This document shows positions 1-64,000 of a stretch of DNA of 64,000 nt, piece by piece. The notes beneath the pieces are model-generated. The model was not told the DNA's origin. It made no database searches and was given only the letters and a program-made list of their open reading frames with translations. The DNA comes from Bacillota bacterium. Lineage in GTDB: Bacteria > Bacillota > Negativicutes > DSM-13327. The stretch covers positions 1 to 64,000 of the forward strand of contig JAGFZX010000002.1 in the NCBI GenBank assembly GCA_017889585.1. Reading direction: 5' to 3'. The position numbers were made by a program, and so were the translations under genes. Numbering within the stretch: the first letter of the stretch is position 1; each line of letters starts with the position of its first letter.

Positions 1-1
1 A

Positions 2-679
2 TTGATTTTAACCATGCCTGAGACCTTTAGTATAGAAAGACGGAATTTGCTTAAGGCCTTGGGGGCTCATTTGGTGCTTACTCCTGGTGCACAAGGTATG
101 AAAGGTGCGATCAGCAAAGCGGAAGAACTGGCACGGGAAACTCCCCATTCTTTTATTCCGCAACAGTTCCAAAATCCGGCTAATCCTGAAATACACCGCC
201 AGACAACAGCTGAGGAAATATGGCGGGATACAGATGGAAAAGTGGATATTTTCATCGCTGGGGTTGGTACAGGTGGTACGGTTACTGGCGTCGGTGAAGT
301 GTTAAAAGCTAAAAATCCAGATGCGAAAATCATAGCTGTGGAACCTGCGGATTCTCCTGTTTTGTCAGGCGGCAGCCCTGGGCCACATAAAATTCAAGGG
401 ATTGGAGCAGGCTTCATTCCTGGCGTTTTCAATAGTAATGTTATTGACGAAATATATAAAGTTAAAAATGAAGAAGCATTTCATACAGTAAGGCAACTTG
501 CGTTATCAGAAGGATTGCTTGTCGGTATATCGAGTGGTGCTGCAGTATTTGCCGCGACGCAAATCGCAGCTCGCCCAGAAAATTCAGGAAAAGTCCTTGT
601 CGTATTGTTGCCTGATACAGGGGAACGATATTTGTCCACACGATATTTGTCCACACCTGTGTTCCAAACAGAGTCATAA
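2..679 (+). CDS. cysK: Cysteine synthase, 3' part (gene starts before the window)
   Basis: PLP-dependent O-acetylserine sulfhydrylase, making cysteine from O-acetylserine and sulfide. Only the C-terminal two thirds is present; the N-terminal PLP-lysine region lies upstream of the window, so the TTG at base 2 is not the true start. Visible are the GTGGTVTG phosphate-binding loop, VGISSGAA and the [11 protein letters not shown] tail. It is nearly identical to the 57.4-58.3 kb copy. The end carries a 15-bp tandem duplication (cgatatttgtccaca twice) that repeats RYLST in the protein, absent from the other two cysK copies. Confidence 0.93.
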
Positions 680-693
680 TACTGAGCGAACTA

Positions 694-757
694 GCTGGTC
701 AGTAAAACCTGAAGGCTGAAGATGCGGCAGATGCCGTTCTTCAGCCTTCAGGTTTTT
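694..757 (+). promoter_or_regulatory. Leader element 1 with terminator
   Basis: Copy 1 of the repeated leader: GCTGG, TCAG/CTGA inner stem, loop TAAAAC, then AGGC shared with a 14-bp perfect terminator hairpin and a T5 run. It lies between cysK and the MtaA-like gene, with no clear promoter of its own, so it probably controls read-through from cysK. Confidence 0.75.
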
Positions 758-789
758 GAATTTAATCATACATAAAAAGGGGAGATGTT

Positions 790-1836
790 ATGAATAGGCG
801 CGATGTTGTTTTACAAATCATAAATAGTAAAAAAATAAAAAAATCAAAGGGCGATCCTATTTCAACAGCCTTATTATCAGGTGGTACATGGGCTTTTCGT
901 CAGCAGGGCTTAACTCTTAGGGCGGGGCTCAATGCGCCAGAGGAAGCGGCGAGAATTATTGTGGAGACAAATCAAAAAGTAGGTTCGGATATCGTCTGGC
1001 CGGGATCAGGTTATCACAATTTACTAATTGAAGCTTTGGGTGGTAAAATCACATTTCGTCCCCAGGGTAATATTGATGTAGCAGAGTCACTGCTACGTAG
1101 TGTTGCTGAAATTGATAGTATCCAGATAGATTTTTTGAACCGCGATGTTGGGATTGAATCAGTCCGAAAAATGATAGTACTTACACATCAAGCTATAGGC
1201 CGGGAATATCTGGTTGGAACATCTAGCTGGGGGCCGTTTACTCTAGCTGGGCAGTTTTTGGGTGTGGAAAAACTGATGATTGGCTTATACAAAGATAAAT
1301 TAGGCATTCATGCTTTGATGGATTTTGCCAGCGAAGTATGTTTTCAATACTTGGCACCTGCAGTGACGAGCGGTGCGTCTATCCTATCAATAGCTGAGCC
1401 GACGGCTTCAGGAGATTTAGTATCATTACGCCACTTTGAAGAATTTGTTGCACCGTATCTAACTAAAGTCAATGAACGCTTGAAACAACTAGGTGCCGTC
1501 ACTACTCTTCACATTTGCGGCAATATTACAGATCGATTGGCTGTGGTTCCCCACCTAGGGGTTGATTTGCTATCTGTTGATTATAAAGTCAGCCTTAAAT
1601 ATGCCAAAGAAGTTTTGGGCAACAAAGTAACACTCGCTGGAAATGTAAATCCCATGATACTGAAGGATGGCAGAGCAGAAGATGTGGTAGCAGCAGCAGG
1701 GCAGTGTATAATGGACGCTGGGCAAGAAGGGAATTTTATATTAATGCCTGGCTGTGATATTCCCCCCAGTGTACCCCTGGAAAATATTCAGGCTTTCATT
1801 GGAGCAGGATTAGATGAAGGGAAGGAAGTAAAATAA
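790..1836 (+). CDS. MtaA/uroporphyrinogen-decarboxylase family methyltransferase
   Basis: 348-residue TIM-barrel protein of the UroD/MtaA family, which in anaerobes moves methyl groups between corrinoid proteins and thiols. The zinc-site motif HICGN is at about residue 238 and a conserved PGCDIPP near residue 318, as in methylcobamide:thiol methyltransferases; heme UroD proteins lack this thiol-activating zinc site. The start follows AAGGGGAG eight bases upstream. It sits between a cysK copy and nitrogenase-like pair 1, each behind its own leader element, so a role in methylated-thiol or methionine-related sulfur metabolism is likely. The substrate is unknown. Confidence 0.8.
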   Translation: MNRRDVVLQIINSKKIKKSKGDPISTALLSGGTWAFRQQGLTLRAGLNAPEEAARIIVETNQKVGSDIVWPGSGYHNLLIEALGGKITFRPQGNIDVAESLLRSVAEIDSIQIDFLNRDVGIESVRKMIVLTHQAIGREYLVGTSSWGPFTLAGQFLGVEKLMIGLYKDKLGIHALMDFASEVCFQYLAPAVTSGASILSIAEPTASGDLVSLRHFEEFVAPYLTKVNERLKQLGAVTTLHICGNITDRLAVVPHLGVDLLSVDYKVSLKYAKEVLGNKVTLAGNVNPMILKDGRAEDVVAAAGQCIMDAGQEGNFILMPGCDIPPSVPLENIQAFIGAGLDEGKEVK

Positions 1837-1854
1837 TTTTGCGAAAAGAATCAG

Positions 1855-1883
1855 TTGACGTGGAATTCAATGTATGATATATT
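1855..1883 (+). promoter_or_regulatory. SigA-type promoter for nitrogenase-like operon 1
   Basis: TTGACG and TATATT separated by 17 bp, ending 24 bp before leader element 2. Confidence 0.65.
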
Positions 1884-1906
1884 TTTATAAATGAATTGTA
1901 AGATTG

Positions 1907-1968
1907 GCTGATCAGAAAAGCTGAAGGCTAAAAGTTTTCTTGAAATAAGGAATTCTTTTAGTTTTTTT
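1907..1968 (+). promoter_or_regulatory. Leader element 2 with terminator (tandem, first)
   Basis: GCTGA with TCAG/CTGA inner stem and AGGC running into a CTAAAAG/CTTTTAG terminator with T7. It is the first of two elements in series upstream of DUF2325 and NifD/NifK-like pair 1. Confidence 0.75.
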
Positions 1969-1979
1969 ATTATTTTAAA

Positions 1980-2040
1980 GCTGACTGGATAACCAGAGGC
2001 TGGTTTCTTTCGCACAGGCGGAAAACCAGTCTCTTTTTTT
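1980..2040 (+). promoter_or_regulatory. Leader element 3 with terminator (tandem, second)
   Basis: GCTGA with a CTGG/CCAG inner stem, which covaries relative to element 2, then AGGC leading into a GAGGCTGG/CCAGTCTC terminator and a T8 run. Only 11 bp separate it from the end of element 2. Confidence 0.75.
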
Positions 2041-2049
2041 ATTAGTGAA

Positions 2050-2153
2050 GCGTATTTCGAAAAATACGCAACCTTAATTAACGTAAGAGGTTGTTTAAAA
2101 ATGCCCAGATGCGCAGGAGCAATAACGCAGATGGGCGTTTTGAAACAGACTCT
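2050..2153 (+). repeat. Two hairpins of unknown role after the tandem leaders
   Basis: A perfect 8-bp GCGTATTT stem with a CGAA loop (2050-2069) is followed by a long imperfect inverted repeat (2086-2153): AGAGGTTGTTT pairs with AAACAGACTCT around a GCCCA/TGGGC core. It lies in the 5' untranslated region before the DUF2325 gene. It could be an interspersed repeat or an mRNA stability element; no T-run follows. Confidence 0.5.
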
Positions 2154-2172
2154 ATTATAGGGAGGTGAAAGT

Positions 2173-2469
2173 ATGTCAGTTATGCTTATTGGCGCAGATC
2201 ACTTGGGTGGTATTGGGAAAAAATTGCAGTTGATGGGGTTTCATTCGATTGACCATGTAACTGGCAGAAATGTTAACGACCGCAAAAAATTTAAATGTCC
2301 ATTATCCACAGCTCTAATCGTTGTTTTTATTGATTATATCAATCATGCAACAGCAAAAAACATTAAGGCTACGGCTAAATCCCAGGGAGTGCCTCTTATT
2401 TTCGCTAATCGATCATGGAGCTCACTCAAGGATAAACTAGCTAAATTCAACCTCAAGGAATTGGGGTAA
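2173..2469 (+). CDS. DUF2325 domain protein
   Basis: 98-residue protein matching the DUF2325 pattern: N-terminal MLIGADHLGG, central HVTGR, DYINHATAK, and a C-terminal FANRSWSSL. The family has no firm function but is often encoded next to nitrogenase or molybdenum genes. A GGAGGTGAAAG ribosome site precedes the start. It is the first gene of the operon with nitrogenase-like pair 1, 38 bp upstream of the NifD-like gene. Confidence 0.8.
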   Translation: MSVMLIGADHLGGIGKKLQLMGFHSIDHVTGRNVNDRKKFKCPLSTALIVVFIDYINHATAKNIKATAKSQGVPLIFANRSWSSLKDKLAKFNLKELG

Positions 2470-2507
2470 TTAAAAAATATTTATTCATTTGTATGGGGTG
2501 AAATAAA

Positions 2508-3998
2508 ATGAGCAATTTTGATCAAAAAGAACCACCACGCAGAGAGCATCGTCTAAATGCCTGCATTGCTTGTGGCGGTACCTTGGCTGATATGGCAAAC
2601 CGTAAGATGAAATGTTGCGTTCCCGATGGGGAACGTAGCTTTACACAGAATAGTATTTGCTTGCTGCTACCTGCCCTGGGTATGATGAACAGTATTCCTA
2701 ACAGTGTTGTATTGATGCATGGCGCTGTGGGGTGCGGTTCTTCGGCTCATGGCGGTAATGCAGGAGTGCGGGCTGGTAATGTCCACCGCTGGGGTACTGC
2801 AAAAGATGGAGTATGGCTATCAACAGCCCTTGACGAAAGGGATGTCATTTGCGGTGGTGAAGAAAAGTTGGAAGAGGCTATTCGTGAAGTAGACCGTCGT
2901 TATAGTCCAACAATTATCTTCGTTGTGGCTGGTTGTGTTCCAGGAATTATCGGCGATGATATTGATGGTGTGGCTGAGCGTCTTCAGTCCGTCGTTGCGG
3001 CGAAGCTCCTTCCTGTTCATTGTGAAGGTTTTAAGACCAAAATATGGGCGACTGCTTATGATGCAGTGTATCATGCCCTGGGCCGAGTTATGCTCCAGGA
3101 TACAGCCGAAAATCTTGCTCTGGAGAAACCAAAAAAACCAACGATTAATCTGATGAATGTTTCTTCTATGGGACGTATTGATGAAGTAGAACTAGAGAGA
3201 TTACTTACATCCTTAGGACTTGATGTTAATATATTCCCAGTCTTTGCGAAACCAGAGAAGATGTATTCTGTGACTCATGCCGATCTTTCCATCAGTACCT
3301 GCCCGACGCATGATGATTATTTGCTTACGTATTTAAAGGAAAAATATAACATTCCCTATATCATTAAACATATGCCAATTGGGATAGGAAATACAGGTGA
3401 GTGGCTGCGCAATGTAGCTGAGTTTTTCGGTTTGCAAAACCAGGTGGAAGAGTTAATTGCCGCCGAAGAGGCAGAACTAAAAAAAGCATTAGAAGAATTC
3501 AAACCACTATTCAGTGGCAAAAAAGTATTTGTTAGCGCTGGAGAATTCCGGGCCCTTTCAACGGCAATCTTACTCGCAGAGCTTGGTTTTGAGGTCGTGG
3601 CTGTTCGGTCTTATCATCATGATGAATTTGCTGATGAAGAATATGAAAAACTTGCTAAAATTACGGTTAAAGATTTCCCACTCAGTATTGCTAATTGCCA
3701 GCCCTTTGAGGAAGCCAATCTAATAAGGCGAGTTAAACCTGATATTTTCCTTGGACATATGAATGGCAATTCTACAGCTGCTAAACTTGGTGTAGCAACT
3801 AATGCTATTTATAATGTTGGTCTTCAATTTGTCGGTTATCAGGGAGCCTATCAATTGGCCCGCCGCTTACATCGTCAATTAACAAACCCTAATTTTAACC
3901 AAAATATTAGTAAGTGGGTCAATTTGCCCTATTCTCAAGAGTGGTATGAACAAGATCCATTTACTCACATCAAGAATGGGGAGGTTGAAGGTCAATGA
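2508..3998 (+). CDS. Nitrogenase-like component 1, alpha (NifD-like) subunit, pair 1
   Basis: 496-residue oxidoreductase/nitrogenase component 1 protein. Cys51, Cys76 (GAVGCG) and Cys143 (AGCVPGIIGDD) match the three P-cluster cysteines of NifD. Cys265 (STCPTHDD) sits where NifD has its FeMo-co cysteine (Av Cys275). The C-terminal FVGYQG stretch aligns with GPYHGYDG, so the FeMo-co histidine is replaced by Val. Four extra N-terminal cysteines (C19, C22, C36, C37) are present. The gene overlaps the NifK-like gene by 4 bp. A related methylthio-alkane-reductase-like organosulfur activity is my inference; true N2 fixation looks unlikely. Confidence 0.9.
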   Translation: MSNFDQKEPPRREHRLNACIACGGTLADMANRKMKCCVPDGERSFTQNSICLLLPALGMMNSIPNSVVLMHGAVGCGSSAHGGNAGVRAGNVHRWGTAKDGVWLSTALDERDVICGGEEKLEEAIREVDRRYSPTIIFVVAGCVPGIIGDDIDGVAERLQSVVAAKLLPVHCEGFKTKIWATAYDAVYHALGRVMLQDTAENLALEKPKKPTINLMNVSSMGRIDEVELERLLTSLGLDVNIFPVFAKPEKMYSVTHADLSISTCPTHDDYLLTYLKEKYNIPYIIKHMPIGIGNTGEWLRNVAEFFGLQNQVEELIAAEEAELKKALEEFKPLFSGKKVFVSAGEFRALSTAILLAELGFEVVAVRSYHHDEFADEEYEKLAKITVKDFPLSIANCQPFEEANLIRRVKPDIFLGHMNGNSTAAKLGVATNAIYNVGLQFVGYQGAYQLARRLHRQLTNPNFNQNISKWVNLPYSQEWYEQDPFTHIKNGEVEGQ

Positions 3999-5338
3999 GT
4001 AGTTTTATTGAACGACCGCGCTTTACTTGCGCATTAGGAGGAGCAATGGCTACAGTGACTGCTTTACCTAGAACGGTGGCTATTTTACATGCCCCATCTG
4101 GGTGTGCGGGCAATAATGCATGGACACAAGCGGGGGGCTGCGGTTTACAGGTAGGAGGCTATTGCGGTGGACTGAGTATACCTGGATCGAATATTCAAGA
4201 AAAAGAAGTTGTTTTTGGTGGCATAGAACGGTTGGGGGAGCAAATCAATAACACATTGAAAGTCATGGATGGTGACTTATATGTAGTATTAACAAGTTGT
4301 GTTACTGATATTATTGGCGATGATGTGGCTTCAGTCGTAAGACCATTGAAAGAACAAGGCATTGATATTATTCATGCTGAGACTGGTGGCTTTAAGGGGA
4401 ATTCATATTTAGGATATGAATTGGTACTAGAAAGTTTGTTAGAAACATATATTGCTAAAGCCGAGACAGTGAAAGGCAGTGTTAATGTATGGGGAATTGC
4501 GCCTTACTTTGATGTCTTTTGGCGAGGTAATTTGGCAGGTGTAAGAACATTATTAGAGAAACTAGGCCTCACAGTAAATACGTTCTTTACCGTTGATGAC
4601 AGCCTTGAAGCTATTCGCCAGGCTGGTTCTGCTGAACTTAATATTGTTGTTTCTGATGTAATAGGGCAGAAGGCAGCTAAAATTAGCCGTGAGGTACACG
4701 GTATCCCTTATGTGATTAGTACCCTTCCCGTTGGTCCATCGGCTAGTAATGATTTTTTGCGTACTGTTGGAGCAGCGTTAAGTCTTGATCAGGCATTTGT
4801 AGAAGAGATTATTGCTCAGGAGAATCGGCGTTATTATCAGCTGCTTGAACCAATTACAGATTGCTTTAACGACATGGACTTGCAACGATATGCAGCCGTG
4901 ATTGGCGATTCCAATTATGCAGTAGCCATTACACGCTTTCTTGTTGATGATTTAGGTTGGTTGCCTGAGGTAGTAGCGATCACTGACGTGCTAGAAGAGA
5001 AAGAGCAATCAACTATCGTGGCAAGTTTCACCAGTCTTACGTCAGGGATAGCTCCTAAAATCATTTTTAATGGTGATAGTACCGCAATCTCTCGGCAAGT
5101 GAAAGAACACTGGGAGAGTCGTCAAGGAAAAAGTGGCAAGTACAGCAACCCTTTAACTCCAGCTTTTGTCGTTGGCAGTTCCCTTGATCGTCCCTTGGCC
5201 TTTGATTTAGGTGCAGCACATTTGAGTGTAAGCTTCCCTGTCGCTAACAGGGCAGTGATTGATAGGGGATATACAGGTTATAGTGGAGGTTTACGCCTTA
5301 TTGAGGACTTGATTAGCACTATTATTATTAATCGATAA
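3995..5338 (+). CDS. Nitrogenase-like component 1, beta (NifK-like) subunit, pair 1
   Basis: 447-residue partner of the preceding NifD-like protein, translationally coupled by an ATGA overlap. Cys12 (FTCALGG), Cys37 (APSGCAG) and Cys102 (TSCVTDIIGDD) match the three beta-side P-cluster cysteines. EVVFGGIERL and the GGFKGN motif are typical of component-1 beta subunits. It is shorter than true NifK (about 520) because it lacks the N-terminal extension. It is similar to the NifK-like proteins at 25.5 and 52 kb. Confidence 0.9.
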   Translation: MSSFIERPRFTCALGGAMATVTALPRTVAILHAPSGCAGNNAWTQAGGCGLQVGGYCGGLSIPGSNIQEKEVVFGGIERLGEQINNTLKVMDGDLYVVLTSCVTDIIGDDVASVVRPLKEQGIDIIHAETGGFKGNSYLGYELVLESLLETYIAKAETVKGSVNVWGIAPYFDVFWRGNLAGVRTLLEKLGLTVNTFFTVDDSLEAIRQAGSAELNIVVSDVIGQKAAKISREVHGIPYVISTLPVGPSASNDFLRTVGAALSLDQAFVEEIIAQENRRYYQLLEPITDCFNDMDLQRYAAVIGDSNYAVAITRFLVDDLGWLPEVVAITDVLEEKEQSTIVASFTSLTSGIAPKIIFNGDSTAISRQVKEHWESRQGKSGKYSNPLTPAFVVGSSLDRPLAFDLGAAHLSVSFPVANRAVIDRGYTGYSGGLRLIEDLISTIIINR

Positions 5339-5365
5339 TCATTATATTTATTTTAAATTAGCATA

Positions 5366-5423
5366 GCTGATCAGGAATGAACTGAAGGCAAAGGAGCTCT
5401 AAACAGAGCACTCTTTGCCTTTT
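5366..5423 (+). promoter_or_regulatory. Leader element 4 with terminator
   Basis: GCTGA, TCAG/CTGA stem with loop GAATGAA, then AGGC entering a GGCAAAG/CTTTGCC terminator with T4. It precedes the double DUF2292 gene. Confidence 0.75.
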
Positions 5424-5444
5424 CATTATATAAGGAGGATTTTT

Positions 5445-5867
5445 ATGGCGGAATTTCTTGTAAACGGTAGAAATGCTATAACAGATTTAGGTCGGGGAGG
5501 GTATAAAAGTATGGGGAAGATGAACCAAATAAAACCATTGCCTTCTCAGGTATTTGAAATTATAGAATGCTTCTTATATACTGTACAGTATGGGCAACTC
5601 ATTTTAGTCATACAAGATGGAAATGTTGTCAAAATAGAGAAGATAGAAAAATTCATCATTTCAGCAAAAAGCAGAGAAGTAAGATCAACAAAAATAGATA
5701 AACCCTTAAAAAAACACCCTTTGCAGACTAAAATTTTAACTGAATTGCAGAGTATAAAGTATGGACAGTTGGTAATTCGGTTGGATAACGGGTATGTAGA
5801 GCAAATTGAAAAAACCGAAAAGAAACGCATTAATGAACTAGAAGGATTGTATGGAGATGGCATATAA
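5445..5867 (+). CDS. Tandem DUF2292 (YezD-like) protein
   Basis: The start is ATG 5445, behind AAGGAGG; the ORF-track start at 5415 lies inside the terminator. The 140-residue product has two YezD/DUF2292-like units, at about residues 30-70 (VQYGQLILVIQDGNVVKIEK) and 95-130 (IKYGQLVIRLDNGYVEQIEK). DUF2292 proteins are normally single units of about 60 residues and often lie near sulfur assimilation genes (yezD in Bacillus is one). The function is unknown; the duplication is unusual. Confidence 0.75.
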   Translation: MAEFLVNGRNAITDLGRGGYKSMGKMNQIKPLPSQVFEIIECFLYTVQYGQLILVIQDGNVVKIEKIEKFIISAKSREVRSTKIDKPLKKHPLQTKILTELQSIKYGQLVIRLDNGYVEQIEKTEKKRINELEGLYGDGI

Positions 5868-5877
5868 TTCATTTTCA

Positions 5878-5918
5878 TAGAAAAAACAACAAGCATTTAT
5901 TGCTTGTTGTTTTTTCTA
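5878..5918. terminator. Bidirectional terminator
   Basis: Perfect hairpin with AAAAAACAACAAGCA paired to TGCTTGTTGTTTTTT, between the convergent DUF2292 gene (+) and the DUF1638-like gene (-). Confidence 0.85.
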
Positions 5919-5956
5919 TCAGGCTCATAATCTTGTTATTTTTAAACCTATATGGT

Positions 5957-6467
5957 TTAACTAATTTTACCATAAACGCCAAAAAACTCTTCTTCAATTA
6001 TTTTAAAGGGTGCAATGTGGGCAAAATGATCTTCATCCCATGGGCCGTTTACGATTTTTTGAATATAGGCATCATTGCCTTGTAACTTGCTGGTGCGACG
6101 AAAGGATATTTTTTTCCGCGATCATCCATCCACAGGACAAATAGAATGTTCCTAATTCTTCTTTAGTGAAATGTTCATATGCAGTTTTTGAACCAAGTAG
6201 GATGGGGAGACAATCATGAACCCTAGGAATAATTAAAGGGCTGTCGGATGCTTTCAAATTTTTAGTAGCTCCGCCACAAAGACCGAAGGCAAGAATAATC
6301 TTTGAATATCCTAAAGAACGATCTAGAATATTCTGCAATTCTATATGCAATTTTTGGGGATAAAGGTGAAGTTTCATGGGAATAAACTCATATTCTACTT
6401 GAAAATCTGGCGATATGGCAAGTAATTCTTCTTTCATCACTTCACAGGCGATGATTTTGACAGTCAT
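5957..6467 (-). pseudogene. DUF1638-like protein gene with a frameshift
   Basis: On the minus strand ATG 6467, behind GGAGGTG, opens a protein beginning MTVKIIACEVMKEEL and containing LAFGLCGGATKNL, IPRVHDCLPILLGS and TFYLSCGWM, typical of DUF1638 proteins seen near methyltransferase genes. The reading frame ends at 6072. A one-base deletion in the 7-T run at 6109-6115 would let it continue through AYIQKIVNGPWDEDHFAHI to a stop at 5957, which still looks coding. The gene is therefore disrupted by a homopolymer indel, or the base call is wrong. Confidence 0.65.
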
Positions 6468-6701
6468 GAGATCTTCACCTCCATATATTGGGGAAAATTA
6501 AAAGGATAAGTATCATTGATAGGTGATGACTTAGCCTTCGTTTTTTTCGATCAACTAAAGATTAGTATATTTATATTCTATTTGACATTTAAATAGTTTA
6601 TGTATATTTAAATTACTATAGTTAAGATGTGTTGTCAAGATCTTTTAGTATTAAAGGAATACAGTGTATTGAAACTTTAGATAATTAAATAATATGATTT
6701 G

Positions 6702-6729
6702 TTGACAAATGAATAAATTTTAATATAAT
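6702..6729 (+). promoter_or_regulatory. SigA-type promoter
   Basis: TTGACA and TATAAT with a 16-bp spacer, 31 bp before leader element 5. Confidence 0.75.
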
Positions 6730-6759
6730 AGAAATCAAAGTTGATCAATAGAAATGATG

Positions 6760-6816
6760 ACTGACCGTAAAAGGAGGTCAAATTCTTTCTGCAACGAAAG
6801 TAGTTTGTCCTTTTTT
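6760..6816 (+). promoter_or_regulatory. Leader element 5 with terminator (divergent form)
   Basis: Short variant with ACT/GGT outer pairing and a CC/GG inner pair; ACT/GGT replaces GCT/GGC with preserved pairing. AGGT continues into a GGTCAAA/TTTGTCC hairpin with T6. The next gene is the CHR transporter, 285 bp further on. Confidence 0.6.
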
Positions 6817-6839
6817 AGGTCATCAGAAAGTATAAGTTT

Positions 6840-7060
6840 TTTAACGATAAAGAAGAACGATTAACCGCAAAGATCGCAAAGGGAATAAGAATGTTTTTTT
6901 TATAAACCCTTTGTGTCCTTTGCGACTTTGTGGTTCAATATTTTTTCTGTGCCTCTGCGGTAAAACGTTCTTATCTTTAGGACTTTTTTTACTGCAGTGG
7001 TGCAGAGTACACAGAGGGGAATTTTAAACGGACGCATAGCGTTTTTTTTACACTTAAAAA
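6840..7060. repeat. Imperfect inverted repeat of the CGCAAAG type
   Basis: AACCGCAAAGATCGCAAAGGG (6863 on) is answered by CCCTTTGTGTCCTTTGCGAC and TGGTT (ending 6936). A wider arm pairs AAAGAAGAACG with CGTTCTTATCTTTA. The CGCAAAG/CTCTGCG wording resembles dispersed repeats found in many bacterial genomes. It fills the gap between leader 5 and the CHR gene. A decoy ORF (6900-7085, minus) comes from it. Confidence 0.55.
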
Positions 7061-7100
7061 GAAAGTTAAGTAAGGGTTCTGGCATTGGGGAGATGGTGTT

Positions 7101-8309
7101 TTGAAAGCCACAATATCAGACGATCTAAAGATGAAGGTCAGGGCTATTTCTTTAGGGGAATTATTCATGATTTATTTGAAGATTGGCTGTGTCGGTTTTG
7201 GTCCAACACTTGCGTCTGAAACCAAAAAGCATCTGGTCAAAGAATTAAACTGGATTAGCGAGGATGATTTTGTAAACGGTCTAGCTCTTGCACAACTTTT
7301 ACCTGGCGCGACCTTTGTTTCCCTTACCGTTTATATTGGATATCGACTGCGCGGAATTGCAGGTGGAGTGACTAGTTTCGTGGCTCTTTTGTTGCCGCCC
7401 TTTACCATTATGGTTGTACTGTCCTATATTTATTTTACATATGGTTCAATGACGGAGGTCGGTATTCTATTTAAAGGCATTGGAGTGGTCGTAGTTGGTC
7501 TGATTGCTCATGCTCTTATGGAAATTGGGAAATCTGTCGTTTCAGATATGAGAGGAATCCTCATTGCCCTAGCAGCCATGGGGGTTATTCTATATTGTCC
7601 TAATATTTTTATTGTGTTGTGTTTAGCGGCAGTGGCTGGTATTGGCCTATATTATCAGCCTTTAAAACGCCAAGCTAAAGTCGTCGTTAAGAGTGAGAGT
7701 TCTATTCAGCATAATAGGAAAGTTGTACCTATTAAACAGATTATTCTTCTCGGTGTTATATTGATTGTTCTTGGATATGGGGCGTCATTTCAGCCCATTC
7801 TGCTAACGTTAGGCTTGGTATTTTTTCGTATGGGAGCTTTCTTGTTTGGGGGCGGCTTTTCCATGATCCCTTTTATTCAGCAAGAAGTGGTCATGAATTA
7901 TCATTGGTTAACCCTTGATGAATTCATTGTAGGTATTGCTTTGGGTCAAGTCACCCCAGGACCCGTATTAATTACCGCAACTTTTATAGGTTATAAGGTT
8001 GCCGCTCTTAGTGGCGCTGCGGCTGCGACTCTTGGTATTTTCTTGCCCACACTATTTTTGGTTCCAGCTACTGCTGAAATTCATCTAAAAGTTCGGAATA
8101 ATCTTTGGGTACAGGCAGCCCTCAAAGGGGTTGTAGCGACCCTGACTGGTATGATGCTAGTAGTTGTTGTAAATTTGGCTCGCCATTCATTGATTGATGT
8201 ACCTTCAGCTCTGTTAGCGATAGGCATCTTTAGTGTGCTGAAATTTCGTAAGCCCAATACAATATGGGTAATTATCGGTGGAACACTGCTGTATTGTTTT
8301 ATCCGATGA
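7101..8309 (+). CDS. chrA: CHR (chromate transporter) family protein
   Basis: 402-residue membrane protein with two CHR domains. The first starts at about residue 17 (GELFMIYLKIGCVGFGPTLASE) and the second at about 237 (FFRMGAFLFGGGFSMIPFIQQEVV ... GQVTPGPVLI), giving about 10-12 membrane segments. Family members export chromate and some are linked to sulfate metabolism. TTG start with GGGGAGATG upstream. Given leader 5 and the sulfur island, transport of a sulfur oxyanion is possible; this is inference. Confidence 0.85.
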   Translation: MKATISDDLKMKVRAISLGELFMIYLKIGCVGFGPTLASETKKHLVKELNWISEDDFVNGLALAQLLPGATFVSLTVYIGYRLRGIAGGVTSFVALLLPPFTIMVVLSYIYFTYGSMTEVGILFKGIGVVVVGLIAHALMEIGKSVVSDMRGILIALAAMGVILYCPNIFIVLCLAAVAGIGLYYQPLKRQAKVVVKSESSIQHNRKVVPIKQIILLGVILIVLGYGASFQPILLTLGLVFFRMGAFLFGGGFSMIPFIQQEVVMNYHWLTLDEFIVGIALGQVTPGPVLITATFIGYKVAALSGAAAATLGIFLPTLFLVPATAEIHLKVRNNLWVQAALKGVVATLTGMMLVVVVNLARHSLIDVPSALLAIGIFSVLKFRKPNTIWVIIGGTLLYCFIR

Positions 8310-8386
8310 CCAAGCTCCTGGATAAGGGTGACTAAGATACAGATGAAGTTATTTCACGAACTTGTTCAAGCTGATCGAATTGCATC

Positions 8387-8415
8387 TTGACAAATTCTAT
8401 AACCAAGTATAGTAT
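8387..8415 (+). promoter_or_regulatory. SigA-type promoter
   Basis: TTGACA and TAGTAT with a 17-bp spacer, 21 bp before leader element 6. Confidence 0.7.
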
Positions 8416-8435
8416 ATAAATAATTAAATCGTCGA

Positions 8436-8503
8436 GCTGATCAGTAGTGTAACTGAAGGCAAAGAAAGATTCCCCATAAGGGGATCGGTCTTTGCCTTTT
8501 TTT
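8436..8503 (+). promoter_or_regulatory. Leader element 6 with terminator
   Basis: GCTGA, TCAG/CTGA stem with a long loop (TAGTGTAA), then AGGC into a GGCAAAG/CTTTGCC terminator that has a CCCC/GGGG core and a T7 run. It precedes the NifX-like gene. Confidence 0.78.
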
Positions 8504-8546
8504 ATTTTAAAATGTATCCATCCATAAAGAAAAGGAAGTGTGTGGT

Positions 8547-8950
8547 ATGTCTAAAGTTGCTGTTGCGAGTACTGATGGAATAACCATTAATGAACATTTT
8601 GGTAGAACCGAAGAATTTTGGATTTATGAAAGTGATGAAGGGGGAAATTATCAATTTATTGAACGCAGAAAAAATACTCTTGAAGAATCTAAGGATCATC
8701 ATGCTACTACAGTCCAATTACTTCTGATGTTGAAGTCGTGCTAGTTAACAAAATTGGTCCGGGAGCGGAGAAAGAATTGCGGCGTGAAGGGATTATTGCT
8801 TTAAGTGTATCTGGTTCCATTGACAAAGCCCTCATCGCTTATTCCAAAAGAGGGAAGTTTATTAAGAATAATGCACTACTAGGGACGGCAAAAGGTTGTC
8901 AACCATCTGGTGGTCATGGTGGTTGTGGATGCTCTAATGGGTGTAAATGA
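8547..8950 (+). pseudogene. NifX/NifB-C-type cofactor-binding protein, frameshifted
   Basis: ATG 8547 (after AAAGGAAG) opens MSKVAVASTDG..INEHFGR, the start of a dinitrogenase FeMo-cofactor biosynthesis domain. The frame stops at 8744, but an overlapping frame (8738-8950) supplies the rest: VVLVNKIGPGAEKELRREGI and a Gly/Cys-rich tail GGHGGCGCSNGCK. The switch is near 8712-8720 and could be repaired by a single-base change. These proteins carry or bind Fe-S/FeMo-co precursors. A programmed frameshift is possible, but no slippery heptamer is visible. Confidence 0.75.
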
Positions 8951-9057
8951 TTAATATATAAAGGCTAAGTTTCTCTTAATGAAACCTAGTTGTTAAATTT
9001 ATAACAATATGCCAGTTATACACGTACAGTATAAAGCATCTTTTTTTCACTAACCCC

Positions 9058-9087
9058 TTGACAGTTTGCAGGGGGTGATGGTAAACT
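9058..9087 (+). promoter_or_regulatory. Putative promoter of met operon 1
   Basis: TTGACA followed at 18 bp by TAAACT, a weaker -10. Leader element 7 begins 23 bp downstream. Confidence 0.5.
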
Positions 9088-9109
9088 AAATAAAAAATTG
9101 ATAGACATT

Positions 9110-9172
9110 GCTGATCAGAAAGACTGAAGGCTAAGGAAATTTCCGCATATACGGAAGCTTCCTTAGCCTTTT
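9110..9172 (+). promoter_or_regulatory. Leader element 7 with terminator
   Basis: GCTGA, TCAG/CTGA stem, AGGC continuing into GGCTAAGGAA with its complement TTCCTTAGCC and a short T-run. It controls the first metNIQ operon. Confidence 0.78.
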
Positions 9173-9249
9173 ATATTTGTCAGCCGAAAAGCATAAGGTT
9201 TTCGTGGATGATCTAGAGAGGTTTATTTTTATAGTTGAGGTGATTACTA

Positions 9250-10296
9250 TTGATTAATCTTACCAATGTAACAAAGACCTATGTAGGGAAAAAAGATGTC
9301 TGTGCACTTAAGGGCGTCAGCCTTACTGTAGAGCCTGGTGAAATATATGGCATCATCGGCCTAAGCGGAGCCGGGAAAAGTACCTTGATTCGCTGCATTA
9401 ATATGTTAGAGAAGCCTACCGAAGGATCCGTTATTGTTGATGGACAGGAACTGACTTCTTTATCAATCAAAGAGCTTAGGGAAGTTCGAAAAAAAATGGG
9501 TATGATATTTCAGCACTTCAATCTCTTATCTTCGCGTACCGTATACGACAACATTGCTTTTCCCCTAGAACTGGAAAACAGGTCTAAGCAGGAAATTGAA
9601 CAGACGATTATCCCATTGCTAGAACTTGTAGGCTTAACAGATAAGAAGTCTTATTACCCGTCCCAACTTAGTGGCGGACAAAAGCAGCGTGTAGGTATTG
9701 CTAGGGCGTTGGCTAACAACCCGAAAATTCTCCTGTGCGATGAGGCCACCTCAGCACTGGATCCGCAAACCACCAAATCGATTTTGGAACTTCTTAGGGA
9801 CATTAACCGTAAGTTGAACCTAACCATTGTACTTATAACTCATGAAATGCATGTAATCAAAGAGATTTGTCACCATGTGGCAGTCATCGAAAATGGACTC
9901 ATTATTGAACAGGGTAAAGTTATCGATGTATTCACGAGTCCACAGTCGGTAACGGCTAAGGAATTCATCGGTTCCGTTATCAGTACAAATTTACCTGAAG
10001 AATTATTAAGGTCCTTGCAACTTTCGCCTACACCAATCCTCAATAGCAATATTATCGCTCGGCTTACCTTCCTTGGTGAGTCTGCAAATAACCCGGTTAT
10101 TGCAAGTTTGATTCGCAACTTTGATATTGATGCAAGTATTCTTTTTGGCAACGTTCACTATATTCAAGGAATACCGTTTGGTATACTGATTGTTTCTCTC
10201 TCTGGAAATGAGGACAGTTTAGAGAATGCTATGGCTTATTTGCAGAAGCAAGACTTAAAAGTGGAGGTGATAGGTTATGTCGCCACAAATAATTGA
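9250..10296 (+). CDS. metN: Methionine ABC transporter ATPase (with NIL domain)
   Basis: 348-residue ATPase of the MetNIQ importer. Walker A GLSGAGKST at about residue 38, LSGGQKQR signature at about 141, Walker B ILLCDEAT at about 161, and a C-terminal regulatory NIL domain (about 270-345), which in MetN binds methionine for trans-inhibition. TTG start behind GAGGTGA. The end overlaps metI by 20 bp. Confidence 0.93.
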   Translation: MINLTNVTKTYVGKKDVCALKGVSLTVEPGEIYGIIGLSGAGKSTLIRCINMLEKPTEGSVIVDGQELTSLSIKELREVRKKMGMIFQHFNLLSSRTVYDNIAFPLELENRSKQEIEQTIIPLLELVGLTDKKSYYPSQLSGGQKQRVGIARALANNPKILLCDEATSALDPQTTKSILELLRDINRKLNLTIVLITHEMHVIKEICHHVAVIENGLIIEQGKVIDVFTSPQSVTAKEFIGSVISTNLPEELLRSLQLSPTPILNSNIIARLTFLGESANNPVIASLIRNFDIDASILFGNVHYIQGIPFGILIVSLSGNEDSLENAMAYLQKQDLKVEVIGYVATNN

Positions 10297-10930
10297 CTCT
10301 TTGATCCTTAGTCTGTGGCAGACCATTCATATGGTAGTTGTTTCAGCGAGCATTGCTGCTGTACTGGGTATTCCTTTGGGTGTCATAGTACTTACAACCG
10401 ATAAAGGACATATATTAGAAAATATTCCTTTTAATCGACTGTTAGGCGTCTTTATGAATGCGACTCGATCCCTTCCTTTTATTATTCTCATGGTAGCGAT
10501 TATTCCTTTAACCCGTTTAATTATTGGGACCTCTATTGGCACTGCTGCAACAATTGTTCCTCTCACTATTGCTGCCATCCCTTTTGTTGGACGATTGATT
10601 GAAGGGTCCTTAAGGGAAGTTGATTACGGGCTAATCGAAGCAGCTCTGGCTATGGGATCTTCTCCTTTTGAAATTATCCGCAAGGTACTCCTGCCAGAAG
10701 CATTACCGTCGATTATCTCAGGTCTTACAATCACAGTTATCGCTCTTATAGGCTACTCCGCAATGGCTGGTGTTATTGGTGGCGGCGGTCTAGGTGACCT
10801 GGCTATCCGGTACGGTTATCAACGGTTTCGGCCCGACGTAATGTTAGCAACGGTTATTGTTCTTATCGTTATGGTACAGTTTGTACAATTCACAGGCGAT
10901 TACATTGCCCGTCGCGTTAACAAAAAATAA
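10277..10930 (+). CDS. metI: Methionine ABC transporter permease
   Basis: 217-residue inner-membrane permease with five predicted segments and the EAA loop (GLIEAALAMGSSPFEIIRKVLLPEALP). It starts within metN, after GTGGAGGTGA, indicating coupled translation. It matches MetI in length and order (N-I-Q). Confidence 0.93.
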   Translation: MSPQIIDSLILSLWQTIHMVVVSASIAAVLGIPLGVIVLTTDKGHILENIPFNRLLGVFMNATRSLPFIILMVAIIPLTRLIIGTSIGTAATIVPLTIAAIPFVGRLIEGSLREVDYGLIEAALAMGSSPFEIIRKVLLPEALPSIISGLTITVIALIGYSAMAGVIGGGGLGDLAIRYGYQRFRPDVMLATVIVLIVMVQFVQFTGDYIARRVNKK

Positions 10931-10976
10931 AGCCATTATTGTAAAAAATATTTTATTATAAAATGGAGGTAAAAAA

Positions 10977-11801
10977 ATGAAAAAAATTAGCGTATTATTG
11001 GTAATCCTTAGTATTATGACGGTTCTAGTGGCCGGGTGCGGCGGCTCACAAAAAGCAAATTCTCCGGCTCCAGCTCCCGAAAAGAAGAGTGTCAAAATCG
11101 GCGTAACGGCGGGGCCACACGCCGAAATCATGGAAGTGGTCAAAAAAGTAGCGGCTAAAGATGGTTTGGATGTTCAAATTGTAGAATTTAATGATTACAT
11201 GACTCCAAATATCGCGTTGAGCCAAGGTGACCTGGATGCTAACAGCTATCAGCATCAGCCATGGCTAGATAATCAAATTAAAGATCGAAAGTATGACTTT
11301 GCTGCTGTGGGCAAGACGGTTATCTTTCCGATGGGGATTTACTCGAAGAGTATTAAAAACATTTCCGAAATCAAAAATGGGGCTTTGATCGCTATCCCTA
11401 ACGATCCTGCAAACAGCGGTCGGGCTTTAGCTCTTTTAGAAAAAGCTGGTGTTATCAAACTGAAATCGGGGGCTGGCATAAAGGCAACCCTTGCGGATAT
11501 TGTTGAGAATCCGAAAAATGTGAAGATCAATGAGTTGGATGCTGCCCAGATTCCCCATTCCCTGGTTGACTTAGATGTTGCCGCGATTAACACTAACTAT
11601 GCTATGGTAGCTGGACTTGTACCTACTAAAGATGCGATCGTCATCGAGGACGGAAATTCGCCTTATGCTAACCTGATCGTGGTTCGTAGCCAAGACAAGG
11701 ATAACCCTGTTTTCAAGAAACTGCTTACTGCTTACCAGTCGCAGGAAGTAAAACAGTGGATTAATGAGAAGTATAAGGGTTCATTCTTACCGACCTGGTA
11801 A
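10977..11801 (+). CDS. metQ: Methionine-binding lipoprotein
   Basis: 274-residue NlpA/MetQ-family solute-binding lipoprotein. A signal peptide ends in the lipobox VAGC (Cys21), followed by a Ser/Pro-rich linker. Typical MetQ stretches are visible: VGVTAGPHAEIM-like start, NSYQHQPWLD, NDPANSGRALALLEKAGVI and NSPYANLIVVR. It ends the metNIQ operon and is followed by a strong terminator. Confidence 0.93.
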   Translation: MKKISVLLVILSIMTVLVAGCGGSQKANSPAPAPEKKSVKIGVTAGPHAEIMEVVKKVAAKDGLDVQIVEFNDYMTPNIALSQGDLDANSYQHQPWLDNQIKDRKYDFAAVGKTVIFPMGIYSKSIKNISEIKNGALIAIPNDPANSGRALALLEKAGVIKLKSGAGIKATLADIVENPKNVKINELDAAQIPHSLVDLDVAAINTNYAMVAGLVPTKDAIVIEDGNSPYANLIVVRSQDKDNPVFKKLLTAYQSQEVKQWINEKYKGSFLPTW

Positions 11802-11862
11802 GATGCTACTTTAGCTTTATTTTATGATAGAAAATGCTATTTCCTTCACGTTTGCAGGGAAA

Positions 11863-11893
11863 AAGAAAGACCGCTAGAGCGGTCTTTCTTATA
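11863..11893 (+). terminator. Intrinsic terminator of metNIQ
   Basis: AAGAAAGACCGC-TAGA-GCGGTCTTTCTT hairpin, 62 bp after metQ. Confidence 0.85.
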
Positions 11894-11946
11894 TAAATTT
11901 AGGTGATTTTTAATATAAGTTGTAGTGGATAAAGGAGGAGACTAAA

Positions 11947-12432
11947 GTGACAATAACCCTTGAAGAGAGGAAGAAAAAACTATTTGGTAACCATGTTCTT
12001 ACGATAACCCCTTTAACTGAAACTGGAGAAATTGACGAAGAGTCTACTCGAAATCTTGTTGACTACAGGATTGAAAAAGGTGTTCATGATATCCTGGCTT
12101 TGGGCGGTACGGGCTAAGTTTTTGCCCTTACTGATGAGGAAAGACAGCAATATGCCGAAAACGTTGTGGATCAGGTGAAAGGCCGGGTACCAGTTGGCAT
12201 TGGTGCGGATTACATATTTACCTGTATTCCCTATTATCATCCTCATCGGGAGGGGGGGCTTCCGACATATTCAATACATTGCTGATGCCTCGAAAGAGTT
12301 ACCACTGATGGTATATGATGGAGGAGGGGGTATTGTAAACCGGTAATGGAGCTGATTGATGAGATAAGAAAACGTGAACTAAAGGCGACAATGAAGAAGA
12401 TAGGCTTGTTTTTTTTGAAAAATAGAAAATAA
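11947..12432 (+). pseudogene. Dihydrodipicolinate synthase/N-acetylneuraminate lyase family remnant
   Basis: A GTG behind AAAGGAGGAG opens VTITLEERKKKLFGNHVLTITPL, a DapA-family start. The frame meets TAA at 12116, where the family has the Glu of GGTGE, then resumes VFALTDEERQQYAENV. A frame change near 12240 is needed to reach HIQYIADASKELPLMVYD. The rest of the barrel, with the Schiff-base lysine, is missing. The gene is dead, with at least one nonsense mutation, one frameshift and a large loss. It lies upstream of glcDEF. Confidence 0.8.
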
Positions 12433-12481
12433 TGGCCTAGACAAGTGGCAATTAAAGCCTGTAGGAGAGAGAGAGAGTTTA

Positions 12482-13860
12482 ATGGCATTGCAAAGAGAGA
12501 TTATTAACCAGTTGAGGTTGATTGTCGGTGAAGGCAATATCTTTACCGATGTATTTGATTTGGAAGCCTATTCCTTTGACAGTTCGATGTACACCGGATT
12601 ACCCGATGTTGTTGTTTTGCCAGAGTCGGTACAGCAGGTCGTAGGCGTAGTCAATTTGGCTGGGCAATATCGAGTACCGCTGATGGCCCGGGGTGCAGGA
12701 ACCTGTTTGAGCGGAGGAGCGGTTCCTATTCATGGTGGGATTGTCTTAGGACTTACTAAAATGAACAAAGTTTTGGAATTAGACTTGGATCATGAAAGAA
12801 TTGTTGTCGAAACAGGAACTGTAAACTTGGCAGTCCAAAAACTAGTGAAGCAGCATGGCTATCTATTCGCGCCTGATCCAGCAAGTATGAAGGCTTCGAC
12901 TATCGGTGGTAATATTGCTGAAAACGCAGGAGGAATGCATTGCGTAAAGTACGGCAATATCCGTGAGCATATTTTAGGGCTGGAAGTCGTACTCGCCAAT
13001 GGGGAAGTCATTTTGACTGGCGAAATGGATAGAGAATATGCTAGCCCAGACCTCACTTCTCTGTTTTGCGGGTCGGAGGGGACTCTTGGTATTATTACTA
13101 AGGCTATGCTTCGTCTGACTCTTGTATCTGAGAAGATTGGTACACTGTTGGCTGTATTCGAAAATTTAGACGATGCCGGGAATGCTGTGTCGCAAATATT
13201 AGCCAACGGATTGCTGCCTAGTAGCCTTGAGGTTATGAATGAAGTGATTACCAAGGCTTTAATTAAATATATGAATGTTGATCTTTCACCTAATGGGGAG
13301 GTTACCCTTTTAGTGGAAGTGGAAGGCTACGCAGTTGAATTGGAAGCGCAGATGGCAATCGTGAGAGACAGTTTTATTGCCAATCATGCCATAACCTTTA
13401 GATCGGCGAAAGACCAGGCCGAAAGGGCCAAATTATGGGAAGCACGGCAAGGTATAAATGGTATTTTTGGGCAATTAGGCTCGGCACAGTTGGTACAAGA
13501 TCCATCTGTTCCTGTTGATAAAATAGGAGAAATGATGCGAGAAACTGCTAAGATTGGCAAGAAATATGGCGTCATCATTTGTCAAACTTGTCATGCTGGT
13601 GATGGTAATCTGCAGCCGGCCATCATGTATGATGCAAAATCAGAGAAACAACATAAAATGGCGGAGCAAGCTAGTGACGAGATCTTAAAAATTGCGATTG
13701 GCCTGGGAGGAAGCGTTTCTGGGGAACACGGTATTGGAATTGAAAATTGCGATTTATGCCTCAGCAGTTTAATAAAACAGAATTGGTTTTCATGGAAAAG
13801 TTTAAGCGAATGTTAGATCCTTCGTTACTACTCAATAGAGGAAAAGTGTTAGAACTATAA
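12482..13860 (+). pseudogene. glcD: Glycolate oxidase subunit GlcD-like, frameshifted near the C-terminus
   Basis: FAD-binding type 4 oxidase (GlcD/D-lactate dehydrogenase family). The FAD motif ARGAGTCLSGG is at about residue 76, GGNIAENAGG at about 141, and the C-terminal CHAGDGNLQP/GEHGIG motifs are present. The ORF-track frame ends at 13816 with an off-family tail. One base missing in the A-run after GEHGIGIE (about 13745) diverts it; restored, it reads FMPQQFNKTELVFMEKFKRM and ends at 13860. The break removes only the last 38 or so residues, so some function may remain. Confidence 0.85.
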
Positions 13861-13884
13861 TCTAACAACAGGAGATGGCTACTT

Positions 13885-15078
13885 ATGGTTGAGGCACTTG
13901 AATCATGTTTTGAAGATATGTATTATCCGCGTTCTGTGGAGGAAGTAAGAGACATTATTGGTAAAGTATCACAAGACGACTGCAATATTGTTCCGATGGG
14001 TAATGGAACTAAAGTCGGTGAATATATTGGGAATCACGTCCAGCGTACAATTGGACTTTCTATGAAAAAGCTAAATAAAGTATTGGAGATTAACCAGGCT
14101 AACTTAACTATCACGGTCGAGGCGGGAATTTCCCTATTTGAACTACAGAAGGTTTTGCTGCAGCATAACCTATGGCTCCCGGTAGTCGTTCAGCGTGCTG
14201 AGCTACGTACGATAGGGGGGCTGATAGCAGAAAATGCTAAAAATTATGAAAAATATTCAGGGAAAAATATTGGGGATTATGTTATCGGTTTAGAATTTGT
14301 TACTCCCGAGGGTGAAATGATCCGAACTGGCGGGCGTACGGTAAAGAACGTAGCTGGTTATGATTTTACTCATTTATTGAACGGCAGTATAGGCACCCTT
14401 GCCATAATAACGAAGGTCACTTTTAAGTTAAAACCTAAAGCAGAACTACGAAAAACTGTCTTGATTGCCGCCGCTGATTTGAGCACCGGCAATGATTTGC
14501 TAACTATAGTAAAAAAAATGTCTCTGACTACGACTTCCTTTCATTTGTTTACGATTACCAGTGATTTCGATCCAGCTTTTTTTGAACGGGCAGAGGCAAT
14601 AGGGGTTATTAGTCTTGAGGGGGTTAAAGCAACAGTAGAGGACCACATTAGCAAAATACAGGAAGGTGTTAGGCAGAATGGTGTTGTGGAAAAAGTACTG
14701 AATAGTACGGATTATTGGGAGAACTACTCATCCCAATATAGTAATATTCCTCAGAAGTACAAAATCTGCGGCAAGGTAGACAAAAGACACTTGCCGAATT
14801 TTATAGACCTAACTTGCGAAAGTAAGAAAATTTTTGCAGGGTTTTTTATTGATATAGGTACAGGAGACATTAGCATGTATTGTCGAGACGAGGAAGTATT
14901 CAAAGATATGCATGACAGACTAGAAGAATTCACAACACGTTACGCGTTGCCTTCATGGATGGTAAAAAAACGCTCACACCCACTGTATCGATTAATCAAA
15001 AACAGTTTGGATAAGAAAAATTGTTTGTTTGCCAATAATTTAGTATTGTCTATTAACGATAGTGTGACTAGGAAGTGA
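13885..15078 (+). CDS. FAD-binding oxidase, GlcE-like
   Basis: 397-residue second flavin subunit of a glycolate-oxidase-type complex. FAD-binding type 4 domain with VPMGNGTKVG at about residue 32 and GRTVKNVAGYDF at about 152, characteristic of GlcE. It lies 24 bp after glcD and 7 bp before the Fe-S subunit, behind CAGGAGATGG. It probably passes electrons from a 2-hydroxyacid to the GlcF-like subunit; the acid cannot be told from sequence. Confidence 0.85.
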   Translation: MVEALESCFEDMYYPRSVEEVRDIIGKVSQDDCNIVPMGNGTKVGEYIGNHVQRTIGLSMKKLNKVLEINQANLTITVEAGISLFELQKVLLQHNLWLPVVVQRAELRTIGGLIAENAKNYEKYSGKNIGDYVIGLEFVTPEGEMIRTGGRTVKNVAGYDFTHLLNGSIGTLAIITKVTFKLKPKAELRKTVLIAAADLSTGNDLLTIVKKMSLTTTSFHLFTITSDFDPAFFERAEAIGVISLEGVKATVEDHISKIQEGVRQNGVVEKVLNSTDYWENYSSQYSNIPQKYKICGKVDKRHLPNFIDLTCESKKIFAGFFIDIGTGDISMYCRDEEVFKDMHDRLEEFTTRYALPSWMVKKRSHPLYRLIKNSLDKKNCLFANNLVLSINDSVTRK

Positions 15079-15085
15079 TTTTGAT

Positions 15086-16381
15086 ATGGGCGATTTATTA
15101 GTAGATCTGCAGAAATGCACTAGGTGTGGCTTCTGCCAGGACGTTTGCCCTACTTATAAGGCCGAACTGAACGAAGGATCAGTGGCGCGGGGGCGTCTTA
15201 AGTTGGCGAAAATGATTGAAGAAGGCAAATACCGGTGGGATAGGGACAGTAAGCTTCATAAGCATATCAATGATTGTCTATTATGTGGTGCTTGTGTTAG
15301 CAACTGTCCCGGCTCTATTCCGGTTAGCGAAGTGATGATAAAAGCTCGGCAGAAAATTAATAAACAATCTGGTACCGATCTGTTTTACAAGGTTGCCTAC
15401 AAGGGGGCGCTTTCTGATCAGAAAAAACTCAAATTGGGCCGAAATTTTATGCGGTTATACCAAATAACTGGAGTAAAGAGGTTGGTAACTGCCACAGGAA
15501 TATTAAAAGCGATACCACCATTAAAAGTAATGGAAGAGAGAATGCCAGAGGTACCGAAAAAAACATTTTTTGAGATGTTGCCAGATTTGGTTGTCCAACT
15601 GCAAAATCCGAAGTACAAAGTGGCTTATTTTTGTGGGTGTGCTACAAACTCATTTTTTGGTGACGTTGGTGCCGCTACCGTAAAGGTGTTGCAAAAGTTG
15701 AATTGCCAAGTATACGCTCCAACTGTGGAGTGTTGCGGTGAGCCTCATAAAGGTGCGGGTGATCTGGAGGAAGCAAAAAGATTGGCCAAAAGGAATATTG
15801 ATATCTTTTTTAACGAGAAAAATTTTGACTTTATTATTACAGATTGTGCTACTTGTGGCAGTGCGTTAAAAAATTACAAGAGATTGTTGGGCGATGATAT
15901 AGCTTATCAGATGAAAGCCGAACAATTTAGTGCTGCTGTTTATGACCTGAATCAGTTTATAGTATATAAAACTGATGCGCTAGAGAACATATCGGCAATT
16001 GACAATCAGGAGATAACCGTAACGTATCATGATCCTTGCCATCTGGTACGGGGTCAGAAAATTTCTGAGGCGCCCAGAGAAATACTGAAAAAAATACCTA
16101 GTGTAGTACTCGTTGAAATGGAAGATACAAACAGTTGCTGCGGCGGTGCAGGATCCTACGGATTCACTCACCATCGTTTATCAAAAAAATTTTTGCAAAA
16201 TAAAATGGAAAAGGTAAAGGCTACTGGAGCTAATTGTTTAGCTACCTGCTGCCCAGCGTGCATGATGCAGCTTGGTTACGGCATTAGAAGCGAGCAATTG
16301 AACATGAAGCTGGTGCACCCTGTGCAACTACTAGATAAAGCGCTGCTACAAACGATAGCTGATCAAAAAGTTGAAGGCTAA
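15086..16381 (+). CDS. Fe-S subunit of glycolate-oxidase-type complex, GlcF-like
   Basis: 431-residue protein with two 4Fe-4S motifs near the N-terminus (CTRCGFCQDVCP at about residue 11 and CLLCGACVSNCP at about 67) and two CCG cysteine-rich domains (ECCGEPHKGAG at about 213; NSCCGGAGSYG at about 351). It takes electrons from the flavin subunits. The last seven codons (IADQKVEG) coincide with a match to the core of the leader element (16358-16378). Confidence 0.88.
   Translation: MGDLLVDLQKCTRCGFCQDVCPTYKAELNEGSVARGRLKLAKMIEEGKYRWDRDSKLHKHINDCLLCGACVSNCPGSIPVSEVMIKARQKINKQSGTDLFYKVAYKGALSDQKKLKLGRNFMRLYQITGVKRLVTATGILKAIPPLKVMEERMPEVPKKTFFEMLPDLVVQLQNPKYKVAYFCGCATNSFFGDVGAATVKVLQKLNCQVYAPTVECCGEPHKGAGDLEEAKRLAKRNIDIFFNEKNFDFIITDCATCGSALKNYKRLLGDDIAYQMKAEQFSAAVYDLNQFIVYKTDALENISAIDNQEITVTYHDPCHLVRGQKISEAPREILKKIPSVVLVEMEDTNSCCGGAGSYGFTHHRLSKKFLQNKMEKVKATGANCLATCCPACMMQLGYGIRSEQLNMKLVHPVQLLDKALLQTIADQKVEG
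16358..16378 (+). promoter_or_regulatory. Leader-element core lacking a terminator, inside the glcF 3' end
   Basis: The full core pattern is present: GCTGA, TCAA/TTGA inner stem, A-rich loop and AGGC. No T-run hairpin follows. It could be a relic from the edge of an insertion, or chance. Confidence 0.35.
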
Positions 16382-16473
16382 TTTCTTTGCAAGACAAGAG
16401 AAGATGCCTTAATAGGGCAAGTTCGGTTCTGCGAGGCGCGCTTCTAAAAAGCTTACAGCTATAAGTAGAAAAA

Positions 16474-16800
16474 AAGAGCCCTCCTTTGTTAGAATAAATG
16501 CAGGTTTGCCGACCGCATTACGAAACAAAGGAGGACTATCCAAATGGATAACAGCAGCTTAGCACATACAAAATGGAAATGCAAATATCATATAGTATTT
16601 GCTCCGAAATATCGAAGGCAAATTATATATGGGAAGATTAAAAGGGATATAGGGATTATATTGAGAAAACTATGCGAATATAAAGGCGTAGAGATTCTTG
16701 AAGCAAATGCTTGTGTAGATCACATTCATATGTTAGTTAGTATTCTGCTGAAATTGAGCGTATCGCGGTTTATGGGATATTTGAAAGGTAAAAGTTCATT
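16474..16800 (+). mobile_element. IS200/IS605-family remnant: left end and truncated tnpA
   Basis: The left end has a subterminal hairpin (CTCCTTTGTT ... AACAAAGGAG, about 16481-16533). The tnpA ORF starts at 16544 with the IS200 hallmark start (HTKWKCKYHIVFAPKYRR) and keeps the HUH motif (VDHIHML at about residue 65). It breaks after GYLKGKSSL, so the catalytic tyrosine region is lost and the element cannot move by itself. The frame runs on into unrelated sequence up to 16867. Confidence 0.85.
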
Positions 16801-17187
16801 GTATTTCTTCACGGTTCTAATGCTGGTGGATGGAGAACCTGGAATAAGTGGATTTGAATTGTTCTAGGTTTCTATTTCTTAGGCGTCTTCCTCAATCTAA
16901 TGACTACGGTTGTTCCTAACATCCAGTGGCGCGGTATTGCGGATATACTGGCAGTGGAGTCATATCTCAGCGGTGTTATTCCTCTCTTTGGCATTGCCTT
17001 GCTGGAGTTTGGCGTGATTGGCAAGGGAAAAACAGATGATGAGAAGATGAAGCTTCATTTTATCATCTTGACCGTCTTCCTCGTTGTGGCTCATGTCGCC
17101 ATGGTTTTTGGTATGGTTGATCCAACGATTATGGGGTGGAATCCTAATGTCGGTGGCGGACATATGCAACATATGGGACATCAATAA
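16801..17187 (+). pseudogene. DUF6803-like membrane protein remnant fused to the IS200 fragment
   Basis: The ORF-track piece (16900-17187) is only the C-terminal half. The same frame upstream reads GGWRTWNKWI, a TGA stop at 16855, then IVLGFYFLGVFLNLM, matching small permease-like membrane proteins with two or three hydrophobic segments (GVIPLFGIALLEFG; LTVFLVVAHVAMVFGM). The 5' end has been replaced by the IS200 fragment. The C-terminus is Met/His-rich (GGGHMQHMGHQ). The family name is from memory and moderately sure. Confidence 0.6.
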
Positions 17188-17213
17188 AAGAGTAGGTATA
17201 TACTTTATAAGTA

Positions 17214-17242
17214 TTGACAATGGGCTGTTGTAAGTATATAAT
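17214..17242 (+). promoter_or_regulatory. Consensus SigA promoter of met operon 2
   Basis: TTGACA and TATAAT, 17-bp spacer, both perfect. Leader element 8 starts 29 bp later. Confidence 0.88.
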
Positions 17243-17270
17243 GATAAAAAATTGCAAAAGTAGTAACTTT

Positions 17271-17337
17271 GCTGGCTGGTCAAAGAACTAGAGGCTATAT
17301 TCCATTAAATGATGGAGCATAGCCTCTTTATTTTTTT
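17271..17337 (+). promoter_or_regulatory. Leader element 8 with terminator
   Basis: GCTGG with a CTGG/CTAG inner stem (one G-U pair), loop TCAAAGAA, then AGGC in an AGAGGCTAT/ATAGCCTCT terminator with a T7 run. Nearly identical in wording to element 11. Confidence 0.78.
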
Positions 17338-17404
17338 ATCTAAAATAGTCAATTTTTATAATTGACTGTTTGTTCACTAGAAAGGTAAAAGGAAGGCGGA
17401 TTGA

Positions 17405-18184
17405 ATGATTAAAATTAAGGATCTAAATAAAGATTATATTACGCCTCATACTAGGATACATGCCTTGAGTAATATCAATTTACAAGTTGAAAAAGGAGAT
17501 GTTTTTGGTATTATCGGCTTTAGTGGAGCCGGCAAATCAACGCTGATTAGATGTCTAAATCGTCTCGAAGAACCTGATTCAGGTAAAATTATCATTGCAG
17601 GACAAGATATTACGGCGATGAACAAACAGCATTTAAAGTTGGCCAGAAGAAAAATAGGTATGATTTTTCAGCAATTTAATTTACTTGATGCAAAAAACGT
17701 TTTTGAAAATATTGCTTTTCCTTTGAAGGTTTCCGGATATCCTAAGAATCAAATCAAACACCGGGTCGAAGAAATTCTTGATTTAGTTGGTTTGGCAGAT
17801 AAAGCCAAGGCATATCCATTGCAGTTAAGCGGAGGTCAAAAACAAAGGGTTGGTATAGCCAGGGCTCTTTCCAATAAACCAGATGTACTACTTAGTGATG
17901 AAGCTACTTCTGCTCTTGACCCTCAAACGACTTATTCTATATTGGAACTACTAAAGGATATTAATAAGAAATTGGGGCTGACAATTGTCTTAATTACTCA
18001 TGAACTGGATGTATTGAAACATATTTGCAACAATATGGCTGTTATTGAGCAGGGGAAAATTGTTGAGAATGGATCAGTTGAAAAGTTCTTTCTTAATCCT
18101 GAGAGTGATACGGCGAAACGATTTATTAGCATTCTGCACGGTTTTCAAGCAAATCGTGTATATAAGGAAGGTGGTGGGATTTGA
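17405..18184 (+). CDS. metN: Methionine ABC transporter ATPase (no NIL domain)
   Basis: 259-residue ATPase of a second MetNIQ importer: Walker A GFSGAGKST at about residue 38, LSGGQKQR, Walker B VLLSDEAT. Unlike the 9.2-kb copy it stops before the C-terminal NIL domain, so it should lack methionine trans-inhibition. The start follows AAGGAAGGCGG. Its TGA overlaps the TTG start of metI. Confidence 0.9.
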   Translation: MIKIKDLNKDYITPHTRIHALSNINLQVEKGDVFGIIGFSGAGKSTLIRCLNRLEEPDSGKIIIAGQDITAMNKQHLKLARRKIGMIFQQFNLLDAKNVFENIAFPLKVSGYPKNQIKHRVEEILDLVGLADKAKAYPLQLSGGQKQRVGIARALSNKPDVLLSDEATSALDPQTTYSILELLKDINKKLGLTIVLITHELDVLKHICNNMAVIEQGKIVENGSVEKFFLNPESDTAKRFISILHGFQANRVYKEGGGI

Positions 18185-18849
18185 ATGACGATGTACTAGA
18201 ACTACTGCTCACCGGTCTTGGTGAAACGGTTTACATGGTAGCCCTCTCTACTCTCATCGCATTTGCGATTGGATTGCCCCTAGGAATTATATTGGTAGTT
18301 ACAGAAAAAGGGAATGTGCTAGAAGCCCCAAAAATCAATAAAGTTCTGGGGACAGTAATCAATGTAGTACGCTCATTTCCTACCATTATTTTAATTGTTG
18401 TCTTACTTCCTTTAGCTCGGTTTATTGTGGGAACGACCCTGGGTACTACGGCGGCAATTGTACCTTTATCCATTGGAGCGGCGCCATTCATTGCTAGAAT
18501 TATTGAGAACTGCCTTAAGGAGGTTAGTTTTGGCAAGATTGAAGCAGCGACGGCCATAGGTGCCAATCCTTTAACGATCATTGCGAAAGTACTTATTCCG
18601 GAAGCTCTGCCTTCTCTCATTCGAGGGTTAACCATTGCAGTGGTAGGGATTATTGGCATGACGGCGGTTGCTGGGGCCATTGGAGCAGGCGGTTTGGGAA
18701 GTCTTGCCATACGGTTTGGGTACATGAGATATCGGGATGATATTATGATTGCTACTGTTATAACGTTAATTATTCTGGTGCAAGGTGTGCAAATTGGAGG
18801 TGATTTCTTAGCGAAATATATTAATGGGAAAAGATATAAGTTTGATTAA
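18181..18849 (+). CDS. metI: Methionine ABC transporter permease
   Basis: 222-residue MetI-type permease, five or so membrane segments and an EAA loop (GKIEAATAIGANPLTIIAKVLIPEALP). TTG start coupled to the metN stop, behind GGTGGTGGG. Second copy in the window. Confidence 0.9.
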   Translation: MNDDVLELLLTGLGETVYMVALSTLIAFAIGLPLGIILVVTEKGNVLEAPKINKVLGTVINVVRSFPTIILIVVLLPLARFIVGTTLGTTAAIVPLSIGAAPFIARIIENCLKEVSFGKIEAATAIGANPLTIIAKVLIPEALPSLIRGLTIAVVGIIGMTAVAGAIGAGGLGSLAIRFGYMRYRDDIMIATVITLIILVQGVQIGGDFLAKYINGKRYKFD

Positions 18850-18873
18850 GAATAGAGTGAAAGGATGATTGAA

Positions 18874-19716
18874 ATGATTAAAAAAGGCATAATTACTAAA
18901 ATGGCATTAGGAACAATTAGCATTATAATAGCTGCAAGTATGTTTGTTGGTTGTTCATCAAGTAAGACGAATAGTTCACAAAATAACGGTAAGCCTGAAG
19001 TAACCGTGAAAGTAGGGGCAGCGGCAGTGCCCCATGCCGACATATTGAATTTTATTAAACCAAAATTGAAGGCAGAAGGAATCAACTTAGAAGTTATTGT
19101 GATGGATGACGATGGACAGTTAAATCCAGCACTAAAAGACAAACAAATTGACGCAAATTATTTTCAGCATGTCCCGTATTTAGATTCGGTAGCAAAAGAG
19201 AAAGGTTTTAATTTTACTGTTACTGCCAAGGTGCATGTTGAACCCATTGGATTTTATTCACAAAAAATAAAATCCATTAATGAACTTAAAGAGGGTTCTA
19301 AAATCGCAATTTCCAATAACCCATCCAATGAATTTAGAGGGCTTATTCTTTTGGAGAAAAATGGTCTAATTAAACTAAGACCAGGGTTAGCTCAATATTC
19401 TTCTACGCCGAGAGATATTATTGAAAACCCTAAAAAGTTAACATTTGTTGAAATCGATTCTGCTCAACTCACTCGTTCGTTGCCAGATGTGGACGGTGCT
19501 GTCATCAATACCAATCGAATCCTAGAGGCTAAATTAGATCCGAATACCGCATTATTTAGAGAAGATGCCAACTCTCCTTATGCGAATATTTTAGTTGTAA
19601 GGAGCGGGGAAGAAAATCGCCCAGAACTTAAAAAACTTGCGGAATTTTTAGTGACTCCAGATGTTAAGACGTTTATCCAGAATAGGTATGGTGTAGCAGT
19701 TGTTCCTGCATTTTAG
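18874..19716 (+). CDS. metQ: Methionine-binding lipoprotein
   Basis: NlpA/MetQ-family lipoprotein, about 280 residues. ATG 18874 is preferred to 18865 because the ribosome site (GAAAGGA) abuts the earlier ATG. Lipobox FVGC, then a Ser/Asn-rich linker. Family stretches include NYFQHVPYLD, SNNPSNEFRGLILLEKNGLI and NSPYANILVVR. It is divergent from the 10.9-kb metQ and may prefer a different ligand, such as a methionine derivative. Confidence 0.9.
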   Translation: MIKKGIITKMALGTISIIIAASMFVGCSSSKTNSSQNNGKPEVTVKVGAAAVPHADILNFIKPKLKAEGINLEVIVMDDDGQLNPALKDKQIDANYFQHVPYLDSVAKEKGFNFTVTAKVHVEPIGFYSQKIKSINELKEGSKIAISNNPSNEFRGLILLEKNGLIKLRPGLAQYSSTPRDIIENPKKLTFVEIDSAQLTRSLPDVDGAVINTNRILEAKLDPNTALFREDANSPYANILVVRSGEENRPELKKLAEFLVTPDVKTFIQNRYGVAVVPAF

Positions 19717-19755
19717 AGAGAGCCCAAGATAGAGTGACAAGGAGGAAAGGGTAGG

Positions 19756-20904
19756 ATGAGTGAGGTTGAAAAAGATACCTTAGTTTTACATACTGGTTTT
19801 GAATATGACGAAGTTACAGGTGCTGTGAGTGTCCCAATCTATCAAGTATCTACATATCAGCAAGATGCTCTTGGTGGGAACAAAGGGTTCCTATATTCTC
19901 GGACAGGGAATCCAACGCGGTCAGCCTTGGAAAAAACTATTGCTGCCTTGGAATATGGCAGTAGAGGTTTGGCTTTTGCCTCAGGTTTAGCCGCTATATC
20001 TACGGTGCTATTGTTGTTTAGTAGCGGTGATCATTTGGTGGTTTCTGATGTTACATATGGTGGCACATATCGGTTGATCACTAAAGTGTTTAAAAGATTA
20101 GGAATTTCATCTACATTTGTTGATACAACTAATTTACAGGCAGTGAAGGCAGCAATTACACCTCAAACCAAAGGCGTTCTTATTGAAACACCAGCCAATC
20201 CACTAATGAATATAGCGGATATTCAAGCTATTGCAGATATTTGCCACAGTGGAGACATAAAATTAATTGTGGATAACACCTTTATGACTCCCTATTGGCA
20301 AAATCCATTACTCCTCGGTGCCGATATAGTAGTTCATAGTGCTACAAAATATTTGGGTGGTCATAGCGATGTGCTGGCCGGACTTGTGGTAGCTGCATCG
20401 GAAGAACTTGGTGAGGAGCTTTATTTTCTGCAAAAATCCACAGGAGCAGTCCTTGGACCACAGGACTCTTGGCTGATCATGCGCGGAATTAAAACATTAG
20501 GTGTTAGAATGGAAAAACATGAGAATAATGCCCAAGAGTTAGCGCAGTGGTTGAGGACCTTACCCCAGGTAAAGAGGGTTTATTATCCTGGGTTGCAGGA
20601 TAATCCCCAGTATGCTATCGCACAAAAACAGGCACGAGGATTTGGCGGCATGCTCTCTTTCGAACTTGCTAGTCGTGAAGTAGCAGAACAATTCTTTAGC
20701 AAGCTTAAGTTAATTACTTTTGCCATTAGTTTAGGGGGGGTAGAAAGTCTTATTTGTTTGCCAGCCAAGACAACACATGCCGCTATCCCGATTGAAGTGC
20801 GTGAGGAAATAGGTATTCGTGATAGCTTGGTGCGATTTTCTGTAGGTATAGAAAATGTTGAAGATATAAAGAAAGATATTTTACAAGCATTGAAACAAGA
20901 TTAA
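19756..20904 (+). CDS. Cys/Met metabolism PLP enzyme (cystathionine gamma-lyase/synthase family)
   Basis: 382-residue fold-type I PLP enzyme. The lysine lies in SATKYLGGHSDV at about residue 196; other family motifs are YSRTGNPTRSALE and FASGLAAISTV. It lies 39 bp after metQ in the second methionine operon, so it likely turns imported methionine-derived compounds into cysteine or sulfide. Lyase, synthase and sulfhydrylase cannot be separated by eye. Confidence 0.88.
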   Translation: MSEVEKDTLVLHTGFEYDEVTGAVSVPIYQVSTYQQDALGGNKGFLYSRTGNPTRSALEKTIAALEYGSRGLAFASGLAAISTVLLLFSSGDHLVVSDVTYGGTYRLITKVFKRLGISSTFVDTTNLQAVKAAITPQTKGVLIETPANPLMNIADIQAIADICHSGDIKLIVDNTFMTPYWQNPLLLGADIVVHSATKYLGGHSDVLAGLVVAASEELGEELYFLQKSTGAVLGPQDSWLIMRGIKTLGVRMEKHENNAQELAQWLRTLPQVKRVYYPGLQDNPQYAIAQKQARGFGGMLSFELASREVAEQFFSKLKLITFAISLGGVESLICLPAKTTHAAIPIEVREEIGIRDSLVRFSVGIENVEDIKKDILQALKQD

Positions 20905-20997
20905 AAAATATCAATGTATCATTCAATTATCTTGAAAGGATGATTTATTAGGTAGATCAAAATGCTGGTGATAGACTAAATTAAATAAAGAGTAAGA

Positions 20998-21061
20998 GCT
21001 GATTGGAAAAACCAAAGGCCGAGGGTGTTTTTTTTTAAGGTGGACACTTGCGGTCTTTTTT
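20998..21061 (+). promoter_or_regulatory. Leader element 9 with terminator (tandem, first)
   Basis: GCTGA, TTGG/CCAA inner stem, AGGC into a GGCCGAGGGTGT/ACACTTGCGGTC hairpin with T7. The inner stem is a third compensatory version. Confidence 0.75.
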
Positions 21062-21102
21062 ACGTAATCAGAAAATAATAATTATATAAATTATATATTT
21101 AC

Positions 21103-21167
21103 GCTGATCAGTAAAAAAGCTGAAGGCAAAGAAAGACTTCTCAAAGAAGTCAATCTTTGCCTTTTTT
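21103..21167 (+). promoter_or_regulatory. Leader element 10 with terminator (tandem, second)
   Basis: GCTGA, TCAG/CTGA stem, AGGC into GGCAAAG/CTTTGCC terminator with T6. It lies 42 bp after element 9, in front of the SsuABC plus nitrogenase-like operon 2. Confidence 0.78.
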
Positions 21168-21223
21168 GTTTTTAGATTTTTAGCATATGAACAAGTCCAA
21201 TAATATTGTCGGGAGGATATTAC

Positions 21224-22183
21224 ATGAAAAAAATTATGAAGAAATTAAATAACTGGTTGCCTGTATTATCAGTAGTTTTAGCAATGGTTGTAGAACTTGT
21301 GCTTGTAAATGCGAGTAAGCATATACCGGCCAAACATCCTTATTTTGTCTATTTATTAGTAGCTTTCCTTGCAATTTTTACAATCATCGCACTCGCAGCC
21401 TATTATAATAAGAAGGCAAAAACTTGGATTGAAGAAAATGCCTTGTTTGTAGGCGCAGCCATTTTATTTTTAAATTTGCTAAATATTTTCACTAAAAAGC
21501 TGGCGCTTTTTCCTGTTATCTACTTCCCGTCCATTGATAAAATACTGGGCATTATTGTGGAAGAACGAGAATTTCTTGCTCTTTGTCTCGCCTCTTCTGG
21601 AAAACTTTTGTTTATAGGATATTTCTTTGGAGCAATTGCTGGATTTGCGACAGGCATCGGTGTAGGTTTCAGCAAAAAAGCAAGCTATTGGATAAATCCG
21701 CTTATTCGCATTTTAGGTCCTATTCCCGCTACGGCGTGGATTCCTTTAGTACTGATCAGTTTTCCGACTACATTTACAGCAAGTGCTTTTCTGATCGCCC
21801 TTGCTGTATGGTTTCCAACAACGGTTATGACCAGTAGTGGGATTTTAAATGTAGAAAATGCGTATTTTGAAGTATCAAGTACACTAGGAGCAGGAAAGTA
21901 TTATCAAATTTTTAAAGTAGGTGTTCCTGCCGCTATGCCCCATATGTTCATCGGTCTTTTTAATGGCACTTGCGCGTCGTTTATTACCTTGATGACAGCA
22001 GAGATGTTAGGGGTTAAAAACGGTATTGGTTGGTACATTAACTGGCAAAAAGAAATGATGTCCTACGCTAATGTATATGCAGGACTCATCATCATCGCGG
22101 TTACTTTTTCCATTCTCATTACGCTACTGTTTAAGGTACGCGACTATGTGCTAGTCTGGCAGAAGGGAGTTATAAAATGGTAG
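21224..22183 (+). CDS. ABC transporter permease, SsuC/TauC family
   Basis: ATG 21224 with GGGAGGAT is chosen over the track's TTG 21206. The 319-residue product has an extra N-terminal membrane part (four helices in the first 110 residues) before the BPD_transp_1 domain, whose EAA loop reads STLGAGKYYQIFKVGVPAAMP. It belongs to nitrate/sulfonate/taurine importers and couples to the ATPase gene by a 7-bp overlap. Confidence 0.85.
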   Translation: MKKIMKKLNNWLPVLSVVLAMVVELVLVNASKHIPAKHPYFVYLLVAFLAIFTIIALAAYYNKKAKTWIEENALFVGAAILFLNLLNIFTKKLALFPVIYFPSIDKILGIIVEEREFLALCLASSGKLLFIGYFFGAIAGFATGIGVGFSKKASYWINPLIRILGPIPATAWIPLVLISFPTTFTASAFLIALAVWFPTTVMTSSGILNVENAYFEVSSTLGAGKYYQIFKVGVPAAMPHMFIGLFNGTCASFITLMTAEMLGVKNGIGWYINWQKEMMSYANVYAGLIIIAVTFSILITLLFKVRDYVLVWQKGVIKW

Positions 22184-22956
22184 GGGAAATAAAAGTTGAA
22201 AAGGTTGTTAAACGATTTAAACAGATCGACGGGGAAGATATTATTGCCCTTAGTGGCATTGATCTTAAGATTAATGCCGGGGAATTTATATCTCTCATTG
22301 GACCTTCTGGTTGCGGAAAATCCACTCTGCTTCGGCTGATTGCTGGTTTGAACGGTGCGGATGAGGGGAAGCTGTATATCGATGATAAAGAGATTAATCA
22401 TCCATCTCATGAAAGGGGGTTGGTATTCCAAAATCCGATGCTTTTTCCTTGGCTGAATGTCCATGATAATGTCGCTTTTGCCCTAAGGGCCCGCGGCATA
22501 TATAAAGAAAATAAGGGGGAGGTTGATAAATTTATTGAACTGGTGGGATTATCTGCTTTCCACAAATCCTATCCACATCAGCTTTCAGGGGGGATGGCAC
22601 AACGGGCATCCCTTGCTAGGGCGCTAGTAAATCATCCGAAAGTCCTACTATTAGATGAGCCGCTCGGCGCTCTCGATGCTTTCACGCGCATGAACCTGCA
22701 AGACGAATTGATCCGCATTTGGCAGGAAAGAGCTACCACCATGATCATGGTCACACATGATGTAGATGAAGCCATTTACTTGTCAGATCGGATTATCGTT
22801 ATGACGCCACGACCAGCTAAAATTGAAGCTCATATTGAAGTCAAGCTTTCCAGACCAAGAGCTCGCAGTAATTCTGAATTTCTTAAATTGCGTACCAATA
22901 TTCTAGAAATATTGAATTATGCTGGACATGAAGAAGAACCAAGTTATTATTTATAA
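22177..22956 (+). CDS. ABC transporter ATPase, SsuB/TauB family
   Basis: 259 residues. Walker A GPSGCGKST, signature LSGGMAQRASLARAL, Walker B VLLLDEPLGALDAFTR, H-loop VTHDVDEA. Energises import of an organosulfur-type substrate with its neighbours. Confidence 0.88.
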   Translation: MVGEIKVEKVVKRFKQIDGEDIIALSGIDLKINAGEFISLIGPSGCGKSTLLRLIAGLNGADEGKLYIDDKEINHPSHERGLVFQNPMLFPWLNVHDNVAFALRARGIYKENKGEVDKFIELVGLSAFHKSYPHQLSGGMAQRASLARALVNHPKVLLLDEPLGALDAFTRMNLQDELIRIWQERATTMIMVTHDVDEAIYLSDRIIVMTPRPAKIEAHIEVKLSRPRARSNSEFLKLRTNILEILNYAGHEEEPSYYL

Positions 22957-22968
22957 GGGGATGATATT

Positions 22969-23976
22969 GTGAAAAAGAAAATGATGGTTATGATAGCCAT
23001 TCTACTATGCTCATTATTATTGACAGCGTGCGCACAAGCGCCAGCAGTGCCCGCTAAGGCTGATGACTATGTCGTAAAAATCGGCTATACCGGCAGTTTA
23101 TGCGAAGCACCTATACATGTAGCTGCTGCGAAAGGATTTTTTGAGCAAGAGGGTTTGAAGGTTGATCTTATTAAATTAGCACCGGGGACGGCTTTTGAAG
23201 CTGTTACGGCAGGAAAAGTAGATGCAGGATTTGGATTGCTGGCCAGCTTGATTCAGCCCCTATCCAATGGCTTACCTATCAAAATTACTACGGGTTTGCA
23301 TACTGGTTGCGACAAAGTGCTTGTTCCTAACGATTCCAGCATTAAGACACTGGCAGATTTAAAAGGTAAACGTGTGGGTGTTCCTAGTATGAGTAGCAGT
23401 CCAATAATTTTTGCCAAACGCGCCCTAGCTGATGCAGGCGTAGGAGTGAGTGAAAAGAATATGGAAGTAGAATTTATTGTATTTAGCGCTAGCGATCTGC
23501 CACTTGCTTTGAAAAATGGGGCAGTGGATGCTCTGGCGATGAACGACCCGACGGCAGCCGTTGCCCAGAAGGAGTTTAATTTGCGCACTCTGGTTGATTC
23601 GGCAGTGACTGAACCTTATAATCACCAATATTGCTGCTCTGCCTATGTTCGAGAGAGTTTAGCTAGCGATAATCCTGAAGTTGCTGCAAAATTTACTCGT
23701 GCCGTACAAAAAGCAAGTGCCTGGATACAAAAAAATCAAGATGAAACAGCAAAAATTCAGATTGATAAAAAGTGGGTAGCAGGCGATGCTGCATTCAACG
23801 CAGGAGTGTTAAAGACTTATAATTATATTCCGTCTGTCAAAGGTGCCTATGATGCTTTTGGTGTGACAGCCAAGCAATTGCAAGATGTCGGTATGCTAGA
23901 CAAGACGGTAGATGTTGAAGCACTGCAGAAAAAGAGTTTCATATTTTTGAAGGGTGTACAGGATACGGTTAATTAG
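22969..23976 (+). CDS. ABC transporter substrate-binding lipoprotein, SsuA-like
   Basis: 335 residues, GTG start with AAGGGGATG. Signal peptide with lipobox LTAC, then an NMT1/SsuA-like fold (GYTGSLCEAPIHVAAAKGFFEQEGL). It has the NHQYCCSAYV motif, a double cysteine also seen in the 45.3-kb SsuA (NSHVCCRLVG). Operon order C-B-A-NifD-NifK suggests that it supplies the substrate of nitrogenase-like pair 2. Confidence 0.85.
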   Translation: MKKKMMVMIAILLCSLLLTACAQAPAVPAKADDYVVKIGYTGSLCEAPIHVAAAKGFFEQEGLKVDLIKLAPGTAFEAVTAGKVDAGFGLLASLIQPLSNGLPIKITTGLHTGCDKVLVPNDSSIKTLADLKGKRVGVPSMSSSPIIFAKRALADAGVGVSEKNMEVEFIVFSASDLPLALKNGAVDALAMNDPTAAVAQKEFNLRTLVDSAVTEPYNHQYCCSAYVRESLASDNPEVAAKFTRAVQKASAWIQKNQDETAKIQIDKKWVAGDAAFNAGVLKTYNYIPSVKGAYDAFGVTAKQLQDVGMLDKTVDVEALQKKSFIFLKGVQDTVN

Positions 23977-24020
23977 CCAAATAAACGATATGATTTATCT
24001 AAATTAACTAGGAGGGAAGT

Positions 24021-25502
24021 ATGAGTAAGATTAATCTTAATGCCGCAGAGGTTGAGACTCGAGAATCACGCCTCGGTTCGATTACAGGGTTTGCCGGCAC
24101 TGCTGGAGAGTTAGTGGGATGTTCTCGGGCAGGTACACTAAAAGAGAGTGACAGAAGTTTTAGCCAATGCATGGGGTGCAGTTCTGGCAATGCTTTTTGT
24201 CAACTGTCTATGATACAAGATGCCATTGTTGTCAATCATGCCCCAGTTGGTTGTGCAGGGGATTTTTTTACCTTTAACTTTATATACCGAGTTGGTCAAA
24301 TGGAAAGAAACCTGTCGCCAGTGATTGGGCGCTATTTTAATACCAATATTGAAGAACAGGATACTATTTTTGGGGCGACACAGAAACTTGCAAGTACCAT
24401 TCGTACAGCTTATGAAAGAGTACACCCTAATGCTATCTTTATTACAACATCTTGTGCCTCTGGAATTATCGGTGATGATGTGGAGGGAGTTGCCAACGAT
24501 TTGACGGAAGAGCTTGGCATTCCTGTCATTTCGTGTTTTTGCGAGGGCTTTAAATCGAAAATTTGGACGACAGGTTTTGATGCAGCCTATCATTCCATTG
24601 TTCGAAAACTCGTAAAACCCCCAGAGAAAAAGTCCAATAAGGTTAATATTGTTAATTTTTGGGGCAGTCATATTTTTGATGAACTATTGAATCCTTTAGG
24701 ATATGAAGCCGATTATATCATCCCATTTTCAACAACAACCCAGTTAGCACATATTTCGGAAGCTGTAGCGACCATTCAAATTTGTCCAACTCTTGGCACT
24801 TATATCGGTGCTGCTCTAGAACAGGTATATGGCGTACCAGAAATCAAATCTCCACCAGCCTATGGCATAGCAGGAACAGATCAATGGATGAGGGAGTTAG
24901 GTAAAGTTCTCAATCGGCAAGAGGAGATTGAGACTTTGATTGCCAAAGAACATGAACGGGTATTGCCCAGATTACAAGAATATCGAGAGAAACTTCAGGG
25001 AAAAAAAGCCTATCTGACAGCAGGAGCTGCCCATGGTCATGCTTTAATTGCCCTGCTGCGCGAACTAGGGATGGAAGTACAAGGTGCTGCTATTTTTCAT
25101 CATGATCCAATTTATGATAATAGTACCATCGCTTCTGATGCCTTGGCTCATGCGGTAAACACCTATGGTGATATTCCTAATTATAATGTTTGTAATAAAC
25201 AAGCCTATGAATTGGTTAATATTTTAAACAAAATAAAGCCAGATATTATGATTGCCAGACACGGTGGTATGACTCTTTGGGGTGCAAAACTAGGCATTCC
25301 TACCTTGCTCGTTGGGGATGAACAGCTAAGTTATGGTTATCAGGGCGTTCTAAATTATGCGGAAAGAATTGTGGAGACTCTTGATAATAAAGAATTTGTG
25401 CTGAATCTAGCAAAACACAGTACAATGCCTTATACCAAATGGTGGCTCGATCAAGACCCATTTTCTTTTCTAAGGAGTGATCTGAATGTCAAAACTTATT
25501 GA
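24021..25502 (+). CDS. Nitrogenase-like component 1, alpha subunit, pair 2
   Basis: 493 residues. P-cluster-type Cys53 (CMGCSSG), Cys78 (APVGCAG) and Cys145 (TSCASGIIGDD) are present; Cys255 (QICPTLGT) matches the FeMo-co cysteine position. At the position of NifD His442 it has Tyr (LSYGYQG). Extra cysteines lie at 34, 50 and 60. It overlaps the beta gene by 17 bp. It is the most divergent of the three alpha subunits here. Confidence 0.88.
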   Translation: MSKINLNAAEVETRESRLGSITGFAGTAGELVGCSRAGTLKESDRSFSQCMGCSSGNAFCQLSMIQDAIVVNHAPVGCAGDFFTFNFIYRVGQMERNLSPVIGRYFNTNIEEQDTIFGATQKLASTIRTAYERVHPNAIFITTSCASGIIGDDVEGVANDLTEELGIPVISCFCEGFKSKIWTTGFDAAYHSIVRKLVKPPEKKSNKVNIVNFWGSHIFDELLNPLGYEADYIIPFSTTTQLAHISEAVATIQICPTLGTYIGAALEQVYGVPEIKSPPAYGIAGTDQWMRELGKVLNRQEEIETLIAKEHERVLPRLQEYREKLQGKKAYLTAGAAHGHALIALLRELGMEVQGAAIFHHDPIYDNSTIASDALAHAVNTYGDIPNYNVCNKQAYELVNILNKIKPDIMIARHGGMTLWGAKLGIPTLLVGDEQLSYGYQGVLNYAERIVETLDNKEFVLNLAKHSTMPYTKWWLDQDPFSFLRSDLNVKTY

Positions 25503-26802
25503 ACAACCTCGCTATTCTTGCGCACTAGGCGCACAACAGTCGGTTATTGCGATAAAAAGAGCTGTTCCTATTTTACATTCAGGACCAGGCTGCGGAGACA
25601 AAATCAACAGACTTCTAGGACAAGGCGAAGGTTATGCCGGTGGCAATACAGTACCTTGTACCAACGCAAGTGAATCAGAGATTGTATTTGGTGGAGAAGC
25701 TAAATTGGGAACGGTGATTGAGGGGGCTTTTAAGGTCATCGATGCTGATCTTTATGTGGTATTGACAGGGTGTACTTCTGATATTATTGGTGATGACATC
25801 GCCCAAGTGACCAGTACTTATCAAGAGCAAGATAAACCGATTGTGTATGTTGAAACAGGTGGTTTTAAAAGTAATAATTATGTAAGTCACGAAACGGTAG
25901 TCAAAGGCATTATTGATCAATATGTGGATAAATTTAAAGCAGGAAGTAACAAGATCAAAGGATTAGTCAATGTGTTTGCCACCATTCCCTATCAAGATGC
26001 TTTTTGGAATGGGAATTTAGAGGAAATCAAAAGGATCTTGGAAGGTATCGGTCTTACCGTCAATATTCTATTTGGTGCAGAGTCTCAAGGAATAGAAGAA
26101 TGGAAAACAATCCCTCAAGCCCAGTTTAACATTGTTGCTAGTGCCTGGGCAGGTCTGGGGATTGCAGAGCATTTAAAAAGTAAATATGGTACTCCTTATG
26201 CGCATTTTCCGTATTTGCCAATTGGCGGTCTGGAGACAACAAAATTTCTCAGGCAAGTGGCGACCTTTGGTGCTCTTGACATGGATTATGCAGAGACCTT
26301 CATTAAAAAAGAGGAAGAAAAATTCTATATGCATATTGAAAGAATGGCTGATTTTATGCTGGAATTTAGATATGGCCTTCCACGCCGTTTTTATACTATT
26401 TTAGATGCCTCTTATGCCATTGGTTTTTCGAAATACTTACTGAACGAACTTGGCATTCTGCCAACAAAACAGTTTATTATTGATGATACACCTGAGGAAT
26501 TTCAAGAGGCGAGTCGCGAACAATTCAAGAATATATCATCCCTTCGTTCCACTGAAGTCATTTTTTCCGTTGATGCAGGCGCCATTCAAGACGAAATTAG
26601 AAAAGATGAGCATAAAAATAGAGCGTTGATTGTAGGGAGCGCCTGGGAAAGAGATCTAGCTATGGATATTGGGGCTGACCTGCTGATTGTCAGTGTTCCT
26701 GTCGCTTACAGACTTGTTTTGAATTGTGGGTATGCTGGCTATAATGGTGGGCTTAGGGTTATTGAAGATATTTATGGTAAAGTACTCGATACATATCGGT
26801 AA
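25486..26802 (+). CDS. Nitrogenase-like component 1, beta subunit, pair 2
   Basis: 438 residues. Cys12 (YSCALGA), Cys36 (GPGCGDK) and Cys96 (TGCTSDIIGDD) match P-cluster ligands. EIVFGGEAKL and ETGGFKSN are conserved component-1 features. Last gene of the SsuCBA-NifDK-like operon, pairing with the preceding alpha subunit. Confidence 0.88.
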   Translation: MSKLIEQPRYSCALGAQQSVIAIKRAVPILHSGPGCGDKINRLLGQGEGYAGGNTVPCTNASESEIVFGGEAKLGTVIEGAFKVIDADLYVVLTGCTSDIIGDDIAQVTSTYQEQDKPIVYVETGGFKSNNYVSHETVVKGIIDQYVDKFKAGSNKIKGLVNVFATIPYQDAFWNGNLEEIKRILEGIGLTVNILFGAESQGIEEWKTIPQAQFNIVASAWAGLGIAEHLKSKYGTPYAHFPYLPIGGLETTKFLRQVATFGALDMDYAETFIKKEEEKFYMHIERMADFMLEFRYGLPRRFYTILDASYAIGFSKYLLNELGILPTKQFIIDDTPEEFQEASREQFKNISSLRSTEVIFSVDAGAIQDEIRKDEHKNRALIVGSAWERDLAMDIGADLLIVSVPVAYRLVLNCGYAGYNGGLRVIEDIYGKVLDTYR

Positions 26803-26816
26803 TGGAAAAATACGCA

Positions 26817-26845
26817 TTGACAGGGAATCTCTTTAGGTATATAAT
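26817..26845 (+). promoter_or_regulatory. Consensus SigA promoter
   Basis: TTGACA and TATAAT with a 17-bp spacer; leader element 11 starts 25 bp downstream. Confidence 0.88.
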
Positions 26846-26869
26846 GGTAAAATAAAAGCATTTTACATT

Positions 26870-26935
26870 GCTGACTGGTCAAAGAACTAGAGGCTATGTT
26901 CCATTTATGTATGGGATGTAGTCTCTTTATTTTTA
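26870..26935 (+). promoter_or_regulatory. Leader element 11 with terminator
   Basis: GCTGA, CTGG/CTAG inner stem, loop TCAAAGAA, AGGC in an AGAGGCTATGTTCCAT hairpin with its complement and a T-run. Upstream of the flavin-binding protein gene. Confidence 0.78.
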
Positions 26936-26957
26936 AATATAAAGGAGTGTTAAAGTC

Positions 26958-27413
26958 ATGTCTATTAATACAAAAAGTCTATATGAATATTTAAATCAAA
27001 CCAAGTTTATTGTTTTAGCAACAACAAGTGATGAACAGGTGCCGACCGTAAGAACGCTGGCTTCTTTTGCAGTCGATGAGTTAACTACTTATTTTTCAAC
27101 GGGTAAAAAGACTGATAAAGTTCAGCAGATAAAGTCAAATCCACAGGTTTCCATTTTGTTTCAACATGAAAATCAAGAATTAGGTTCTTTTGTTAATGCA
27201 ACGATAACAGGAAAAGCAACTGAAATTACAGCAGAAACAGAACTGGAAAAAGTCATTAAATTATTATCTGACAGAAGTCCAAGGTTTAAAGAACGCGTAG
27301 AGAAAGGCGAAATTGCCAATAATACTTTCTTTCGGATTGATCCTCAAGAAGTAAAAGTGCTTGATTTTAGTAAAGGTGTTGGCCCTAACGCTATTGAAAT
27401 CATTCGAATTTAG
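26958..27413 (+). CDS. Pyridoxamine 5'-phosphate oxidase family (FMN-binding) protein
   Basis: 151-residue split-barrel flavoprotein: LATTSDEQVPTVRTLASF near residue 20, STGKKTDKVQQIKSNPQVSI at about 55, and a family tail (FFRIDPQEVKVLDFSKG). Members bind FMN or F420 and serve varied redox roles. It stands alone behind leader 11, so it is likely used with the sulfur regulon. Substrate unknown. Confidence 0.82.
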   Translation: MSINTKSLYEYLNQTKFIVLATTSDEQVPTVRTLASFAVDELTTYFSTGKKTDKVQQIKSNPQVSILFQHENQELGSFVNATITGKATEITAETELEKVIKLLSDRSPRFKERVEKGEIANNTFFRIDPQEVKVLDFSKGVGPNAIEIIRI

Positions 27414-27507
27414 CATTTGATATTATGCAAAGGTAAAACAATGCTCAATGGGGGCACTCACACATCAAGATGGTGCTTTATCCTATGAAATTTTTTTGTT
27501 AGAGTTG

Positions 27508-27537
27508 TTGACAGGATTTATAAATGCATGATAGTAT
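27508..27537 (+). promoter_or_regulatory. SigA-type promoter
   Basis: TTGACA and TAGTAT with an 18-bp spacer. Leader element 12 starts 88 bp downstream, further than usual. Confidence 0.55.
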
Positions 27538-27624
27538 GCTAGTAAAAATGAACATTTATATGAAGCCATTGCTTACTAATCGTTAAGTTAGTATCCTGAG
27601 TTTAACAAATTTTTGTATGGTGAG

Positions 27625-27679
27625 GCTGATAAGTAAACTGAAGGCTGTGTAGATAGTAGTATTTGCATCAGCCTTTTTT
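27625..27679 (+). promoter_or_regulatory. Leader element 12 with terminator
   Basis: GCTGA, TAAG/CTGA inner stem (one mismatch), AGGC in an AAGGCTG/CAGCCTT terminator with T6. Upstream of the cysteine desulfurase and ThiF-like genes. Confidence 0.68.
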
Positions 27680-27785
27680 AATTTCTTGTTGGCGACAATA
27701 GGCTGTGGCTTGGGTATCATCAAATGAGATTATATGAAGTACGAACATTGAAACTAACATAAAAAGAGTAGGAAGGTGTAGTTTT

Positions 27786-28931
27786 ATGATCTATCTGGAT
27801 AACGCCGCCACTTCCTGGCCAAAACCGGAAAGCGTATATCAAACGGTTGATAAGATTATGCGCCAAACAGGGGCAAATCCTGGTCGCTCAGGCCATACTA
27901 TGGCCGTTGAAGCCAGTCGAATTGTACAGGAAACAAGAGAATTGGTGTCAGAGTTATTTGTCATTTCTCATTCATCCCAGGTTGTCTTTACCTTGAATGT
28001 TACTGATTCTCTTAATCTGGCTTTAAAGGGACTATTACAACCAGGCGATCATGTTATAACCAGCTCTATAGAACATAATGCTATGGTTCGGCCGCTGGAA
28101 GCGCTGCGTAAAAACGGCGTAGAGGTCAGTAAAGTGGCTACATCCTTGATAAATGGGGTTTCACCCCAGGATGTTAAAAAGGAGATTAAGTCAAATACCA
28201 AGCTGATTGCTATGACCCATGCTTCTAATGTAACCGGCACATTAAATCCTATTAGGGAAATCGGGAAAATTGCTAAGGAACACGGTATTATTTTTTTGGT
28301 GGATAGTGCTCAAACAGCCGGTGTTTTTCCCATCAATGTAGAGGAGATGAACATTGATCTGTTGGCTTTTCCTGGGCATAAATCCCTTTTAGGTTGCCAG
28401 GGGGTGGGGGGACTATATATTAATCGGAGGCTTGTCCTAAAGACATTGCGCGAAGGCGGCACCGGCAGTAAATCCGAATCATTAGAACAACCTGATGAGT
28501 TGCCGGAACGCTATGAGAGCGGCACGCTTAATACTCCTGGGATTGGAGGATTGGGGGCCGGTATTAAATACATTATCGCAACAGGTATGGAAAAAATTAA
28601 AAAACATGATGAAATGTTAACCAATACTTTATTGGCGGGATTGAATAAAATTCCTGGGGTTATTCTTTATGGTCCACCCCTTGGGCATCAGAGGGCATCC
28701 GTCGTGTCTTTTAATATTAAGGGGGCGAGTTCTGGAGAAGTATGTTCGATTTTGGACAGATCCTTTCAAATTGCCGTCAGACCGGGGCTTCATTGTGCGC
28801 CAGATGCTCATCAGGTGCTAGGAACGCTGCGAGGTGGTACAGTTCGTATAAGCCCCAGTTATTTTACGACTGAAGAAGACATTCAAACCTGTTTGCAGGC
28901 AATTGCTATTATTGCTAATGAAATATGTTAG
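27786..28931 (+). CDS. Cysteine desulfurase, class V aminotransferase (SufS/Csd-like)
   Basis: 381 residues. Family start YLDNAATSWPKP, PLP lysine in FPGHKSLLG at about 200, and catalytic-loop RPGLHCAPDAHQVLGT at about 338 with the persulfide cysteine. It releases sulfur from cysteine for Fe-S or sulfur-carrier assembly. The ThiF/MoeB-like gene follows at once, pointing to a sulfur-transfer pair. Confidence 0.87.
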   Translation: MIYLDNAATSWPKPESVYQTVDKIMRQTGANPGRSGHTMAVEASRIVQETRELVSELFVISHSSQVVFTLNVTDSLNLALKGLLQPGDHVITSSIEHNAMVRPLEALRKNGVEVSKVATSLINGVSPQDVKKEIKSNTKLIAMTHASNVTGTLNPIREIGKIAKEHGIIFLVDSAQTAGVFPINVEEMNIDLLAFPGHKSLLGCQGVGGLYINRRLVLKTLREGGTGSKSESLEQPDELPERYESGTLNTPGIGGLGAGIKYIIATGMEKIKKHDEMLTNTLLAGLNKIPGVILYGPPLGHQRASVVSFNIKGASSGEVCSILDRSFQIAVRPGLHCAPDAHQVLGTLRGGTVRISPSYFTTEEDIQTCLQAIAIIANEIC

Positions 28932-28945
28932 GTGGGGGAATTCAG

Positions 28946-29968
28946 ATGAGGCATGTACCAGAAAGATACTCACGGCAAGCTATTTTTCATGGAATCGGCT
29001 TAGCGGGACAGGAGAAGATAGGGCAAAGTCGTGTGGCGGTAATTGGCGTAGGTGCGCTAGGAACAGTCATTGCCAATAATCTAGCTAGAGCCGGTGTAGG
29101 ACATATACGTTTAATTGATCGTGATTTTGTAGAGTTAAGTAATTTACAACGTCAGACACTTTTTAATGAAGAAGACGTTCGCAATAATCTTCCGAAAGCA
29201 GTTGCTGCTGTGGAACATCTGAAAAATGTCAATTCTGAGATCGTATTAGAAGCGGTCACCAGTGATTTGAATGCGTCAAATGCTGAAATGTTATTAGCAG
29301 ATATTGATCTTGTTATGGATGGTACAGACAATTATGAGACTCGTTTTTTATTAAATGATGTCTGTCTAAAGAAAAATATTCCGTGGATACACGGGGCTGT
29401 GCTAGGGAGTTACGGACTTACTACGAACATTATCCCTGGGAAGACTTCATGTTATCGATGTTTTATGCCAGAGATACCGGAAATGGGGACGGGCGGCACT
29501 TGCAGCTCAACGGGAGTACTCAATATGATTACCGGAATCATTTCTTGTTATGCATCGACAGAAGCTTTAAAAATACTGATGGATAGTCCTGACATCAGAA
29601 AATCAGCCATTTTCATTGATGTATGGGATAACTCTTTTAACAGCATAGAATTGCCGATTAATCCGGACTGTCCGGCCTGTAATAAAAAAGAATATCATTA
29701 TCTTGATAGTCGAAGAAACACCTACACGACTGTATTATGCGGACAAAATGCGGTACAGATTGTACCAGGACAAGTGCGAAAAATGGATTTTGCTGATGTT
29801 GTGGAGCGTTTGTCTCACTTGGGAGAATTTCAATACAACAGTTTTATTTTGCGGTTGAAAATCGGTCAGGTGGAGATAACGCTGTTTACTGACGGACGGG
29901 CTATTATAAAAAATATTGAAAATGAGAATAAAGCTAAGGCACTATATACAGAGTATTTCGGATTATGA
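28946..29968 (+). CDS. ThiF/MoeB/HesA family adenylyltransferase
   Basis: ATG 28946 behind GGTGGGGG is preferred to 28925. About 340 residues: an E1-like domain with the nucleotide loop GVGALGTVIANNLARAGVG, the MDGTDNYETRFLLND motif, and zinc cysteines (CYRCF; CPACN). A C-terminal extension (LCGQNAVQIVPG ... LTLFTDGRAII-like) occurs in MoeB/ThiF proteins of this clade. It activates small ubiquitin-like sulfur carriers. No carrier gene is visible nearby. Confidence 0.85.
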   Translation: MRHVPERYSRQAIFHGIGLAGQEKIGQSRVAVIGVGALGTVIANNLARAGVGHIRLIDRDFVELSNLQRQTLFNEEDVRNNLPKAVAAVEHLKNVNSEIVLEAVTSDLNASNAEMLLADIDLVMDGTDNYETRFLLNDVCLKKNIPWIHGAVLGSYGLTTNIIPGKTSCYRCFMPEIPEMGTGGTCSSTGVLNMITGIISCYASTEALKILMDSPDIRKSAIFIDVWDNSFNSIELPINPDCPACNKKEYHYLDSRRNTYTTVLCGQNAVQIVPGQVRKMDFADVVERLSHLGEFQYNSFILRLKIGQVEITLFTDGRAIIKNIENENKAKALYTEYFGL

Positions 29969-30025
29969 AGTGATGTAGTCGTTAATACATTTTATTTTAT
30001 AAATGATAAATTGCATAAAAATGGA

Positions 30026-30054
30026 TTGACAGGTGTAAATTTGGAGTTTATAAT
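30026..30054 (+). promoter_or_regulatory. Consensus SigA promoter
   Basis: TTGACA and TATAAT, 17-bp spacer, followed after 45 bp by leader element 13. Confidence 0.85.
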
Positions 30055-30098
30055 TTAAAGTAGAATAAAGTTGCTTACTAAAATAATATTGAAAACTT

Positions 30099-30157
30099 GT
30101 TGACTGGAAAAACCAGAGGCAGATTTTTTTAATTTTGAAAAGATCTGTCTTTTTATT
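30099..30157 (+). promoter_or_regulatory. Leader element 13 with terminator
   Basis: GTTGA, CTGG/CCAG inner stem, AGGC in a GAGGCAGAT/ATCTGTCTT hairpin with a T-run. Upstream of the DUF1858 gene. Confidence 0.75.
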
Positions 30158-30180
30158 TAATTTACAAAGGAGGGAAAATT

Positions 30181-30372
30181 ATGGCAATTACTAAAGAAAT
30201 GGGGATTGGCGAAGTAGTTGAAAAGAATCCTAAGACAATAGAAGTATTTCGTAATTATGGCATGGGTTGCTTTGGTTGTGCTGCCGCTCGTTTTGAAAAT
30301 ATCGAGCAAGGTGCAGTAGCTCATGGTATCAATATTGATGCATTGATCGCTGATCTCAACAAAATTGTTTAG
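30181..30372 (+). CDS. DUF1858 domain protein
   Basis: 63-residue protein with the redox-disulfide motif of DUF1858 (YGMGCFGCAAARFENIEQGA, a CxxC), found with hybrid-cluster and Fe-S proteins. AAAGGAGGG precedes the ATG. Monocistronic with its own promoter and leader, directly before the NifH gene. A thiol redox or metal-handling role is plausible. Confidence 0.85.
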   Translation: MAITKEMGIGEVVEKNPKTIEVFRNYGMGCFGCAAARFENIEQGAVAHGINIDALIADLNKIV

Positions 30373-30441
30373 GCGAATGATCAAAAAAATATTTTTTTTG
30401 AATCGATTAAGCACAATGTGTGAAGAAAAGTGAATAATACA

Positions 30442-30510
30442 GCTGGTTGGACAAAATCCAAAGGCTAGAATGATATTTCTATGGAAATATTACTCTAGCC
30501 TTTTTGTTTT
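30442..30510 (+). promoter_or_regulatory. Leader element 14 with terminator
   Basis: GCTGG, TTGGA/TCCAA inner stem (five pairs), AGGC in a GGCTAGA/TCTAGCC-type hairpin ending in T5. It controls the intact NifH gene; the nifH scar at 39.1 kb has the same TTGG type. Confidence 0.78.
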
Positions 30511-30535
30511 TATAAAAGATTAGGAGGAATAAAAA

Positions 30536-31411
30536 ATGAGTAAAAAAATTAAGCAAATTGCTATTTATGGAAAAGGGGGAATTGGTAAATCCACCACGAC
30601 CTCTAATATTAGTGCAGCATTATCAACAATGGGCTATAAAGTCATGCAATTTGGTTGCGATCCTAAAGCCGATTCCACCAACACGTTGCGGGATGGTAGT
30701 TATATTCCAACAGTGCTCGATACACTGCGAGAGAAAAATAAGGTAAATGCCCAAGATGTAATTTTTCAAGGTTTCAATGGCGTGTATTGTGTGGAAGCAG
30801 GTGGACCAGCTCCAGGGGTTGGTTGTGCTGGCAGGGGGATTATTACTGCAGTACAATTATTAAAACAGTTAAACGTATATGAAGAATTAGACTTAGATGT
30901 AATCATTTATGATGTTTTAGGCGACGTAGTGTGCGGTGGTTTTGCCGTTCCAATACGTGAAGGCATTGCTGAGCATGTATTTACCGTATCATCCGCCGAC
31001 TTTATGGCTGTTTATGCCGCTAACAATTTGTTCAAAGGCATTCAAAAATATTCTAATTCAGGTGGTGCGTTGTTAGGTGGATTGATTGCCAATTCCATCA
31101 ATGCTCCTTACTCGAAAGATATCATTGATGATTTTGTTGCTAGAACCAAAACTCGCGTTGTGGAATATGTTCCTCGTTCAGTCACTGTAACCCAAGCTGA
31201 ACTGCAAGGCAAAACAACGATAGAAGCAGCGCCAAATTCGGAGCAAGCGAAAGTATACCAAAGTCTTGCGAAAAAAGTGATCGAAACTACAGAATCAAAG
31301 GTTCCTGCACCATTGGAAATAAGCGAACTTAGGGCGTGGGCTGCTACATGGGCTGATCACTTATTGGCAATGGAAACCGGTGAAGTACGCGGAAAAGCCT
31401 CAGGAATATAA
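30536..31411 (+). CDS. NifH-like nitrogenase Fe protein
   Basis: 291-residue ATP-driven electron donor. P-loop [10 protein letters not shown] at residue 11, cluster ligands Cys97 (GVGCAGRG) and Cys133 (DVVCGGFA), and Arg100, the residue ADP-ribosylated in NifH. As the only intact NifH in the window it could serve all three DK pairs. It closely resembles NifH, but context points to a nitrogenase-like reductase. A strong terminator follows. Confidence 0.9.
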
Positions 31412-31424
31412 TAGAGAAAAACAA

Positions 31425-31447
31425 GCTGATCCGATTAGAGTGAAGGC
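31425..31447 (+). promoter_or_regulatory. Degenerate leader-element core after nifH
   Basis: GCTGA and GAAGGC are present, but the inner stem keeps only two pairs and no terminator uses its AGGC arm. Probably a decayed copy between nifH and the PLP gene. Confidence 0.35.
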
Positions 31448-31470
31448 TGCCAGAGAAAGTGGTGTAGCAT

Positions 31471-31510
31471 AGAACCGCGTAGAACCTCTCGTTCTACGCG
31501 GTTCCTTCTT
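31471..31510 (+). terminator. Terminator after NifH-like gene
   Basis: AGAACCGCGTAGAAC paired with GTTCTACGCGGTTC around CTCTC, followed by CTTCTT. The stem is very stable, but the T-run is short. Confidence 0.75.
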
Positions 31511-31530
31511 GACAACTCGAGAGTTAGATA

Positions 31531-31562
31531 TTGACACAATAAACATAAAATGTTAGTATAAT
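31531..31562 (+). promoter_or_regulatory. Putative promoter
   Basis: TTGACA and TATAAT are both consensus but 20 bp apart, longer than ideal. Located before leader element 15. Confidence 0.4.
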
Positions 31563-31636
31563 TTTAAATTATTGAGTAGTTTTGTACCTTTTTAAAAGAG
31601 TAGATCACCACCTTCCATACCATAAATACCTAACTA

Positions 31637-31696
31637 ACTGATCAGTAAACTGAAGGTTGGAGTAATCGTGATGATTGCTTCAACCTGTTTTTTTTT
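31637..31696 (+). promoter_or_regulatory. Leader element 15 with terminator
   Basis: ACTGA ... AGGT version: the outer A-U pair replaces the usual G-C, with inner TCAG/CTGA. The AGGT starts a GGTTG...CAACC terminator with a T9 run. This outer-pair covariation is good evidence for an RNA helix. Confidence 0.8.
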
Positions 31697-31735
31697 GTTA
31701 AAAATTTTTAAATATCGATAAAAGAGGGGATTAAC

Positions 31736-32914
31736 ATGGCTAACAAAACAGAAATTTCTTTTAGGACACAGTGTATTCATACAGGTAATGGGATTGACAA
31801 AGAAACGGGCGCAATCAGGCGTCCCATTACAATGGCAAACAGCTATCGCCTTCCTGAAGATTCATCAACTCTTGACTGGAGTGATCCCAATCAATTAGTT
31901 TACACACGAAATACATCAGCAAACCAAATCTATCTTCAAGAGAAATTGGCTGCTCTTGAAGGGGGAGAAGATTGTGTCGTATTGAGTACAGGTGTTTCTG
32001 CCCTGGCTGGTGTATTTTTCACTTTTTTAGATAAAGATGCCCATATCATTTGTTCTAACGTGTCCTATGTGGCTGTATATCGATTGCTCAAAGAATATTT
32101 TCCCGATAAATATGGTGTAGAAACCACTCTTGTTGATACTGGAAATTTGGATGAAATAAAGAAGGCATTACGTCCCAATACAAAAATTATCCATATTGAA
32201 ACTCCTGGCAATCCCACGACCAGAGTTAGCGATATTGCTGAAATATCGAAAATTGCCCAGTCTGTTGGCGCATTACTTACGGTGGACAGTACCTTTGCCT
32301 CGCCTTTTTTACAACGGCCTCTTGAGCTTGGGGCGGATCTTGTTATACATAGTTTAACCAAGTACATTAATGGTCATGGGGATTCTATGGGAGGAGCTGT
32401 CATTGGTAGAAAGGACCTGATTGATCAAATAAAACGGCAGGCAATGGTTAATCTGGGAGGGGCTATCAGTCCATTTAATGCATGGCTCATCATGCGTGGC
32501 GCTGTAACCCTTCCTCTGCGCATGAAGCAACATAGCGAGAGTGCCATGAAAGTGGCTCGATTCTTGGAAGGACATTCATCTGTTGATTTTGTTGCTTATC
32601 CTGGTCTTGAGAGTCATCCGCAGCATGAAATTGCGAAAAAGCAAATGAGCATGTATTCGGGAGTTCTCTCCTTTGGACTGAAAGCAGACGTAGATACCCA
32701 TAATAAATTTGTTAATTCTCTTGAACTTATTGTTCCAGCTGTTTCTATTGGCCATGATGAGAGTCTTATTGTTTATACGGGTCCCAAAGATGAACGAAAT
32801 CATTTTTATCCGGATGAGTTTAAAAATGGGCATCTTAGATTCAGCGTGGGACTAGAAGAAGCTGATGATATTATTGCTGATCTGAAACAGGCATTTGAGA
32901 AATGTGGATTATAA
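31736..32914 (+). CDS. Cys/Met metabolism PLP enzyme (gamma-synthase/lyase family)
   Basis: 392 residues. PLP lysine in HSLTKYINGHGDSMGG at about 205, with an N-terminal TQCIHTGNGIDKETGAI and YTRNTSANQ motif. It differs clearly from the 19.8-kb paralog. The family includes cystathionine gamma-synthase, methionine gamma-lyase and O-acetylhomoserine sulfhydrylase. The start follows GAGGGGA. Confidence 0.87.
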   Translation: MANKTEISFRTQCIHTGNGIDKETGAIRRPITMANSYRLPEDSSTLDWSDPNQLVYTRNTSANQIYLQEKLAALEGGEDCVVLSTGVSALAGVFFTFLDKDAHIICSNVSYVAVYRLLKEYFPDKYGVETTLVDTGNLDEIKKALRPNTKIIHIETPGNPTTRVSDIAEISKIAQSVGALLTVDSTFASPFLQRPLELGADLVIHSLTKYINGHGDSMGGAVIGRKDLIDQIKRQAMVNLGGAISPFNAWLIMRGAVTLPLRMKQHSESAMKVARFLEGHSSVDFVAYPGLESHPQHEIAKKQMSMYSGVLSFGLKADVDTHNKFVNSLELIVPAVSIGHDESLIVYTGPKDERNHFYPDEFKNGHLRFSVGLEEADDIIADLKQAFEKCGL

Positions 32915-32982
32915 TTCAATTATAGGTTTTAATGAAATCAATGGTTGGCAAACGTACAATGCAATTGATGCATAGTTTTTTG

Positions 32983-33011
32983 TTGACCCGTATTGTTGAG
33001 TATGATAATAT
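32983..33011 (+). promoter_or_regulatory. SigA-type promoter
   Basis: TTGACC and TAATAT with a 17-bp spacer, 27 bp before leader element 16. Confidence 0.6.
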
Positions 33012-33037
33012 ACAAATAATCATAATATCAAGAGTCA

Positions 33038-33099
33038 GCTGATCAGAACACTGAAGGCTAAAGAATTCCTCCGTATGAGGGGCTTCTTTAGCCTTTTTT
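33038..33099 (+). promoter_or_regulatory. Leader element 16 with terminator
   Basis: GCTGA, TCAG/CTGA stem, AGGC in GGCTAAAGAA/TTCTTTAGCC hairpin with T6. Upstream of the AprAB-like and SsuCBA operon. Confidence 0.78.
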
Positions 33100-33137
33100 A
33101 TTTTTACTATTGAGCGTTAAAGGAAAAGGAGATGAAG

Positions 33138-34820
33138 ATGATGCAGAATACTTTATCTGAGGTTATTAGTACTGACATACTTATTATTGGTGGAGGAACA
33201 GCAGGGCCGATGGCGGCTTTGAAGGCGAAAAAGAGTCATCCTGATCTTGAGGTATTATTGATTGATAAGGCAACTGTTCGTCGTGGTGGTTCTATTTGTC
33301 GAGGCATGGATGCATACAATAATGTTGTTGTACCTGGTATTGCGACAGTTGAGGACTATGTAGAATCCATTCGTATGATGACAGATGGTATATTTGATGC
33401 GAAGTTGGCCCAAATAACCGCGGAACATAGTTTTACGATACTTAAGGAATTGGAAACATGGGGCGTTGCCGAGTTCCCTAAGGATGCTAATGGAGAATAT
33501 CTAGTTTCTCAATTCCATCCGAAAGGCAAGTTTCTTGCAGAAATGCGTGGTGATATAAAACCTAAAATGGAACAACTTGTACAAGAACAAGGGGTCAGGA
33601 TTCTAAATAGAACGATGGCAACAAAAATACTAACGAATAATGGACGTGCTGTAGGAGCTACGTTGTTTAATATTCGTACAGGCGAGTTTACTGTTTGCAA
33701 GGCGAAAGCAGTTATTATCTGTGCTGGTGGTCAAGGACGTTTTGCTTTGCCAGATAGTGGCTATTTATTTGGAACTTTTGACTGTCCATATAACGCAGGA
33801 GATGGGTTTTCACTGGTGTATCATGCTGGTGGAGAACTTAGGAATATGGAATATATGTCCATGTCGCCAATGGTAAAAGATTATGAAGGACCTGGCCATT
33901 CCACATTTACTAGACATGGAGCGTATTTAGTGAATGTTATTGGTGAACGATTTTTACTAAAGTATAGTCATTTGGCAGAAAAAGCTCCAGCAGGAATTCG
34001 ATCTAAAGCGATGCATACGGAAATTGCCGAGGGACGTGGTCCTATTTACTACGACTTGCGCCATCTGTCACCTGAGACTATTGAAATGATTAAAGAGGGA
34101 ATTTTTGCCGCAGAACGACCGACGGAAAAAGAATTTTTTGAACTAAAAGGCATTGATATAGGTCAAGATTTAGTGGAACTTACGCTGTGTGGTCCTAATT
34201 TATGTGGTGGTCATGCACCGTCGGGAGTTGTTATTAATGAATATGGAGAAACAACGGTACCAGGTTTATACGCCGCTGGTGATGTAGCTTCTTCTGGATG
34301 GGGATTTGTTGGAGCCGCGTGGGTTTTTGGTACTTTGGCTGCTGAGCATGCTGGGCAAACAGTGGGTGATCTTCCAGAGCCTACTGTAGATTTACAACAG
34401 ATAGAGACTGAAAAACAAAGAATTTTTGCATCATTTGAACACCAAAGTGAAATTGAACCTGAGGAATTAGAATATAAAATACGCCGAATGGTCAAACCGT
34501 CTCTGGCATCACCAAAGACTGGCCCAAGACTTACAATTGCCTTACAGTATATTGAACAGTTTCGGCGTGATATAGAAAAAGTGAGAGCCCAAGATTATCA
34601 CCAAGTGATGAAAGTGTTAGAAATAGCAGCGATTATAGATTCCTTTGAAATGTCGGTCAAAGCATCCCTCGCCAGAACTGAAAGTCGTTGGGGGTATGCT
34701 CACTACAGGGTTGATTATCCAGAGCAAGATGCATCGTGGGGGAAAAACTTCGTGGTTATCAATAAGGATACAGTAACTGGTGAGATGATAACTAGGAAAA
34801 AACTTGTTCCTGGATATTGA
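33138..34820 (+). CDS. Flavoprotein of the AprA/fumarate reductase family
   Basis: About 560 residues; ATG 33138 (or 33141) is preferred because AGGAAAAGGAG abuts the track's ATG 33132. An FAD motif IGGGTAGPMAA near the N-terminus and a second FAD region (APSGVVINEYGETTVPGLYAAGDVAS) near residue 365 place it with AprA and succinate/fumarate reductase flavoproteins. A small two-cluster ferredoxin and SsuCBA follow, so an adenylylsulfate-reductase-like role in sulfur assimilation is likely. Confidence 0.82.
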   Translation: MMQNTLSEVISTDILIIGGGTAGPMAALKAKKSHPDLEVLLIDKATVRRGGSICRGMDAYNNVVVPGIATVEDYVESIRMMTDGIFDAKLAQITAEHSFTILKELETWGVAEFPKDANGEYLVSQFHPKGKFLAEMRGDIKPKMEQLVQEQGVRILNRTMATKILTNNGRAVGATLFNIRTGEFTVCKAKAVIICAGGQGRFALPDSGYLFGTFDCPYNAGDGFSLVYHAGGELRNMEYMSMSPMVKDYEGPGHSTFTRHGAYLVNVIGERFLLKYSHLAEKAPAGIRSKAMHTEIAEGRGPIYYDLRHLSPETIEMIKEGIFAAERPTEKEFFELKGIDIGQDLVELTLCGPNLCGGHAPSGVVINEYGETTVPGLYAAGDVASSGWGFVGAAWVFGTLAAEHAGQTVGDLPEPTVDLQQIETEKQRIFASFEHQSEIEPEELEYKIRRMVKPSLASPKTGPRLTIALQYIEQFRRDIEKVRAQDYHQVMKVLEIAAIIDSFEMSVKASLARTESRWGYAHYRVDYPEQDASWGKNFVVINKDTVTGEMITRKKLVPGY

Positions 34821-34842
34821 ATTTAGAAAGGGGTTGTAGGTA

Positions 34843-35043
34843 GTGCCAATTAAAGTAGATGTTAAAAAATGTATAGGTTGTAGTCGATGTGTAAGGGAAT
34901 GTCCTGGTGATGTCCTTTGTATGGATCCAAAAACCAAACGACCTATTAATAAATATAAAAATGATTGTTGGTATTGTGGGGTATGTGTGATTGAGTGTCC
35001 AGTCGGAGCTGCAGAAATGGAGTTTCCGATTCTAATTGTATAA
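34843..35043 (+). CDS. Two-[4Fe-4S] ferredoxin, AprB-like
   Basis: 66 residues, GTG start after AAGGGG. Two cluster motifs: CIGCSRCVRECP at about 10 and CWYCGVCVIECP at about 47. Shorter than dissimilatory AprB (about 150), as in assimilatory-type Apr pairs. Likely electron donor to the flavoprotein 22 bp upstream. Confidence 0.85.
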   Translation: MPIKVDVKKCIGCSRCVRECPGDVLCMDPKTKRPINKYKNDCWYCGVCVIECPVGAAEMEFPILIV

Positions 35044-35068
35044 TAGATCATAAGTTAATGGAGATAAA

Positions 35069-35857
35069 GTGAAGGGAGTTGAACTCAAAATCGCAATGAA
35101 ACTAAAAACACTGAAAAATGTAATAAACTATATTAGTTTTCCTATTTTGATTTTAATTATTTGGGAGATTGTTGTTAGATTAAAGATTGTTCCATTAATG
35201 ATTTTACCATCTATCGAGAGTATTGCTGATACTTTTATAGACGAAGCAACAAGTGGCCAATTGCTTGCTGATGTAACGATTAGTCTGAGAAGAGTCATGG
35301 AAGGATATCTAATCGCAGTTGTTCTGGGAATTTCCTTTGGTGTATTTATGGGGATTTCATCACGGGTAAATAAATTTTTTTCCCTTGTATTTGATGGAAT
35401 ACGGCAGATACCTCCAATGGCTTGGATTCCGCTACTTATCTTGTGGTTTGGTATAGGAGAAACTTCTAAGGTTGTTATTATTGTTAAGAGTGCATTTTTC
35501 CCAATTCTATTAAATACAATGAGTGGCATTAAAAATACACCAAAAGACTATATTGAAGTGGCGATGCTTCATAATATTACAAAGTTTGATTTATTTAGAA
35601 AAGTATATTTTCCTGCAGCGATACCATCTATATTTGTAGGTTTGAGACTTGGTCTAGGTGTTTCTTGGACAGTCGTCGTAGCAGCCGAACTGATTGCGGC
35701 AACCTCTGGTATCGGATATAGGATAAGCGATGCTAGAAGTCTCATGCGAGCTGATTTAGTGATTGTTGGCATGATCGTCATCGGTGCAGTCGGTGTACTC
35801 ATGGATAATGCTTTAACAAACATTTCAAAGCATATGATCAGATGGCAAAAAGCATAG
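35069..35857 (+). CDS. ABC transporter permease, SsuC/TauC family
   Basis: 262 residues from GTG 35069 (GGAG five bases upstream); an ATG at 35095 is an alternative. Six predicted membrane segments and an EAA loop (AMLHNITKFDLFRKVYFPAAIP). Part of an importer for sulfonate-like compounds with the next two genes; PPMAWIPLLILWFG is a family signature. Confidence 0.86.
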   Translation: MKGVELKIAMKLKTLKNVINYISFPILILIIWEIVVRLKIVPLMILPSIESIADTFIDEATSGQLLADVTISLRRVMEGYLIAVVLGISFGVFMGISSRVNKFFSLVFDGIRQIPPMAWIPLLILWFGIGETSKVVIIVKSAFFPILLNTMSGIKNTPKDYIEVAMLHNITKFDLFRKVYFPAAIPSIFVGLRLGLGVSWTVVVAAELIAATSGIGYRISDARSLMRADLVIVGMIVIGAVGVLMDNALTNISKHMIRWQKA

Positions 35858-35883
35858 TAGTGGATGGAAATGGAGGGAGTCAT

Positions 35884-36666
35884 GTGTCGGTGGGAAACAA
35901 AAAAGATCTTGTGATAAAAGATTTACATAAAGGATTCATTGTCAATAATGAGGAGATTGATATTCTTACAGATATCAATCTGAACGTAGCAGAAGGTGAA
36001 TTTCTAAGTATCGTTGGACATAGTGGGTGTGGGAAGAGTACTCTGCTTAAAATTATAGCAGGACTAGTCGATTATTCAGTTGGGATGGTTACTTTTGGCG
36101 GAGGTGAAATTCGAAAACCAGGGACAGATAGAGGAATGGTATTTCAAGAGCATAGGCTTTTGCCATGGCTTACGGTTACAGAAAATATAGATTTTGGTTT
36201 ATATAATATTACGAAAGAACAAAAAGAAGCCATTATCGCAGAGCACATAGAACTTGTTGGCTTAAAAGGATTTGAGAATGCATATCCCCACCAGTTATCA
36301 GGTGGTATGGCGCAACGTGCAGCGATGGCCAGGGCATTGGTAAATAAACCGCAGGTGTTATTGCTAGATGAACCGTTTGGTGCGCTCGATGCACTTACAA
36401 GAATTATGATGCAGAAAGAAATATTACGGATATGGAAAAAAGAAAAAATGACTATGATTCTTGTGACTCATGATATTGATGAAGCCATCTATCTTGGTGA
36501 TCGTGTAGTAGTTATGTCATCAAGACCAGGTAAAATAAGGAAAATATTGCCTGTGGAATTGGAGCGGCCTAGAGACAGAAGTAATGTTGAATTTGCTAAC
36601 ATTAGAAAAGTTATTTTTTCTGAATTTTTTGCTGATGAAAAACAGTATCTAGATTATGCTATATAA
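35884..36666 (+). CDS. ABC transporter ATPase, SsuB/TauB family
   Basis: GTG 35884, six bases after TGGAGGGAG, is preferred to ATG 35842. The 260-residue product has Walker A GHSGCGKST, signature LSGGMAQRAAMARAL, Walker B LLLDEPFGALD and H-loop VTHDIDEA. Confidence 0.87.
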   Translation: MSVGNKKDLVIKDLHKGFIVNNEEIDILTDINLNVAEGEFLSIVGHSGCGKSTLLKIIAGLVDYSVGMVTFGGGEIRKPGTDRGMVFQEHRLLPWLTVTENIDFGLYNITKEQKEAIIAEHIELVGLKGFENAYPHQLSGGMAQRAAMARALVNKPQVLLLDEPFGALDALTRIMMQKEILRIWKKEKMTMILVTHDIDEAIYLGDRVVVMSSRPGKIRKILPVELERPRDRSNVEFANIRKVIFSEFFADEKQYLDYAI

Positions 36667-36688
36667 CAATAGAGGGGGAATGAAGAAT

Positions 36689-37759
36689 ATGTTAGAAAAT
36701 ATTGTTGCCAGGTTAAGAAAGAAAGAGATCATAAGAAGCGTTGTAGCATTTGTCATGTTGAGTATTGTTAGCTTAGCTTTTGCAGGATGCAGCTCAAATG
36801 ATAAAGTTACAAGTAGCCAACAAAATGCAAAAGATAGCAGTAGTGCAAAGCAAGGGGAGCGAATCTTAAAAATTGGATCCCCATCGTCGGGGTCACCTTT
36901 TCCTGGTGACTTATTAGGGATTGCACTAGAGAAAGGTTTTTTACATGAAGAACTTGCTAAAATTGGTGTGAAAGAAGAACATATACCCTTTACAGGCCAA
37001 GGACCAGCTGTCAACGAGGCTTTAGCTAGTAAAAATATTGATATTGCCGTTTATGCTGATATGCCTGCTATGATTGCAAAGTCACGGGGACTTGATATTT
37101 CCGTAGTAGCAGCGAATAATACAGCGTTTGCCATAGGAATTATTGTGAAAAAAGATTCACCGATTAACTCTATTCAAGATTTAAAAGGTAAGAAAATTGC
37201 TGTAGCAAAAGGAGCAATTGCTCATCGATTTTTAATTGAGGCATTAAAGGGGAATAATTTATCTGTTAATGATGTCCAAATTGTAAATATGACGACAGAT
37301 GCGGAATCCGCTTTAATTAGCGGTGATGTGGATGCATGGGTAGGAACAGGCACGATGGTTGCGTTATTGACAATTGATAAAAAAATAACAAAAATTATCG
37401 CAGAAAGTAAAAGTCATACTGATTGGGCTGGACTATTCATTACGGTAGCAAGAACTGATTATGCCAAGGAAAACGCTGACATTATCAGTGCATATATTAA
37501 AAGTCTGATTAGAGCAAAAGATTTTATTAAGCAAAATAAAGATGAAGCATATGGTATATGGACAAAAGCTAGCATTACTGTAGAATCAGCAAAATATATA
37601 AATGATAGAGATGATCTTTTTGAGGTGAGCATAACCGATCAAAGTATCAGTAAACTGAACGATACAAAAAAATTCTTGTTAAATGAAAAACTGATACAAA
37701 AAGATTTTGATACTGCAACATGGATAGATAAAAAATTTTATGAGCAAGCAATTAGATAA
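36689..37759 (+). CDS. ABC transporter substrate-binding lipoprotein, SsuA-like
   Basis: ATG 36689 is preferred (GAGGGGG ten bases upstream). About 356 residues; a longer than usual signal peptide with lipobox FAGC, then SsuA-type sequence (SGSPFPGDLLGIALEKGFL; LKGKKIAVAKGAIAHRFL). Ends the AprAB-SsuCBA operon. Confidence 0.86.
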   Translation: MLENIVARLRKKEIIRSVVAFVMLSIVSLAFAGCSSNDKVTSSQQNAKDSSSAKQGERILKIGSPSSGSPFPGDLLGIALEKGFLHEELAKIGVKEEHIPFTGQGPAVNEALASKNIDIAVYADMPAMIAKSRGLDISVVAANNTAFAIGIIVKKDSPINSIQDLKGKKIAVAKGAIAHRFLIEALKGNNLSVNDVQIVNMTTDAESALISGDVDAWVGTGTMVALLTIDKKITKIIAESKSHTDWAGLFITVARTDYAKENADIISAYIKSLIRAKDFIKQNKDEAYGIWTKASITVESAKYINDRDDLFEVSITDQSISKLNDTKKFLLNEKLIQKDFDTATWIDKKFYEQAIR

Positions 37760-37819
37760 AAATTGAAGAAAATTAGAAACTTCCTATTGCTGATGCTGTA
37801 GTCTTTCTGCTACTTCGTG

Positions 37820-37877
37820 ACCGACTGGAAAAACCAGAGGCCGGAAAGTTTGATTATGATCAAGCTCTCCGGCCTCT
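37820..37877 (+). promoter_or_regulatory. Leader element 17 with hairpin but no T-run
   Basis: ACCGA, CTGG/CCAG inner stem, AGGC in an AGAGGCCGGA/TCCGGCCTCT hairpin. No T-run follows, so termination should be weak; the next gene is the hydrolase. Possibly a decaying copy. Confidence 0.6.
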
Positions 37878-38049
37878 ATGTATAATCAACGCCATTCTTG
37901 CCTGATTGAATCTTTTGCGTCATTGCACAATAACCAAGGTTATAAGCAAGGAACGGATTTGGTGCAAGATTGCCGAAATTTTTTGGATTTAGTAGAAAAA
38001 AAGCATAGGCGGATAGGACTAATTATTTTAGTAGAAGAAGGTGATAGAT

Positions 38050-38835
38050 ATGAGAGATCATATATGGTTAAGTAGTAGAAAGAAACGTTTATCTCTTATG
38101 GTTCACAGGCCTGCTGGTTTTGCGCAAGGAACACCGGTAGTTATATTGTGTCATGGATTTACCGCCGATAAAATTGGTGCTAATCAGTTGACAAAAAATC
38201 TGGCTGACTTTATAGAACAACTCGGTTATGGCGTTGTGCGCTTTGATTATGCCGGATCGGGAGATAGTGAAGGAGACTTTGCGAGCGATACCAGCGTAGC
38301 TGGCTGGCGGCAGGATTTAGAAAGTATATTAAGGTGGGTTCATGAGCAGGCTGACTTTAAACAATCCCCAATCGTGTTATACGGACACAGCCTTGGCGGG
38401 TTGGTTGTTTTAACCCATCCAGCTGATGATACAAGGATTGTTGCACGCATTGCTTTTGCACCGGTAACGCAGGCAGTAGAAAATTTCCGTGATATTATTT
38501 TCGGACAAGATTTGTGGCAGCAGGCTTTACAGGGAGAAAGTATAAAGAATTTTTATGGACGTGCCTTTACGTTAAACCCACAGTTTGTGGAAGATCTAGT
38601 TGCTAATACGTATAATCCCACTGAAAATTTAGTAGGAACAGAGCAACCTATGTTATTTATTCACGGTACGGCTGATGATGTAGTGCCTTTGGCAGGAACA
38701 CAAGTCGTATATGCTGCTTACAGCGGCCAGAAAGAACTGGCCATAACTGATTTTGATCACGTTGCCGCTGGACAGCAGAACGAATTGCAGCAGATAATAC
38801 GTAAGTGGCTCGCTGACCAGTTTCCAAGGGAATAG
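38050..38835 (+). CDS. Alpha/beta hydrolase (S33/dienelactone-like)
   Basis: ATG 38050 (after GAAGGTGA) gives 261 residues. Oxyanion HGF motif at about 34, nucleophile GHSLGG at about 117, acid in GTADDVVP at about 208 and base His in FDHVAAG at about 239. An esterase or thioesterase is possible. The 65-residue ORF at 37878-38075 overlaps the start and has no ribosome site, so it is not called. Confidence 0.83.
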   Translation: MRDHIWLSSRKKRLSLMVHRPAGFAQGTPVVILCHGFTADKIGANQLTKNLADFIEQLGYGVVRFDYAGSGDSEGDFASDTSVAGWRQDLESILRWVHEQADFKQSPIVLYGHSLGGLVVLTHPADDTRIVARIAFAPVTQAVENFRDIIFGQDLWQQALQGESIKNFYGRAFTLNPQFVEDLVANTYNPTENLVGTEQPMLFIHGTADDVVPLAGTQVVYAAYSGQKELAITDFDHVAAGQQNELQQIIRKWLADQFPRE

Positions 38836-38949
38836 CTGCAATTGAATGGGGAAGACACGAATGCTAGTGAAATCTTCCAGGGATTACAAGCGGAAAGTGC
38901 ATTCCTTTTGGCTGATTTAATAAGTAATAAGTAATAAGTAATATAGTAC

Positions 38950-38978
38950 TTGCATTTTTAGGCTAATATAAGTATAAT
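38950..38978 (+). promoter_or_regulatory. SigA-type promoter
   Basis: TTGCAT and TATAAT with a 17-bp spacer, 27 bp before leader element 18. A short TAATAAG tandem repeat lies just upstream. Confidence 0.65.
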
Positions 38979-39004
38979 ATATTAAAATATCATATAGTGA
39001 TATG

Positions 39005-39069
39005 ACTGATTGGGATGAACCAAAGGTCAGAAAAATTTTCCCAAGGGGAATGTTTTTCTGACCTTTTTT
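39005..39069 (+). promoter_or_regulatory. Leader element 18 with terminator
   Basis: ACTGA ... AGGT outer variant with TTGG/CCAA inner stem; AGGT begins an AGGTCAGAAAAA hairpin with its complement and T6. It precedes the nifH deletion scar and now the NifB gene. Confidence 0.78.
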
Positions 39070-39095
39070 CGTTTTTTAAATTAGGAGGAATAAGG

Positions 39096-39183
39096 ATGAG
39101 AAAAAAGATTAAACAAATTGCTATTTATGGAAAAGGGGGAATTGGTAATCGGCGAAGTGCGCTGTAAAGCAGAAGGAATTTAG
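39096..39183 (+). pseudogene. nifH deletion scar
   Basis: The first 17 codons ([16 protein letters not shown]) match the start of the intact NifH at 30.5 kb, with the same AGGAGGAATAA ribosome site. They join directly, out of frame, to the last codons of a nifH (GEVRCKAEGI, stop at 39183). About 265 codons are missing. This marks a former second nifH upstream of nifB. Confidence 0.9.
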
Positions 39184-39213
39184 TACTGCTAGTGCAGAAA
39201 GGAGAGATGAAAA

Positions 39214-40482
39214 GTGACTTGCCATTCCCCTAATTCTGTAAGTGAAGAAATACTAGAAAAAACGAAAAAGCATCCTTGCTATTCAGTCGATGCACACAAT
39301 ACATACGCGCGCATGCATTTGCCGGTGGCACCTAGTTGTAATATACAGTGCAATTATTGTAATCGGAAATTTGATTGTGTCAACGAAAGTAGGCCTGGCG
39401 TTACTAGCGAGGTTTTAACACCAGATTTGGCCAAAGAAAAATTCGTATGGGTTAAAAGAGAAATTGACCAACTGAGTGTAGTTGGTATTGCTGGGCCAGG
39501 GGATGCCCTGGCAAATTGGGAAGCTACCAAGACAACAATTGAAAAAATAAAAGCAACCAATGCCGATGTCACATTTTGCTTATCGACGAACGGGTTAATG
39601 TTGCCTGAATATGCTGCTGAAATTATTGCTCTTGGTGTTCATCATGTGACGGTGACCGTCAATGCGCTGGATACTGAAATCGGAGCAAAAATTTATAAGT
39701 TTGTTTCTTATAAAGGAAAAATTTATGAAGGTGTTGCGGCCGCGGAATTGCTTTCGAAAAACCAATTGCTAGGTATTGAATATCTAGCTAAACACGGAGT
39801 CTTAGTAAAAGTGAATATTGTGATGATAAAAGGCATCAACGATCAGCATATTCCTGATGTAGTGAAGAAAGTAAAAGAATTGGGTGTTTTTATTACCAAT
39901 ATCATGCCATTGATACCTGCCCCAGGTAGTGCTTTCGAAGATTTCCCTCAAACCAGTATGAAAGATATTAATGATCTTAGGAATACTTGTCAACTTGATA
40001 TCCAGCAAATGCGACATTGTAAGCAATGCCGAGCTGATGCCATCGGACTTTTAGGGGAAGATCGTTCACAAGAATTTCGCATGTGCAATCGTCAAATACC
40101 AGAGATAGAGATACCCAAGATAGAGGAAAAACAATATAAAATTGCTGTTACATCAAAATATGGCAAACTTGTTGATCAGCATTTTGGTCATGCTTCTGAA
40201 TTTATTATTTATCAAGGCGATGGTCGTAACTTTCAAATATTGGAGACAAGAACAGTCGATAAATATTGCCAGGGTATGGAAGAGTGTGATCGTGATGAAC
40301 CCAAAAGGGAGAATACAATTCTATCTGTGCAAGATTGCGATGCTGTCTTAACAATGCGTATTGGGCATCATGCCAAACAACAATTAATGGCAAAAGGAAT
40401 TTACAGTGTAGAGTATTGTGACACTGTGGAAAATGGTTTGCACTATACAGTGAGTCAATTGGCAAAGAAGGCGTTATTATGA
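39214..40482 (+). CDS. nifB: NifB-like radical SAM protein fused to a NifX domain
   Basis: 422 residues, GTG start after AAAGGAGAG. The radical SAM cysteines are in CNIQCNYCNRKFDC at about 33; VGIAGPGDALA at about 90 is the SAM-binding GEP-like motif of NifB. A C-terminal NifX-like domain starts at about 310 (KIAVTSKYGKLVDQHFGHASEF). NifB makes the 8Fe-9S-C core (NifB-co) of nitrogenase cofactors. It is the only NifB in the window and could supply all three DK pairs. Confidence 0.9.
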   Translation: MTCHSPNSVSEEILEKTKKHPCYSVDAHNTYARMHLPVAPSCNIQCNYCNRKFDCVNESRPGVTSEVLTPDLAKEKFVWVKREIDQLSVVGIAGPGDALANWEATKTTIEKIKATNADVTFCLSTNGLMLPEYAAEIIALGVHHVTVTVNALDTEIGAKIYKFVSYKGKIYEGVAAAELLSKNQLLGIEYLAKHGVLVKVNIVMIKGINDQHIPDVVKKVKELGVFITNIMPLIPAPGSAFEDFPQTSMKDINDLRNTCQLDIQQMRHCKQCRADAIGLLGEDRSQEFRMCNRQIPEIEIPKIEEKQYKIAVTSKYGKLVDQHFGHASEFIIYQGDGRNFQILETRTVDKYCQGMEECDRDEPKRENTILSVQDCDAVLTMRIGHHAKQQLMAKGIYSVEYCDTVENGLHYTVSQLAKKALL

Positions 40483-40523
40483 GACCTAAGATTAAGTAGT
40501 GCTGCAGAGTAGTTAATTTATAA

Positions 40524-40552
40524 TTGACAAATGCTGTTATTTATGGTATTTT
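40524..40552 (+). promoter_or_regulatory. SigA-type promoter of the corrinoid operon
   Basis: TTGACA and TATTTT with a 17-bp spacer, 24 bp before leader element 19. Confidence 0.6.
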
Positions 40553-40575
40553 TAATAAGATAATATTGTGAGTTA

Positions 40576-40640
40576 GCTGATCAGAAAACTGAAGGCTAAG
40601 GAATTGTTCCGTATGCGGAACTGCCTTAGCCTTTTTCTTT
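40576..40640 (+). promoter_or_regulatory. Leader element 19 with terminator (triple array, first)
   Basis: GCTGA, TCAG/CTGA stem, AGGC in a GGCTAAGG/CCTTAGCC terminator with T5. First of three in series. Confidence 0.78.
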
Positions 40641-40697
40641 TTGACTAGTAATAGATAAGTGCCATACTTCTATAGATATTGTGGCATCAGTTAAATG

Positions 40698-40752
40698 GCT
40701 GATTAGAAAAACTGAAGGCTAAAAGTTTCTCATAGGTAGAATTCTTTTAGCC
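40698..40752 (+). promoter_or_regulatory. Leader element 20 with weak terminator (triple array, second)
   Basis: GCTGA, TTAG/CTGA inner stem (one U-G pair), AGGC in a GGCTAAAAG/CTTTTAGCC hairpin, followed by GATTATAT rather than a T-run. Confidence 0.65.
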
Positions 40753-40769
40753 GATTATATCATCTTAAA

Positions 40770-40902
40770 GCTGACTGGATAACCAGAGGCTGGGTTTTCG
40801 CGGGATCGAAGAGTATAACACTTTCCGATTCCAAGTAAGGGCAACTAAGGCTTTGTGCAAGCCAAGTTTTCTTTATATAGGCGGAAATCCAGTCTCTTTT
40901 TT
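40770..40902 (+). promoter_or_regulatory. Leader element 21, terminator split by an insertion (triple array, third)
   Basis: GCTGA, CTGG/CCAG stem, AGGC. The terminator arms (GAGGCTGG and CCAGTCTC with T6) match element 3, but the loop holds about 80 extra bases. These resemble the repeat at 48.76-48.85 kb (AGTATAACACTTTC, TTCCAAGTAAG, ACTAAGGCTT). Confidence 0.7.
40800..40880 (+). repeat. Interspersed repeat copy A, inside the leader 21 terminator loop
   Basis: Shares AGTATAACACTTTC, TTCCAAGTAAG and ACTAAGGCTT blocks with 48.76-48.85 kb. A short AGAAAGTATAAG match also occurs near 6830. Possibly a REP or MITE-like element. Confidence 0.6.
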
Positions 40903-40921
40903 ATGATAAGGAGAGTGTATT

Positions 40922-42013
40922 ATGGAAAAAAATAAAGATCAGATGACTCCGTTGGAACGTTTTGCGGCTTATAACAAGCAAGAATCAATTGATCGTCTGC
41001 CTTGTGTTCCCATTGTCGGTAATACGGCAGCACGGGTTATTGGGGTTCGCGTATCGGATTTTCGAGGGAATGGTAAGTTAATAGCGAAGGCCCATATTGA
41101 ATCCTATCAGCTGTTTCGTTATGATACCGTTCGAATCTTTACAGATTTGTATGTGCAGGCTGAGGCTATGGGGGCCGAAGTTCATTATCCAATGGATGAA
41201 ACGGCATATTTGAAAGTGCCTGCCATTGAAGCAGTCAGTCAGATTGACAACTTGCAACCAGCTAATCCTTACCTGGATGGTAATTTACCTCACCACCTTG
41301 AAGCAATGAAAATTGCAATGGATGCCATAGGTCATGAGGTTCCGATTACTGGAGCTTTGATTGCACCTTTTACCAATGCTGCTTTTTTAATTGGTACAGA
41401 GAACCTAGTGCGATTGGTAGGTAAAAATCCAGAGGCCGTTCATAAACTTTGTGAAGTTTCCTTGCAGACGGCACTTCAATATGCTAAAGCCATCATTGAC
41501 ATAGGTTGTACACCAAGTTTGACTGATGCCATGTCTTCTACTACGGTAATTAGTCCGCGACAGTTTCGAGAATTTTCGGTTCCTTATTTAAAAAGGTTAA
41601 TTGATTATATACATTCTCGTGGAAAAACAGTGACTTTGCACGTTTGTGGCAAGACAGCGAAGATCTGGGAGGATATGTGTGATGCTGGAGCTGACTGTCT
41701 TAGTATTGATAATGATGCTAGTTTGTTAGACGCAAAGGCTAAAGTTGGTTTTAGGTCTAGGTTGATGGGGAATATCAAACCTTCTGAAACTATGTTACAA
41801 GGTACAATTCATGATGTCCGAAAGGCTGTATATCAATGTGTTGCTCAAGGATTTGATAATCCGAAAGGATATATTGTCGCTAGCGGTTGTAGTCTACCGA
41901 CTGAAACACCATTTGAGAATATTAAAGCCATGTTAGATGCAGTAAGAGAAATAGGTTATCCCATACATGGGAGCCAGTTGAAGGAAGGGGTCGTGGAAGG
42001 TGTTAAGTTCTAA
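40922..42013 (+). CDS. MtaA/UroD-family methyltransferase
   Basis: 363 residues. The zinc motif HVCGKT is at about 239 and CSLPTETP near 322 gives the third thiol ligand. ATG after ATAAGGAGAG. It moves a methyl group between the corrinoid protein of this operon and a thiol or other acceptor. The stop overlaps the next paralog by 14 bp, so the two may form a heterodimer. Confidence 0.85.
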   Translation: MEKNKDQMTPLERFAAYNKQESIDRLPCVPIVGNTAARVIGVRVSDFRGNGKLIAKAHIESYQLFRYDTVRIFTDLYVQAEAMGAEVHYPMDETAYLKVPAIEAVSQIDNLQPANPYLDGNLPHHLEAMKIAMDAIGHEVPITGALIAPFTNAAFLIGTENLVRLVGKNPEAVHKLCEVSLQTALQYAKAIIDIGCTPSLTDAMSSTTVISPRQFREFSVPYLKRLIDYIHSRGKTVTLHVCGKTAKIWEDMCDAGADCLSIDNDASLLDAKAKVGFRSRLMGNIKPSETMLQGTIHDVRKAVYQCVAQGFDNPKGYIVASGCSLPTETPFENIKAMLDAVREIGYPIHGSQLKEGVVEGVKF

Positions 42014-43016
42014 AGAACGGTTACTTACAGTATTGCGAAAGGGTAAAGTAGATCGTCCACCTGTTATTTGTACAGGTGGCATGATGAATGCAGCGATAGT
42101 AGAGATTATGAATAATACAGGGCATACCCTGCCAGAGGCTCATAGTGATGCAGAGTTGATGGCTCACCTTGCTGGTGATGTATATGAGCAGACAGGGTTT
42201 GAGAATATCGGAATTCCCTTTTGCATGACAGTGGAAGCCGAGGTTTTAGGTAGTGAGGTTACTTATGGAACGCTGATTTGTGAACCGAAAATCATGCAAG
42301 AAGTTTTTCCCACTGTTAGTGTGGTAGAAACAAAAAGTATTAATACCATGCTAGATGACGGGCGTATAAATACAGTGGTTAAAGCTACGGCCATACTGGC
42401 GGAGCGTTACCCGGATGTGCCCATTATCGGAAATTTAACAGGTCCAATCAGTACAGCAGCTTCTTTAGTAGATCCCATATCTTTATTGAAAGAGTTTAGA
42501 AAGAAACCAGCAGAATGTCATCGGGTATTGGATTATGTTACAACTCTAATTGTTGGTTTTGCTGAACGGATGATTGCTAGTGGTGCTACGGTCATTTCGA
42601 TTGCTGATCCAACGGCTACTGGTGAAATATTAGGGCCTAAAGTGTTTAGGGAATTTGCTGTTTTATATCTTAATCGGATTATTGATGCAGTACATGCTAA
42701 GAATATTCCCGTTTTGGTGCATATTTGTGGGAATATGAATACTGTACAATCTTTAATTCCTGAGATTAGAGCAGATGCCATCAGTACCGATGCCCTTGTT
42801 AACCTAAGGCAACTAAAGGCTGATTACTCCCAGCTTACAACCATGGGAAATGTGAGTACTTATTTGCTGGAATTTGGCTCTGTAGAAAAAGTGGCCCAGC
42901 AAACTCAACGATTAGTTCAGGATGGAGTGGACATTATTTCACCTGCTTGTGGATTGAGTACGTCCACTTCTTTAAAATTAATCAGGGCGATGACTGACGC
43001 GGTGAAGGAGGGCTAA
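42000..43016 (+). CDS. MtaA/UroD-family methyltransferase, second copy
   Basis: 338 residues, GTG start inside the previous gene. HICGNM zinc motif at about 241 and ACGLSTST at about 319. Shares its architecture with the 40.9-kb and 0.8-kb proteins but is divergent, suggesting separate methyl donors or acceptors. Confidence 0.85.
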   Translation: MLSSKERLLTVLRKGKVDRPPVICTGGMMNAAIVEIMNNTGHTLPEAHSDAELMAHLAGDVYEQTGFENIGIPFCMTVEAEVLGSEVTYGTLICEPKIMQEVFPTVSVVETKSINTMLDDGRINTVVKATAILAERYPDVPIIGNLTGPISTAASLVDPISLLKEFRKKPAECHRVLDYVTTLIVGFAERMIASGATVISIADPTATGEILGPKVFREFAVLYLNRIIDAVHAKNIPVLVHICGNMNTVQSLIPEIRADAISTDALVNLRQLKADYSQLTTMGNVSTYLLEFGSVEKVAQQTQRLVQDGVDIISPACGLSTSTSLKLIRAMTDAVKEG

Positions 43017-43020
43017 TGTT

Positions 43021-44640
43021 ATGATAGAAGTCGTTTTTCATCATGCAGGTCAAGAGACAAGTGCTAGGGTTAATGTGGGCGATGATCTGTTAACTGCAGC
43101 TAGACAGGGGGGAGTAATACTAGAGTCTCCTTGTAATGGGAATGGGACGTGCGGTAAATGCAAAGTAAAAATCCTATCATCCTTAGCAGAAGAGGAGATT
43201 GTACTGGCGTGTCATACCAAGGTTGATCATGATGTAGTGGTAGAAATCATTGAGCGTCATGACAGTGGAAATCTTCAAATTAAGCAGGATGGCTTGGTTA
43301 ACAGTGGTGAGATTGACAGTATTATTACCAAGAAGTATATTTCCCCGAGTAATGTTACCCATGTATATCGAAAAAAGGAATTGATTTCAACAGAGCAGGG
43401 CAATACAGAGGAAGAAATTTATGGTTTAGCCATTGATATTGGTACAACCACATTAGTTGTTTCGCTGGTTAATTTGTTGACAGGGGAAGAACTTGCAGGA
43501 GCAGGTGCTCTTAATCCACAAAGTAGACTGGGGCAAGATGTATTATCGCGGATAAGGTATGCATCTAAAGAACAGGGTTTAGTAGAAATGAATCAACTGA
43601 TCATTGAAGAATTAAATAGAATGATCCTACAAGTAACAGCAGATGCTGCCATTGTGGCTCACCATGTTTATGAATTGGTATTGAGCGGCAATACGTGTAT
43701 GTTACATTTAGCAGTAAAGGCCAATCCAGGGCCGTTAGGTAAATATCCCTATACGCCAGTGATTCGCGGTGGCAACTCCATAGCAGCAAATGACCTTGGT
43801 CTTTACGCTGTCCCTAATGCAGAGGCATATTTGTCACCTATTATTTCTGCCTATGTAGGAGGAGATATTACTTCAGGTATTTTGGTTTCGCGTTTGGCTG
43901 AGCGGGAAGATACCAATCTATTTATAGACATTGGCACAAATGGGGAGATTGTACTCGCAACTGGCGGAAGGCTAGTAGCAACATCCACTGCTGCTGGCCC
44001 GGCTTTTGAAGGTATGAATATTTCTTGTGGCATGCGGGCAGCACCAGGTGCAATCGAGGGTTTTTCTTTAACGACAGACGGGGAGAGGACATTGAAAAAC
44101 ATTGGCGATCAAGCTGCTGTTGGCATCTGCGGTAGTGGTTTACTGGATATAGTAGCAGCGTTGGTCCAAAATGGAGTCATTGAAGGCAACGGAAAGTTCA
44201 GTAAAACCATGAATGAAAACCTGAGTGCACTACTCACTCAAGTGAATGGGAAAGTTGTTTTTTCTGTTGCAGAGGGAGTCTATCTATCTCAACCAGATAT
44301 ACGTCAGGTTCAATTGGCAAAGGGGGCAATTCGGGCGGGGATTGAGGCACTGCTTGAATATCAGAATATAACTGTCGCAGATGTAGATAGAGTGTTGATT
44401 GCTGGTTCTTTTGGTTATCATTTGAATCCGGACAGCTTAATTGGGATTGGTTTGTTGCCTGAAGCATTTCGGGATAAAATAGAGTTTTTGGGAAATACAT
44501 CCAAAACAGGCGGGCAAGAATTTTTACTAAATCAAGGATCTCGTTTGGCTATTGATCAGACGATTGCAGAGATTGCGGTGCTAGAATTGGCTACTGTAGA
44601 TAAGTTTGATCGATTATTTGTTAAATGTTTAGAATTTTAG
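43021..44640 (+). CDS. Corrinoid-activation protein (RamA/RACo-like, DUF4445)
   Basis: 539 residues. An N-terminal 2Fe-2S ferredoxin domain (CNGNGTCGKC at about 39-48, with a fourth Cys at about 65) is followed by an ASKHA-type ATPase (LAIDIGTTTLVVSL at about 138; FIDIGTNGEI at about 301). Such proteins use ATP to reduce Co(II) corrinoids to active Co(I). It starts 5 bp after the second MtaA-like gene. Confidence 0.88.
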   Translation: MIEVVFHHAGQETSARVNVGDDLLTAARQGGVILESPCNGNGTCGKCKVKILSSLAEEEIVLACHTKVDHDVVVEIIERHDSGNLQIKQDGLVNSGEIDSIITKKYISPSNVTHVYRKKELISTEQGNTEEEIYGLAIDIGTTTLVVSLVNLLTGEELAGAGALNPQSRLGQDVLSRIRYASKEQGLVEMNQLIIEELNRMILQVTADAAIVAHHVYELVLSGNTCMLHLAVKANPGPLGKYPYTPVIRGGNSIAANDLGLYAVPNAEAYLSPIISAYVGGDITSGILVSRLAEREDTNLFIDIGTNGEIVLATGGRLVATSTAAGPAFEGMNISCGMRAAPGAIEGFSLTTDGERTLKNIGDQAAVGICGSGLLDIVAALVQNGVIEGNGKFSKTMNENLSALLTQVNGKVVFSVAEGVYLSQPDIRQVQLAKGAIRAGIEALLEYQNITVADVDRVLIAGSFGYHLNPDSLIGIGLLPEAFRDKIEFLGNTSKTGGQEFLLNQGSRLAIDQTIAEIAVLELATVDKFDRLFVKCLEF

Positions 44641-44650
44641 GAGGATGAAT

Positions 44651-45304
44651 ATGTCAAAACATACAGAGAATAAACTTTCGTGCACCTATTGCGGGGTATT
44701 AAATTGCCACAAACAAGACAAAACATTTCCTGAGTTTTGCCTGACATCAAAGTATGATGATGAGAATGCTGTAGCGGTAGAACTTTACCGAGAAGAAGGT
44801 GAAACAGCAAAAATTGCTCGTGCCGCAGCAGAAATAGAAGGAATTTATTATGGAAAATTGACCAGGGTAGAAGAAATTATCGCGTTTAGCAAAAGAATAG
44901 GAGCTAAAAAAATCGGGATTGCGACTTGTGTTGGCTTGATTAATGAAGCTAAAACATTTATGAGAATATTAGAAGCTAAGGGGCTGGAAAGTTATAGTGT
45001 ACTCTGCAAAGTTGGATCAGTGGATAAAACAGAAATTGGCATTCCTGAAGAATTAAAGGTGCAGCAAGGCGCCCATGAGTCACTTTGTAATCCTGTTTTA
45101 CAGGCGATGATACTGAATAAACAGCAGACTGATTTGAATGTAATTATTGGTTTGTGTGTTGGTCATGATTCTTTATTTATCAAGCATTCAGAAGCCCCGG
45201 TGACCACACTGATTACTAAAGATCGTATTCTAGGTCATAATCCAGCGGCGGCATTATATACCAGTAGTTTTTACTATAAAAGACTTTTAGAGAAAGAAGA
45301 GTGA
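44651..45304 (+). CDS. DUF1847 protein
   Basis: ATG 44651, six bases after GGAGG, is preferred to 44645. About 217 residues with the cysteine-rich start CTYCGVLNCHK, and IGLCVGHDSLFIKHS and GHNPAAALYT as in DUF1847. The metal-binding family has no settled function and often occurs beside corrinoid methyltransferase genes. Confidence 0.82.
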   Translation: MSKHTENKLSCTYCGVLNCHKQDKTFPEFCLTSKYDDENAVAVELYREEGETAKIARAAAEIEGIYYGKLTRVEEIIAFSKRIGAKKIGIATCVGLINEAKTFMRILEAKGLESYSVLCKVGSVDKTEIGIPEELKVQQGAHESLCNPVLQAMILNKQQTDLNVIIGLCVGHDSLFIKHSEAPVTTLITKDRILGHNPAAALYTSSFYYKRLLEKEE

Positions 45305-45317
45305 GGAGTTGATGATC

Positions 45318-46391
45318 ATGTTTAAGAAAACGAGTCTATTGGTATCCCTGGTTTTAATCTTTAGTTTGCTTATTGCTGGGTGCAGTTCCTCATCAGTTAA
45401 GACCTCAGATAACAATACACCTGCAGCGGCAGTGGAAAAAATTAAATTTAATGTTGGCTATTTGCCAGCTGTGGGTCATGTACTGTACTTTGTTGCTCAA
45501 GAAAAAGGCTTTTTTGCCGAAGAAGGTCTTGATGTAGAATTATTTCAATTTACCAATTCAGGGGAAGGGTTAAATGCCATCAAAAGCGGTAAATTGGATG
45601 CTGGATCTTTTGGTACAGCAGCACCCTTAACTTTTATTGATAAAGGTACACCTTTTGTCATATTTGGTGGGATGCAGAGTGAAGGACATGCCGTTGTTAC
45701 AAAACCAGAAAATGTGGATAAATTTAAGACGTTGCAAGGTTTCGTAGGAACCAAAGTAGCGACAGTGAGGCTGGCGACTGGTGATGCGGTGTGGCGTCAT
45801 GCCTTGTCGAAAGCAGGTATTGATTGGAAGACACAAGTAACAGTACAGGAATTAGATTCTCCAGCCGCTGTTTTGGAAGCCGTGAAAAAAGGCAGCGCTG
45901 ATGCCGGACTCGTCTGGGTTCCATTTACCGAAATGGCTGAACAACAAGGACTTAAAATAGTTGACTGGTCATCTCAGTATCTTAATAGTCATGTTTGTTG
46001 CCGTTTAGTAGGTCTTGCTGATAATGTTAAAAATAATAAAGAAGGCTTTACTCGTTTCAGTCGTGCTTTAATTAGGGCTTATGATTTTTATCTTAATAAT
46101 CAGGATGAAACTGTTGAGATTATTAATAAATATGTAAAATTGGATAAAACCCTGTTGAAACAAGCAGCTTACAGTGGTCATATTCACAGTATTCCTGATC
46201 CCGACAGAAAACGGGTAGTTGCATTCTGGGAAGCTATGAAGGCCATTGGTTATCTTAAAGGGGAGCAAAATATTAATCAGTTTATTAACACTGATATTTA
46301 TCATGAAGCGCTAGAACAGTTAAGAGGACGTTATCCACAAAATCCTATCTATATTCAGCTAGAAAAAGATTATAAAGCCAATGATCTTTAA
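45318..46391 (+). CDS. ABC transporter substrate-binding lipoprotein, SsuA-like
   Basis: ATG 45318 fits GAGGAG best. 357 residues; lipobox IAGC, SsuA-type YLPAVGHVLYFVAQEKGFFAEEGLDVE. The NSHVCCRLVG double cysteine matches the 23-kb SsuA. Within the corrinoid operon it probably binds a methylated or sulfonated substrate. Confidence 0.86.
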   Translation: MFKKTSLLVSLVLIFSLLIAGCSSSSVKTSDNNTPAAAVEKIKFNVGYLPAVGHVLYFVAQEKGFFAEEGLDVELFQFTNSGEGLNAIKSGKLDAGSFGTAAPLTFIDKGTPFVIFGGMQSEGHAVVTKPENVDKFKTLQGFVGTKVATVRLATGDAVWRHALSKAGIDWKTQVTVQELDSPAAVLEAVKKGSADAGLVWVPFTEMAEQQGLKIVDWSSQYLNSHVCCRLVGLADNVKNNKEGFTRFSRALIRAYDFYLNNQDETVEIINKYVKLDKTLLKQAAYSGHIHSIPDPDRKRVVAFWEAMKAIGYLKGEQNINQFINTDIYHEALEQLRGRYPQNPIYIQLEKDYKANDL

Positions 46392-46400
46392 AAAGGAGGA

Positions 46401-47207
46401 TTGATTATTCTGGGATTTTTAAGTTTAAAAGATGTATCTCTTGTTTATCCAGGGCAAAAGAATGGTGAACCTTCTCTCCAGAATATCAATCTGGAAATAG
46501 AGGAAGGAGAATTTATTGCTGTTGTGGGTCCAAGTGGTGGTGGCAAAAGTTCAACCATCTCTTTATTGGCTGGTTTAGTAGAGCCGACCACTGGTCAAAT
46601 TTTGCTAAAAGGAAAGCCGATAACTGGACCTGGTCTTGATCGAGCCGTAGTATTTCAAGACTATTCCCTTTTTCCCTGGATGACAGCCTTAGAAAATATT
46701 TATTTTGCACTCAAACAAGTCGGAAATGTTTCCCGAGAAAAAGCGAAAAAATTTTTAGATATAGTGGGTCTAGGAGAGGCTGCTACGAAATATCCTGGTG
46801 AATTATCTGGAGGAATGAGGCAACGGGTGGCTATTGCCCGTGCCTTTGCCTTGGGAGCACCTATCTATCTTATGGATGAACCTTTTGGGGCAGTAGATGC
46901 TAAGAATCGGATATATCTGCAGGATTTATTAATACGGCTTTGGCAGGAAACAGGGGTGAAGAAGACTGTATTTCTTGTTACTCATGATATTGATGAAGCG
47001 TTATATTTAGCGGATAGAATCGTCGTTTTTACTACAAGTCCAGGTCGTATCCGTAAGGTGATACAAGTACCATTCAAGCGTCCACGTAACCGGATTCCTC
47101 TCATTCAGGACCAGTCATATATACAATTGCGCAATGAGCTTCTTTCCCTATTGCAAAGCGAAATCATTGAAGAACTCCAAAAGGTGGAAGGCGGTGCAGG
47201 GATTTGA
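46401..47207 (+). CDS. ABC transporter ATPase, SsuB/TauB family
   Basis: Walker A GPSGGGKSS (second Gly unusual; last residue Ser), signature LSGGMRQRVAIARAF, Walker B IYLMDEPFGAVDAKNR. The track's TTG at 46401 is only 1 bp after AAAGGAGG, so a rare start (ATT 46407 or CTG 46410) may be used. It is followed by a TTG-started permease at an ATTTGA junction. Confidence 0.85.
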   Translation: MIILGFLSLKDVSLVYPGQKNGEPSLQNINLEIEEGEFIAVVGPSGGGKSSTISLLAGLVEPTTGQILLKGKPITGPGLDRAVVFQDYSLFPWMTALENIYFALKQVGNVSREKAKKFLDIVGLGEAATKYPGELSGGMRQRVAIARAFALGAPIYLMDEPFGAVDAKNRIYLQDLLIRLWQETGVKKTVFLVTHDIDEALYLADRIVVFTTSPGRIRKVIQVPFKRPRNRIPLIQDQSYIQLRNELLSLLQSEIIEELQKVEGGAGI

Positions 47208-47953
47208 AACAAAGTGTCGTTGATCGGATATTGTTGTTTGTTGGATTACTCCTGTTATGGCAGACGCTTACTGGTTGGTTCCCATTGCTCGATCCATTGT
47301 TGTTTCCAGCACCGAATAAAGTATTATCTTTACTGGTTGAAGATAAAAGTGTTTTTTGGAAGAGTATTTTAAGTTCCTTTCGTCTGCTTTTTGGTGGTTA
47401 TGTATTGGCAGTTATTTTGGCTATACCATTAGGATTGGTTGTTGGTTGGAATAAACGATTGCATACAACGCTGGAACCACTGATCAATATTTTAGGACCT
47501 ATTCCACCGATTGTTTACATTCCTTATGCCATAGCGTTATTGCCAAGTTTTACTCATTCTTCAATTTTCATCATTTTCATTGGTGCTTTTTGGCCATTAT
47601 TTATTAATACTGTGGCTGGGGTTAGAACAGTGGAAAAAGGAATTATTGATTCAGCCCGCACATTAGGGGTTAGTCAGTGGAGCATGCTGATTCATATTTT
47701 ATTGCCTGGTGCTATGCCGCAAATTTTTACAGGTGGTACAGTTAGTTTGGTATTGGCGTTTATCTTACTTACAGCTGCAGAAATGATCGGAGCGACTAGT
47801 GGACTGGGCTGGTATGTTAAATATTTTGCTGATTTTGCCGATTATCCTAGAGTAGTAGCAGGTATTTTGGTGATAGGTGTAGTTGTATTGGGGTTGACTA
47901 TTTTTTATAATCGTTTAGAACGCCATCTTCTTCGTTGGAGAAAAATGGGATAA
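47204..47953 (+). CDS. ABC transporter permease, SsuC/TauC family
   Basis: 249 residues, six predicted membrane segments, EAA loop SARTLGVSQWSMLIHILLPGAMP. Coupled to the ATPase gene through overlapping stop and TTG start (GGGATTTGA), the same arrangement as in met operon 2. Confidence 0.86.
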   Translation: MKQSVVDRILLFVGLLLLWQTLTGWFPLLDPLLFPAPNKVLSLLVEDKSVFWKSILSSFRLLFGGYVLAVILAIPLGLVVGWNKRLHTTLEPLINILGPIPPIVYIPYAIALLPSFTHSSIFIIFIGAFWPLFINTVAGVRTVEKGIIDSARTLGVSQWSMLIHILLPGAMPQIFTGGTVSLVLAFILLTAAEMIGATSGLGWYVKYFADFADYPRVVAGILVIGVVVLGLTIFYNRLERHLLRWRKMG

Positions 47954-47990
47954 TGATAGCAATTTTGCAAATAAATAAGGAGGTTTTACC

Positions 47991-48647
47991 ATGTCGACTA
48001 AAGAACAAGAATTATTCAAAAAATTATCGGATGCTGTTGTTGAGATGAATGAGGATGAGGTTGTAAGTCTTTCCCATCAAATTGTATCTGAGGAAATTGA
48101 TGCCTATGAGGCCATTGATCAAGGTCTTTCTGATGGAATGGAAAAAGCGGGTAAATTATTTGAAGATGAGGAATATTTTATTCCTGAATTGCTGTTGTGT
48201 TCAGATGCAATGTATGCCGGTCTAGATGTATTGAAGCCTCATATAAAACAGGAAGAACATGTAGAAAAGCATAAAGTTATCATCGGTGTCGTTGAAGGTG
48301 ACACTCATGACATTGGTAAAAATTTAGTCAAAATTATGCTTGAAACTTCAGGATTTGAAGTTTTCGACCTGGGTAGGGATATTCCACCACAACAATTCGT
48401 TGCGAAGGCAAAAGAAGTTGGGGCAAAAATTATTGCATTAGCAACACTCATGACGACTACCATGGATGGCATGGATGCAGTGATACACTTGCTGAAGGAA
48501 GAAAATATAAAAAATGAATATAAAGTCATTATTGGTGGTGGCCCCATTTCCCAGAGTTTTGCTGATAAAATAGGGGCAGATGCATATGCTGTTAATGCTG
48601 CCGATGCTGTAAAAATTGCTAAGAGGCTTGTAAAGGAGGCTGTTTAG
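47991..48647 (+). CDS. Corrinoid protein (MtaC/MttC-like B12-binding)
   Basis: 218 residues. A helical cap domain (residues 1-85) is followed by a Rossmann B12-binding domain with GDTHDIGKNLV at about 103, which supplies the lower-ligand His to cobalt, and GGGPIS at about 183. It shuttles methyl groups to the MtaA-like proteins and is reactivated by the RamA-like protein. ATAAGGAGG upstream. Confidence 0.9.
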   Translation: MSTKEQELFKKLSDAVVEMNEDEVVSLSHQIVSEEIDAYEAIDQGLSDGMEKAGKLFEDEEYFIPELLLCSDAMYAGLDVLKPHIKQEEHVEKHKVIIGVVEGDTHDIGKNLVKIMLETSGFEVFDLGRDIPPQQFVAKAKEVGAKIIALATLMTTTMDGMDAVIHLLKEENIKNEYKVIIGGGPISQSFADKIGADAYAVNAADAVKIAKRLVKEAV

Positions 48648-48696
48648 TTAAAGGATACAACATAAATTTATAGGGGTAAGACTATGAGTTTTGCAC

Positions 48697-48751
48697 AAAA
48701 AAGCAAAGGTTGGAGAGCGTTGAAGGTAGTTCTCTAGCCTTTGCTTTTTGC
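48697..48751. terminator. Bidirectional terminator
   Basis: AAAAAGCAAAGGTTGGAGA pairs with TCTCTAGCCTTTGCTTTTT around a 14-nt loop, between convergent operons. The stem wording (AAAGGTTGG...TAGCCTTTG) resembles leader terminators, but no leader core precedes it. Confidence 0.75.
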
Positions 48752-48754
48752 CTG

Positions 48755-48855
48755 CGGCATCAGAAAGTATAACACTTTCTTGCTTCCAAGTAAGAACGAC
48801 TAAGGCTTCTGCTCGCGTCTGAGGACTTGGCAAGCCTTAGTCGTTCTTATAGTGT
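48755..48855. repeat. Interspersed repeat copy B
   Basis: Contains GAAAGTATAACACTTTC, TTCCAAGTAAG, then an inverted repeat AAGAACGACTAAGGCTT ... AAGCCTTAGTCGTTCTT. Related to the insertion in the leader 21 terminator. Confidence 0.65.
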
Positions 48856-48859
48856 ACTT

Positions 48860-49525
48860 CTAATGGGCAACTCGGTAGAGTTGCCCATTTTGTAGATTAA
48901 ATACTTCATCAGCGCGTGCTGCCAAAGCAGGATCATGGGTAATAATCACGACACTGGTTCCCGTATTCCGTGCTTGTAGCAAACAATCGGCAACGCTTGT
49001 AGCCAAGGATGGGTCTAAGTCATTGGTTGGTTCATCAGCCAATAAGATGGGTGGATTCAATAATAAGGCTCTTGCAAGGGAAACACGGCGCAATTGACCT
49101 AAACTAAGTTGTTGGGGTTTGTGATTTAGGCGGTGTTCCATGTTAAAGTGAGTTAATAATCCGATTGCTCTATTTTCTAAGGTTTTATCTTTCAGGGTTA
49201 ACCAGGCAGGTACCATTACGTTTTCGAGGGCAGTGAGAGAGTTGATCAAACGGGCCCTTTGAAAAACAAAGCCAAAATATTTTCCCCGTATTTTGGCTTG
49301 TTCTTGTTGATTTAGGGCACCCACATCAAGGTTATCAATTAGTATTCTCCCAGAAGTAGTATTTTGCAGTAATCCCATGATGGACAAGAGGGTAGTTTTT
49401 CCACCACCCGAGTCGCCAACAATGGCTAACGCTGTTCCTTTTTTTACAGTAAGAGATAGGTTTGATAAAATTGTATCCTCGCCATAACGTTTACTAATAT
49501 TTTGTAGTTCAATTAAGTTGTTCAT
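48860..49525 (-). CDS. ABC transporter ATPase (LolD/MacB type)
   Basis: ATG 49525, behind GTGGAGGGAA, is preferred to 49555. The 221-residue product has Walker A GDSGGGKTT, signature LSLGQLRRVSLARAL (LSLGQ replaces LSGGQ) and Walker B ILLADEPTNDLD. With the adjacent FtsX-type permease it forms a mechanotransmission or export-type ABC system, last in a leader-controlled minus-strand operon. Confidence 0.86.
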   Translation of the reverse strand: MNNLIELQNISKRYGEDTILSNLSLTVKKGTALAIVGDSGGGKTTLLSIMGLLQNTTSGRILIDNLDVGALNQQEQAKIRGKYFGFVFQRARLINSLTALENVMVPAWLTLKDKTLENRAIGLLTHFNMEHRLNHKPQQLSLGQLRRVSLARALLLNPPILLADEPTNDLDPSLATSVADCLLQARNTGTSVVIITHDPALAARADEVFNLQNGQLYRVAH

Positions 49526-49538
49526 GTTTCCCTCCACA

Positions 49539-50738
49539 TTAATCAAATTCCCCACGTGTCATGACAGTACTCGGGTCGACTCGACTACTCCGGTAAGCAG
49601 GTAACCAGGCGGCCAGAGCTCCTAAGCCCGAGAAAATTACCGTCAATGTGAGAGAAAGAGTAGCAAAGAAATACCAGGTTGGCTGAACGAAGGGAAAGGA
49701 TTGGTGGGACTTAAGTAGTACTAAACTTGCCATGTATAACCCGCCACCTAAAAGAAGACCAGCTAACGATCCAGCTAAAGCGATGACTATCGCTTCTCCC
49801 ACTATAATAGAAGTTATCTCTTGACTAGAAGCCCCAAGTGCTAGGTAAAGTCCCCATTCTGCCTGCCTATCAACAGTTAAAGTATAAAAACGCGAAAAGA
49901 GTTGAAATAACGACAGAAAGACTACCAGCAAGCCGATGCCCCCTAGTAACCAAATGATAACTGTAAATTGATCATTGATGCGTTTTTTAACATCTGCTGC
50001 TACGATGGTTTGCACGTAATCAACTTGTTGAATTTTTGTCACGATATCCATGATATTAGCTGATTCGTCGACTTGCACTAAAATTGTGGAAATGAGTTCA
50101 GCAGGCGGGCCTTGTTTTTCCCATATTGATTTTAATGCAGGGGTTTTGCCAACAACACGTCGTGCTTCAGCCATACTGACAAAGAGTGAATAATCCAGAG
50201 TTGTTCCAGTTTCTTCCGCTACCGTTACAATGTCATACCAAGTTCCGAGAATCATAATTTTATTTTGCGTCCAAGTGGGTACTTTCGCTCCGAGAATGAC
50301 CTCATTGTCTTTGAGTTCTGTTTTTTGTAGTTTTTTTAGCCATGGCGCAACAACCCAGTCGCTGGTTGGATCATAGCCAATCATACGGTTATTTGTTCCA
50401 ATGTCATGGCAGTCCGCTGTCAAACTGTGAGTGAAAAATTGGGGTGTTGCCTGGTGAATTCCAGGAATGGAACGTATGGCATCAACGGTTTTTTGTGGCA
50501 TGTAGGTATTGGCTGCCGCTCCGCCAAATAATACAAGGCTAGGTTCTATGGTTGCACCACCAGGTATAATGACAATATCAGCCCCCATGCGTTGTTTAGA
50601 AATTTCCATACCGGAAGACACGCCGTTATAAAGAGCCGATATGCATAAAATAATGGCAACCCCGATGGCAATGGAAAATAGGATGGCAAAGCTTTGCAGC
50701 TTGCGATGCAAGAGACTTTTCCAGATTAGAAATGTCAT
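49539..50738 (-). CDS. ABC transporter permease, MacB/FtsX family
   Basis: 399 residues: an N-terminal membrane helix, a periplasmic MacB_PCD-like domain (about 40-250), then three helices forming the FtsX domain. It shares ends with the ATPase gene and overlaps the DUF4418 gene by 4 bp. Exports or senses an unknown compound. Confidence 0.86.
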   Translation of the reverse strand: MTFLIWKSLLHRKLQSFAILFSIAIGVAIILCISALYNGVSSGMEISKQRMGADIVIIPGGATIEPSLVLFGGAAANTYMPQKTVDAIRSIPGIHQATPQFFTHSLTADCHDIGTNNRMIGYDPTSDWVVAPWLKKLQKTELKDNEVILGAKVPTWTQNKIMILGTWYDIVTVAEETGTTLDYSLFVSMAEARRVVGKTPALKSIWEKQGPPAELISTILVQVDESANIMDIVTKIQQVDYVQTIVAADVKKRINDQFTVIIWLLGGIGLLVVFLSLFQLFSRFYTLTVDRQAEWGLYLALGASSQEITSIIVGEAIVIALAGSLAGLLLGGGLYMASLVLLKSHQSFPFVQPTWYFFATLSLTLTVIFSGLGALAAWLPAYRSSRVDPSTVMTRGEFD

Positions 50739-51142
50739 GTAACCTCCTCCGATTGTGTTTTGCTGATTAAAAAGGCGATTAAAAGTCCTGTGATAGCAAG
50801 TATGCTACCGCCGATTGTCGTAAAAGAGGCGGTTTTTAGGCAAGCTCCATTCTCGCAGATACCGATAGCCCACGATTTGGGTAAGATGATGACGGTAATT
50901 CCAAGCAAGAGGACAATAAAGCTAGCTAATAAGCGACCTTCGGTCGTGCGTAGTACCAACAGACTGGCAGAAAGTATTACAGCGAGTAATGTAATGATAA
51001 ATTCAGCCTGATAAGCATAATGGCATTGCATAGGACTTCCGTTACCTGTATGCCCTGTGCAAATTGATACAAACCTGGGCAAAATCAAAAGTGAAACGCT
51101 AATGATAAGAGCGATCCATGATAATATTTTATAACGATTCAT
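50735..51142 (-). CDS. DUF4418 membrane protein
   Basis: 135 residues, four hydrophobic segments and conserved cysteines in CTGHTGNGSPMQCHY and GICENGACL, typical of DUF4418. Members are found next to MacB-type ABC genes. Function unknown. Confidence 0.8.
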   Translation of the reverse strand: MNRYKILSWIALIISVSLLILPRFVSICTGHTGNGSPMQCHYAYQAEFIITLLAVILSASLLVLRTTEGRLLASFIVLLLGITVIILPKSWAIGICENGACLKTASFTTIGGSILAITGLLIAFLISKTQSEEVT

Positions 51143-51147
51143 GATGG

Positions 51148-51324
51148 TTAACTCCTTTTTTGTATAAGATCCAAGTCATTGAGAAATAGTGAAGAGTGCC
51201 CATGTTTATGGGGTGTGTTAGGATCTATTTGTCTCAAAGGAACCCTGTTTAGTCCATTGTACAAAATGACAATTCCCAAGGAAAATATTAGAAAAGCCAA
51301 GACTAGAAATCGATTAAGTGCCAT
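51148..51324 (-). CDS. Small membrane protein, 58 residues (not in ORF track)
   Basis: On the minus strand ATG 51324, seven bases after GGGTGA, opens MALNRFLVLAFLIFSLGIVI, one membrane helix, followed by a polar tail with HKHGHSS. The stop lies 5 bp before the DUF4418 ATG. It is the first gene after the minus-strand leader. I do not recognise the family; the His-rich motif hints at metal contact. Confidence 0.7.
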   Translation of the reverse strand: MALNRFLVLAFLIFSLGIVILYNGLNRVPLRQIDPNTPHKHGHSSLFLNDLDLIQKRS

Positions 51325-51414
51325 TGTTTATCACCCTTTTAATAGTTATTTTACTTATCTTCGTTTTCTTTGCCGTAACACTTATCTTCTAACCAATTAA
51401 GCCACCTCCCTTAT

Positions 51415-51483
51415 AAAAAATAAAAACGAAAAGGCCGAGTTTATCCCGTAGGATAGACTCGGCCTTTAGTTTTTCTAACCAGC
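51415..51483 (-). promoter_or_regulatory. Leader element 22 with terminator, minus strand
   Basis: Read on the minus strand: GCTGG, TTAG/CTAA inner stem, AGGC in an AAGGCCGAGT/ACTCGGCCTT hairpin, then TTCGTTTTTATTTTT. It shows that the element is oriented with its gene and not a plus-strand repeat. Confidence 0.8.
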
Positions 51484-51530
51484 CAGCACTTATTTGGTTG
51501 TAAGCACTTTTATTTTGGTGTTTGATAAAA

Positions 51531-51559
51531 ATGATAACATCTATGGTTAGAATTGTAAA
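51531..51559 (-). promoter_or_regulatory. SigA-type promoter, minus strand
   Basis: Minus-strand TTTACA and TATCAT with a 17-bp spacer, 47 bp before leader element 22. Confidence 0.6.
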
Positions 51560-51674
51560 TATATTTTTAGCAAGATTACAGATCAGGGAATTTAAACAGC
51601 AGATTGTAATAGACTTTTATATTTACACCTTATAACTTGCATTTTTCAATTTTCAATAAGGTTGAGAAAATGTA

Positions 51675-51702
51675 TTGACAAATCAGTAAAATAAATTATA
51701 CT
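51675..51702 (+). promoter_or_regulatory. SigA-type promoter of nitrogenase-like operon 3
   Basis: TTGACA and TATACT with a 16-bp spacer, 35 bp before leader element 23. Confidence 0.75.
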
Positions 51703-51737
51703 ATAAAGAAAGTAGAGTGTTTATATCGTATTTTGTG

Positions 51738-51797
51738 GCTGATCAGAAAAACTGAAGGCTAAAGTAATGTCCTTTTGGATATACTTTAGCCTTTTTT
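51738..51797 (+). promoter_or_regulatory. Leader element 23 with terminator (tandem, first)
   Basis: GCTGA, TCAG/CTGA stem, AGGC in a GGCTAAAGTA hairpin with its complement and T6. Confidence 0.8.
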
Positions 51798-51877
51798 ATT
51801 TAGCCATACAGTATCTGGCAGGTATTCAATACCTGAGGGCTGCAGAAATGGCAATCGACAAATGAAGAGTAGTTTTG

Positions 51878-51948
51878 ACTGATCAGTAGTACATACTGAA
51901 GGCAAAGACGGATCCTAATATAAGGATCAATCTTTGCCTTCTTTGTTT
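51878..51948 (+). promoter_or_regulatory. Leader element 24 with terminator (tandem, second)
   Basis: ACTGA, TCAG/CTGA stem with a long loop, AGGC in a GGCAAAGAcGGATC hairpin with its complement; T-run interrupted (TTCTTTGTTT). 80 bp after element 23, before nitrogenase-like pair 3. Confidence 0.75.
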
Positions 51949-51973
51949 ATTAATAATATAAGGAGGAAGAGAT

Positions 51974-53314
51974 ATGAGCAAATTTATTGAGAGACCACGC
52001 TATTTATGTACACTTGGGGGTGCAATAGCAACTTTGAAAGTCTTGCCACGTGTAGTGCCTATTATCCATGCTGCAGCTGGTTGTGGTGGTAATATTGCCA
52101 ATGCCTTGCATGGTGCATCTGGCTATTTGGGCAGTGGCTATTGTGCAGGACTAGCGCTACCGAGTTCTAATATCTATGAAAAAGATATTGTATTTGGTGG
52201 AGAAGAACGATTAACTGAACAAATTACTACAACACTTGAGGTTATTGATGGTGACTTGTATTTTGTAGTCACTGGATGCATGGTGGATATTATTGGTGAT
52301 GATGCAGTGGCGGTGGCAAAGCGGTTTCACCAAGATGGCAAGCCGGTTTTGGCAGCTGAGACAGGTGGCTTTAAAGGCAATTCTTATAAAGGGTACGATA
52401 TTGTTCTAAGTAAACTATTTGCTGACTTTGTTGAAAAGAATCCAGTAAAGGAAAAGAATGTTGTTAATTTATTTGGTATTGTCCCCATTCAGGATGTATT
52501 TTGGAAAGGTAATTTGAATACCTTAAAAGCACTTCTTGAAAAAATTGGTTATGAGGTTAATAGCTTTTTTGGTGAAGGAGAAACACTGGAAAATCTTAAA
52601 TATGCTGGTGCTGCTAGTTTTAATATCCTTGTATCTGATGTATATGGGGTTGAACCTGCCAAAATATTCGAAGAAACCCATGGAGTACCTTATGTGATTG
52701 CAACCTTACCTATTGGTTCAGCTGGTACTGAAAGATTCTTGCGCACAGTAGGCGAAGCCTTAGGGACTGAAAAGACCCTCGTTGAGCAGGTCATTGCCGA
52801 GGAAAAAGCCCGCTATTATAGCTATATAGAACGATTGGCTGATGTCTATAATGATTTGGATTTTCAACGGTACAGTGTAGTGGTGGCTGATGTGAATTAC
52901 GCTCCAGCTCTGGCTAGATTTCTGGCTGATGATTTGGGATGGTTACCAGAGCTCGTGGTGATTACCGATGTCCTTACGGAAGAAGAGCAGCAATTGGTAG
53001 AAGCAAGATTTGAAGACTTTACGTCTGGTATTCGTCCTAAAGTTGTATTTGATACCAATACATCGAATGTGAGCAAACATTTCAATGCTTCTTGGCCGCG
53101 TAATAACAACGATCGATATTTCGATAGTTTTAGCCCCGCATTTGTTTTGGGAAGTAGTTTAGACCGGGATTTTGCTTCATCCATAGGAGCACCGCACTTA
53201 AGTGTATCTTATCCGGTATCCAACAGGGTTGTCCTGGATAGAGCCTATGTTGGTTACCGCGGAGCATTAAGTTTAGTGGAAGATATTTTTGGATTATTAG
53301 TAGAAAGCAGATAG
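51974..53314 (+). CDS. Nitrogenase-like component 1, beta subunit, pair 3
   Basis: 446 residues. Cys12 (YLCTLGG), Cys37 (AAAGCGG) and Cys102 (TGCMVDIIGDD) match P-cluster ligands. It is closest by eye to the pair-1 beta subunit (shared ETGGFKGNSY and DDLGWLPE). The gene order here is beta then alpha, opposite to pairs 1 and 2. Confidence 0.9.
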   Translation: MSKFIERPRYLCTLGGAIATLKVLPRVVPIIHAAAGCGGNIANALHGASGYLGSGYCAGLALPSSNIYEKDIVFGGEERLTEQITTTLEVIDGDLYFVVTGCMVDIIGDDAVAVAKRFHQDGKPVLAAETGGFKGNSYKGYDIVLSKLFADFVEKNPVKEKNVVNLFGIVPIQDVFWKGNLNTLKALLEKIGYEVNSFFGEGETLENLKYAGAASFNILVSDVYGVEPAKIFEETHGVPYVIATLPIGSAGTERFLRTVGEALGTEKTLVEQVIAEEKARYYSYIERLADVYNDLDFQRYSVVVADVNYAPALARFLADDLGWLPELVVITDVLTEEEQQLVEARFEDFTSGIRPKVVFDTNTSNVSKHFNASWPRNNNDRYFDSFSPAFVLGSSLDRDFASSIGAPHLSVSYPVSNRVVLDRAYVGYRGALSLVEDIFGLLVESR

Positions 53315-53327
53315 GAGAGAGAATGAA

Positions 53328-54842
53328 ATGGATTATATAAAAGATAAAGCACCTCCAGTACGTGAAGATCGTTTAAGAGCTTGTAATGCATATGGAGGAT
53401 CATGCAACAATTTGGTGGAACAATCCCAAAAGGGATGCCTTAATGGCATCAAGAGGACATTTTCCCAAACTCAAGGATGCCAGTTAAACTTAAGTCTAGC
53501 TATATTGAACACGATTCGTGATGCAGTGGTTATTGTGCATGGTCCCCTTGGTTGTGGTGGAGCTAATTTATCAGTTGCTGGAATCAATAAGAACTTCCAA
53601 CAATTGCGAGACAGTAACGCACGGGGATTGCTATGGGTTAATACCAATATGGGTGAGTCAGAAGTCATCAATGGTGGTGAAAATAATTTACGAGATGCCA
53701 TTTTGCATGCTGAAAAGGAATTTCGTCCGAGTGCCATTATTATTGTGAATAGCTGTGTACCAGCCATTATCGGCGATGACATTGATAGTGTTGTCGAAGG
53801 AGTACAAGGTGAAATAAAGGCCAAAATTGTACCTGTGCATTGCGAAGGTTTCAAGACGAAAATCATGGCTAGTGCTTATGATGCAGTATATCATGGAATC
53901 TTACGGAATCTGATACCAGAGCTGGATGCAGATGCAGTATCTAAACAAGACAATAAAAATCAACTTGAAGAATTACAGGAAAAATATCGTATGAGTCGTA
54001 CGGTGAATGTGCTCAATGTTTCGTCTATGAGTCGCGTTGACGAGTATGAATTGGTGAGGTTATTAAAAGCTTTGGATTTAAATTTAAACATATTGCCTTG
54101 TTATGCTCATCCTGAAGATTTTCTTAAAGCCACTGAGGCGGCACTTAATGTGAGTATTTGTGCGACTCATGACGATTATTTTGTTGAACATTTAAAAACA
54201 AAATATAATATTCCCTTTATTCTTCGAACCATTCCAGTTGGTGTTAAATATACAAATCGTTGGATTGAGGATATTGCTAAATTCTTTGGCCTTGAAGAAG
54301 AGGCTCAACGATTTATTGCCCAAGAAACTAAATTACTCGAAGAAGCATTGGAACCATATCGAGCATTGTTTAAAGGGAAAAGAGTCGTGATTGGTGGTGG
54401 TGAAATTCGTGTTGTTGCTAATGCTGAACTTCTTACTTACCTTGGATTTCAAGTAGTGGGTATGCGTGCTTATCATTATGATCAGTTTGCTGATGAAATG
54501 CTAGAAGAAGTCGCAGAAAGTGATAAAGTTCCATTTAATGTAGCCACTGGACAGCCATTTGAACAGGCCAATTTGCTTGCCAATTTGAAACCAGACTTGT
54601 ATGTCGGTCATGTTAATAACAATGGGTGGGCAGGAAAACAGGGGATTCCCGTTTTACCAATCTTTCACCAAAGTAATATCTTCCTCGGTTATACAGGGGT
54701 ATTCGAATTTGCTCGGCGTTTAGCCAGAGTGCTACGAAATTCTTCATTTAATCGCAATTTAGGTGAAAATACGAAACTTCCTTACTTTGAAAACTGGTAT
54801 GAAAATGATGCTTTTTCCTACATCGATGAGGGAAATGTATAG
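53328..54842 (+). CDS. Nitrogenase-like component 1, alpha subunit, pair 3
   Basis: 504 residues. Cys51, Cys76 (GPLGCGG) and Cys143 (NSCVPAIIGDD) fall at the same positions as in pair 1; Cys278 (SICATHDDY) matches the FeMo-co cysteine. The NifD His442 position is Leu (FLGYTG). A 14-residue insertion (about 205-218) separates the first two domains. It lies 13 bp after the beta gene and 37 bp before cysK. Confidence 0.9.
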   Translation: MDYIKDKAPPVREDRLRACNAYGGSCNNLVEQSQKGCLNGIKRTFSQTQGCQLNLSLAILNTIRDAVVIVHGPLGCGGANLSVAGINKNFQQLRDSNARGLLWVNTNMGESEVINGGENNLRDAILHAEKEFRPSAIIIVNSCVPAIIGDDIDSVVEGVQGEIKAKIVPVHCEGFKTKIMASAYDAVYHGILRNLIPELDADAVSKQDNKNQLEELQEKYRMSRTVNVLNVSSMSRVDEYELVRLLKALDLNLNILPCYAHPEDFLKATEAALNVSICATHDDYFVEHLKTKYNIPFILRTIPVGVKYTNRWIEDIAKFFGLEEEAQRFIAQETKLLEEALEPYRALFKGKRVVIGGGEIRVVANAELLTYLGFQVVGMRAYHYDQFADEMLEEVAESDKVPFNVATGQPFEQANLLANLKPDLYVGHVNNNGWAGKQGIPVLPIFHQSNIFLGYTGVFEFARRLARVLRNSSFNRNLGENTKLPYFENWYENDAFSYIDEGNV

Positions 54843-54879
54843 CATGAAGTGTAAGTGAAAAATAAGAGGAGTGAATTTT

Positions 54880-55809
54880 ATGTCAAAAATCGCTAATAAT
54901 ATTACGGAATTAATCGGTAGTACGCCACTACTTAAAATCAACAAAGTTGCCCAAGGAGCGAAAGCTGAAGTGGTCGTTAAATTGGAATCTTTTAATCCTG
55001 GTGGCAGTATCAAAGATCGTATTGGTTTCAGCATGATCAAAGATGCCGAAGAAAAAGGACTAATTAACGCAGATACTGTTATTATTGAGCCGACAAGTGG
55101 CAATACAGGGATTGCTCTGGCACTCATCGCTGCATCTAAAGGCTATCGCCTCATCTTGACAATGCCTGATACCATGAGTGTGGAACGGCGCAACTTATTA
55201 AAAGCATATGGGGCAGAATTAGTATTGAGTCCAGGTGGTGAAGGAATGAAAGGAGCAATCCGTAAAGCGGAAGAATTAACAACGCAAACTCCGAATTCTT
55301 TTATTCCACAGCAATTTAATAATCCAGCCAATCCAGAAGTTCACCGGGCAATTACAGCTGAAGAAATATGGAAAGATACAGATGGTAAAATTGACATTAT
55401 CGTCGGCGGTGTGGGTACAGGTGGTACTATTACTGGCGTTGGTGAAGTACTTAAAAAACGCAATCCATCGGTTCAGGTAGTGGCTGTAGAGCCTTTTGAT
55501 TCCCCCGTTCTTTCTGGAGGTCAGCCTGGGCCCCATAAAATTCAGGGGATTGGAGCAGGATTTGTTCCTAACGTATTAAACCTTCCCATTGTTGATGAAA
55601 TTTATAAAGTGAAAAACGAAGAAGCTTTAGATACAGCGCGGCGTCTAGCAAAAGAAGAAGGTGTATTGGTAGGGATTTCTTCTGGGGCTGCAGCATTTGC
55701 AGCGTTGCAGATTGCTAAGCGCCAAGAAAATGAGGGGAAATTAATTGTAGCAATACTGCCAGATACAGGTGAAAGGTATCTTAGTACTGTGCTCTTTCAA
55801 GAGAGCTGA
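54880..55809 (+). CDS. cysK: Cysteine synthase
   Basis: ATG 54880 (AGAGGA nine bases upstream) is preferred to GTG 54871. 309 residues. PLP lysine in NPGGSIKDR at about 41, TSGNTG substrate loop at about 72, GTGGTITG phosphate loop at about 178. Co-transcribed with nitrogenase-like pair 3, consistent with sulfide from that enzyme being fixed as cysteine (inference). This is the only intact complete cysK in the window. Confidence 0.93.
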
Positions 55810-55850
55810 TTTTTCAGAATAGGATCGTTAAAATAAAAATAAGTAACTTG

Positions 55851-55899
55851 TCTGACTAGAAAACTAGAGGTCAAGTTCCCTAAGGAGGGGACTTGACCT
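55851..55899 (+). promoter_or_regulatory. Leader element 25 with hairpin but no T-run
   Basis: TCTGA, CTAG/CTAG inner stem, AGGT in an AGGTCAAGT/ACTTGACCT hairpin followed by TAGATC. It precedes a small ORF and the dead LarA-like gene, so it is probably decaying with them. Confidence 0.6.
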
Positions 55900-55919
55900 T
55901 AGATCATTTATTGAGGTAT

Positions 55920-56102
55920 ATGTCGACGAAACGGGAGTTGCCTGTGGCCCAGGCTGATGAAAAAACGGCTAAAATTGTTGCTCGTAATATCAATCGTATA
56001 TATCAAATTAGGAGTAAATTTGATGATAAGCCTACTGCGTTCCAAGTTATTAAACAATTAGATCTTACTGTAAATAAAGGTGAGTTCCGCATAAAAGTGT
56101 AG
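55920..56102 (+). CDS. Small hypothetical protein, 60 residues
   Basis: ATG 55920 with a closely spaced GAGG. The mixed-charge sequence (MSTKRELPVAQADEKTAKIV) has no membrane segment and I recognise no family. Most likely a remnant or small protein of the decaying block between cysK and the LarA-like pseudogene. Confidence 0.4.
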   Translation: MSTKRELPVAQADEKTAKIVARNINRIYQIRSKFDDKPTAFQVIKQLDLTVNKGEFRIKV

Positions 56103-56145
56103 CAGAGTCCATATCTACATTAGCGACGTTATAGGAGAGAAAGTT

Positions 56146-56631
56146 TATGATTGCCATTAAAAATAATCTGACTCGTATAATTGCCTTGCCTCCTGTGTTT
56201 AAAGGAAAAAAATACGAGAGAATATGCACACGTTAGATGTGAAAGCAGAGCTAACGGTCGAAGTTGACGCTTTGAGAGTTCTGATGAAAATTATTCCTGG
56301 ACAGAAGATTGCAGTGGCTGTCGCGAACCAAGGAATGACTAACTTAATTGCAATGGTGAAAGTATTAATCACTCGACTGCGATCAGTGGGAGCAGAGCCT
56401 TTTATCATAACTGCAATCGGTGGCGGTGAGCGACTTTCAGCTGATGAGCAAAGACATATTTTAGAAACTATAGGAATTACAGAACAGGCTGTAGGTGCCC
56501 CTATCTATTCAACAAAGGAAACTGTCCTTATTGGTGAGTCTCCCCAAGGTATACCAGTGTTTATTGATCGCTATGCCTATGAGGCTGATGGTATTATAGT
56601 TGTTAATCGGACAAAATTTCATATTAATTAA
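56146..56631 (+). pseudogene. LarA-like (DUF2088) lactate-racemase-domain remnant
   Basis: ATG 56146 (AGGAGAG upstream) opens NNLTRIIALPPVFKGKKYER, then stops. One extra A in the 7-A run (about 56208-56214) would join it to the 56224 frame: VAVANQGMTNLIAMVKVLI, YEADGIIVVNRTKFH, typical of the N-terminal half of DUF2088 proteins. The C-terminal half (usual length about 420) is absent. LarE, which makes the Ni-pincer cofactor for LarA, is encoded 1.7 kb downstream. Confidence 0.75.
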
Positions 56632-56841
56632 AATTATATTGAATGAAAAGTTAGTACTGGGTGCAGTCTCAAGATAATATTGTATTTAGTATAGTTTAAT
56701 CATGAATTTATCTTAGTTTATCAGATAACTAAAGACTGAGGATGTATTTATGGACCATAGTGAAAGAATAGAGTCATGGAATATAGAACTAACTGGATTT
56801 AGAGATATTAGAGAACCGTGATTCCTTAATGACACTAGAGG

Positions 56842-57203
56842 TTAACGTTTCAAAAAATGGTGGTGAATGATGGCCGGATTTTGAAAGATCCTAAGGCCAA
56901 ATGCCAGAAGGGCTGCATAGTATAGATCAATATAATCAGTTCCCCGATACAAATGAGGCCAGCGGCCGAGAGCGCATTAGTAAAGAATCCTGTCATGAAA
57001 ATCAGATTATCAAATTGTTCTTCTGATCCAGCCCGTAAGCCGCCAAACACCGAGTCTAGGGAAGCGAGCAAGGCTACAGACATATAGTTGGTATATTCTA
57101 TGGGCATGCGCAGGATCGTGGTTGGCAGATGGTTCTTTCTATAAAAAAAGTATTGACTCAATGTAATACTCATGGTAATCTTAAAATAAGTTGAATATTG
57201 CAT
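56842..57203 (-). pseudogene. Small basic protein (Sbp/DUF1290) remnant, antisense
   Basis: The minus-strand frame contains MPIEYTNYMSVALLASLDSVFGGLRAG and DNLIFMTGFFTNALSAAGL, the core of Sbp. The usual N-terminal membrane helix is lost. The C-terminal YYAALLAFGLRIFQNPAII lies in another frame, ending at 56842, so there is a frameshift near 56940. Sbp is normally encoded with division genes; this copy is out of place. Confidence 0.7.
57153..57181 (+). promoter_or_regulatory. SigA-type promoter
   Basis: TTGACT and TAATCT with a 17-bp spacer, 24 bp before leader element 26 and inside the 5' part of the antisense Sbp remnant. Confidence 0.55.
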
Positions 57204-57204
57204 T

Positions 57205-57267
57205 GCTGATCAGATAACTGAAGGCAAAAGAACTGTTTTAAAGCAGATTCTTTTGCCTTTTCTTTTT
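57205..57267 (+). promoter_or_regulatory. Leader element 26 with terminator
   Basis: GCTGA, TCAG/CTGA stem, AGGC in a GGCAAAAGAA/TTCTTTTGCC hairpin with a T-rich tail. Controls the cysK-larE unit. Confidence 0.78.
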
Positions 57268-57375
57268 CGATAATTATAAATAGAGTCAATTCTTGGAGTG
57301 TTGTGATTTAAGTTGCTTTATTTCTGGCATTAGCATGCATATACATTCTGTGGAAAAAATTGGGGGGGTAATGGT

Positions 57376-58314
57376 ATGTTAAAGATTGCAAAGAATTTAA
57401 CATAATTAATAGGCAATACGCTATTGTCAGAGCTGTCTAACTATGGTGAGCAGCATGGGCTTAAGGCTAGGATCATTGCAAAATTAGAATATTTTAATCC
57501 GTTGGGTAGTGTCAAGGACCGCATTGGTTATGCCATGATAAAGGATGCAGAAGAAAAAGGTTTAATTAGTGCGGGTTCAGTAATTATTGAGCCAACCAGT
57601 GGTAATACTGGTATTGCCGTGGCTTTTGTGGCAGCTGCTAAAGGGTACAAATTGATTTTAACCATGCCTGAGACCATGAGTATAGAAAGACGGAATTTGC
57701 TTAAGGGTTTGGGGGCTCACTTAGTGCTTACTCCTGGCGCACAAGGTATGAAAGGTGCGATCAGCAAAGCTGAAGAACTGGCAAAGGAAACTACCCATTC
57801 TTTTATTCCGCAACAGTTCCAAAATCCAGCCAATCCTGAAATACACCGCAACACAACAGTTGAGGAAATATGGCGGGATACAGATGGCAAAGTGGATATT
57901 TTCATCGCTGGGGCTGGTACAGGTGGCACGGTTACTGGGGTCGGTGAAGTGTTAAAAGCTAAGAATCCAGATGTGAAAATTATAGTTGTCGAACCAGCAG
58001 ATTCTCCTGTTTTGTCAGGAGGCAATCCTGGTCCCCATAAGATCCAAGGGATTGGGGAAGGATTTGTTCCTAGTGTTTTCAATAGTAATGTTATTGATGA
58101 AATATATAAAGTTCAAAATGAAGAAGCATTTGATACAGTGAGGCAGCTTGCGTCATCAGAAGGGTTGCTTGTCGGTATATCTAGTGGTGCAGCAGTATTT
58201 GCTGCGACGCAAATTGCAGCTCGTCCCGAAAATTTAGGGAAAATCATTGTCGTGTTGTTGCCTGATACAGGGGAACGATATTTGTCGACACCGCTGTTGT
58301 TCCAATCAGAGTAA
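57376..58314 (+). pseudogene. cysK: Cysteine synthase with an early nonsense codon
   Basis: ATG 57376, behind a G7 run, reads LKIAKNLT, then TAA at 57403 where the 54.9-kb copy has GAA (Glu), then [16 protein letters not shown] and a complete CysK body with [15 protein letters not shown] and GTGGTVTG. Otherwise about the length of CysK (312 codons) and nearly identical to the copy at the window start. The track's TTG 57424 restart would lose 16 residues, and function is doubtful. A single G-to-T change explains the stop. Confidence 0.85.
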
Positions 58315-58372
58315 TAATACTGTCATGGATACGTATCAAAGGTGCAGGTGCTATTTTAAGAGGAGGTTAATA

Positions 58373-59182
58373 ATGGAAGAAATTAATATCAAAACTAAAC
58401 AACTTAATGATTTTCTCAGTGGATTTGGAAGTGTAGTGGTAGCTTTTTCCGGTGGTGTGGATAGTAGCTTTTTGGCTGCGGCAGCACTGCGCGCTGTAGG
58501 AGATAAGGCGATTGCGGTCACTGCTTTTTCAGAGACGCTGGCTGAGAGCGAGAAAAATGAAGCCGTCTTAATTGCTAAGGAAATTGGCATTCAGCACATA
58601 CTTTTAAATATTAGTGAACTGAATAGTTCAGAGTTTGTGGAGAATACCGTGAGTCGTTGTTATCACTGTAAGAAAGAACGGTTTTCAGTCTTAGCTGAGT
58701 GGGCTAAGGAGAATCATTATAATTGGGTGCTTGAGGGATCTAATGCTGATGATCTATCTGATTATCGTCCTGGAATCAAGGCTGTGGAAGAACTTGAGTC
58801 TGTAAGGAGTCCTTTGCTTGAAGTCGGTCTTACTAAGAGTGAAATCAGAGAGATATCAAGACAATGGAATTTGCCGACCTGGGATAAACTAAGTGCGGCT
58901 TGCCTATCTTCTCGGGTAGCCTATGGAATTTCTGTTACTGCAGAAAGGCTTAAGCAAATAGAAGATGCCGAAGAACTGGTAAAGAAGTTTTGTTCAGGGC
59001 AAGTCAGGGTTAGACATCACGGAAATATTGCAAGGATTGAAGTAGTACCTGAAAATATTGGGTTAATTATCGCTCCCGAAATCGCGAGCATACTTGATCA
59101 GGGTTTGAAAGAAATCGGCTTTACTTATGTCACTGTTGATTTGGCTGGCTATCGAATGGGTAGTATGAATGCAAATATATAG
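58373..59182 (+). CDS. larE: LarE-type sacrificial sulfur transferase
   Basis: ATG 58373 (AGAGGAGG upstream) replaces the track's long N-terminal extension. 269 residues: PP-loop SGGVDSS at about 25, CYHCKK at about 101, and AACLSSRVAYG at about 177 with the cysteine that LarE donates to the nickel-pincer cofactor. It works with LarB, LarC and LarA, none intact here; the LarA-like remnant lies upstream. Confidence 0.88.
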   Translation: MEEINIKTKQLNDFLSGFGSVVVAFSGGVDSSFLAAAALRAVGDKAIAVTAFSETLAESEKNEAVLIAKEIGIQHILLNISELNSSEFVENTVSRCYHCKKERFSVLAEWAKENHYNWVLEGSNADDLSDYRPGIKAVEELESVRSPLLEVGLTKSEIREISRQWNLPTWDKLSAACLSSRVAYGISVTAERLKQIEDAEELVKKFCSGQVRVRHHGNIARIEVVPENIGLIIAPEIASILDQGLKEIGFTYVTVDLAGYRMGSMNANI

Positions 59183-59287
59183 TGGGTTTACTATAAAAAT
59201 AACACTAAGTTATGGAAAATTCTTTTAATTATCTTTAGTAACAGATGAAAATATTGGTGATATACCAATAAAAAATAAATACTAAGA

Positions 59288-59356
59288 GCTGATTGGAAAA
59301 CCAAAGGCCGAGGATGTCCCCTATTTAGGGAGGACATCTGAGGTCTTTTTTATTTT
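59288..59356 (+). promoter_or_regulatory. Leader element 27 with terminator
   Basis: GCTGA, TTGG/CCAA inner stem, AGGC in an AGGCCGAGGATGTCC hairpin with its complement and T6. Upstream of the YeiH-type exporter. Wording is close to element 9. Confidence 0.78.
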
Positions 59357-59392
59357 GCAATCATTCACGAAATGACAAAGGAGGATTATTCA

Positions 59393-60733
59393 ATGGCAGG
59401 TGCAACACAATCGACGCTTCCTTGGTATCAAAGAGAAGATACATGGGCAATTATCATTGCTTTGGGACTTGTTCTGGGCATTAGTGCTGCGTTCTTTGGC
59501 GGTGTGATGGGATTATTTAAATCAATGGCAGTTAGTATTCCTGGATGGTCTAATGATGTAAGTAAAGTGACTGCTGGGTTTAGTAAAAATATTTCTGGAC
59601 TCTTTATATTATTTGGATTTTTTCTTATGGCTTTTTCGATAGGTGCTCGTGTGATGGGCTATAATGTTAAACATTTTATAGCAGGTTTCACAGTGTTATA
59701 TATTGTATCGGTGTTTGTTTCTATTCTGGGTTCCAATCAATTTATTAAAGAGTGGCAGCTAGAAACTCCACTACTTGCCTTGATGGTCGGTCTACTTATC
59801 GGCAATACTGTGACCCTGCCACGGTGGTTTCAGGCTGGATTAAGGACTGAGTACTACGTAAAAACTGGTATCGTTCTTATGGGGGCTACCTTACCATTCA
59901 CCATCATTATGCAAGCGGGTCCTTTCGCAATACTGCAAGCGACAATTGTTTCCGTTATCACTTTTGCAGTGATTTACTTTGCCGCAACTCGTTTGTTTGG
60001 TTTAGATGAACGTTTTGCTGCCTGCTTGGGGGCAGGTGGCTCGATTTGTGGTGTATCGGCTGCAATTGCGATTGGTGGCGCTTGTCGTGCGAAAAAAGAG
60101 TATGTTTCTGTGGCTATATCCATGGTTATTGTTTGGGCCGTAGTGATGATTTTCATACTTCCTCTGTGGGCGAAGCAATTGGCCATGGATGCTGGGCCTG
60201 CCGGGGCGTGGATTGGTACTTCGGAGTTTGCTGATGCAGCTGGTTTTGCAGCTGCCGAGGCTATGGGAGATGAAAGATCTGTTAAAACTTTTACGCTGAT
60301 GAAAGTTGTTGGTCGAGATATGTTTGTAGGCGTGTGGGCACTCGTGGTTGCCTTTTTATCGGTAACAGCTTGGGAAAACAAAAGTTCCGCTACATCGGAG
60401 CGTATTGATAAAGGAGAAATCTGGCGTCGTTTTCCTAAATTCATTATTGGTTTCTTTATAACTTCAATCTTTATCACTGTGCTTATTGCGATGATGGAGC
60501 CTAAAACTGCGTCGGCTTTTTCAAAAGATGCTTTAGGATCTATCAAAACATTACGTGGTTGGACATTTACGTGGACGTTTTTAAGTATTGGGTTTACCAC
60601 CCGTTTTCGTGAGCTGACTTCTTTTGGTTGGAAACCGCTAGTGGCATTCACAATTGGTGTATTAATCAATGTTCCCCTTGGTTACTGGCTATCTAATGTA
60701 GTATTTGTAGATTACTGGTTGAACATTAAATAA
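59393..60733 (+). CDS. Putative sulfate exporter family transporter (YeiH/UPF0324)
   Basis: ATG 59393, behind AAAGGAGG, gives 446 residues with 10-11 membrane segments. UPF0324 features: MVGLLIGNTVTLP, VLMGATLPFTII and GAGGSICGVSAAIA. The family name comes from a proposed sulfate export role and is often CysK-linked. Longer than typical YeiH (about 350) owing to an N-terminal segment and a 60-residue inserted loop. Confidence 0.85.
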   Translation: MAGATQSTLPWYQREDTWAIIIALGLVLGISAAFFGGVMGLFKSMAVSIPGWSNDVSKVTAGFSKNISGLFILFGFFLMAFSIGARVMGYNVKHFIAGFTVLYIVSVFVSILGSNQFIKEWQLETPLLALMVGLLIGNTVTLPRWFQAGLRTEYYVKTGIVLMGATLPFTIIMQAGPFAILQATIVSVITFAVIYFAATRLFGLDERFAACLGAGGSICGVSAAIAIGGACRAKKEYVSVAISMVIVWAVVMIFILPLWAKQLAMDAGPAGAWIGTSEFADAAGFAAAEAMGDERSVKTFTLMKVVGRDMFVGVWALVVAFLSVTAWENKSSATSERIDKGEIWRRFPKFIIGFFITSIFITVLIAMMEPKTASAFSKDALGSIKTLRGWTFTWTFLSIGFTTRFRELTSFGWKPLVAFTIGVLINVPLGYWLSNVVFVDYWLNIK

Positions 60734-60803
60734 TTTAAATTTCACGGAACTAAAAACAGTTGGCAAGGCATTGTATTGACGTGTTGCTAAAGGAGGACCA
60801 ATC

Positions 60804-61148
60804 ATGGGAGAATTGCATAAATCGATGGTAGATCATCTGACTCGGATTATATTAAAACCGGTGGAGGAGCCCTTGCGTTGTCAACAATTTCTGATGAATG
60901 ATATGGCTGATGCGCAGGCAGTAAGATGTTTTGGCCTACAATTGCAACGCAGAACGAAACGGGTAGCATTAATGATGGAATTGCTGTTGACAAAGGGGTT
61001 TGTTTTTAGTTTTCAAAAGGGCTATATTTTTGCTGACTCGCCAGTGATGGAAGCGCAGGAGGCAAAAGAATATTTACTGGAGAATGGATTTTTTGATCAA
61101 GAATTTCAAATATTTCTAGAGTATGGGCGTAAATGGGGCGTAATGTGA
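60804..61148 (+). CDS. Hypothetical protein, 114 residues
   Basis: Clear start behind AAAGGAGG. A soluble, mixed-charge protein (MGELHKSMVDHLTRIIL ... FFDQEFQIFLEYGRKWG). Helical by eye, with no motif I recognise. It lies 70 bp after the YeiH-like gene and may be co-transcribed. Confidence 0.65.
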   Translation: MGELHKSMVDHLTRIILKPVEEPLRCQQFLMNDMADAQAVRCFGLQLQRRTKRVALMMELLLTKGFVFSFQKGYIFADSPVMEAQEAKEYLLENGFFDQEFQIFLEYGRKWGVM

Positions 61149-61179
61149 AATGAAAACAATATCCTATAAGATAGTGTAG

Positions 61180-61310
61180 AAATAAAGGCCTCGGCTGTCC
61201 GGGATGTCCGAGCAGGCTGTAGCGGAAGTCAGATGGATGGGAAAGGAAGCACTAGTTCCGCAAAGCAAGCCGCTACGGTAAGTAAGGCGCAGCCGACTAG
61301 CCTAAATCCT
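61180..61310 (+). other. GC-rich structured intergenic region
   Basis: Strikingly GC-rich for this window. GTAGCGG (about 61217) pairs with CCGCTAC (about 61269), and GGCTG (about 61192) with CAGCC (about 61291), giving nested long-range stems. GGTAAGTAAGGCGCAGCCGACTAGCC-type wording hints at a relic of a folded RNA such as a group II intron part. No known riboswitch core was recognised. Confidence 0.4.
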
Positions 61311-61388
61311 AGTATAGGAATAAAGTGGACATAGCGGTATAGGAGTATATAACGAAAACGAATAATGAATGATGAGAGGGTAATGACT

Positions 61389-61577
61389 ATGAATAAAAAA
61401 GTAATACGAATGATTGTTGCTGTATTGGTAGCGGTGCTTGTATCGGGAACGGTATTGCTGCCAACTACGGCAACGATATTTGCCGTAGAACAGACGGCTG
61501 ATCAGGAACAGTCGACGCCTCCATCGGAGAATGCTCCGAAAGACGGTGGTAATGAACATTCAGGTCATCATATGTAA
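61389..61577 (+). CDS. Small secreted peptide with His-rich tail
   Basis: ATG 61389 with GAGAGGG is preferred to 61365. 62 residues: a hydrophobic signal (VIRMIVAVLVAVLVSG), a Gln/Glu/Pro linker, and the C-terminal NEHSGHHM. Lies before a two-component system and a TolC-like efflux gene. A metal-binding or sensing peptide is plausible. Confidence 0.6.
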   Translation: MNKKVIRMIVAVLVAVLVSGTVLLPTTATIFAVEQTADQEQSTPPSENAPKDGGNEHSGHHM

Positions 61578-61581
61578 TAGC

Positions 61582-61616
61582 AAAGCAGCCCTTCTATAGA
61601 AAGGGTTGCTTTTGTA
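61582..61616 (+). terminator. Intrinsic terminator
   Basis: AAGCAGCCCTT paired with AAGGGTTGCTT, followed by TTTG. Confidence 0.8.
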
Positions 61617-61657
61617 TATAGAACAATTAGAAATAAACCGTGAATTCACATAAGTTT

Positions 61658-61710
61658 TTCATATTTTCTTCAAAACTTCTTCACAATATACTTGTATACT
61701 AAAGATAAAA
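61658..61710 (+). promoter_or_regulatory. Putative response-regulator operator and promoter
   Basis: TTCATATTTTCTTCA followed by CTTCTTCAC and a TATACT -10. The first motif matches TTCATACTTTCTTCA at 62899 in 14 of 15 positions, each upstream of a gene of this locus. Confidence 0.5.
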
Positions 61711-61766
61711 AACGCGGCTAAAAGCAAATATAAAAATGAAAATGTTATGTGAGAGGGGGGCTTCTT

Positions 61767-62451
61767 GTGGCCCAATATTCAGTATTAATTGTAGATGATG
61801 ATGTGAAACTAGTTATGCTTTTACAAACCTATTTTGTAAAAGAAGGCTATATCACTTACACAGCGAATGATGGTTTAGATGCATTGCAGGTGGTGTGGGA
61901 ACGGAAACCGGATATTATGGATGCTGCCAGGCCTCGACGGTTTGGAGGTTTGCTGGAAAATTCGGAAGAATAATGATATTCCTATTATCATGCTTACCGC
62001 CCGGGATGAAGAAAGTGATCGGTTAATAGGTCTTGAAATCGGAGCCGACGATTATGTGACCAAACCATTTAGTCCTAAGGAAGTGATTGCTCGGGCCAAG
62101 GCCATTTTGCGCCTTGCGAATAAAGAGGTGGTGAGTCACGAACCAATTAAAGCGGGCACGATGATCATTGACTTGGAACGTCACCATATTACCAATGGTG
62201 GTCAGATTGTGGATGTGACACCTACTGAGTTTAAAATTATGGAAATATTGGCTGGTAATGCCGGTAAGGTTTATAGTCGTCTGCAGATTGTCGAACAAAT
62301 TCAAGGGTATAGCTTTGAAAGGTATGAACGGACAATTGATGCACATATTAAAAATTTACGCCGTAAAATTGAGATCAACTCGAAGGAGCCTCACTATATT
62401 CATACAGTATACGGGATTGGCTACAAATTTGCCGGTGAAGCGGATGAATAG
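61767..62451 (+). pseudogene. OmpR-family response regulator, frameshifted
   Basis: The N-terminal frame (VLIVDDDVKLVMLLQTYFVKEGY) ends at 61973. The second frame carries MLPGLDGLEVCWKIRKNNDIP and IGADDYVTKPFSPKEV, then a winged-helix DNA-binding domain (about 130-220; RTIDAHIKNLRRKIE, HTVYGIGYKF). The break is at PDI/MLPG, next to the phospho-acceptor Asp, where a few bases have been lost. The start may be GTG 61767 or upstream at 61749. Confidence 0.85.
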
Positions 62452-62791
62452 CATTAAGTATCGCATCACTGGTCTGATGTCTCTTGCGGTGGCTTTTACC
62501 TTATTTTTGCTGCTTTACCTGATTAATGGGCAGATGAATGAGCATTTCAAAGAGTACCTAGTCGTACAGAATATGGAAATGGGCCCAAATGGCATGATGA
62601 CGCATATGGACGTCGACAATTCGACAGTGACTATCATCATGGGACCTCTAGAAGAAACTTTTTTGGCTTCCGTCCATAAATCCTTCGCCTGGGTGGCAGT
62701 CGAAAGTAAGTTGGGGGAAGATAGCATTTTTCAAGTACAATTACCTGTTGGTTTGGAAGACTACAGTCGGGATAAGGGAAATCTGTCATGA
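62444..62791 (+). pseudogene. Sensor histidine kinase with internal deletion
   Basis: ATG 62444 overlaps the regulator stop. An N-terminal membrane helix and a Met-rich sensor start (NMEMGPNGMMTHM) join, in frame, to the last part of a kinase ATPase domain (ESKLGEDSIFQVQLPV). The HAMP domain, phosphorylatable His and most of the ATPase domain are missing, so it cannot signal. Confidence 0.8.
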
Positions 62792-62898
62792 GACGCATTC
62801 TGTTGCGTCTCTATTTTTATAAAAAAAGTAGATATAAAATTCATATGAGACAAAGATAAGTAAAAGGATTATTGAGTAACTAGAAATAACATTAGTTC

Positions 62899-62945
62899 TT
62901 CATACTTTCTTCATGAGATATTCATAACTAGTCTGTATAGTAATA
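62899..62945 (+). promoter_or_regulatory. Second copy of the putative operator
   Basis: TTCATACTTTCTTCA, then ATTCATAAC and TATAGT, upstream of the TolC-like gene. Matches the site at 61658. Confidence 0.5.
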
Positions 62946-63031
62946 AACAGGATTATTGCGCTTTTAAGAGCTTGGAATAAAAAATGAGTTTGTCATTCGA
63001 GCTCTGAAAGTGGGGTCGAAAAGGAGGATAT

Positions 63032-64000
63032 ATGAAAACAGGAAAATGGTTTCAGAGAAAAGCATTGACTTTGACCGCTGTGCTGGTATTGGGAGTTATG
63101 GCACCGGTTATGGCAGCGGAAAACCAGGAGGCATTAAGCCTCAAGCAAGTAATAGATACTGCACTACAAAATAATCCAACGCTACTGGAAAGTCAGAAAC
63201 GTTGGGAAGGAAAAATGGATAGTGTCCCAGTGGCGACAGCCTTGTCAAATCCAAAGTTCGGCATTATGAAAGATGATGCAAATGGATTGTTTTCGCCTGG
63301 TACAGCGATGATGACGGAGTATAGCTTGACTCAAGAAATCATGAACCCGTCTAAACTGAAATCCATGGGTAAAATGGCTATCAGTGATGGGTTGATGTCG
63401 AAAGCCAACTATATGGATAAACGAATGGAAGTTTATAGCACAGCCAAGCAAACATATTATGATTTGCTGTATGCCGAAAAGGCCTTGGAAATTGGTAAAG
63501 AAAATCAGCAGCTAATGGGTCAGCTGGTGCAAATAGCTCAAGTTAATTATTCAACTGGCATGGTATCCCTGCAAGATACGCTCCGGGCCCAGACCGAGTT
63601 TTCCAAAATGACTACCGATTTGTTAAACATGGCAGCCATGGAAGCAGTGGCTAAAGCTCAATTGAATACTGTGATGAATCGTTACGCAGATAGTACACTC
63701 GCGGTGAAGGAAGAATTCAGCGCGTCGGCACCCAATTTTGATTTAGCTGGCTTAACACAGCAGGCACTTGATGGAAAACCAGCCGTCATCAGTATGCAGC
63801 GTCAAGTGGAGATGGCTCAGGCAGGTGTGGAAGTAGCTAAAAAACAAAAGCTGCCTGATTATGAAGTGCAACTTGCTTATAAAGACCGAAAGCAAACGGA
63901 GATGCAAACTCAACCGGATACTTGGAGAATTGGTGTGATGGCAATGCTCCCCATTTGGCAAGATAAAAATAACGGTCAAATCAAATCCGCTGGCGCTATT
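63032..64000 (+). CDS. TolC-family outer-membrane efflux protein (runs off the window)
   Basis: ATG 63032, behind AAAGGAGG; absent from the ORF track because it has no stop in the window. Signal peptide ending MAPVMAAEN, then the outer-membrane efflux repeat (LSLKQVIDTALQNNPTLLESQK) and coiled-coil helices. At least 323 residues are visible. It implies an outer membrane. Next to a Met-rich sensor and a His-rich peptide, metal efflux is likely (inference). Confidence 0.87.
   Translation, partial: MKTGKWFQRKALTLTAVLVLGVMAPVMAAENQEALSLKQVIDTALQNNPTLLESQKRWEGKMDSVPVATALSNPKFGIMKDDANGLFSPGTAMMTEYSLTQEIMNPSKLKSMGKMAISDGLMSKANYMDKRMEVYSTAKQTYYDLLYAEKALEIGKENQQLMGQLVQIAQVNYSTGMVSLQDTLRAQTEFSKMTTDLLNMAAMEAVAKAQLNTVMNRYADSTLAVKEEFSASAPNFDLAGLTQQALDGKPAVISMQRQVEMAQAGVEVAKKQKLPDYEVQLAYKDRKQTEMQTQPDTWRIGVMAMLPIWQDKNNGQIKSAGAI

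Follow-up and report, generated by a model that had tools for sequence, protein, structure and literature searches.

BglG/LicT RAT leaders pair a short internal-loop hairpin with the 5' arm of an intrinsic terminator that it overlaps, and protein binding leads to read-through, with several operons per factor. ANTAR dual-hairpin leaders (EutV, NasR) also work by antitermination via a hairpin overlapping the terminator, and they need two hairpins with A1/G4 hexaloops. In Bacillota, S-box (SAM-I) and T-box leaders exert regulon-wide transcription attenuation over sulfur and methionine genes, and tandem riboswitches and T-boxes place two complete regulatory units in series. In bacilli, a premature-terminator leader before sulfonate ABC operons has been mentioned in the text of one survey (Naville and Gautheret 2010, PMC2965389).

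The leader unit described here shares part of its design with each of these systems. It resembles RAT leaders in architecture but differs in sequence and loop arrangement, and it precedes sulfur rather than sugar genes. Unlike ANTAR leaders, it has a single hairpin with a variable loop of 3-10 nt. It is far smaller than S-box and T-box leaders, matches nothing in Rfam, and is predicted to switch ON upon binding, whereas the S-box switches OFF. As in tandem riboswitches and T-boxes, some leaders carry two complete units in series, here of different subtype. The sulfonate-transporter leader is likewise an attenuator and may or may not be related to our unit. We know of no described control of nitrogenase-like C-S-cleaving enzymes, sulfonate uptake or corrinoid methyltransferase clusters in anaerobes. 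Passages on these genes in two papers name no regulator (PMC10418091, PMC9147875). The unit occurs in at least two phyla, at up to about 40 sites per genome. It yields a list of candidate co-regulated genes, several of unknown function, makes the search for a sensor (protein or ligand) directly testable and, through its conserved single and double leaders, offers a natural experiment on serial attenuation.

Tandem attenuators in a sulfur-scavenging region

The window covers the initial 64 kb of contig C2 in a draft genome (4.24 Mb, 84% complete); the best named matches to its family are Sporomusa and Pelosinus. Ahead of a nitrogenase-like operon we found two complete attenuators in series, at 1907-1968 and 1980-2039 (forward strand, as are all features below unless marked). 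Each is a ~21-nt hairpin whose 3' strand (AGGC) doubles as the 5' arm of an intrinsic terminator. A sigma-A-like promoter, TTGACG-17-TATATT with an overlapping TATGAT (1856..1884), lies 23 nt before unit 1 and has 10/12 consensus matches, a level reached by 2.5% of shuffles. The antiterminator hairpin of unit 1, GCTGATCAGAAAAGCTGAAGGC (1907..1928; segments GCTGA, TCAG, AAAAG, CTGA and AGGC), scores 58.4 bits against our covariance model and is predicted to pair with P about 0.99 as long as the terminator 3' arm has yet to be transcribed. The terminator that follows (1926..1968, -13.1 kcal/mol) pairs CTAAAAG with CTTTTAG, ends in a T7 tract and has GGC in common with the hairpin. Unit 2 repeats this layout with the hairpin GCTGACTGGATAACCAGAGGC (1980..2000; GCTGA, CTGG, ATAA, CCAG and AGGC; 46.9 bits), whose letters are almost invariant across genera, and with a terminator formed by GGCTGGTTT and AAACCAGTCTC followed by TTTTTTT (1998..2039, -17.7 kcal/mol). 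Downstream, a single operon encodes a 98-aa DUF2325 protein (2173..2469; Pfam PF10087, 3.4e-12) and the nitrogenase-like genes D1 (2508-3998) and K1 (3995-5338; both PF00148, together 2508..5338). Between the second terminator and the DUF2325 start lies a hairpin-forming stretch (2085-2160) that has no other copy in the window and makes this DUF2325 leader longer than those of relatives. A leader peptide with cysteine codons was considered and rejected: an ATG-AAT-TGT...TGA frame precedes 1907, and inspection by eye revealed none like it at other units.

An initial annotation had proposed tandem leaders here, each with its own terminator, and the same design at two further sites. Both units and terminators were recovered at 1907/1980, with a gap of 11-13 nt from the first T-run to unit 2, and the two other pairs proved real. 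The second pair precedes an SsuCBA-like ABC transporter and D2K2, and joins a TTGG-class unit with its terminator (20998..21063, 65.4 bits) to a TCAG-class one (21103..21166, 62.7 bits). The third precedes K3 (51974-53314) and D3 (53328-54842; PF00148, together 51974..54842). Its first unit (TCAG class, with terminator, 51738..51796, 69.1 bits) has a TTGACA-16-TATACT promoter 35 nt upstream; its second (51878..51943, 57.3 bits) carries N1=A, giving an A.C mismatch, and a 6-bp inner stem (TCAGTA/TACTGA), a subtype also present in relatives. No promoter was recognisable between the units of any of the three pairs, and at 1907/1980 there is no room for one. Since a promoter precedes the first unit and none is recognisable between the units, each pair is probably serial within one transcript. 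As judged from the DNA alone, the pairs thus have the makings of a tandem attenuator: two complete units, one transcript and no intervening promoter.

The window is a dense sulfur-scavenging region. It holds three nitrogenase-like DK pairs, one NifH-like and one NifB-like gene, two methionine-type ABC transporters, further ABC transporters of sulfonate type, and an operon for corrinoid URO-D/RACo methyltransferase (40922-48647). Also encoded are cysteine-synthase-family and cystathionine-lyase-family enzymes, an aminotransferase resembling cysteine desulfurase, and proteins resembling YezD (DUF2292), LarE and YeiH. Its D and K genes match Oxidored_nitro and fall below the cut-offs of true NifDK/NifEN; by sequence, the DK operons class as nitrogenase-like, group IV, and methylthio-alkane-reductase-like. 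Single units precede the YezD-like DUF2292 gene (5366..5424), a NifX-like ORF (8436..8501), MetN-MetI-MetQ (9110..9172), the second met ABC transporter (17271..17329) and a PNPOx-like gene (26870..26928), the last two behind perfect TTGACA-17-TATAAT promoters. Others stand before a DUF1858-like small ORF (30099..30154), the nifH-like gene at 30536 (30442..30505), an AprA-like flavoprotein with an Ssu-like ABC transporter (33038..33098), a NifB-like radical SAM gene (39005..39068, with A-T at N1-N4'), a cysteine-synthase-like PALP gene (57205..57262) and a YeiH-like transporter (59288..59350). One divergent unit on the reverse strand (51428..51483) precedes DUF4418/FtsX/LolD-like genes.

A triple group, 40576/40698/40770, precedes the URO-D/RACo operon rather than a DK pair. 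Its first unit is intact (40576..40636, 75.4 bits); the other two are a damaged copy of the 1907/1980 pair (40698..40902, 83% identity), in which the first terminator lacks a T-run and a ~90-nt dispersed repeat (40792-40882) interrupts the second. Copies related to that repeat lie at 48754-48808 and on two other contigs (L028, L033). A degenerate unit at 16358-16413, also without a T-run, overlaps the end of a GlcF-like ORF (15086-16381) and is possibly a decayed leader adjoining an IS200-like transposase gene. Behind the YeiH-like gene with its own unit at 59288, a 114-aa protein (60804-61148) has no Pfam match. A chromate-transporter gene (7101-8309) sits within the sulfur cluster; chromate transporters of C. 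ljungdahlii are up-regulated with apparent sulfur limitation (PMC5640608).

Structure and breadth of the unit

The window contains about 28 units and the genome about 40. The TCAG form alone occurs ten times in the window against 0.00 in shuffles, and a core-plus-terminator scanner found 22 units in the window and 0 in reversed sequence. Chance can be dismissed because the shuffle and reversed-sequence controls were empty and a covariance model, built from 12 units and giving 37 matches in the genome at E <= 0.01, recovered the same units. Units were present in 28/41 relatives searched, at up to 40 per genome. They also appeared in 22/22 named genomes (Sporomusa, Propionispora, Clostridium, Ruminiclostridium, heliobacteria, Paenibacillus, Geobacteraceae and Candidatus Adiutrix), a measure of breadth and not of prevalence, as these genomes were mostly picked because a locus already had a unit. 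Comparison thus outlines a regulon of sulfur-scavenging genes across Negativicutes, Clostridia, heliobacteria, Paenibacillus and Desulfobacterota; one Geobacteraceae genome has ten units, most on one contig in a sulfur cluster of the same gene kinds.

We searched for earlier descriptions of the unit. Rfam 15 covariance models at gathering score (SAM-I, T-box, cobalamin and others) gave no match in the 64 kb, a relaxed search of the leader returned chance matches only, and a literature search found no description of this attenuator. The main text of a Sporomusa sphaeroides Term-seq paper names cobalamin riboswitches only (PMC12456013), and the operons named in the text of a published C. ljungdahlii sulfur-limitation transcriptome were not matched to units of that genome.

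A consensus drawn from 277 non-identical units reads N1 Y2 U/C3 G4 A/G5, a 4-bp stem YYRG/CYRR enclosing an A-rich loop, then A1' G2' R3' N4'. The loop is mostly 4-5 nt and not conserved. N1-N4', Y2-R3' and Y3-G2' pair beneath a GA/A internal loop, and G2'R3'N4' is also the foot of the terminator 5' arm. Across 150 aligned matches, the antiterminator fold, with its three outer and its four inner pairs, was 98.7% paired with 121 double-changed cells versus 36 in shuffles, and the inner stem plus terminator was 99.0% paired with 378 versus 85. In a relaxed scan that required none of the tested pairs, N1, N4' and the terminator arm covary as the triples G-C-G, T-A-T and A-T-A; Y2, R3' and the arm covary as C-G-C and T-A-T. 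There, N1-N4' paired in 137 cases against a maximum of 126 in 2000 shuffles, and N2-N3' in 150 against 139. Because N4' and R3' each covary with two partners, the 3' strand of the hairpin is common to two mutually exclusive folds, and the covariation supports such exclusivity between antiterminator and terminator. In most units the antiterminator stem is predicted at P >= 0.9 ahead of synthesis of the terminator 3' arm, and the terminator at P about 1 in the full transcript; units 694 and 5366 are exceptions, in which the antiterminator is not predicted as an early fold. The leaders accordingly show what attenuation calls for: an intrinsic terminator between promoter and gene, and an exclusive antiterminator with covariation on both folds.

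TCAG and CTGG had been annotated as different inner-stem classes, a distinction that did not hold up. TCAG, CTGG, TTGG, CCAG, CTAG and TTAG are all YYRG stems of one covarying YYRG/CYRR helix, and preference among them follows taxon, with TCAG at 48% in Negativicutes, CTGG/CTAG in Clostridia and CCAG in Desulfobacterota. Some conserved pairs, 51738/51878 for example, carry TCAG in both units. A kink-turn or C/D-box reading of the CTGA repeats was discarded for the same kind of variation: the second CTGA is part of the inner stem in units of TCAG class, and CCAG, CCAA or CTGG takes its place in others.

Operons with doubled leaders

Doubling had initially been tied to the DK operons, with enrichment in relatives set as the test. 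Within the window the tie held, with doubled leaders before 3/3 DK operons versus 1/19 others (Fisher p = 0.0026), although the annotation had counted too few units and overlooked the triple group before URO-D/RACo. The test in relatives was passed in Negativicutes: across ten genomes, 12/33 leader groups before K-type (DK) genes had multiple units versus 15/234 elsewhere (odds ratio 8.3, p = 8.6e-6). Dropping two near-duplicate genomes left multi/single counts of 9/15 before DK and 14/169 elsewhere (odds ratio 7.2, p = 2.4e-4). Outside Negativicutes, DK leaders were mostly single. Among 34 named DK loci with a leader, 30 were single and four double, L042 being counted as double after a covariance-model match was added to the scanner's.

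The 1907/1980 pair did not hold up as a DK leader as such. This compact pair, with a 72-nt period, is the leader of DUF2325: it occurs in the window, on contig C66, in eight other genomes of the source family (G002-G009) and in two of another family (G026, G040). Homologous pairs stand directly before DUF2325, and in four genomes (G004, G006, G026, G040) YezD or other genes follow with no DK. The second unit, GCTGACTGGATAACCAGAGGC, is nearly invariant among DUF2325 leaders. One further genome (G020) has a double leader with wider spacing before DUF2325, and only one unit is present there in two others (G010, G027). Eight of the ten genomes retain the K3D3 pair (51738/51878); its second unit has the A.C outer pair and, in most of them, the longer inner stem. 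Leaders corresponding to the D2K2 pair (20998/21103) are also doubled in Sporomusa KB1, S. silvacetica and one soil MAG, and the likely D2K2 orthologues in G002 and G004-G006 have one detected unit. A simple rule that DK means double fails because the 1907/1980 pair belongs to DUF2325, even where DK lies elsewhere, and because DK leaders outside Negativicutes are mostly single. By comparison across genomes, doubling is an evolutionarily kept feature of DUF2325 and K3D3 leaders, not of nitrogenase-like operons generally. In C. ljungdahlii, a doubled leader (L087 5805-5994) precedes a nifB-like gene rather than DK in a NifB-NifHDK-like cluster, and the nifH-like gene behind it has a further unit.

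Candidate factors and models of control

Three protein families were considered as the binding factor and rejected as general factors. DUF2325 looked attractive as an autoregulated trans-acting factor because in Negativicutes its gene lies behind the doubled leader, and most unit-rich genomes have two copies. It is missing in heliobacteria, Geobacteraceae, Paenibacillus and Ruminiclostridium, where units number up to 18; a 24-bit partial match in Heliobacterium was taken as chance. ANTAR proteins occur in most genomes with or without units and do not follow them; they are missing from G027, which has 29 units, and from G042, G050, G053, G061 and G062. CAT_RBD proteins were found in 5/17 genomes with units and absent from 12/17. 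Clustering all neighbours of units across taxa revealed no linked regulator apart from Rrf2 proteins in three genomes.

We favour, with reasonable though not high confidence, a model in which the two serial units answer one sulfur-limitation signal through an antiterminator hairpin held by a protein, with OFF as the default, low leak and a steep response. As the RNA is made, the antiterminator hairpin would form first. With nothing holding it, the stronger terminator would strip away its lower strand and transcription would stop. In sulfur limitation, a signal suggested by the sulfur-scavenging genes behind the units, a factor on the hairpin would keep the terminator foot open and RNA polymerase would read through. 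We surmise that binding thus turns the operons ON and that an RNA-binding protein encoded away from the units is the likeliest factor; protein is preferred over ligand because little of the unit is both conserved and unpaired. With two units in series, stop probabilities would multiply and two binding events would be needed, which would lower the leak and steepen the response to a single signal. The exceptions at units 694 and 5366 and the unplaced C. ljungdahlii operons weigh against this model. Doubling, which persists at DUF2325 and K3D3 and is over-represented before nitrogenase-like units, probably serves such tight, steep control, as might suit products that are costly or need tight shut-off. 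Sharper or two-input control had been proposed at the outset; sharper, tighter one-input control is the best reading, and the two-input half did not gain support.

The small asymmetric internal loop is of a type typical of protein sites, and we know of no natural aptamer as small as the ~21-nt unit. Both points bear on a rival we rate as unlikely, in which a sulfur-status metabolite binds directly to the GA/A internal-loop hairpin, perhaps together with the terminator stem, so that the unit would be a very small riboswitch and tandem copies would steepen the response. No linked or shared regulator was found, which is why we carry this alternative forward. Distant genomes, including those with one or two units, link none; DUF2325, ANTAR and CAT_RBD proteins are each missing from some unit-bearing genomes; and the same unit spans Bacillota and Desulfobacterota. 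The lack of a linked regulator, together with the failure of three candidate families, somewhat favours direct ligand sensing, but ~21 nt, with a loop that is not conserved and only about five conserved positions that are unpaired or non-canonical, is little to build an aptamer from. In its broader form, this alternative posits a widespread, uncatalogued riboswitch of anaerobic Bacillota and Desulfobacterota with its ~21-nt aptamer in the terminator foot, directly sensing a sulfur-starvation metabolite and deployed as single, double and degenerate triple switches, which we consider doubtful.

The doubling itself could be neutral, reflecting recent tandem duplication or leader mobility. The genome offers a precedent, since the 1907/1980 pair has extra copies at 40698/40770 (damaged) and C66:22916, and the likely orthologous operons of G002 and G004-G006 do not show the 20998/21103 doubling. 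We nevertheless regard neutrality as improbable: the DUF2325 and K3D3 doublings persist across several genera at similar spacing, and in neither are the two units recent copies of each other. Another rival has a separate factor reading each inner-stem class. In its favour, the second unit of DUF2325 leaders is nearly invariant and always of CTGG/CTAG class behind a TCAG-like first unit, and the second K3D3 unit is a distinct A.C-mismatch, long-stem subtype. Yet inner stems vary by taxon for the same kinds of genes, the K3D3 pair is TCAG in both units, and most operons have one unit of either class, leaving two-input control very improbable. Least credible of all is that the units are not RNA leaders but ordinary terminators serving the genes upstream, or else DNA operators built on the palindrome CTGATCAG. 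Some units do follow the preceding gene closely (1836 to 1907), but CTGG, TTGG, CCAG and CTAG units lose the palindrome while keeping RNA pairing, promoters lie just upstream of several units, and units precede genes of one pathway on both strands.

Two protein families near the units merit separate mention. In a Geobacteraceae MAG, Rrf2-family-like genes, relatives of CymR/IscR as judged by eye (L187 4872-5381 and 6804-7265), lie inside a unit-controlled sulfur cluster, and Rrf2-like relatives occur near Heliobacterium and Geomesophilobacter clusters. DUF2325 comes as two paralog kinds in most unit-rich Negativicutes genomes, one behind a doubled leader and one without a unit; copies lie at 2173-2469, G000:C66:22631-22897 and G000:C37:1035-1298, with the conserved blocks GADHLG, HVTGR, VNH and KRSW.

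What the first reader, a model, noticed from the sequence alone, without database searches (positions are those of the whole stretch)
51148..51483. Minus-strand leader controls an unstudied membrane operon: 58-aa protein, DUF4418, MacB/LolD-type ABC
Element 22 shows the regulon includes a four-gene operon of unknown function on the opposite strand. The first gene, missing from the ORF track, encodes a one-helix protein with HKHGHSS. The ATPase signature is LSLGQ instead of LSGGQ. Between leader and gene lies an open stretch ending NWLEDKCYGKENEDK behind GGGAGG but without a usual start codon (51351-51407).
Basis: partly seen in the sequence, partly recalled or inferred. Interest (0 to 1): 0.6.

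Follow-up and report, generated by a model that had tools for sequence, protein, structure and literature searches.

The report
RNA attenuator controlling conserved membrane operon
A short RNA on/off switch found before many sulfur genes of anaerobic Negativicutes also sits, conserved across genera, before a four-gene membrane operon that travels with nitrogenase-like enzymes and is related to modules of a bacterial iron-uptake system, so cells may couple sulfur salvage to metal supply.

Summary
The minus-strand leader (51483-51433) is a true copy of a window-wide attenuator: a 22-nt hairpin (GCU-GA-YYRG-loop-CYRR-A-GGC) whose 3' arm is also the first arm of an intrinsic terminator. The hairpin covaries and is absent from Rfam. 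My model built from it finds about 40 copies in this genome. Behind the leader lies a real operon: a 58-aa His-rich single-TM protein, DUF4418, a MacB/FtsX-type permease and an ATPase. The genes are conserved, and the leader stands directly upstream in 19 of 34 distinct DUF4418 loci, but in none of the copies in iron-uptake loci. The 15-residue stretch is not a peptide but the remnant of a 66-aa secreted-protein gene, intact in two close relatives. LSLGQ is a family trait. DUF4418 co-occurs with nitrogenase-like D genes (23 of 27 genomes) and, where these are missing, with the P19 iron system (9 of 10 genera). Best explanation: a stand-alone, Fet-like type VII ABC module for metal (iron) or thiol-redox work at the membrane, switched with the sulfur-salvage regulon. 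The leader-operon link is well supported by comparison; sulfur response, regulator and substrate are inferred.

The parts
51531..51559 (-). sigma-70-like promoter TTTACA-17-TATCAT (TG before -10)
   Evidence: consensus scan, 10 of 12; same hexamers and spacing in L024 and L026; not tested experimentally
51462..51483 (-). antiterminator-type hairpin GCU-GG-UUAG-AAAAA-CUAA-A-GGC
   Evidence: folds as (((..((((.....)))).))) at -2.6 kcal/mol; covariation in A2 and in 88 elements picked without a P2 pairing rule
51433..51464 (-). intrinsic terminator hairpin sharing GGC with the upstream hairpin, followed by TTTTCGTTTTT
   Evidence: -21.9 kcal/mol; covarying helix; terminator scan (listed on + strand)
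51351..51410 (-).
   Evidence: intact MVRRLLIFGVLLLSLLSAGLVSAAHDEKEC...DKCCDKDNKENEEN* in L024 and L026 at the same place; internal deletion of about 190 bp here
51148..51324 (-). 58-aa single-TM protein with His-rich C-terminal part (HKHGHSS)
   Evidence: homologues in 17 of 18 fetched loci, always just before DUF4418; no Pfam or NCBIfam hit
50735..51142 (-). DUF4418 protein, four TM helices, invariant C28, C40, C96, C101, M38, W91
   Evidence: PF14387 54.3 bits; alignments A1/A4; AlphaFold2 pLDDT 80
49539..50738 (-). MacB/FtsX-type (type VII) ABC permease with invariant C110 followed by His or Cys
   Evidence: PF12704 + PF02687; AlphaFold2 + Foldseek to LolE, MacB, HrtB, BceB; conservation; start overlaps the DUF4418 stop (ATGA)
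48860..49525 (-). ABC ATPase, LolD/MacB type, signature LSLGQ
   Evidence: TIGR02211 190 bits, below its cut-off of 307; LS[LIVQF]GQ in all 29 rows (22 distinct loci)
48751..48850 (.). palindromic dispersed repeat downstream of the operon
   Evidence: core sequence at least 31 times in the genome
51735..51943 (+). two tandem leaders of the same family for the divergent nitrogenase-like pair (51974-54842 +)
   Evidence: R1 64.9 and 59.0 bits; nifE/nifD-like proteins

Best explanation
The element is a transcription attenuator of a sulfur-assimilation/salvage regulon, and it controls this operon. Nascent RNA from the 51559-51531 promoter first forms a weak 22-nt hairpin. Unless a regulator (an unidentified RNA-binding protein or small ligand) holds that hairpin, its GGC arm is taken over by a strong terminator and transcription stops before the genes. 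When the regulator signals sulfur need, read-through expresses a conserved four-gene module. The module is a stand-alone type VII (MacB/FtsX-like) ABC system with DUF4418 and a His-rich single-TM protein, related to the ABC part of FTR1/P19 (Fet) iron-uptake systems. It most likely does ATP-driven metal (iron) handling or thiol-redox work at the outer face of the membrane, for the iron-rich nitrogenase-like (probably C-S cleaving) enzymes of the same regulon. Shown here by comparison: leader family, covariation, leader-operon linkage, gene conservation, co-occurrences. Inferred: direction of control, sulfur as signal, iron or thiol redox as substrate chemistry.
For: Leader: about 40 copies in this genome, 30 or more on this contig, the rest before cysK, two MetY-like genes, a MetNIQ operon and others; 102 of 342 Negativicutes genomes have matches; hairpin -2.6 to -7.3 against terminator -13 to -24 kcal/mol in the window copies. 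Linkage. Quartet synteny. Co-occurrence with nitrogenase-like D. Iron link: quartet inside FTR1-P19-FtrD-FtsX-FtsX-ATPase...FeoB (L037) and FTR1-P19-FtrD loci (L043/L116), DUF4418-like triad in L112; DUF4418 with P19 in 36 of 48 genomes and, in genera without the nitrogenase-like gene, in 9 of 10. Ligand-type residues. Published: fetABCD needed for growth at low iron in Campylobacter (PMC10783030); methylthio-alkane reductase carries an [Fe8S9C] cluster (PMC12552129); MarHDK-like genes near corrinoid methyltransferase clusters (PMC10418091).
Against: No expression or binding data. No P19 gene found in this genome (84% complete), so the module must work without FetMP here. Fet systems use two permeases and a DUF2318 protein; this operon has one permease and none. 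Some relatives keep leader-small-DUF4418 without the adjacent ABC genes (L035, L046). The regulator is unknown; there is no CAT_RBD protein. Phylogenetic non-independence inflates the genome-level p-values.
Confidence: 0.5

Rival explanations
1. Same leader, but the transporter moves a sulfur compound: uptake of an organosulfur substrate or export of a thiol product of the nitrogenase-like enzymes.
For: Sits next to Ssu/Tau-like and Met transporters, cysK and nitrogenase-like genes, and carries their leader.
Against: No substrate-binding protein in the quartet; type VII ABC proteins are not known as importers (my knowledge); copies also occur in iron-uptake loci without the leader; DUF4418 tracks P19 in genera without the nitrogenase-like genes.
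Confidence: 0.25
2. The module serves another metal of the regulon (cobalt for the corrinoid proteins, nickel, molybdenum) rather than iron.
For: Corrinoid proteins and methyltransferases are frequent neighbours; His/Cys-rich outer surfaces fit several metals.
Against: The only known-metal loci that contain the quartet are FTR1/P19/FeoB iron loci.
Confidence: 0.15
3. The module extracts or matures envelope lipids or lipoproteins (Lol/YbbAP-like) and has no metal role.
For: Best fold and sequence matches of permease and ATPase are LolE, MacB and YbbA.
Against: Scores stay below the curated LolCE/LolD cut-offs; invariant Cys pattern in DUF4418 and C-[H/C] in the permease are not features of Lol proteins as far as I know.
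Confidence: 0.12
4. The leader is only a chance terminator and not regulatory for this operon.
For: Intrinsic terminators are common in intergenic regions.
Against: Conserved 22-nt hairpin with covariation, same place in 19 of 34 distinct loci, promoter upstream, no upstream gene for it to terminate.
Confidence: 0.04

Closest known systems
FTR1/P19 (FetMP-FetABCDEF) iron-uptake systems, ABC part FetBCD
   Same: MacB/FtsX-type permease plus LolD-like ATPase next to a Cys-bearing membrane protein; the quartet itself occurs inside two such loci (L037, L043)
   Different: one permease instead of FetB+FetC; DUF4418 instead of DUF2318/FtrD; no P19 found in this genome; ATPase LS[LIV]GQ against LSGGE in the FetD-like ATPases; leader absent from the iron loci
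MacB / LolCDE / HrtBA / YbbAP (type VII ABC transporters)
   Same: fold of the permease (Foldseek E 1e-10 to 1e-18), LolD-like ATPase
   Different: no MacA-like adaptor in the operon; scores below the curated cut-offs; DUF4418 and His-rich small partner; invariant C-[H/C] in the outer domain
RAT antiterminators of BglG/LicT proteins
   Same: small hairpin overlapping the 5' arm of an intrinsic terminator
   Different: different sequence and internal loops (from memory); no CAT_RBD protein in this genome
ANTAR-controlled two-hairpin leaders
   Same: protein-held hairpin prevents the terminator
   Different: one hairpin with a mostly 4-9 nt loop per terminator here, not two hexaloop hairpins (from memory); a single ANTAR protein in the genome
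Methylthio-alkane reductase (MarHDK) and type I MGC regions
   Same: nitrogenase-like DK, NifH/NifB-like, cysK, corrinoid methyltransferases as neighbours
   Different: DUF4418 is not named in the MGC or MAR papers read (full-text search finds one DUF4418 paper, on Bifidobacterium)

Membership tests
DUF4418 (PF14387) | score over the curated cut-off | tested here: met
   54.3 bits against 27
Type VII (MacB/FtsX) ABC transporter | MacB_PCD + FtsX permease with LolD-like ATPase | tested here: met
MacAB-TolC efflux pump | MacA adaptor in the operon; permease and ATPase fused | tested here: not met
   separate genes, no MacA-like gene in the operon
LolCDE | curated LolCE and LolD equivalog scores; paired permeases | tested here: not met
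   37.5 of 362 and 190.5 of 307 bits, one permease
FTR1/P19 Fet iron-uptake system | FTR1 permease and P19 periplasmic protein in the same locus or genome | tested here: not met
   no P19 in this genome, 84% complete; met for the quartets in L037 and L043/L116; FTR1 not searched genome-wide
FTR1/P19 Fet iron-uptake system | role in growth at low iron | not testable with these tools
   published for Campylobacter fetA-D (PMC10783030), not for this operon
the window's leader family (this work) | GCU-GR-YYRG-loop-CYRR-A-GGY hairpin sharing GGY with a terminator | tested here: met
   64 bits, E 3e-16, though R1 was trained on this copy; found by descriptor; pair counts
Rfam RNA families | score over any gathering threshold | tested here: not met
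   0 matches in the window; nothing credible at E up to 10 around the operon
BglG/LicT RAT antitermination | CAT_RBD protein in the genome | tested here: not met
   no PF03123 match, control genomes positive; genome 84% complete
ANTAR antitermination | two tandem hairpins with hexanucleotide loops before one terminator | tested here: not met
   one hairpin with a loop of mostly 4-9 nt directly joined to each terminator

The most novel reading that the evidence does not exclude
A previously undescribed antitermination element only 22 nt long governs a genome-wide sulfur regulon in Negativicutes and Heliobacteria, read by an unknown regulator. Through it a dedicated metal-handling type VII ABC module (His-rich small protein + DUF4418 + permease + LSxGQ ATPase) is co-induced with nitrogenase-like C-S cleaving enzymes, linking sulfur salvage to iron supply.
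Probability: 0.4. Interest if true: 0.78.

Novelty: new variant of a known kind. Interest (0 to 1): 0.58.

Why it matters
It places an unstudied membrane module (DUF4418 and an unannotated His-rich small protein) firmly inside a regulon with nitrogenase-like enzymes, and gives a concrete hypothesis for what DUF4418 systems do (Fet-like metal or redox work). It also shows that the leader is a widespread, covarying RNA element absent from Rfam whose regulator can now be looked for. If right, iron supply is wired to sulfur salvage at the RNA level, which makes both the unknown regulator and the unexplained ABC part of Fet iron systems testable in anaerobes that can be grown in the laboratory.

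Tried and rejected
Rfam at gathering and at E up to 10: nothing. Fold search of DUF4418 against PDB: four-helix bundles only, best E 0.02, not interpretable. A DsbB/VKOR-like thiol-oxidase reading of DUF4418 (two Cys pairs, four TM) was considered; the fold search gave no support. BglG/CAT and ANTAR mechanisms considered and not met. The 15-residue stretch as a leader peptide rejected after finding the intact gene in relatives. A first descriptor without the terminator condition did not separate well from shuffles, so the terminator was added. Literature searches found no description of this leader, within open-access full text only.

Full report
What was checked. The finding names a minus-strand leader and a four-gene operon at 51483-48860. 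All stated features are present. The genes are tightly packed: the 58-aa ORF stops at 51148, DUF4418 starts at 51142, the permease start overlaps the DUF4418 stop (50738/50735), and the ATPase starts at 49525 behind GGAGG. A sigma-70-like promoter with the same spacing in two relatives lies at 51559-51531.

The leader. Scanning the window by structure gave 28 matches against 3-8 in shuffled sequence; after removing register duplicates and weak hits about 21 remain. Nearly all have the form GCU-GA(or GG)-YYRG-loop-CYRR-A-GGY, where GGY is at once the 3' side of the small hairpin and the first bases of a terminator stem. On 20 window copies 98.6% of cells of the small hairpin pair, with 21 double changes, none of 500 shuffles reaching this. 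Those copies had been chosen with a pairing rule, so I repeated the count on 88 elements chosen without any rule on the four-pair stem: 242 of 264 cells of its three variable pairs are paired, shuffled mean 200, maximum 215 in 2,000 shuffles; most non-pairing rows are the same elements read in a second register. Stem types include UCAG/CUGA, UUAG/CUAA, UUGG/CCAA, CCGG/CCGG, CUGG/CCAG and CCAG/CUGG. In the folded window copies the hairpin is worth -2.6 to -7.3 kcal/mol and the terminator -13 to -24, so termination should win unless something holds the hairpin. That is an inference from energies, not a measurement. Rfam has no match.

Range of the leader. A covariance model (R1) finds 49 matches at E up to 0.1 in the own genome, about 40 of them real after removing opposite-strand echoes. 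Outside the window they precede cysK (L059), two MetY-like genes (L070, L073), a cupin-MetNIQ operon (L076), a DUF1847-like protein followed by a substrate-binding-protein-like gene (L080) and a few others. R1 matches occur in 102 of 342 Negativicutes genomes and also in two Heliobacterium loci. The gene content, not an experiment, is the reason to call the regulon a sulfur regulon.

The operon is conserved. Of 18 related loci fetched, 17 have the small ORF directly before DUF4418, and most continue with permease and ATPase. The small proteins share M-T/N-L-x-R-F-L...G-x-N-R-x-P-F-R and a His-rich tail. DUF4418 has invariant C28, C40, C96, C101. The permease has an invariant C110 followed by His or Cys in 12 of 12 aligned sequences. 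All 29 quartet-type ATPase rows (22 distinct loci) have a residue other than Gly at the third position of LSGGQ, mostly Leu, whereas the FetD-like ATPases of the iron loci read LSGGE. The model of the permease matches LolE, MacB, HrtB and BceB structures; the DUF4418 model (pLDDT 80, four helices) matches nothing informative.

The leader goes with the operon. Within 600 nt upstream of DUF4418 on the same strand R1 finds a leader in 19 of 34 distinct DUF4418 loci, in two or three tandem copies in L029, L032, L044 and L045. Some of these genomes are close relatives, so 19 is not 19 independent events, but they span several families. In L023 the quartet lies downstream of Ssu-like genes behind a leader 1.9 kb away. 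The loci without a leader include both quartets found inside iron-uptake loci (L037, L043/L116) and the distant DUF4418 triads of other families.

The 15-residue stretch. In the two closest relatives (L024, L026) the same place behind GGGAGGTGGC carries an intact TTG-start gene for a 66-aa protein with a signal peptide, ending KDKCCDKDNKENE(E/D)N. In the window only TTG GTT AGA AGA and the last codons remain, joined by an internal deletion of about 190 bp that puts them out of frame. The stretch is therefore a remnant; intact copies exist in the relatives.

What the module may do. Two associations point to function. First, neighbours: nitrogenase-like D/K, NifH, NifB, cysK, Ssu-like transporters, corrinoid proteins and methyltransferases in most loci, including Heliobacterium and Pelotomaculum. 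In 342 genomes, 23 of 27 with the nitrogenase-like D gene have DUF4418, against 25 of the other 315 (p about 1e-18; 13 of 15 genera, p about 3e-8). Second, iron: the quartet sits inside FTR1-P19-FtrD-FtsX-FtsX-ATPase loci in two genera, one of them with FeoB nearby, and a DUF4418-like triad follows such a locus in L112. Among the 80 genera without the nitrogenase-like gene, 18 have P19, and 9 of the 10 with DUF4418 are among these 18 (p about 2e-6). Published work shows that fetA-D are needed for growth at low iron in Campylobacter (PMC10783030), and that methylthio-alkane reductase, a nitrogenase-like enzyme, holds an [Fe8S9C] cluster (PMC12552129). MarHDK-like genes accompany corrinoid methyltransferase clusters (PMC10418091) and occur in heliobacteria (PMC9147875). 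An iron or thiol-redox role in support of these enzymes is the simplest joint reading. Against it: this genome shows no P19 (84% complete), and the quartet lacks the second permease and the DUF2318 protein of Fet systems.

Regulator. No CAT_RBD protein is found in the genome and there is one ANTAR protein, whose known RNA target differs from this element. A LuxR-type response regulator with a histidine kinase sits next to the quartet in several relatives; whether it matters is unknown. The step from signal to hairpin is the main gap.

Limits. R1 was trained on window leaders including the one in question, so its score there is not independent; the descriptor and the relatives are. Genome comparisons are affected by shared ancestry, which the genus-level counts only partly remove. 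Genome completeness weakens absences.

Noticed in passing
window 48751-48850, 40767-40899; L024/L026 upstream of the small ORF: A palindromic dispersed repeat (core AAGAAAGTGTTATACTTTCTGAT) occurs at least 31 times in the genome; one copy sits inside the terminator loop of the leader at 40770, and in two relatives a copy lies inside this operon.
   Followed up: partly
L021 (own genome, contig C22): A second, diverged DUF4418-FtsX-ATPase set lies downstream of a cupin-MetNIQ operon that has an R1 leader (50 bits); it lacks the small ORF.
   Followed up: partly
L029 6951-6698, L044 9600-9750, L045 9599-9733, L032 6885-6738; window 40576-40899, 51735-51943: Leaders often stand in tandem, two or three before one operon, each with its own terminator.
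   Followed up: partly
L022, L027, L028, L030, L034, L044: A histidine kinase and a LuxR-type response regulator are repeatedly near the quartet.
   Followed up: no
L035, L046: Leader, small ORF and DUF4418 are kept without the adjacent permease and ATPase, so these two may work as a unit.
   Followed up: no
window 40922-48647: UroD-type methyltransferases, RamA-like activase, DUF1847-like protein, Ssu-like transporter and corrinoid protein resemble the published type I MGC gene clusters (PMC10418091).
   Followed up: no
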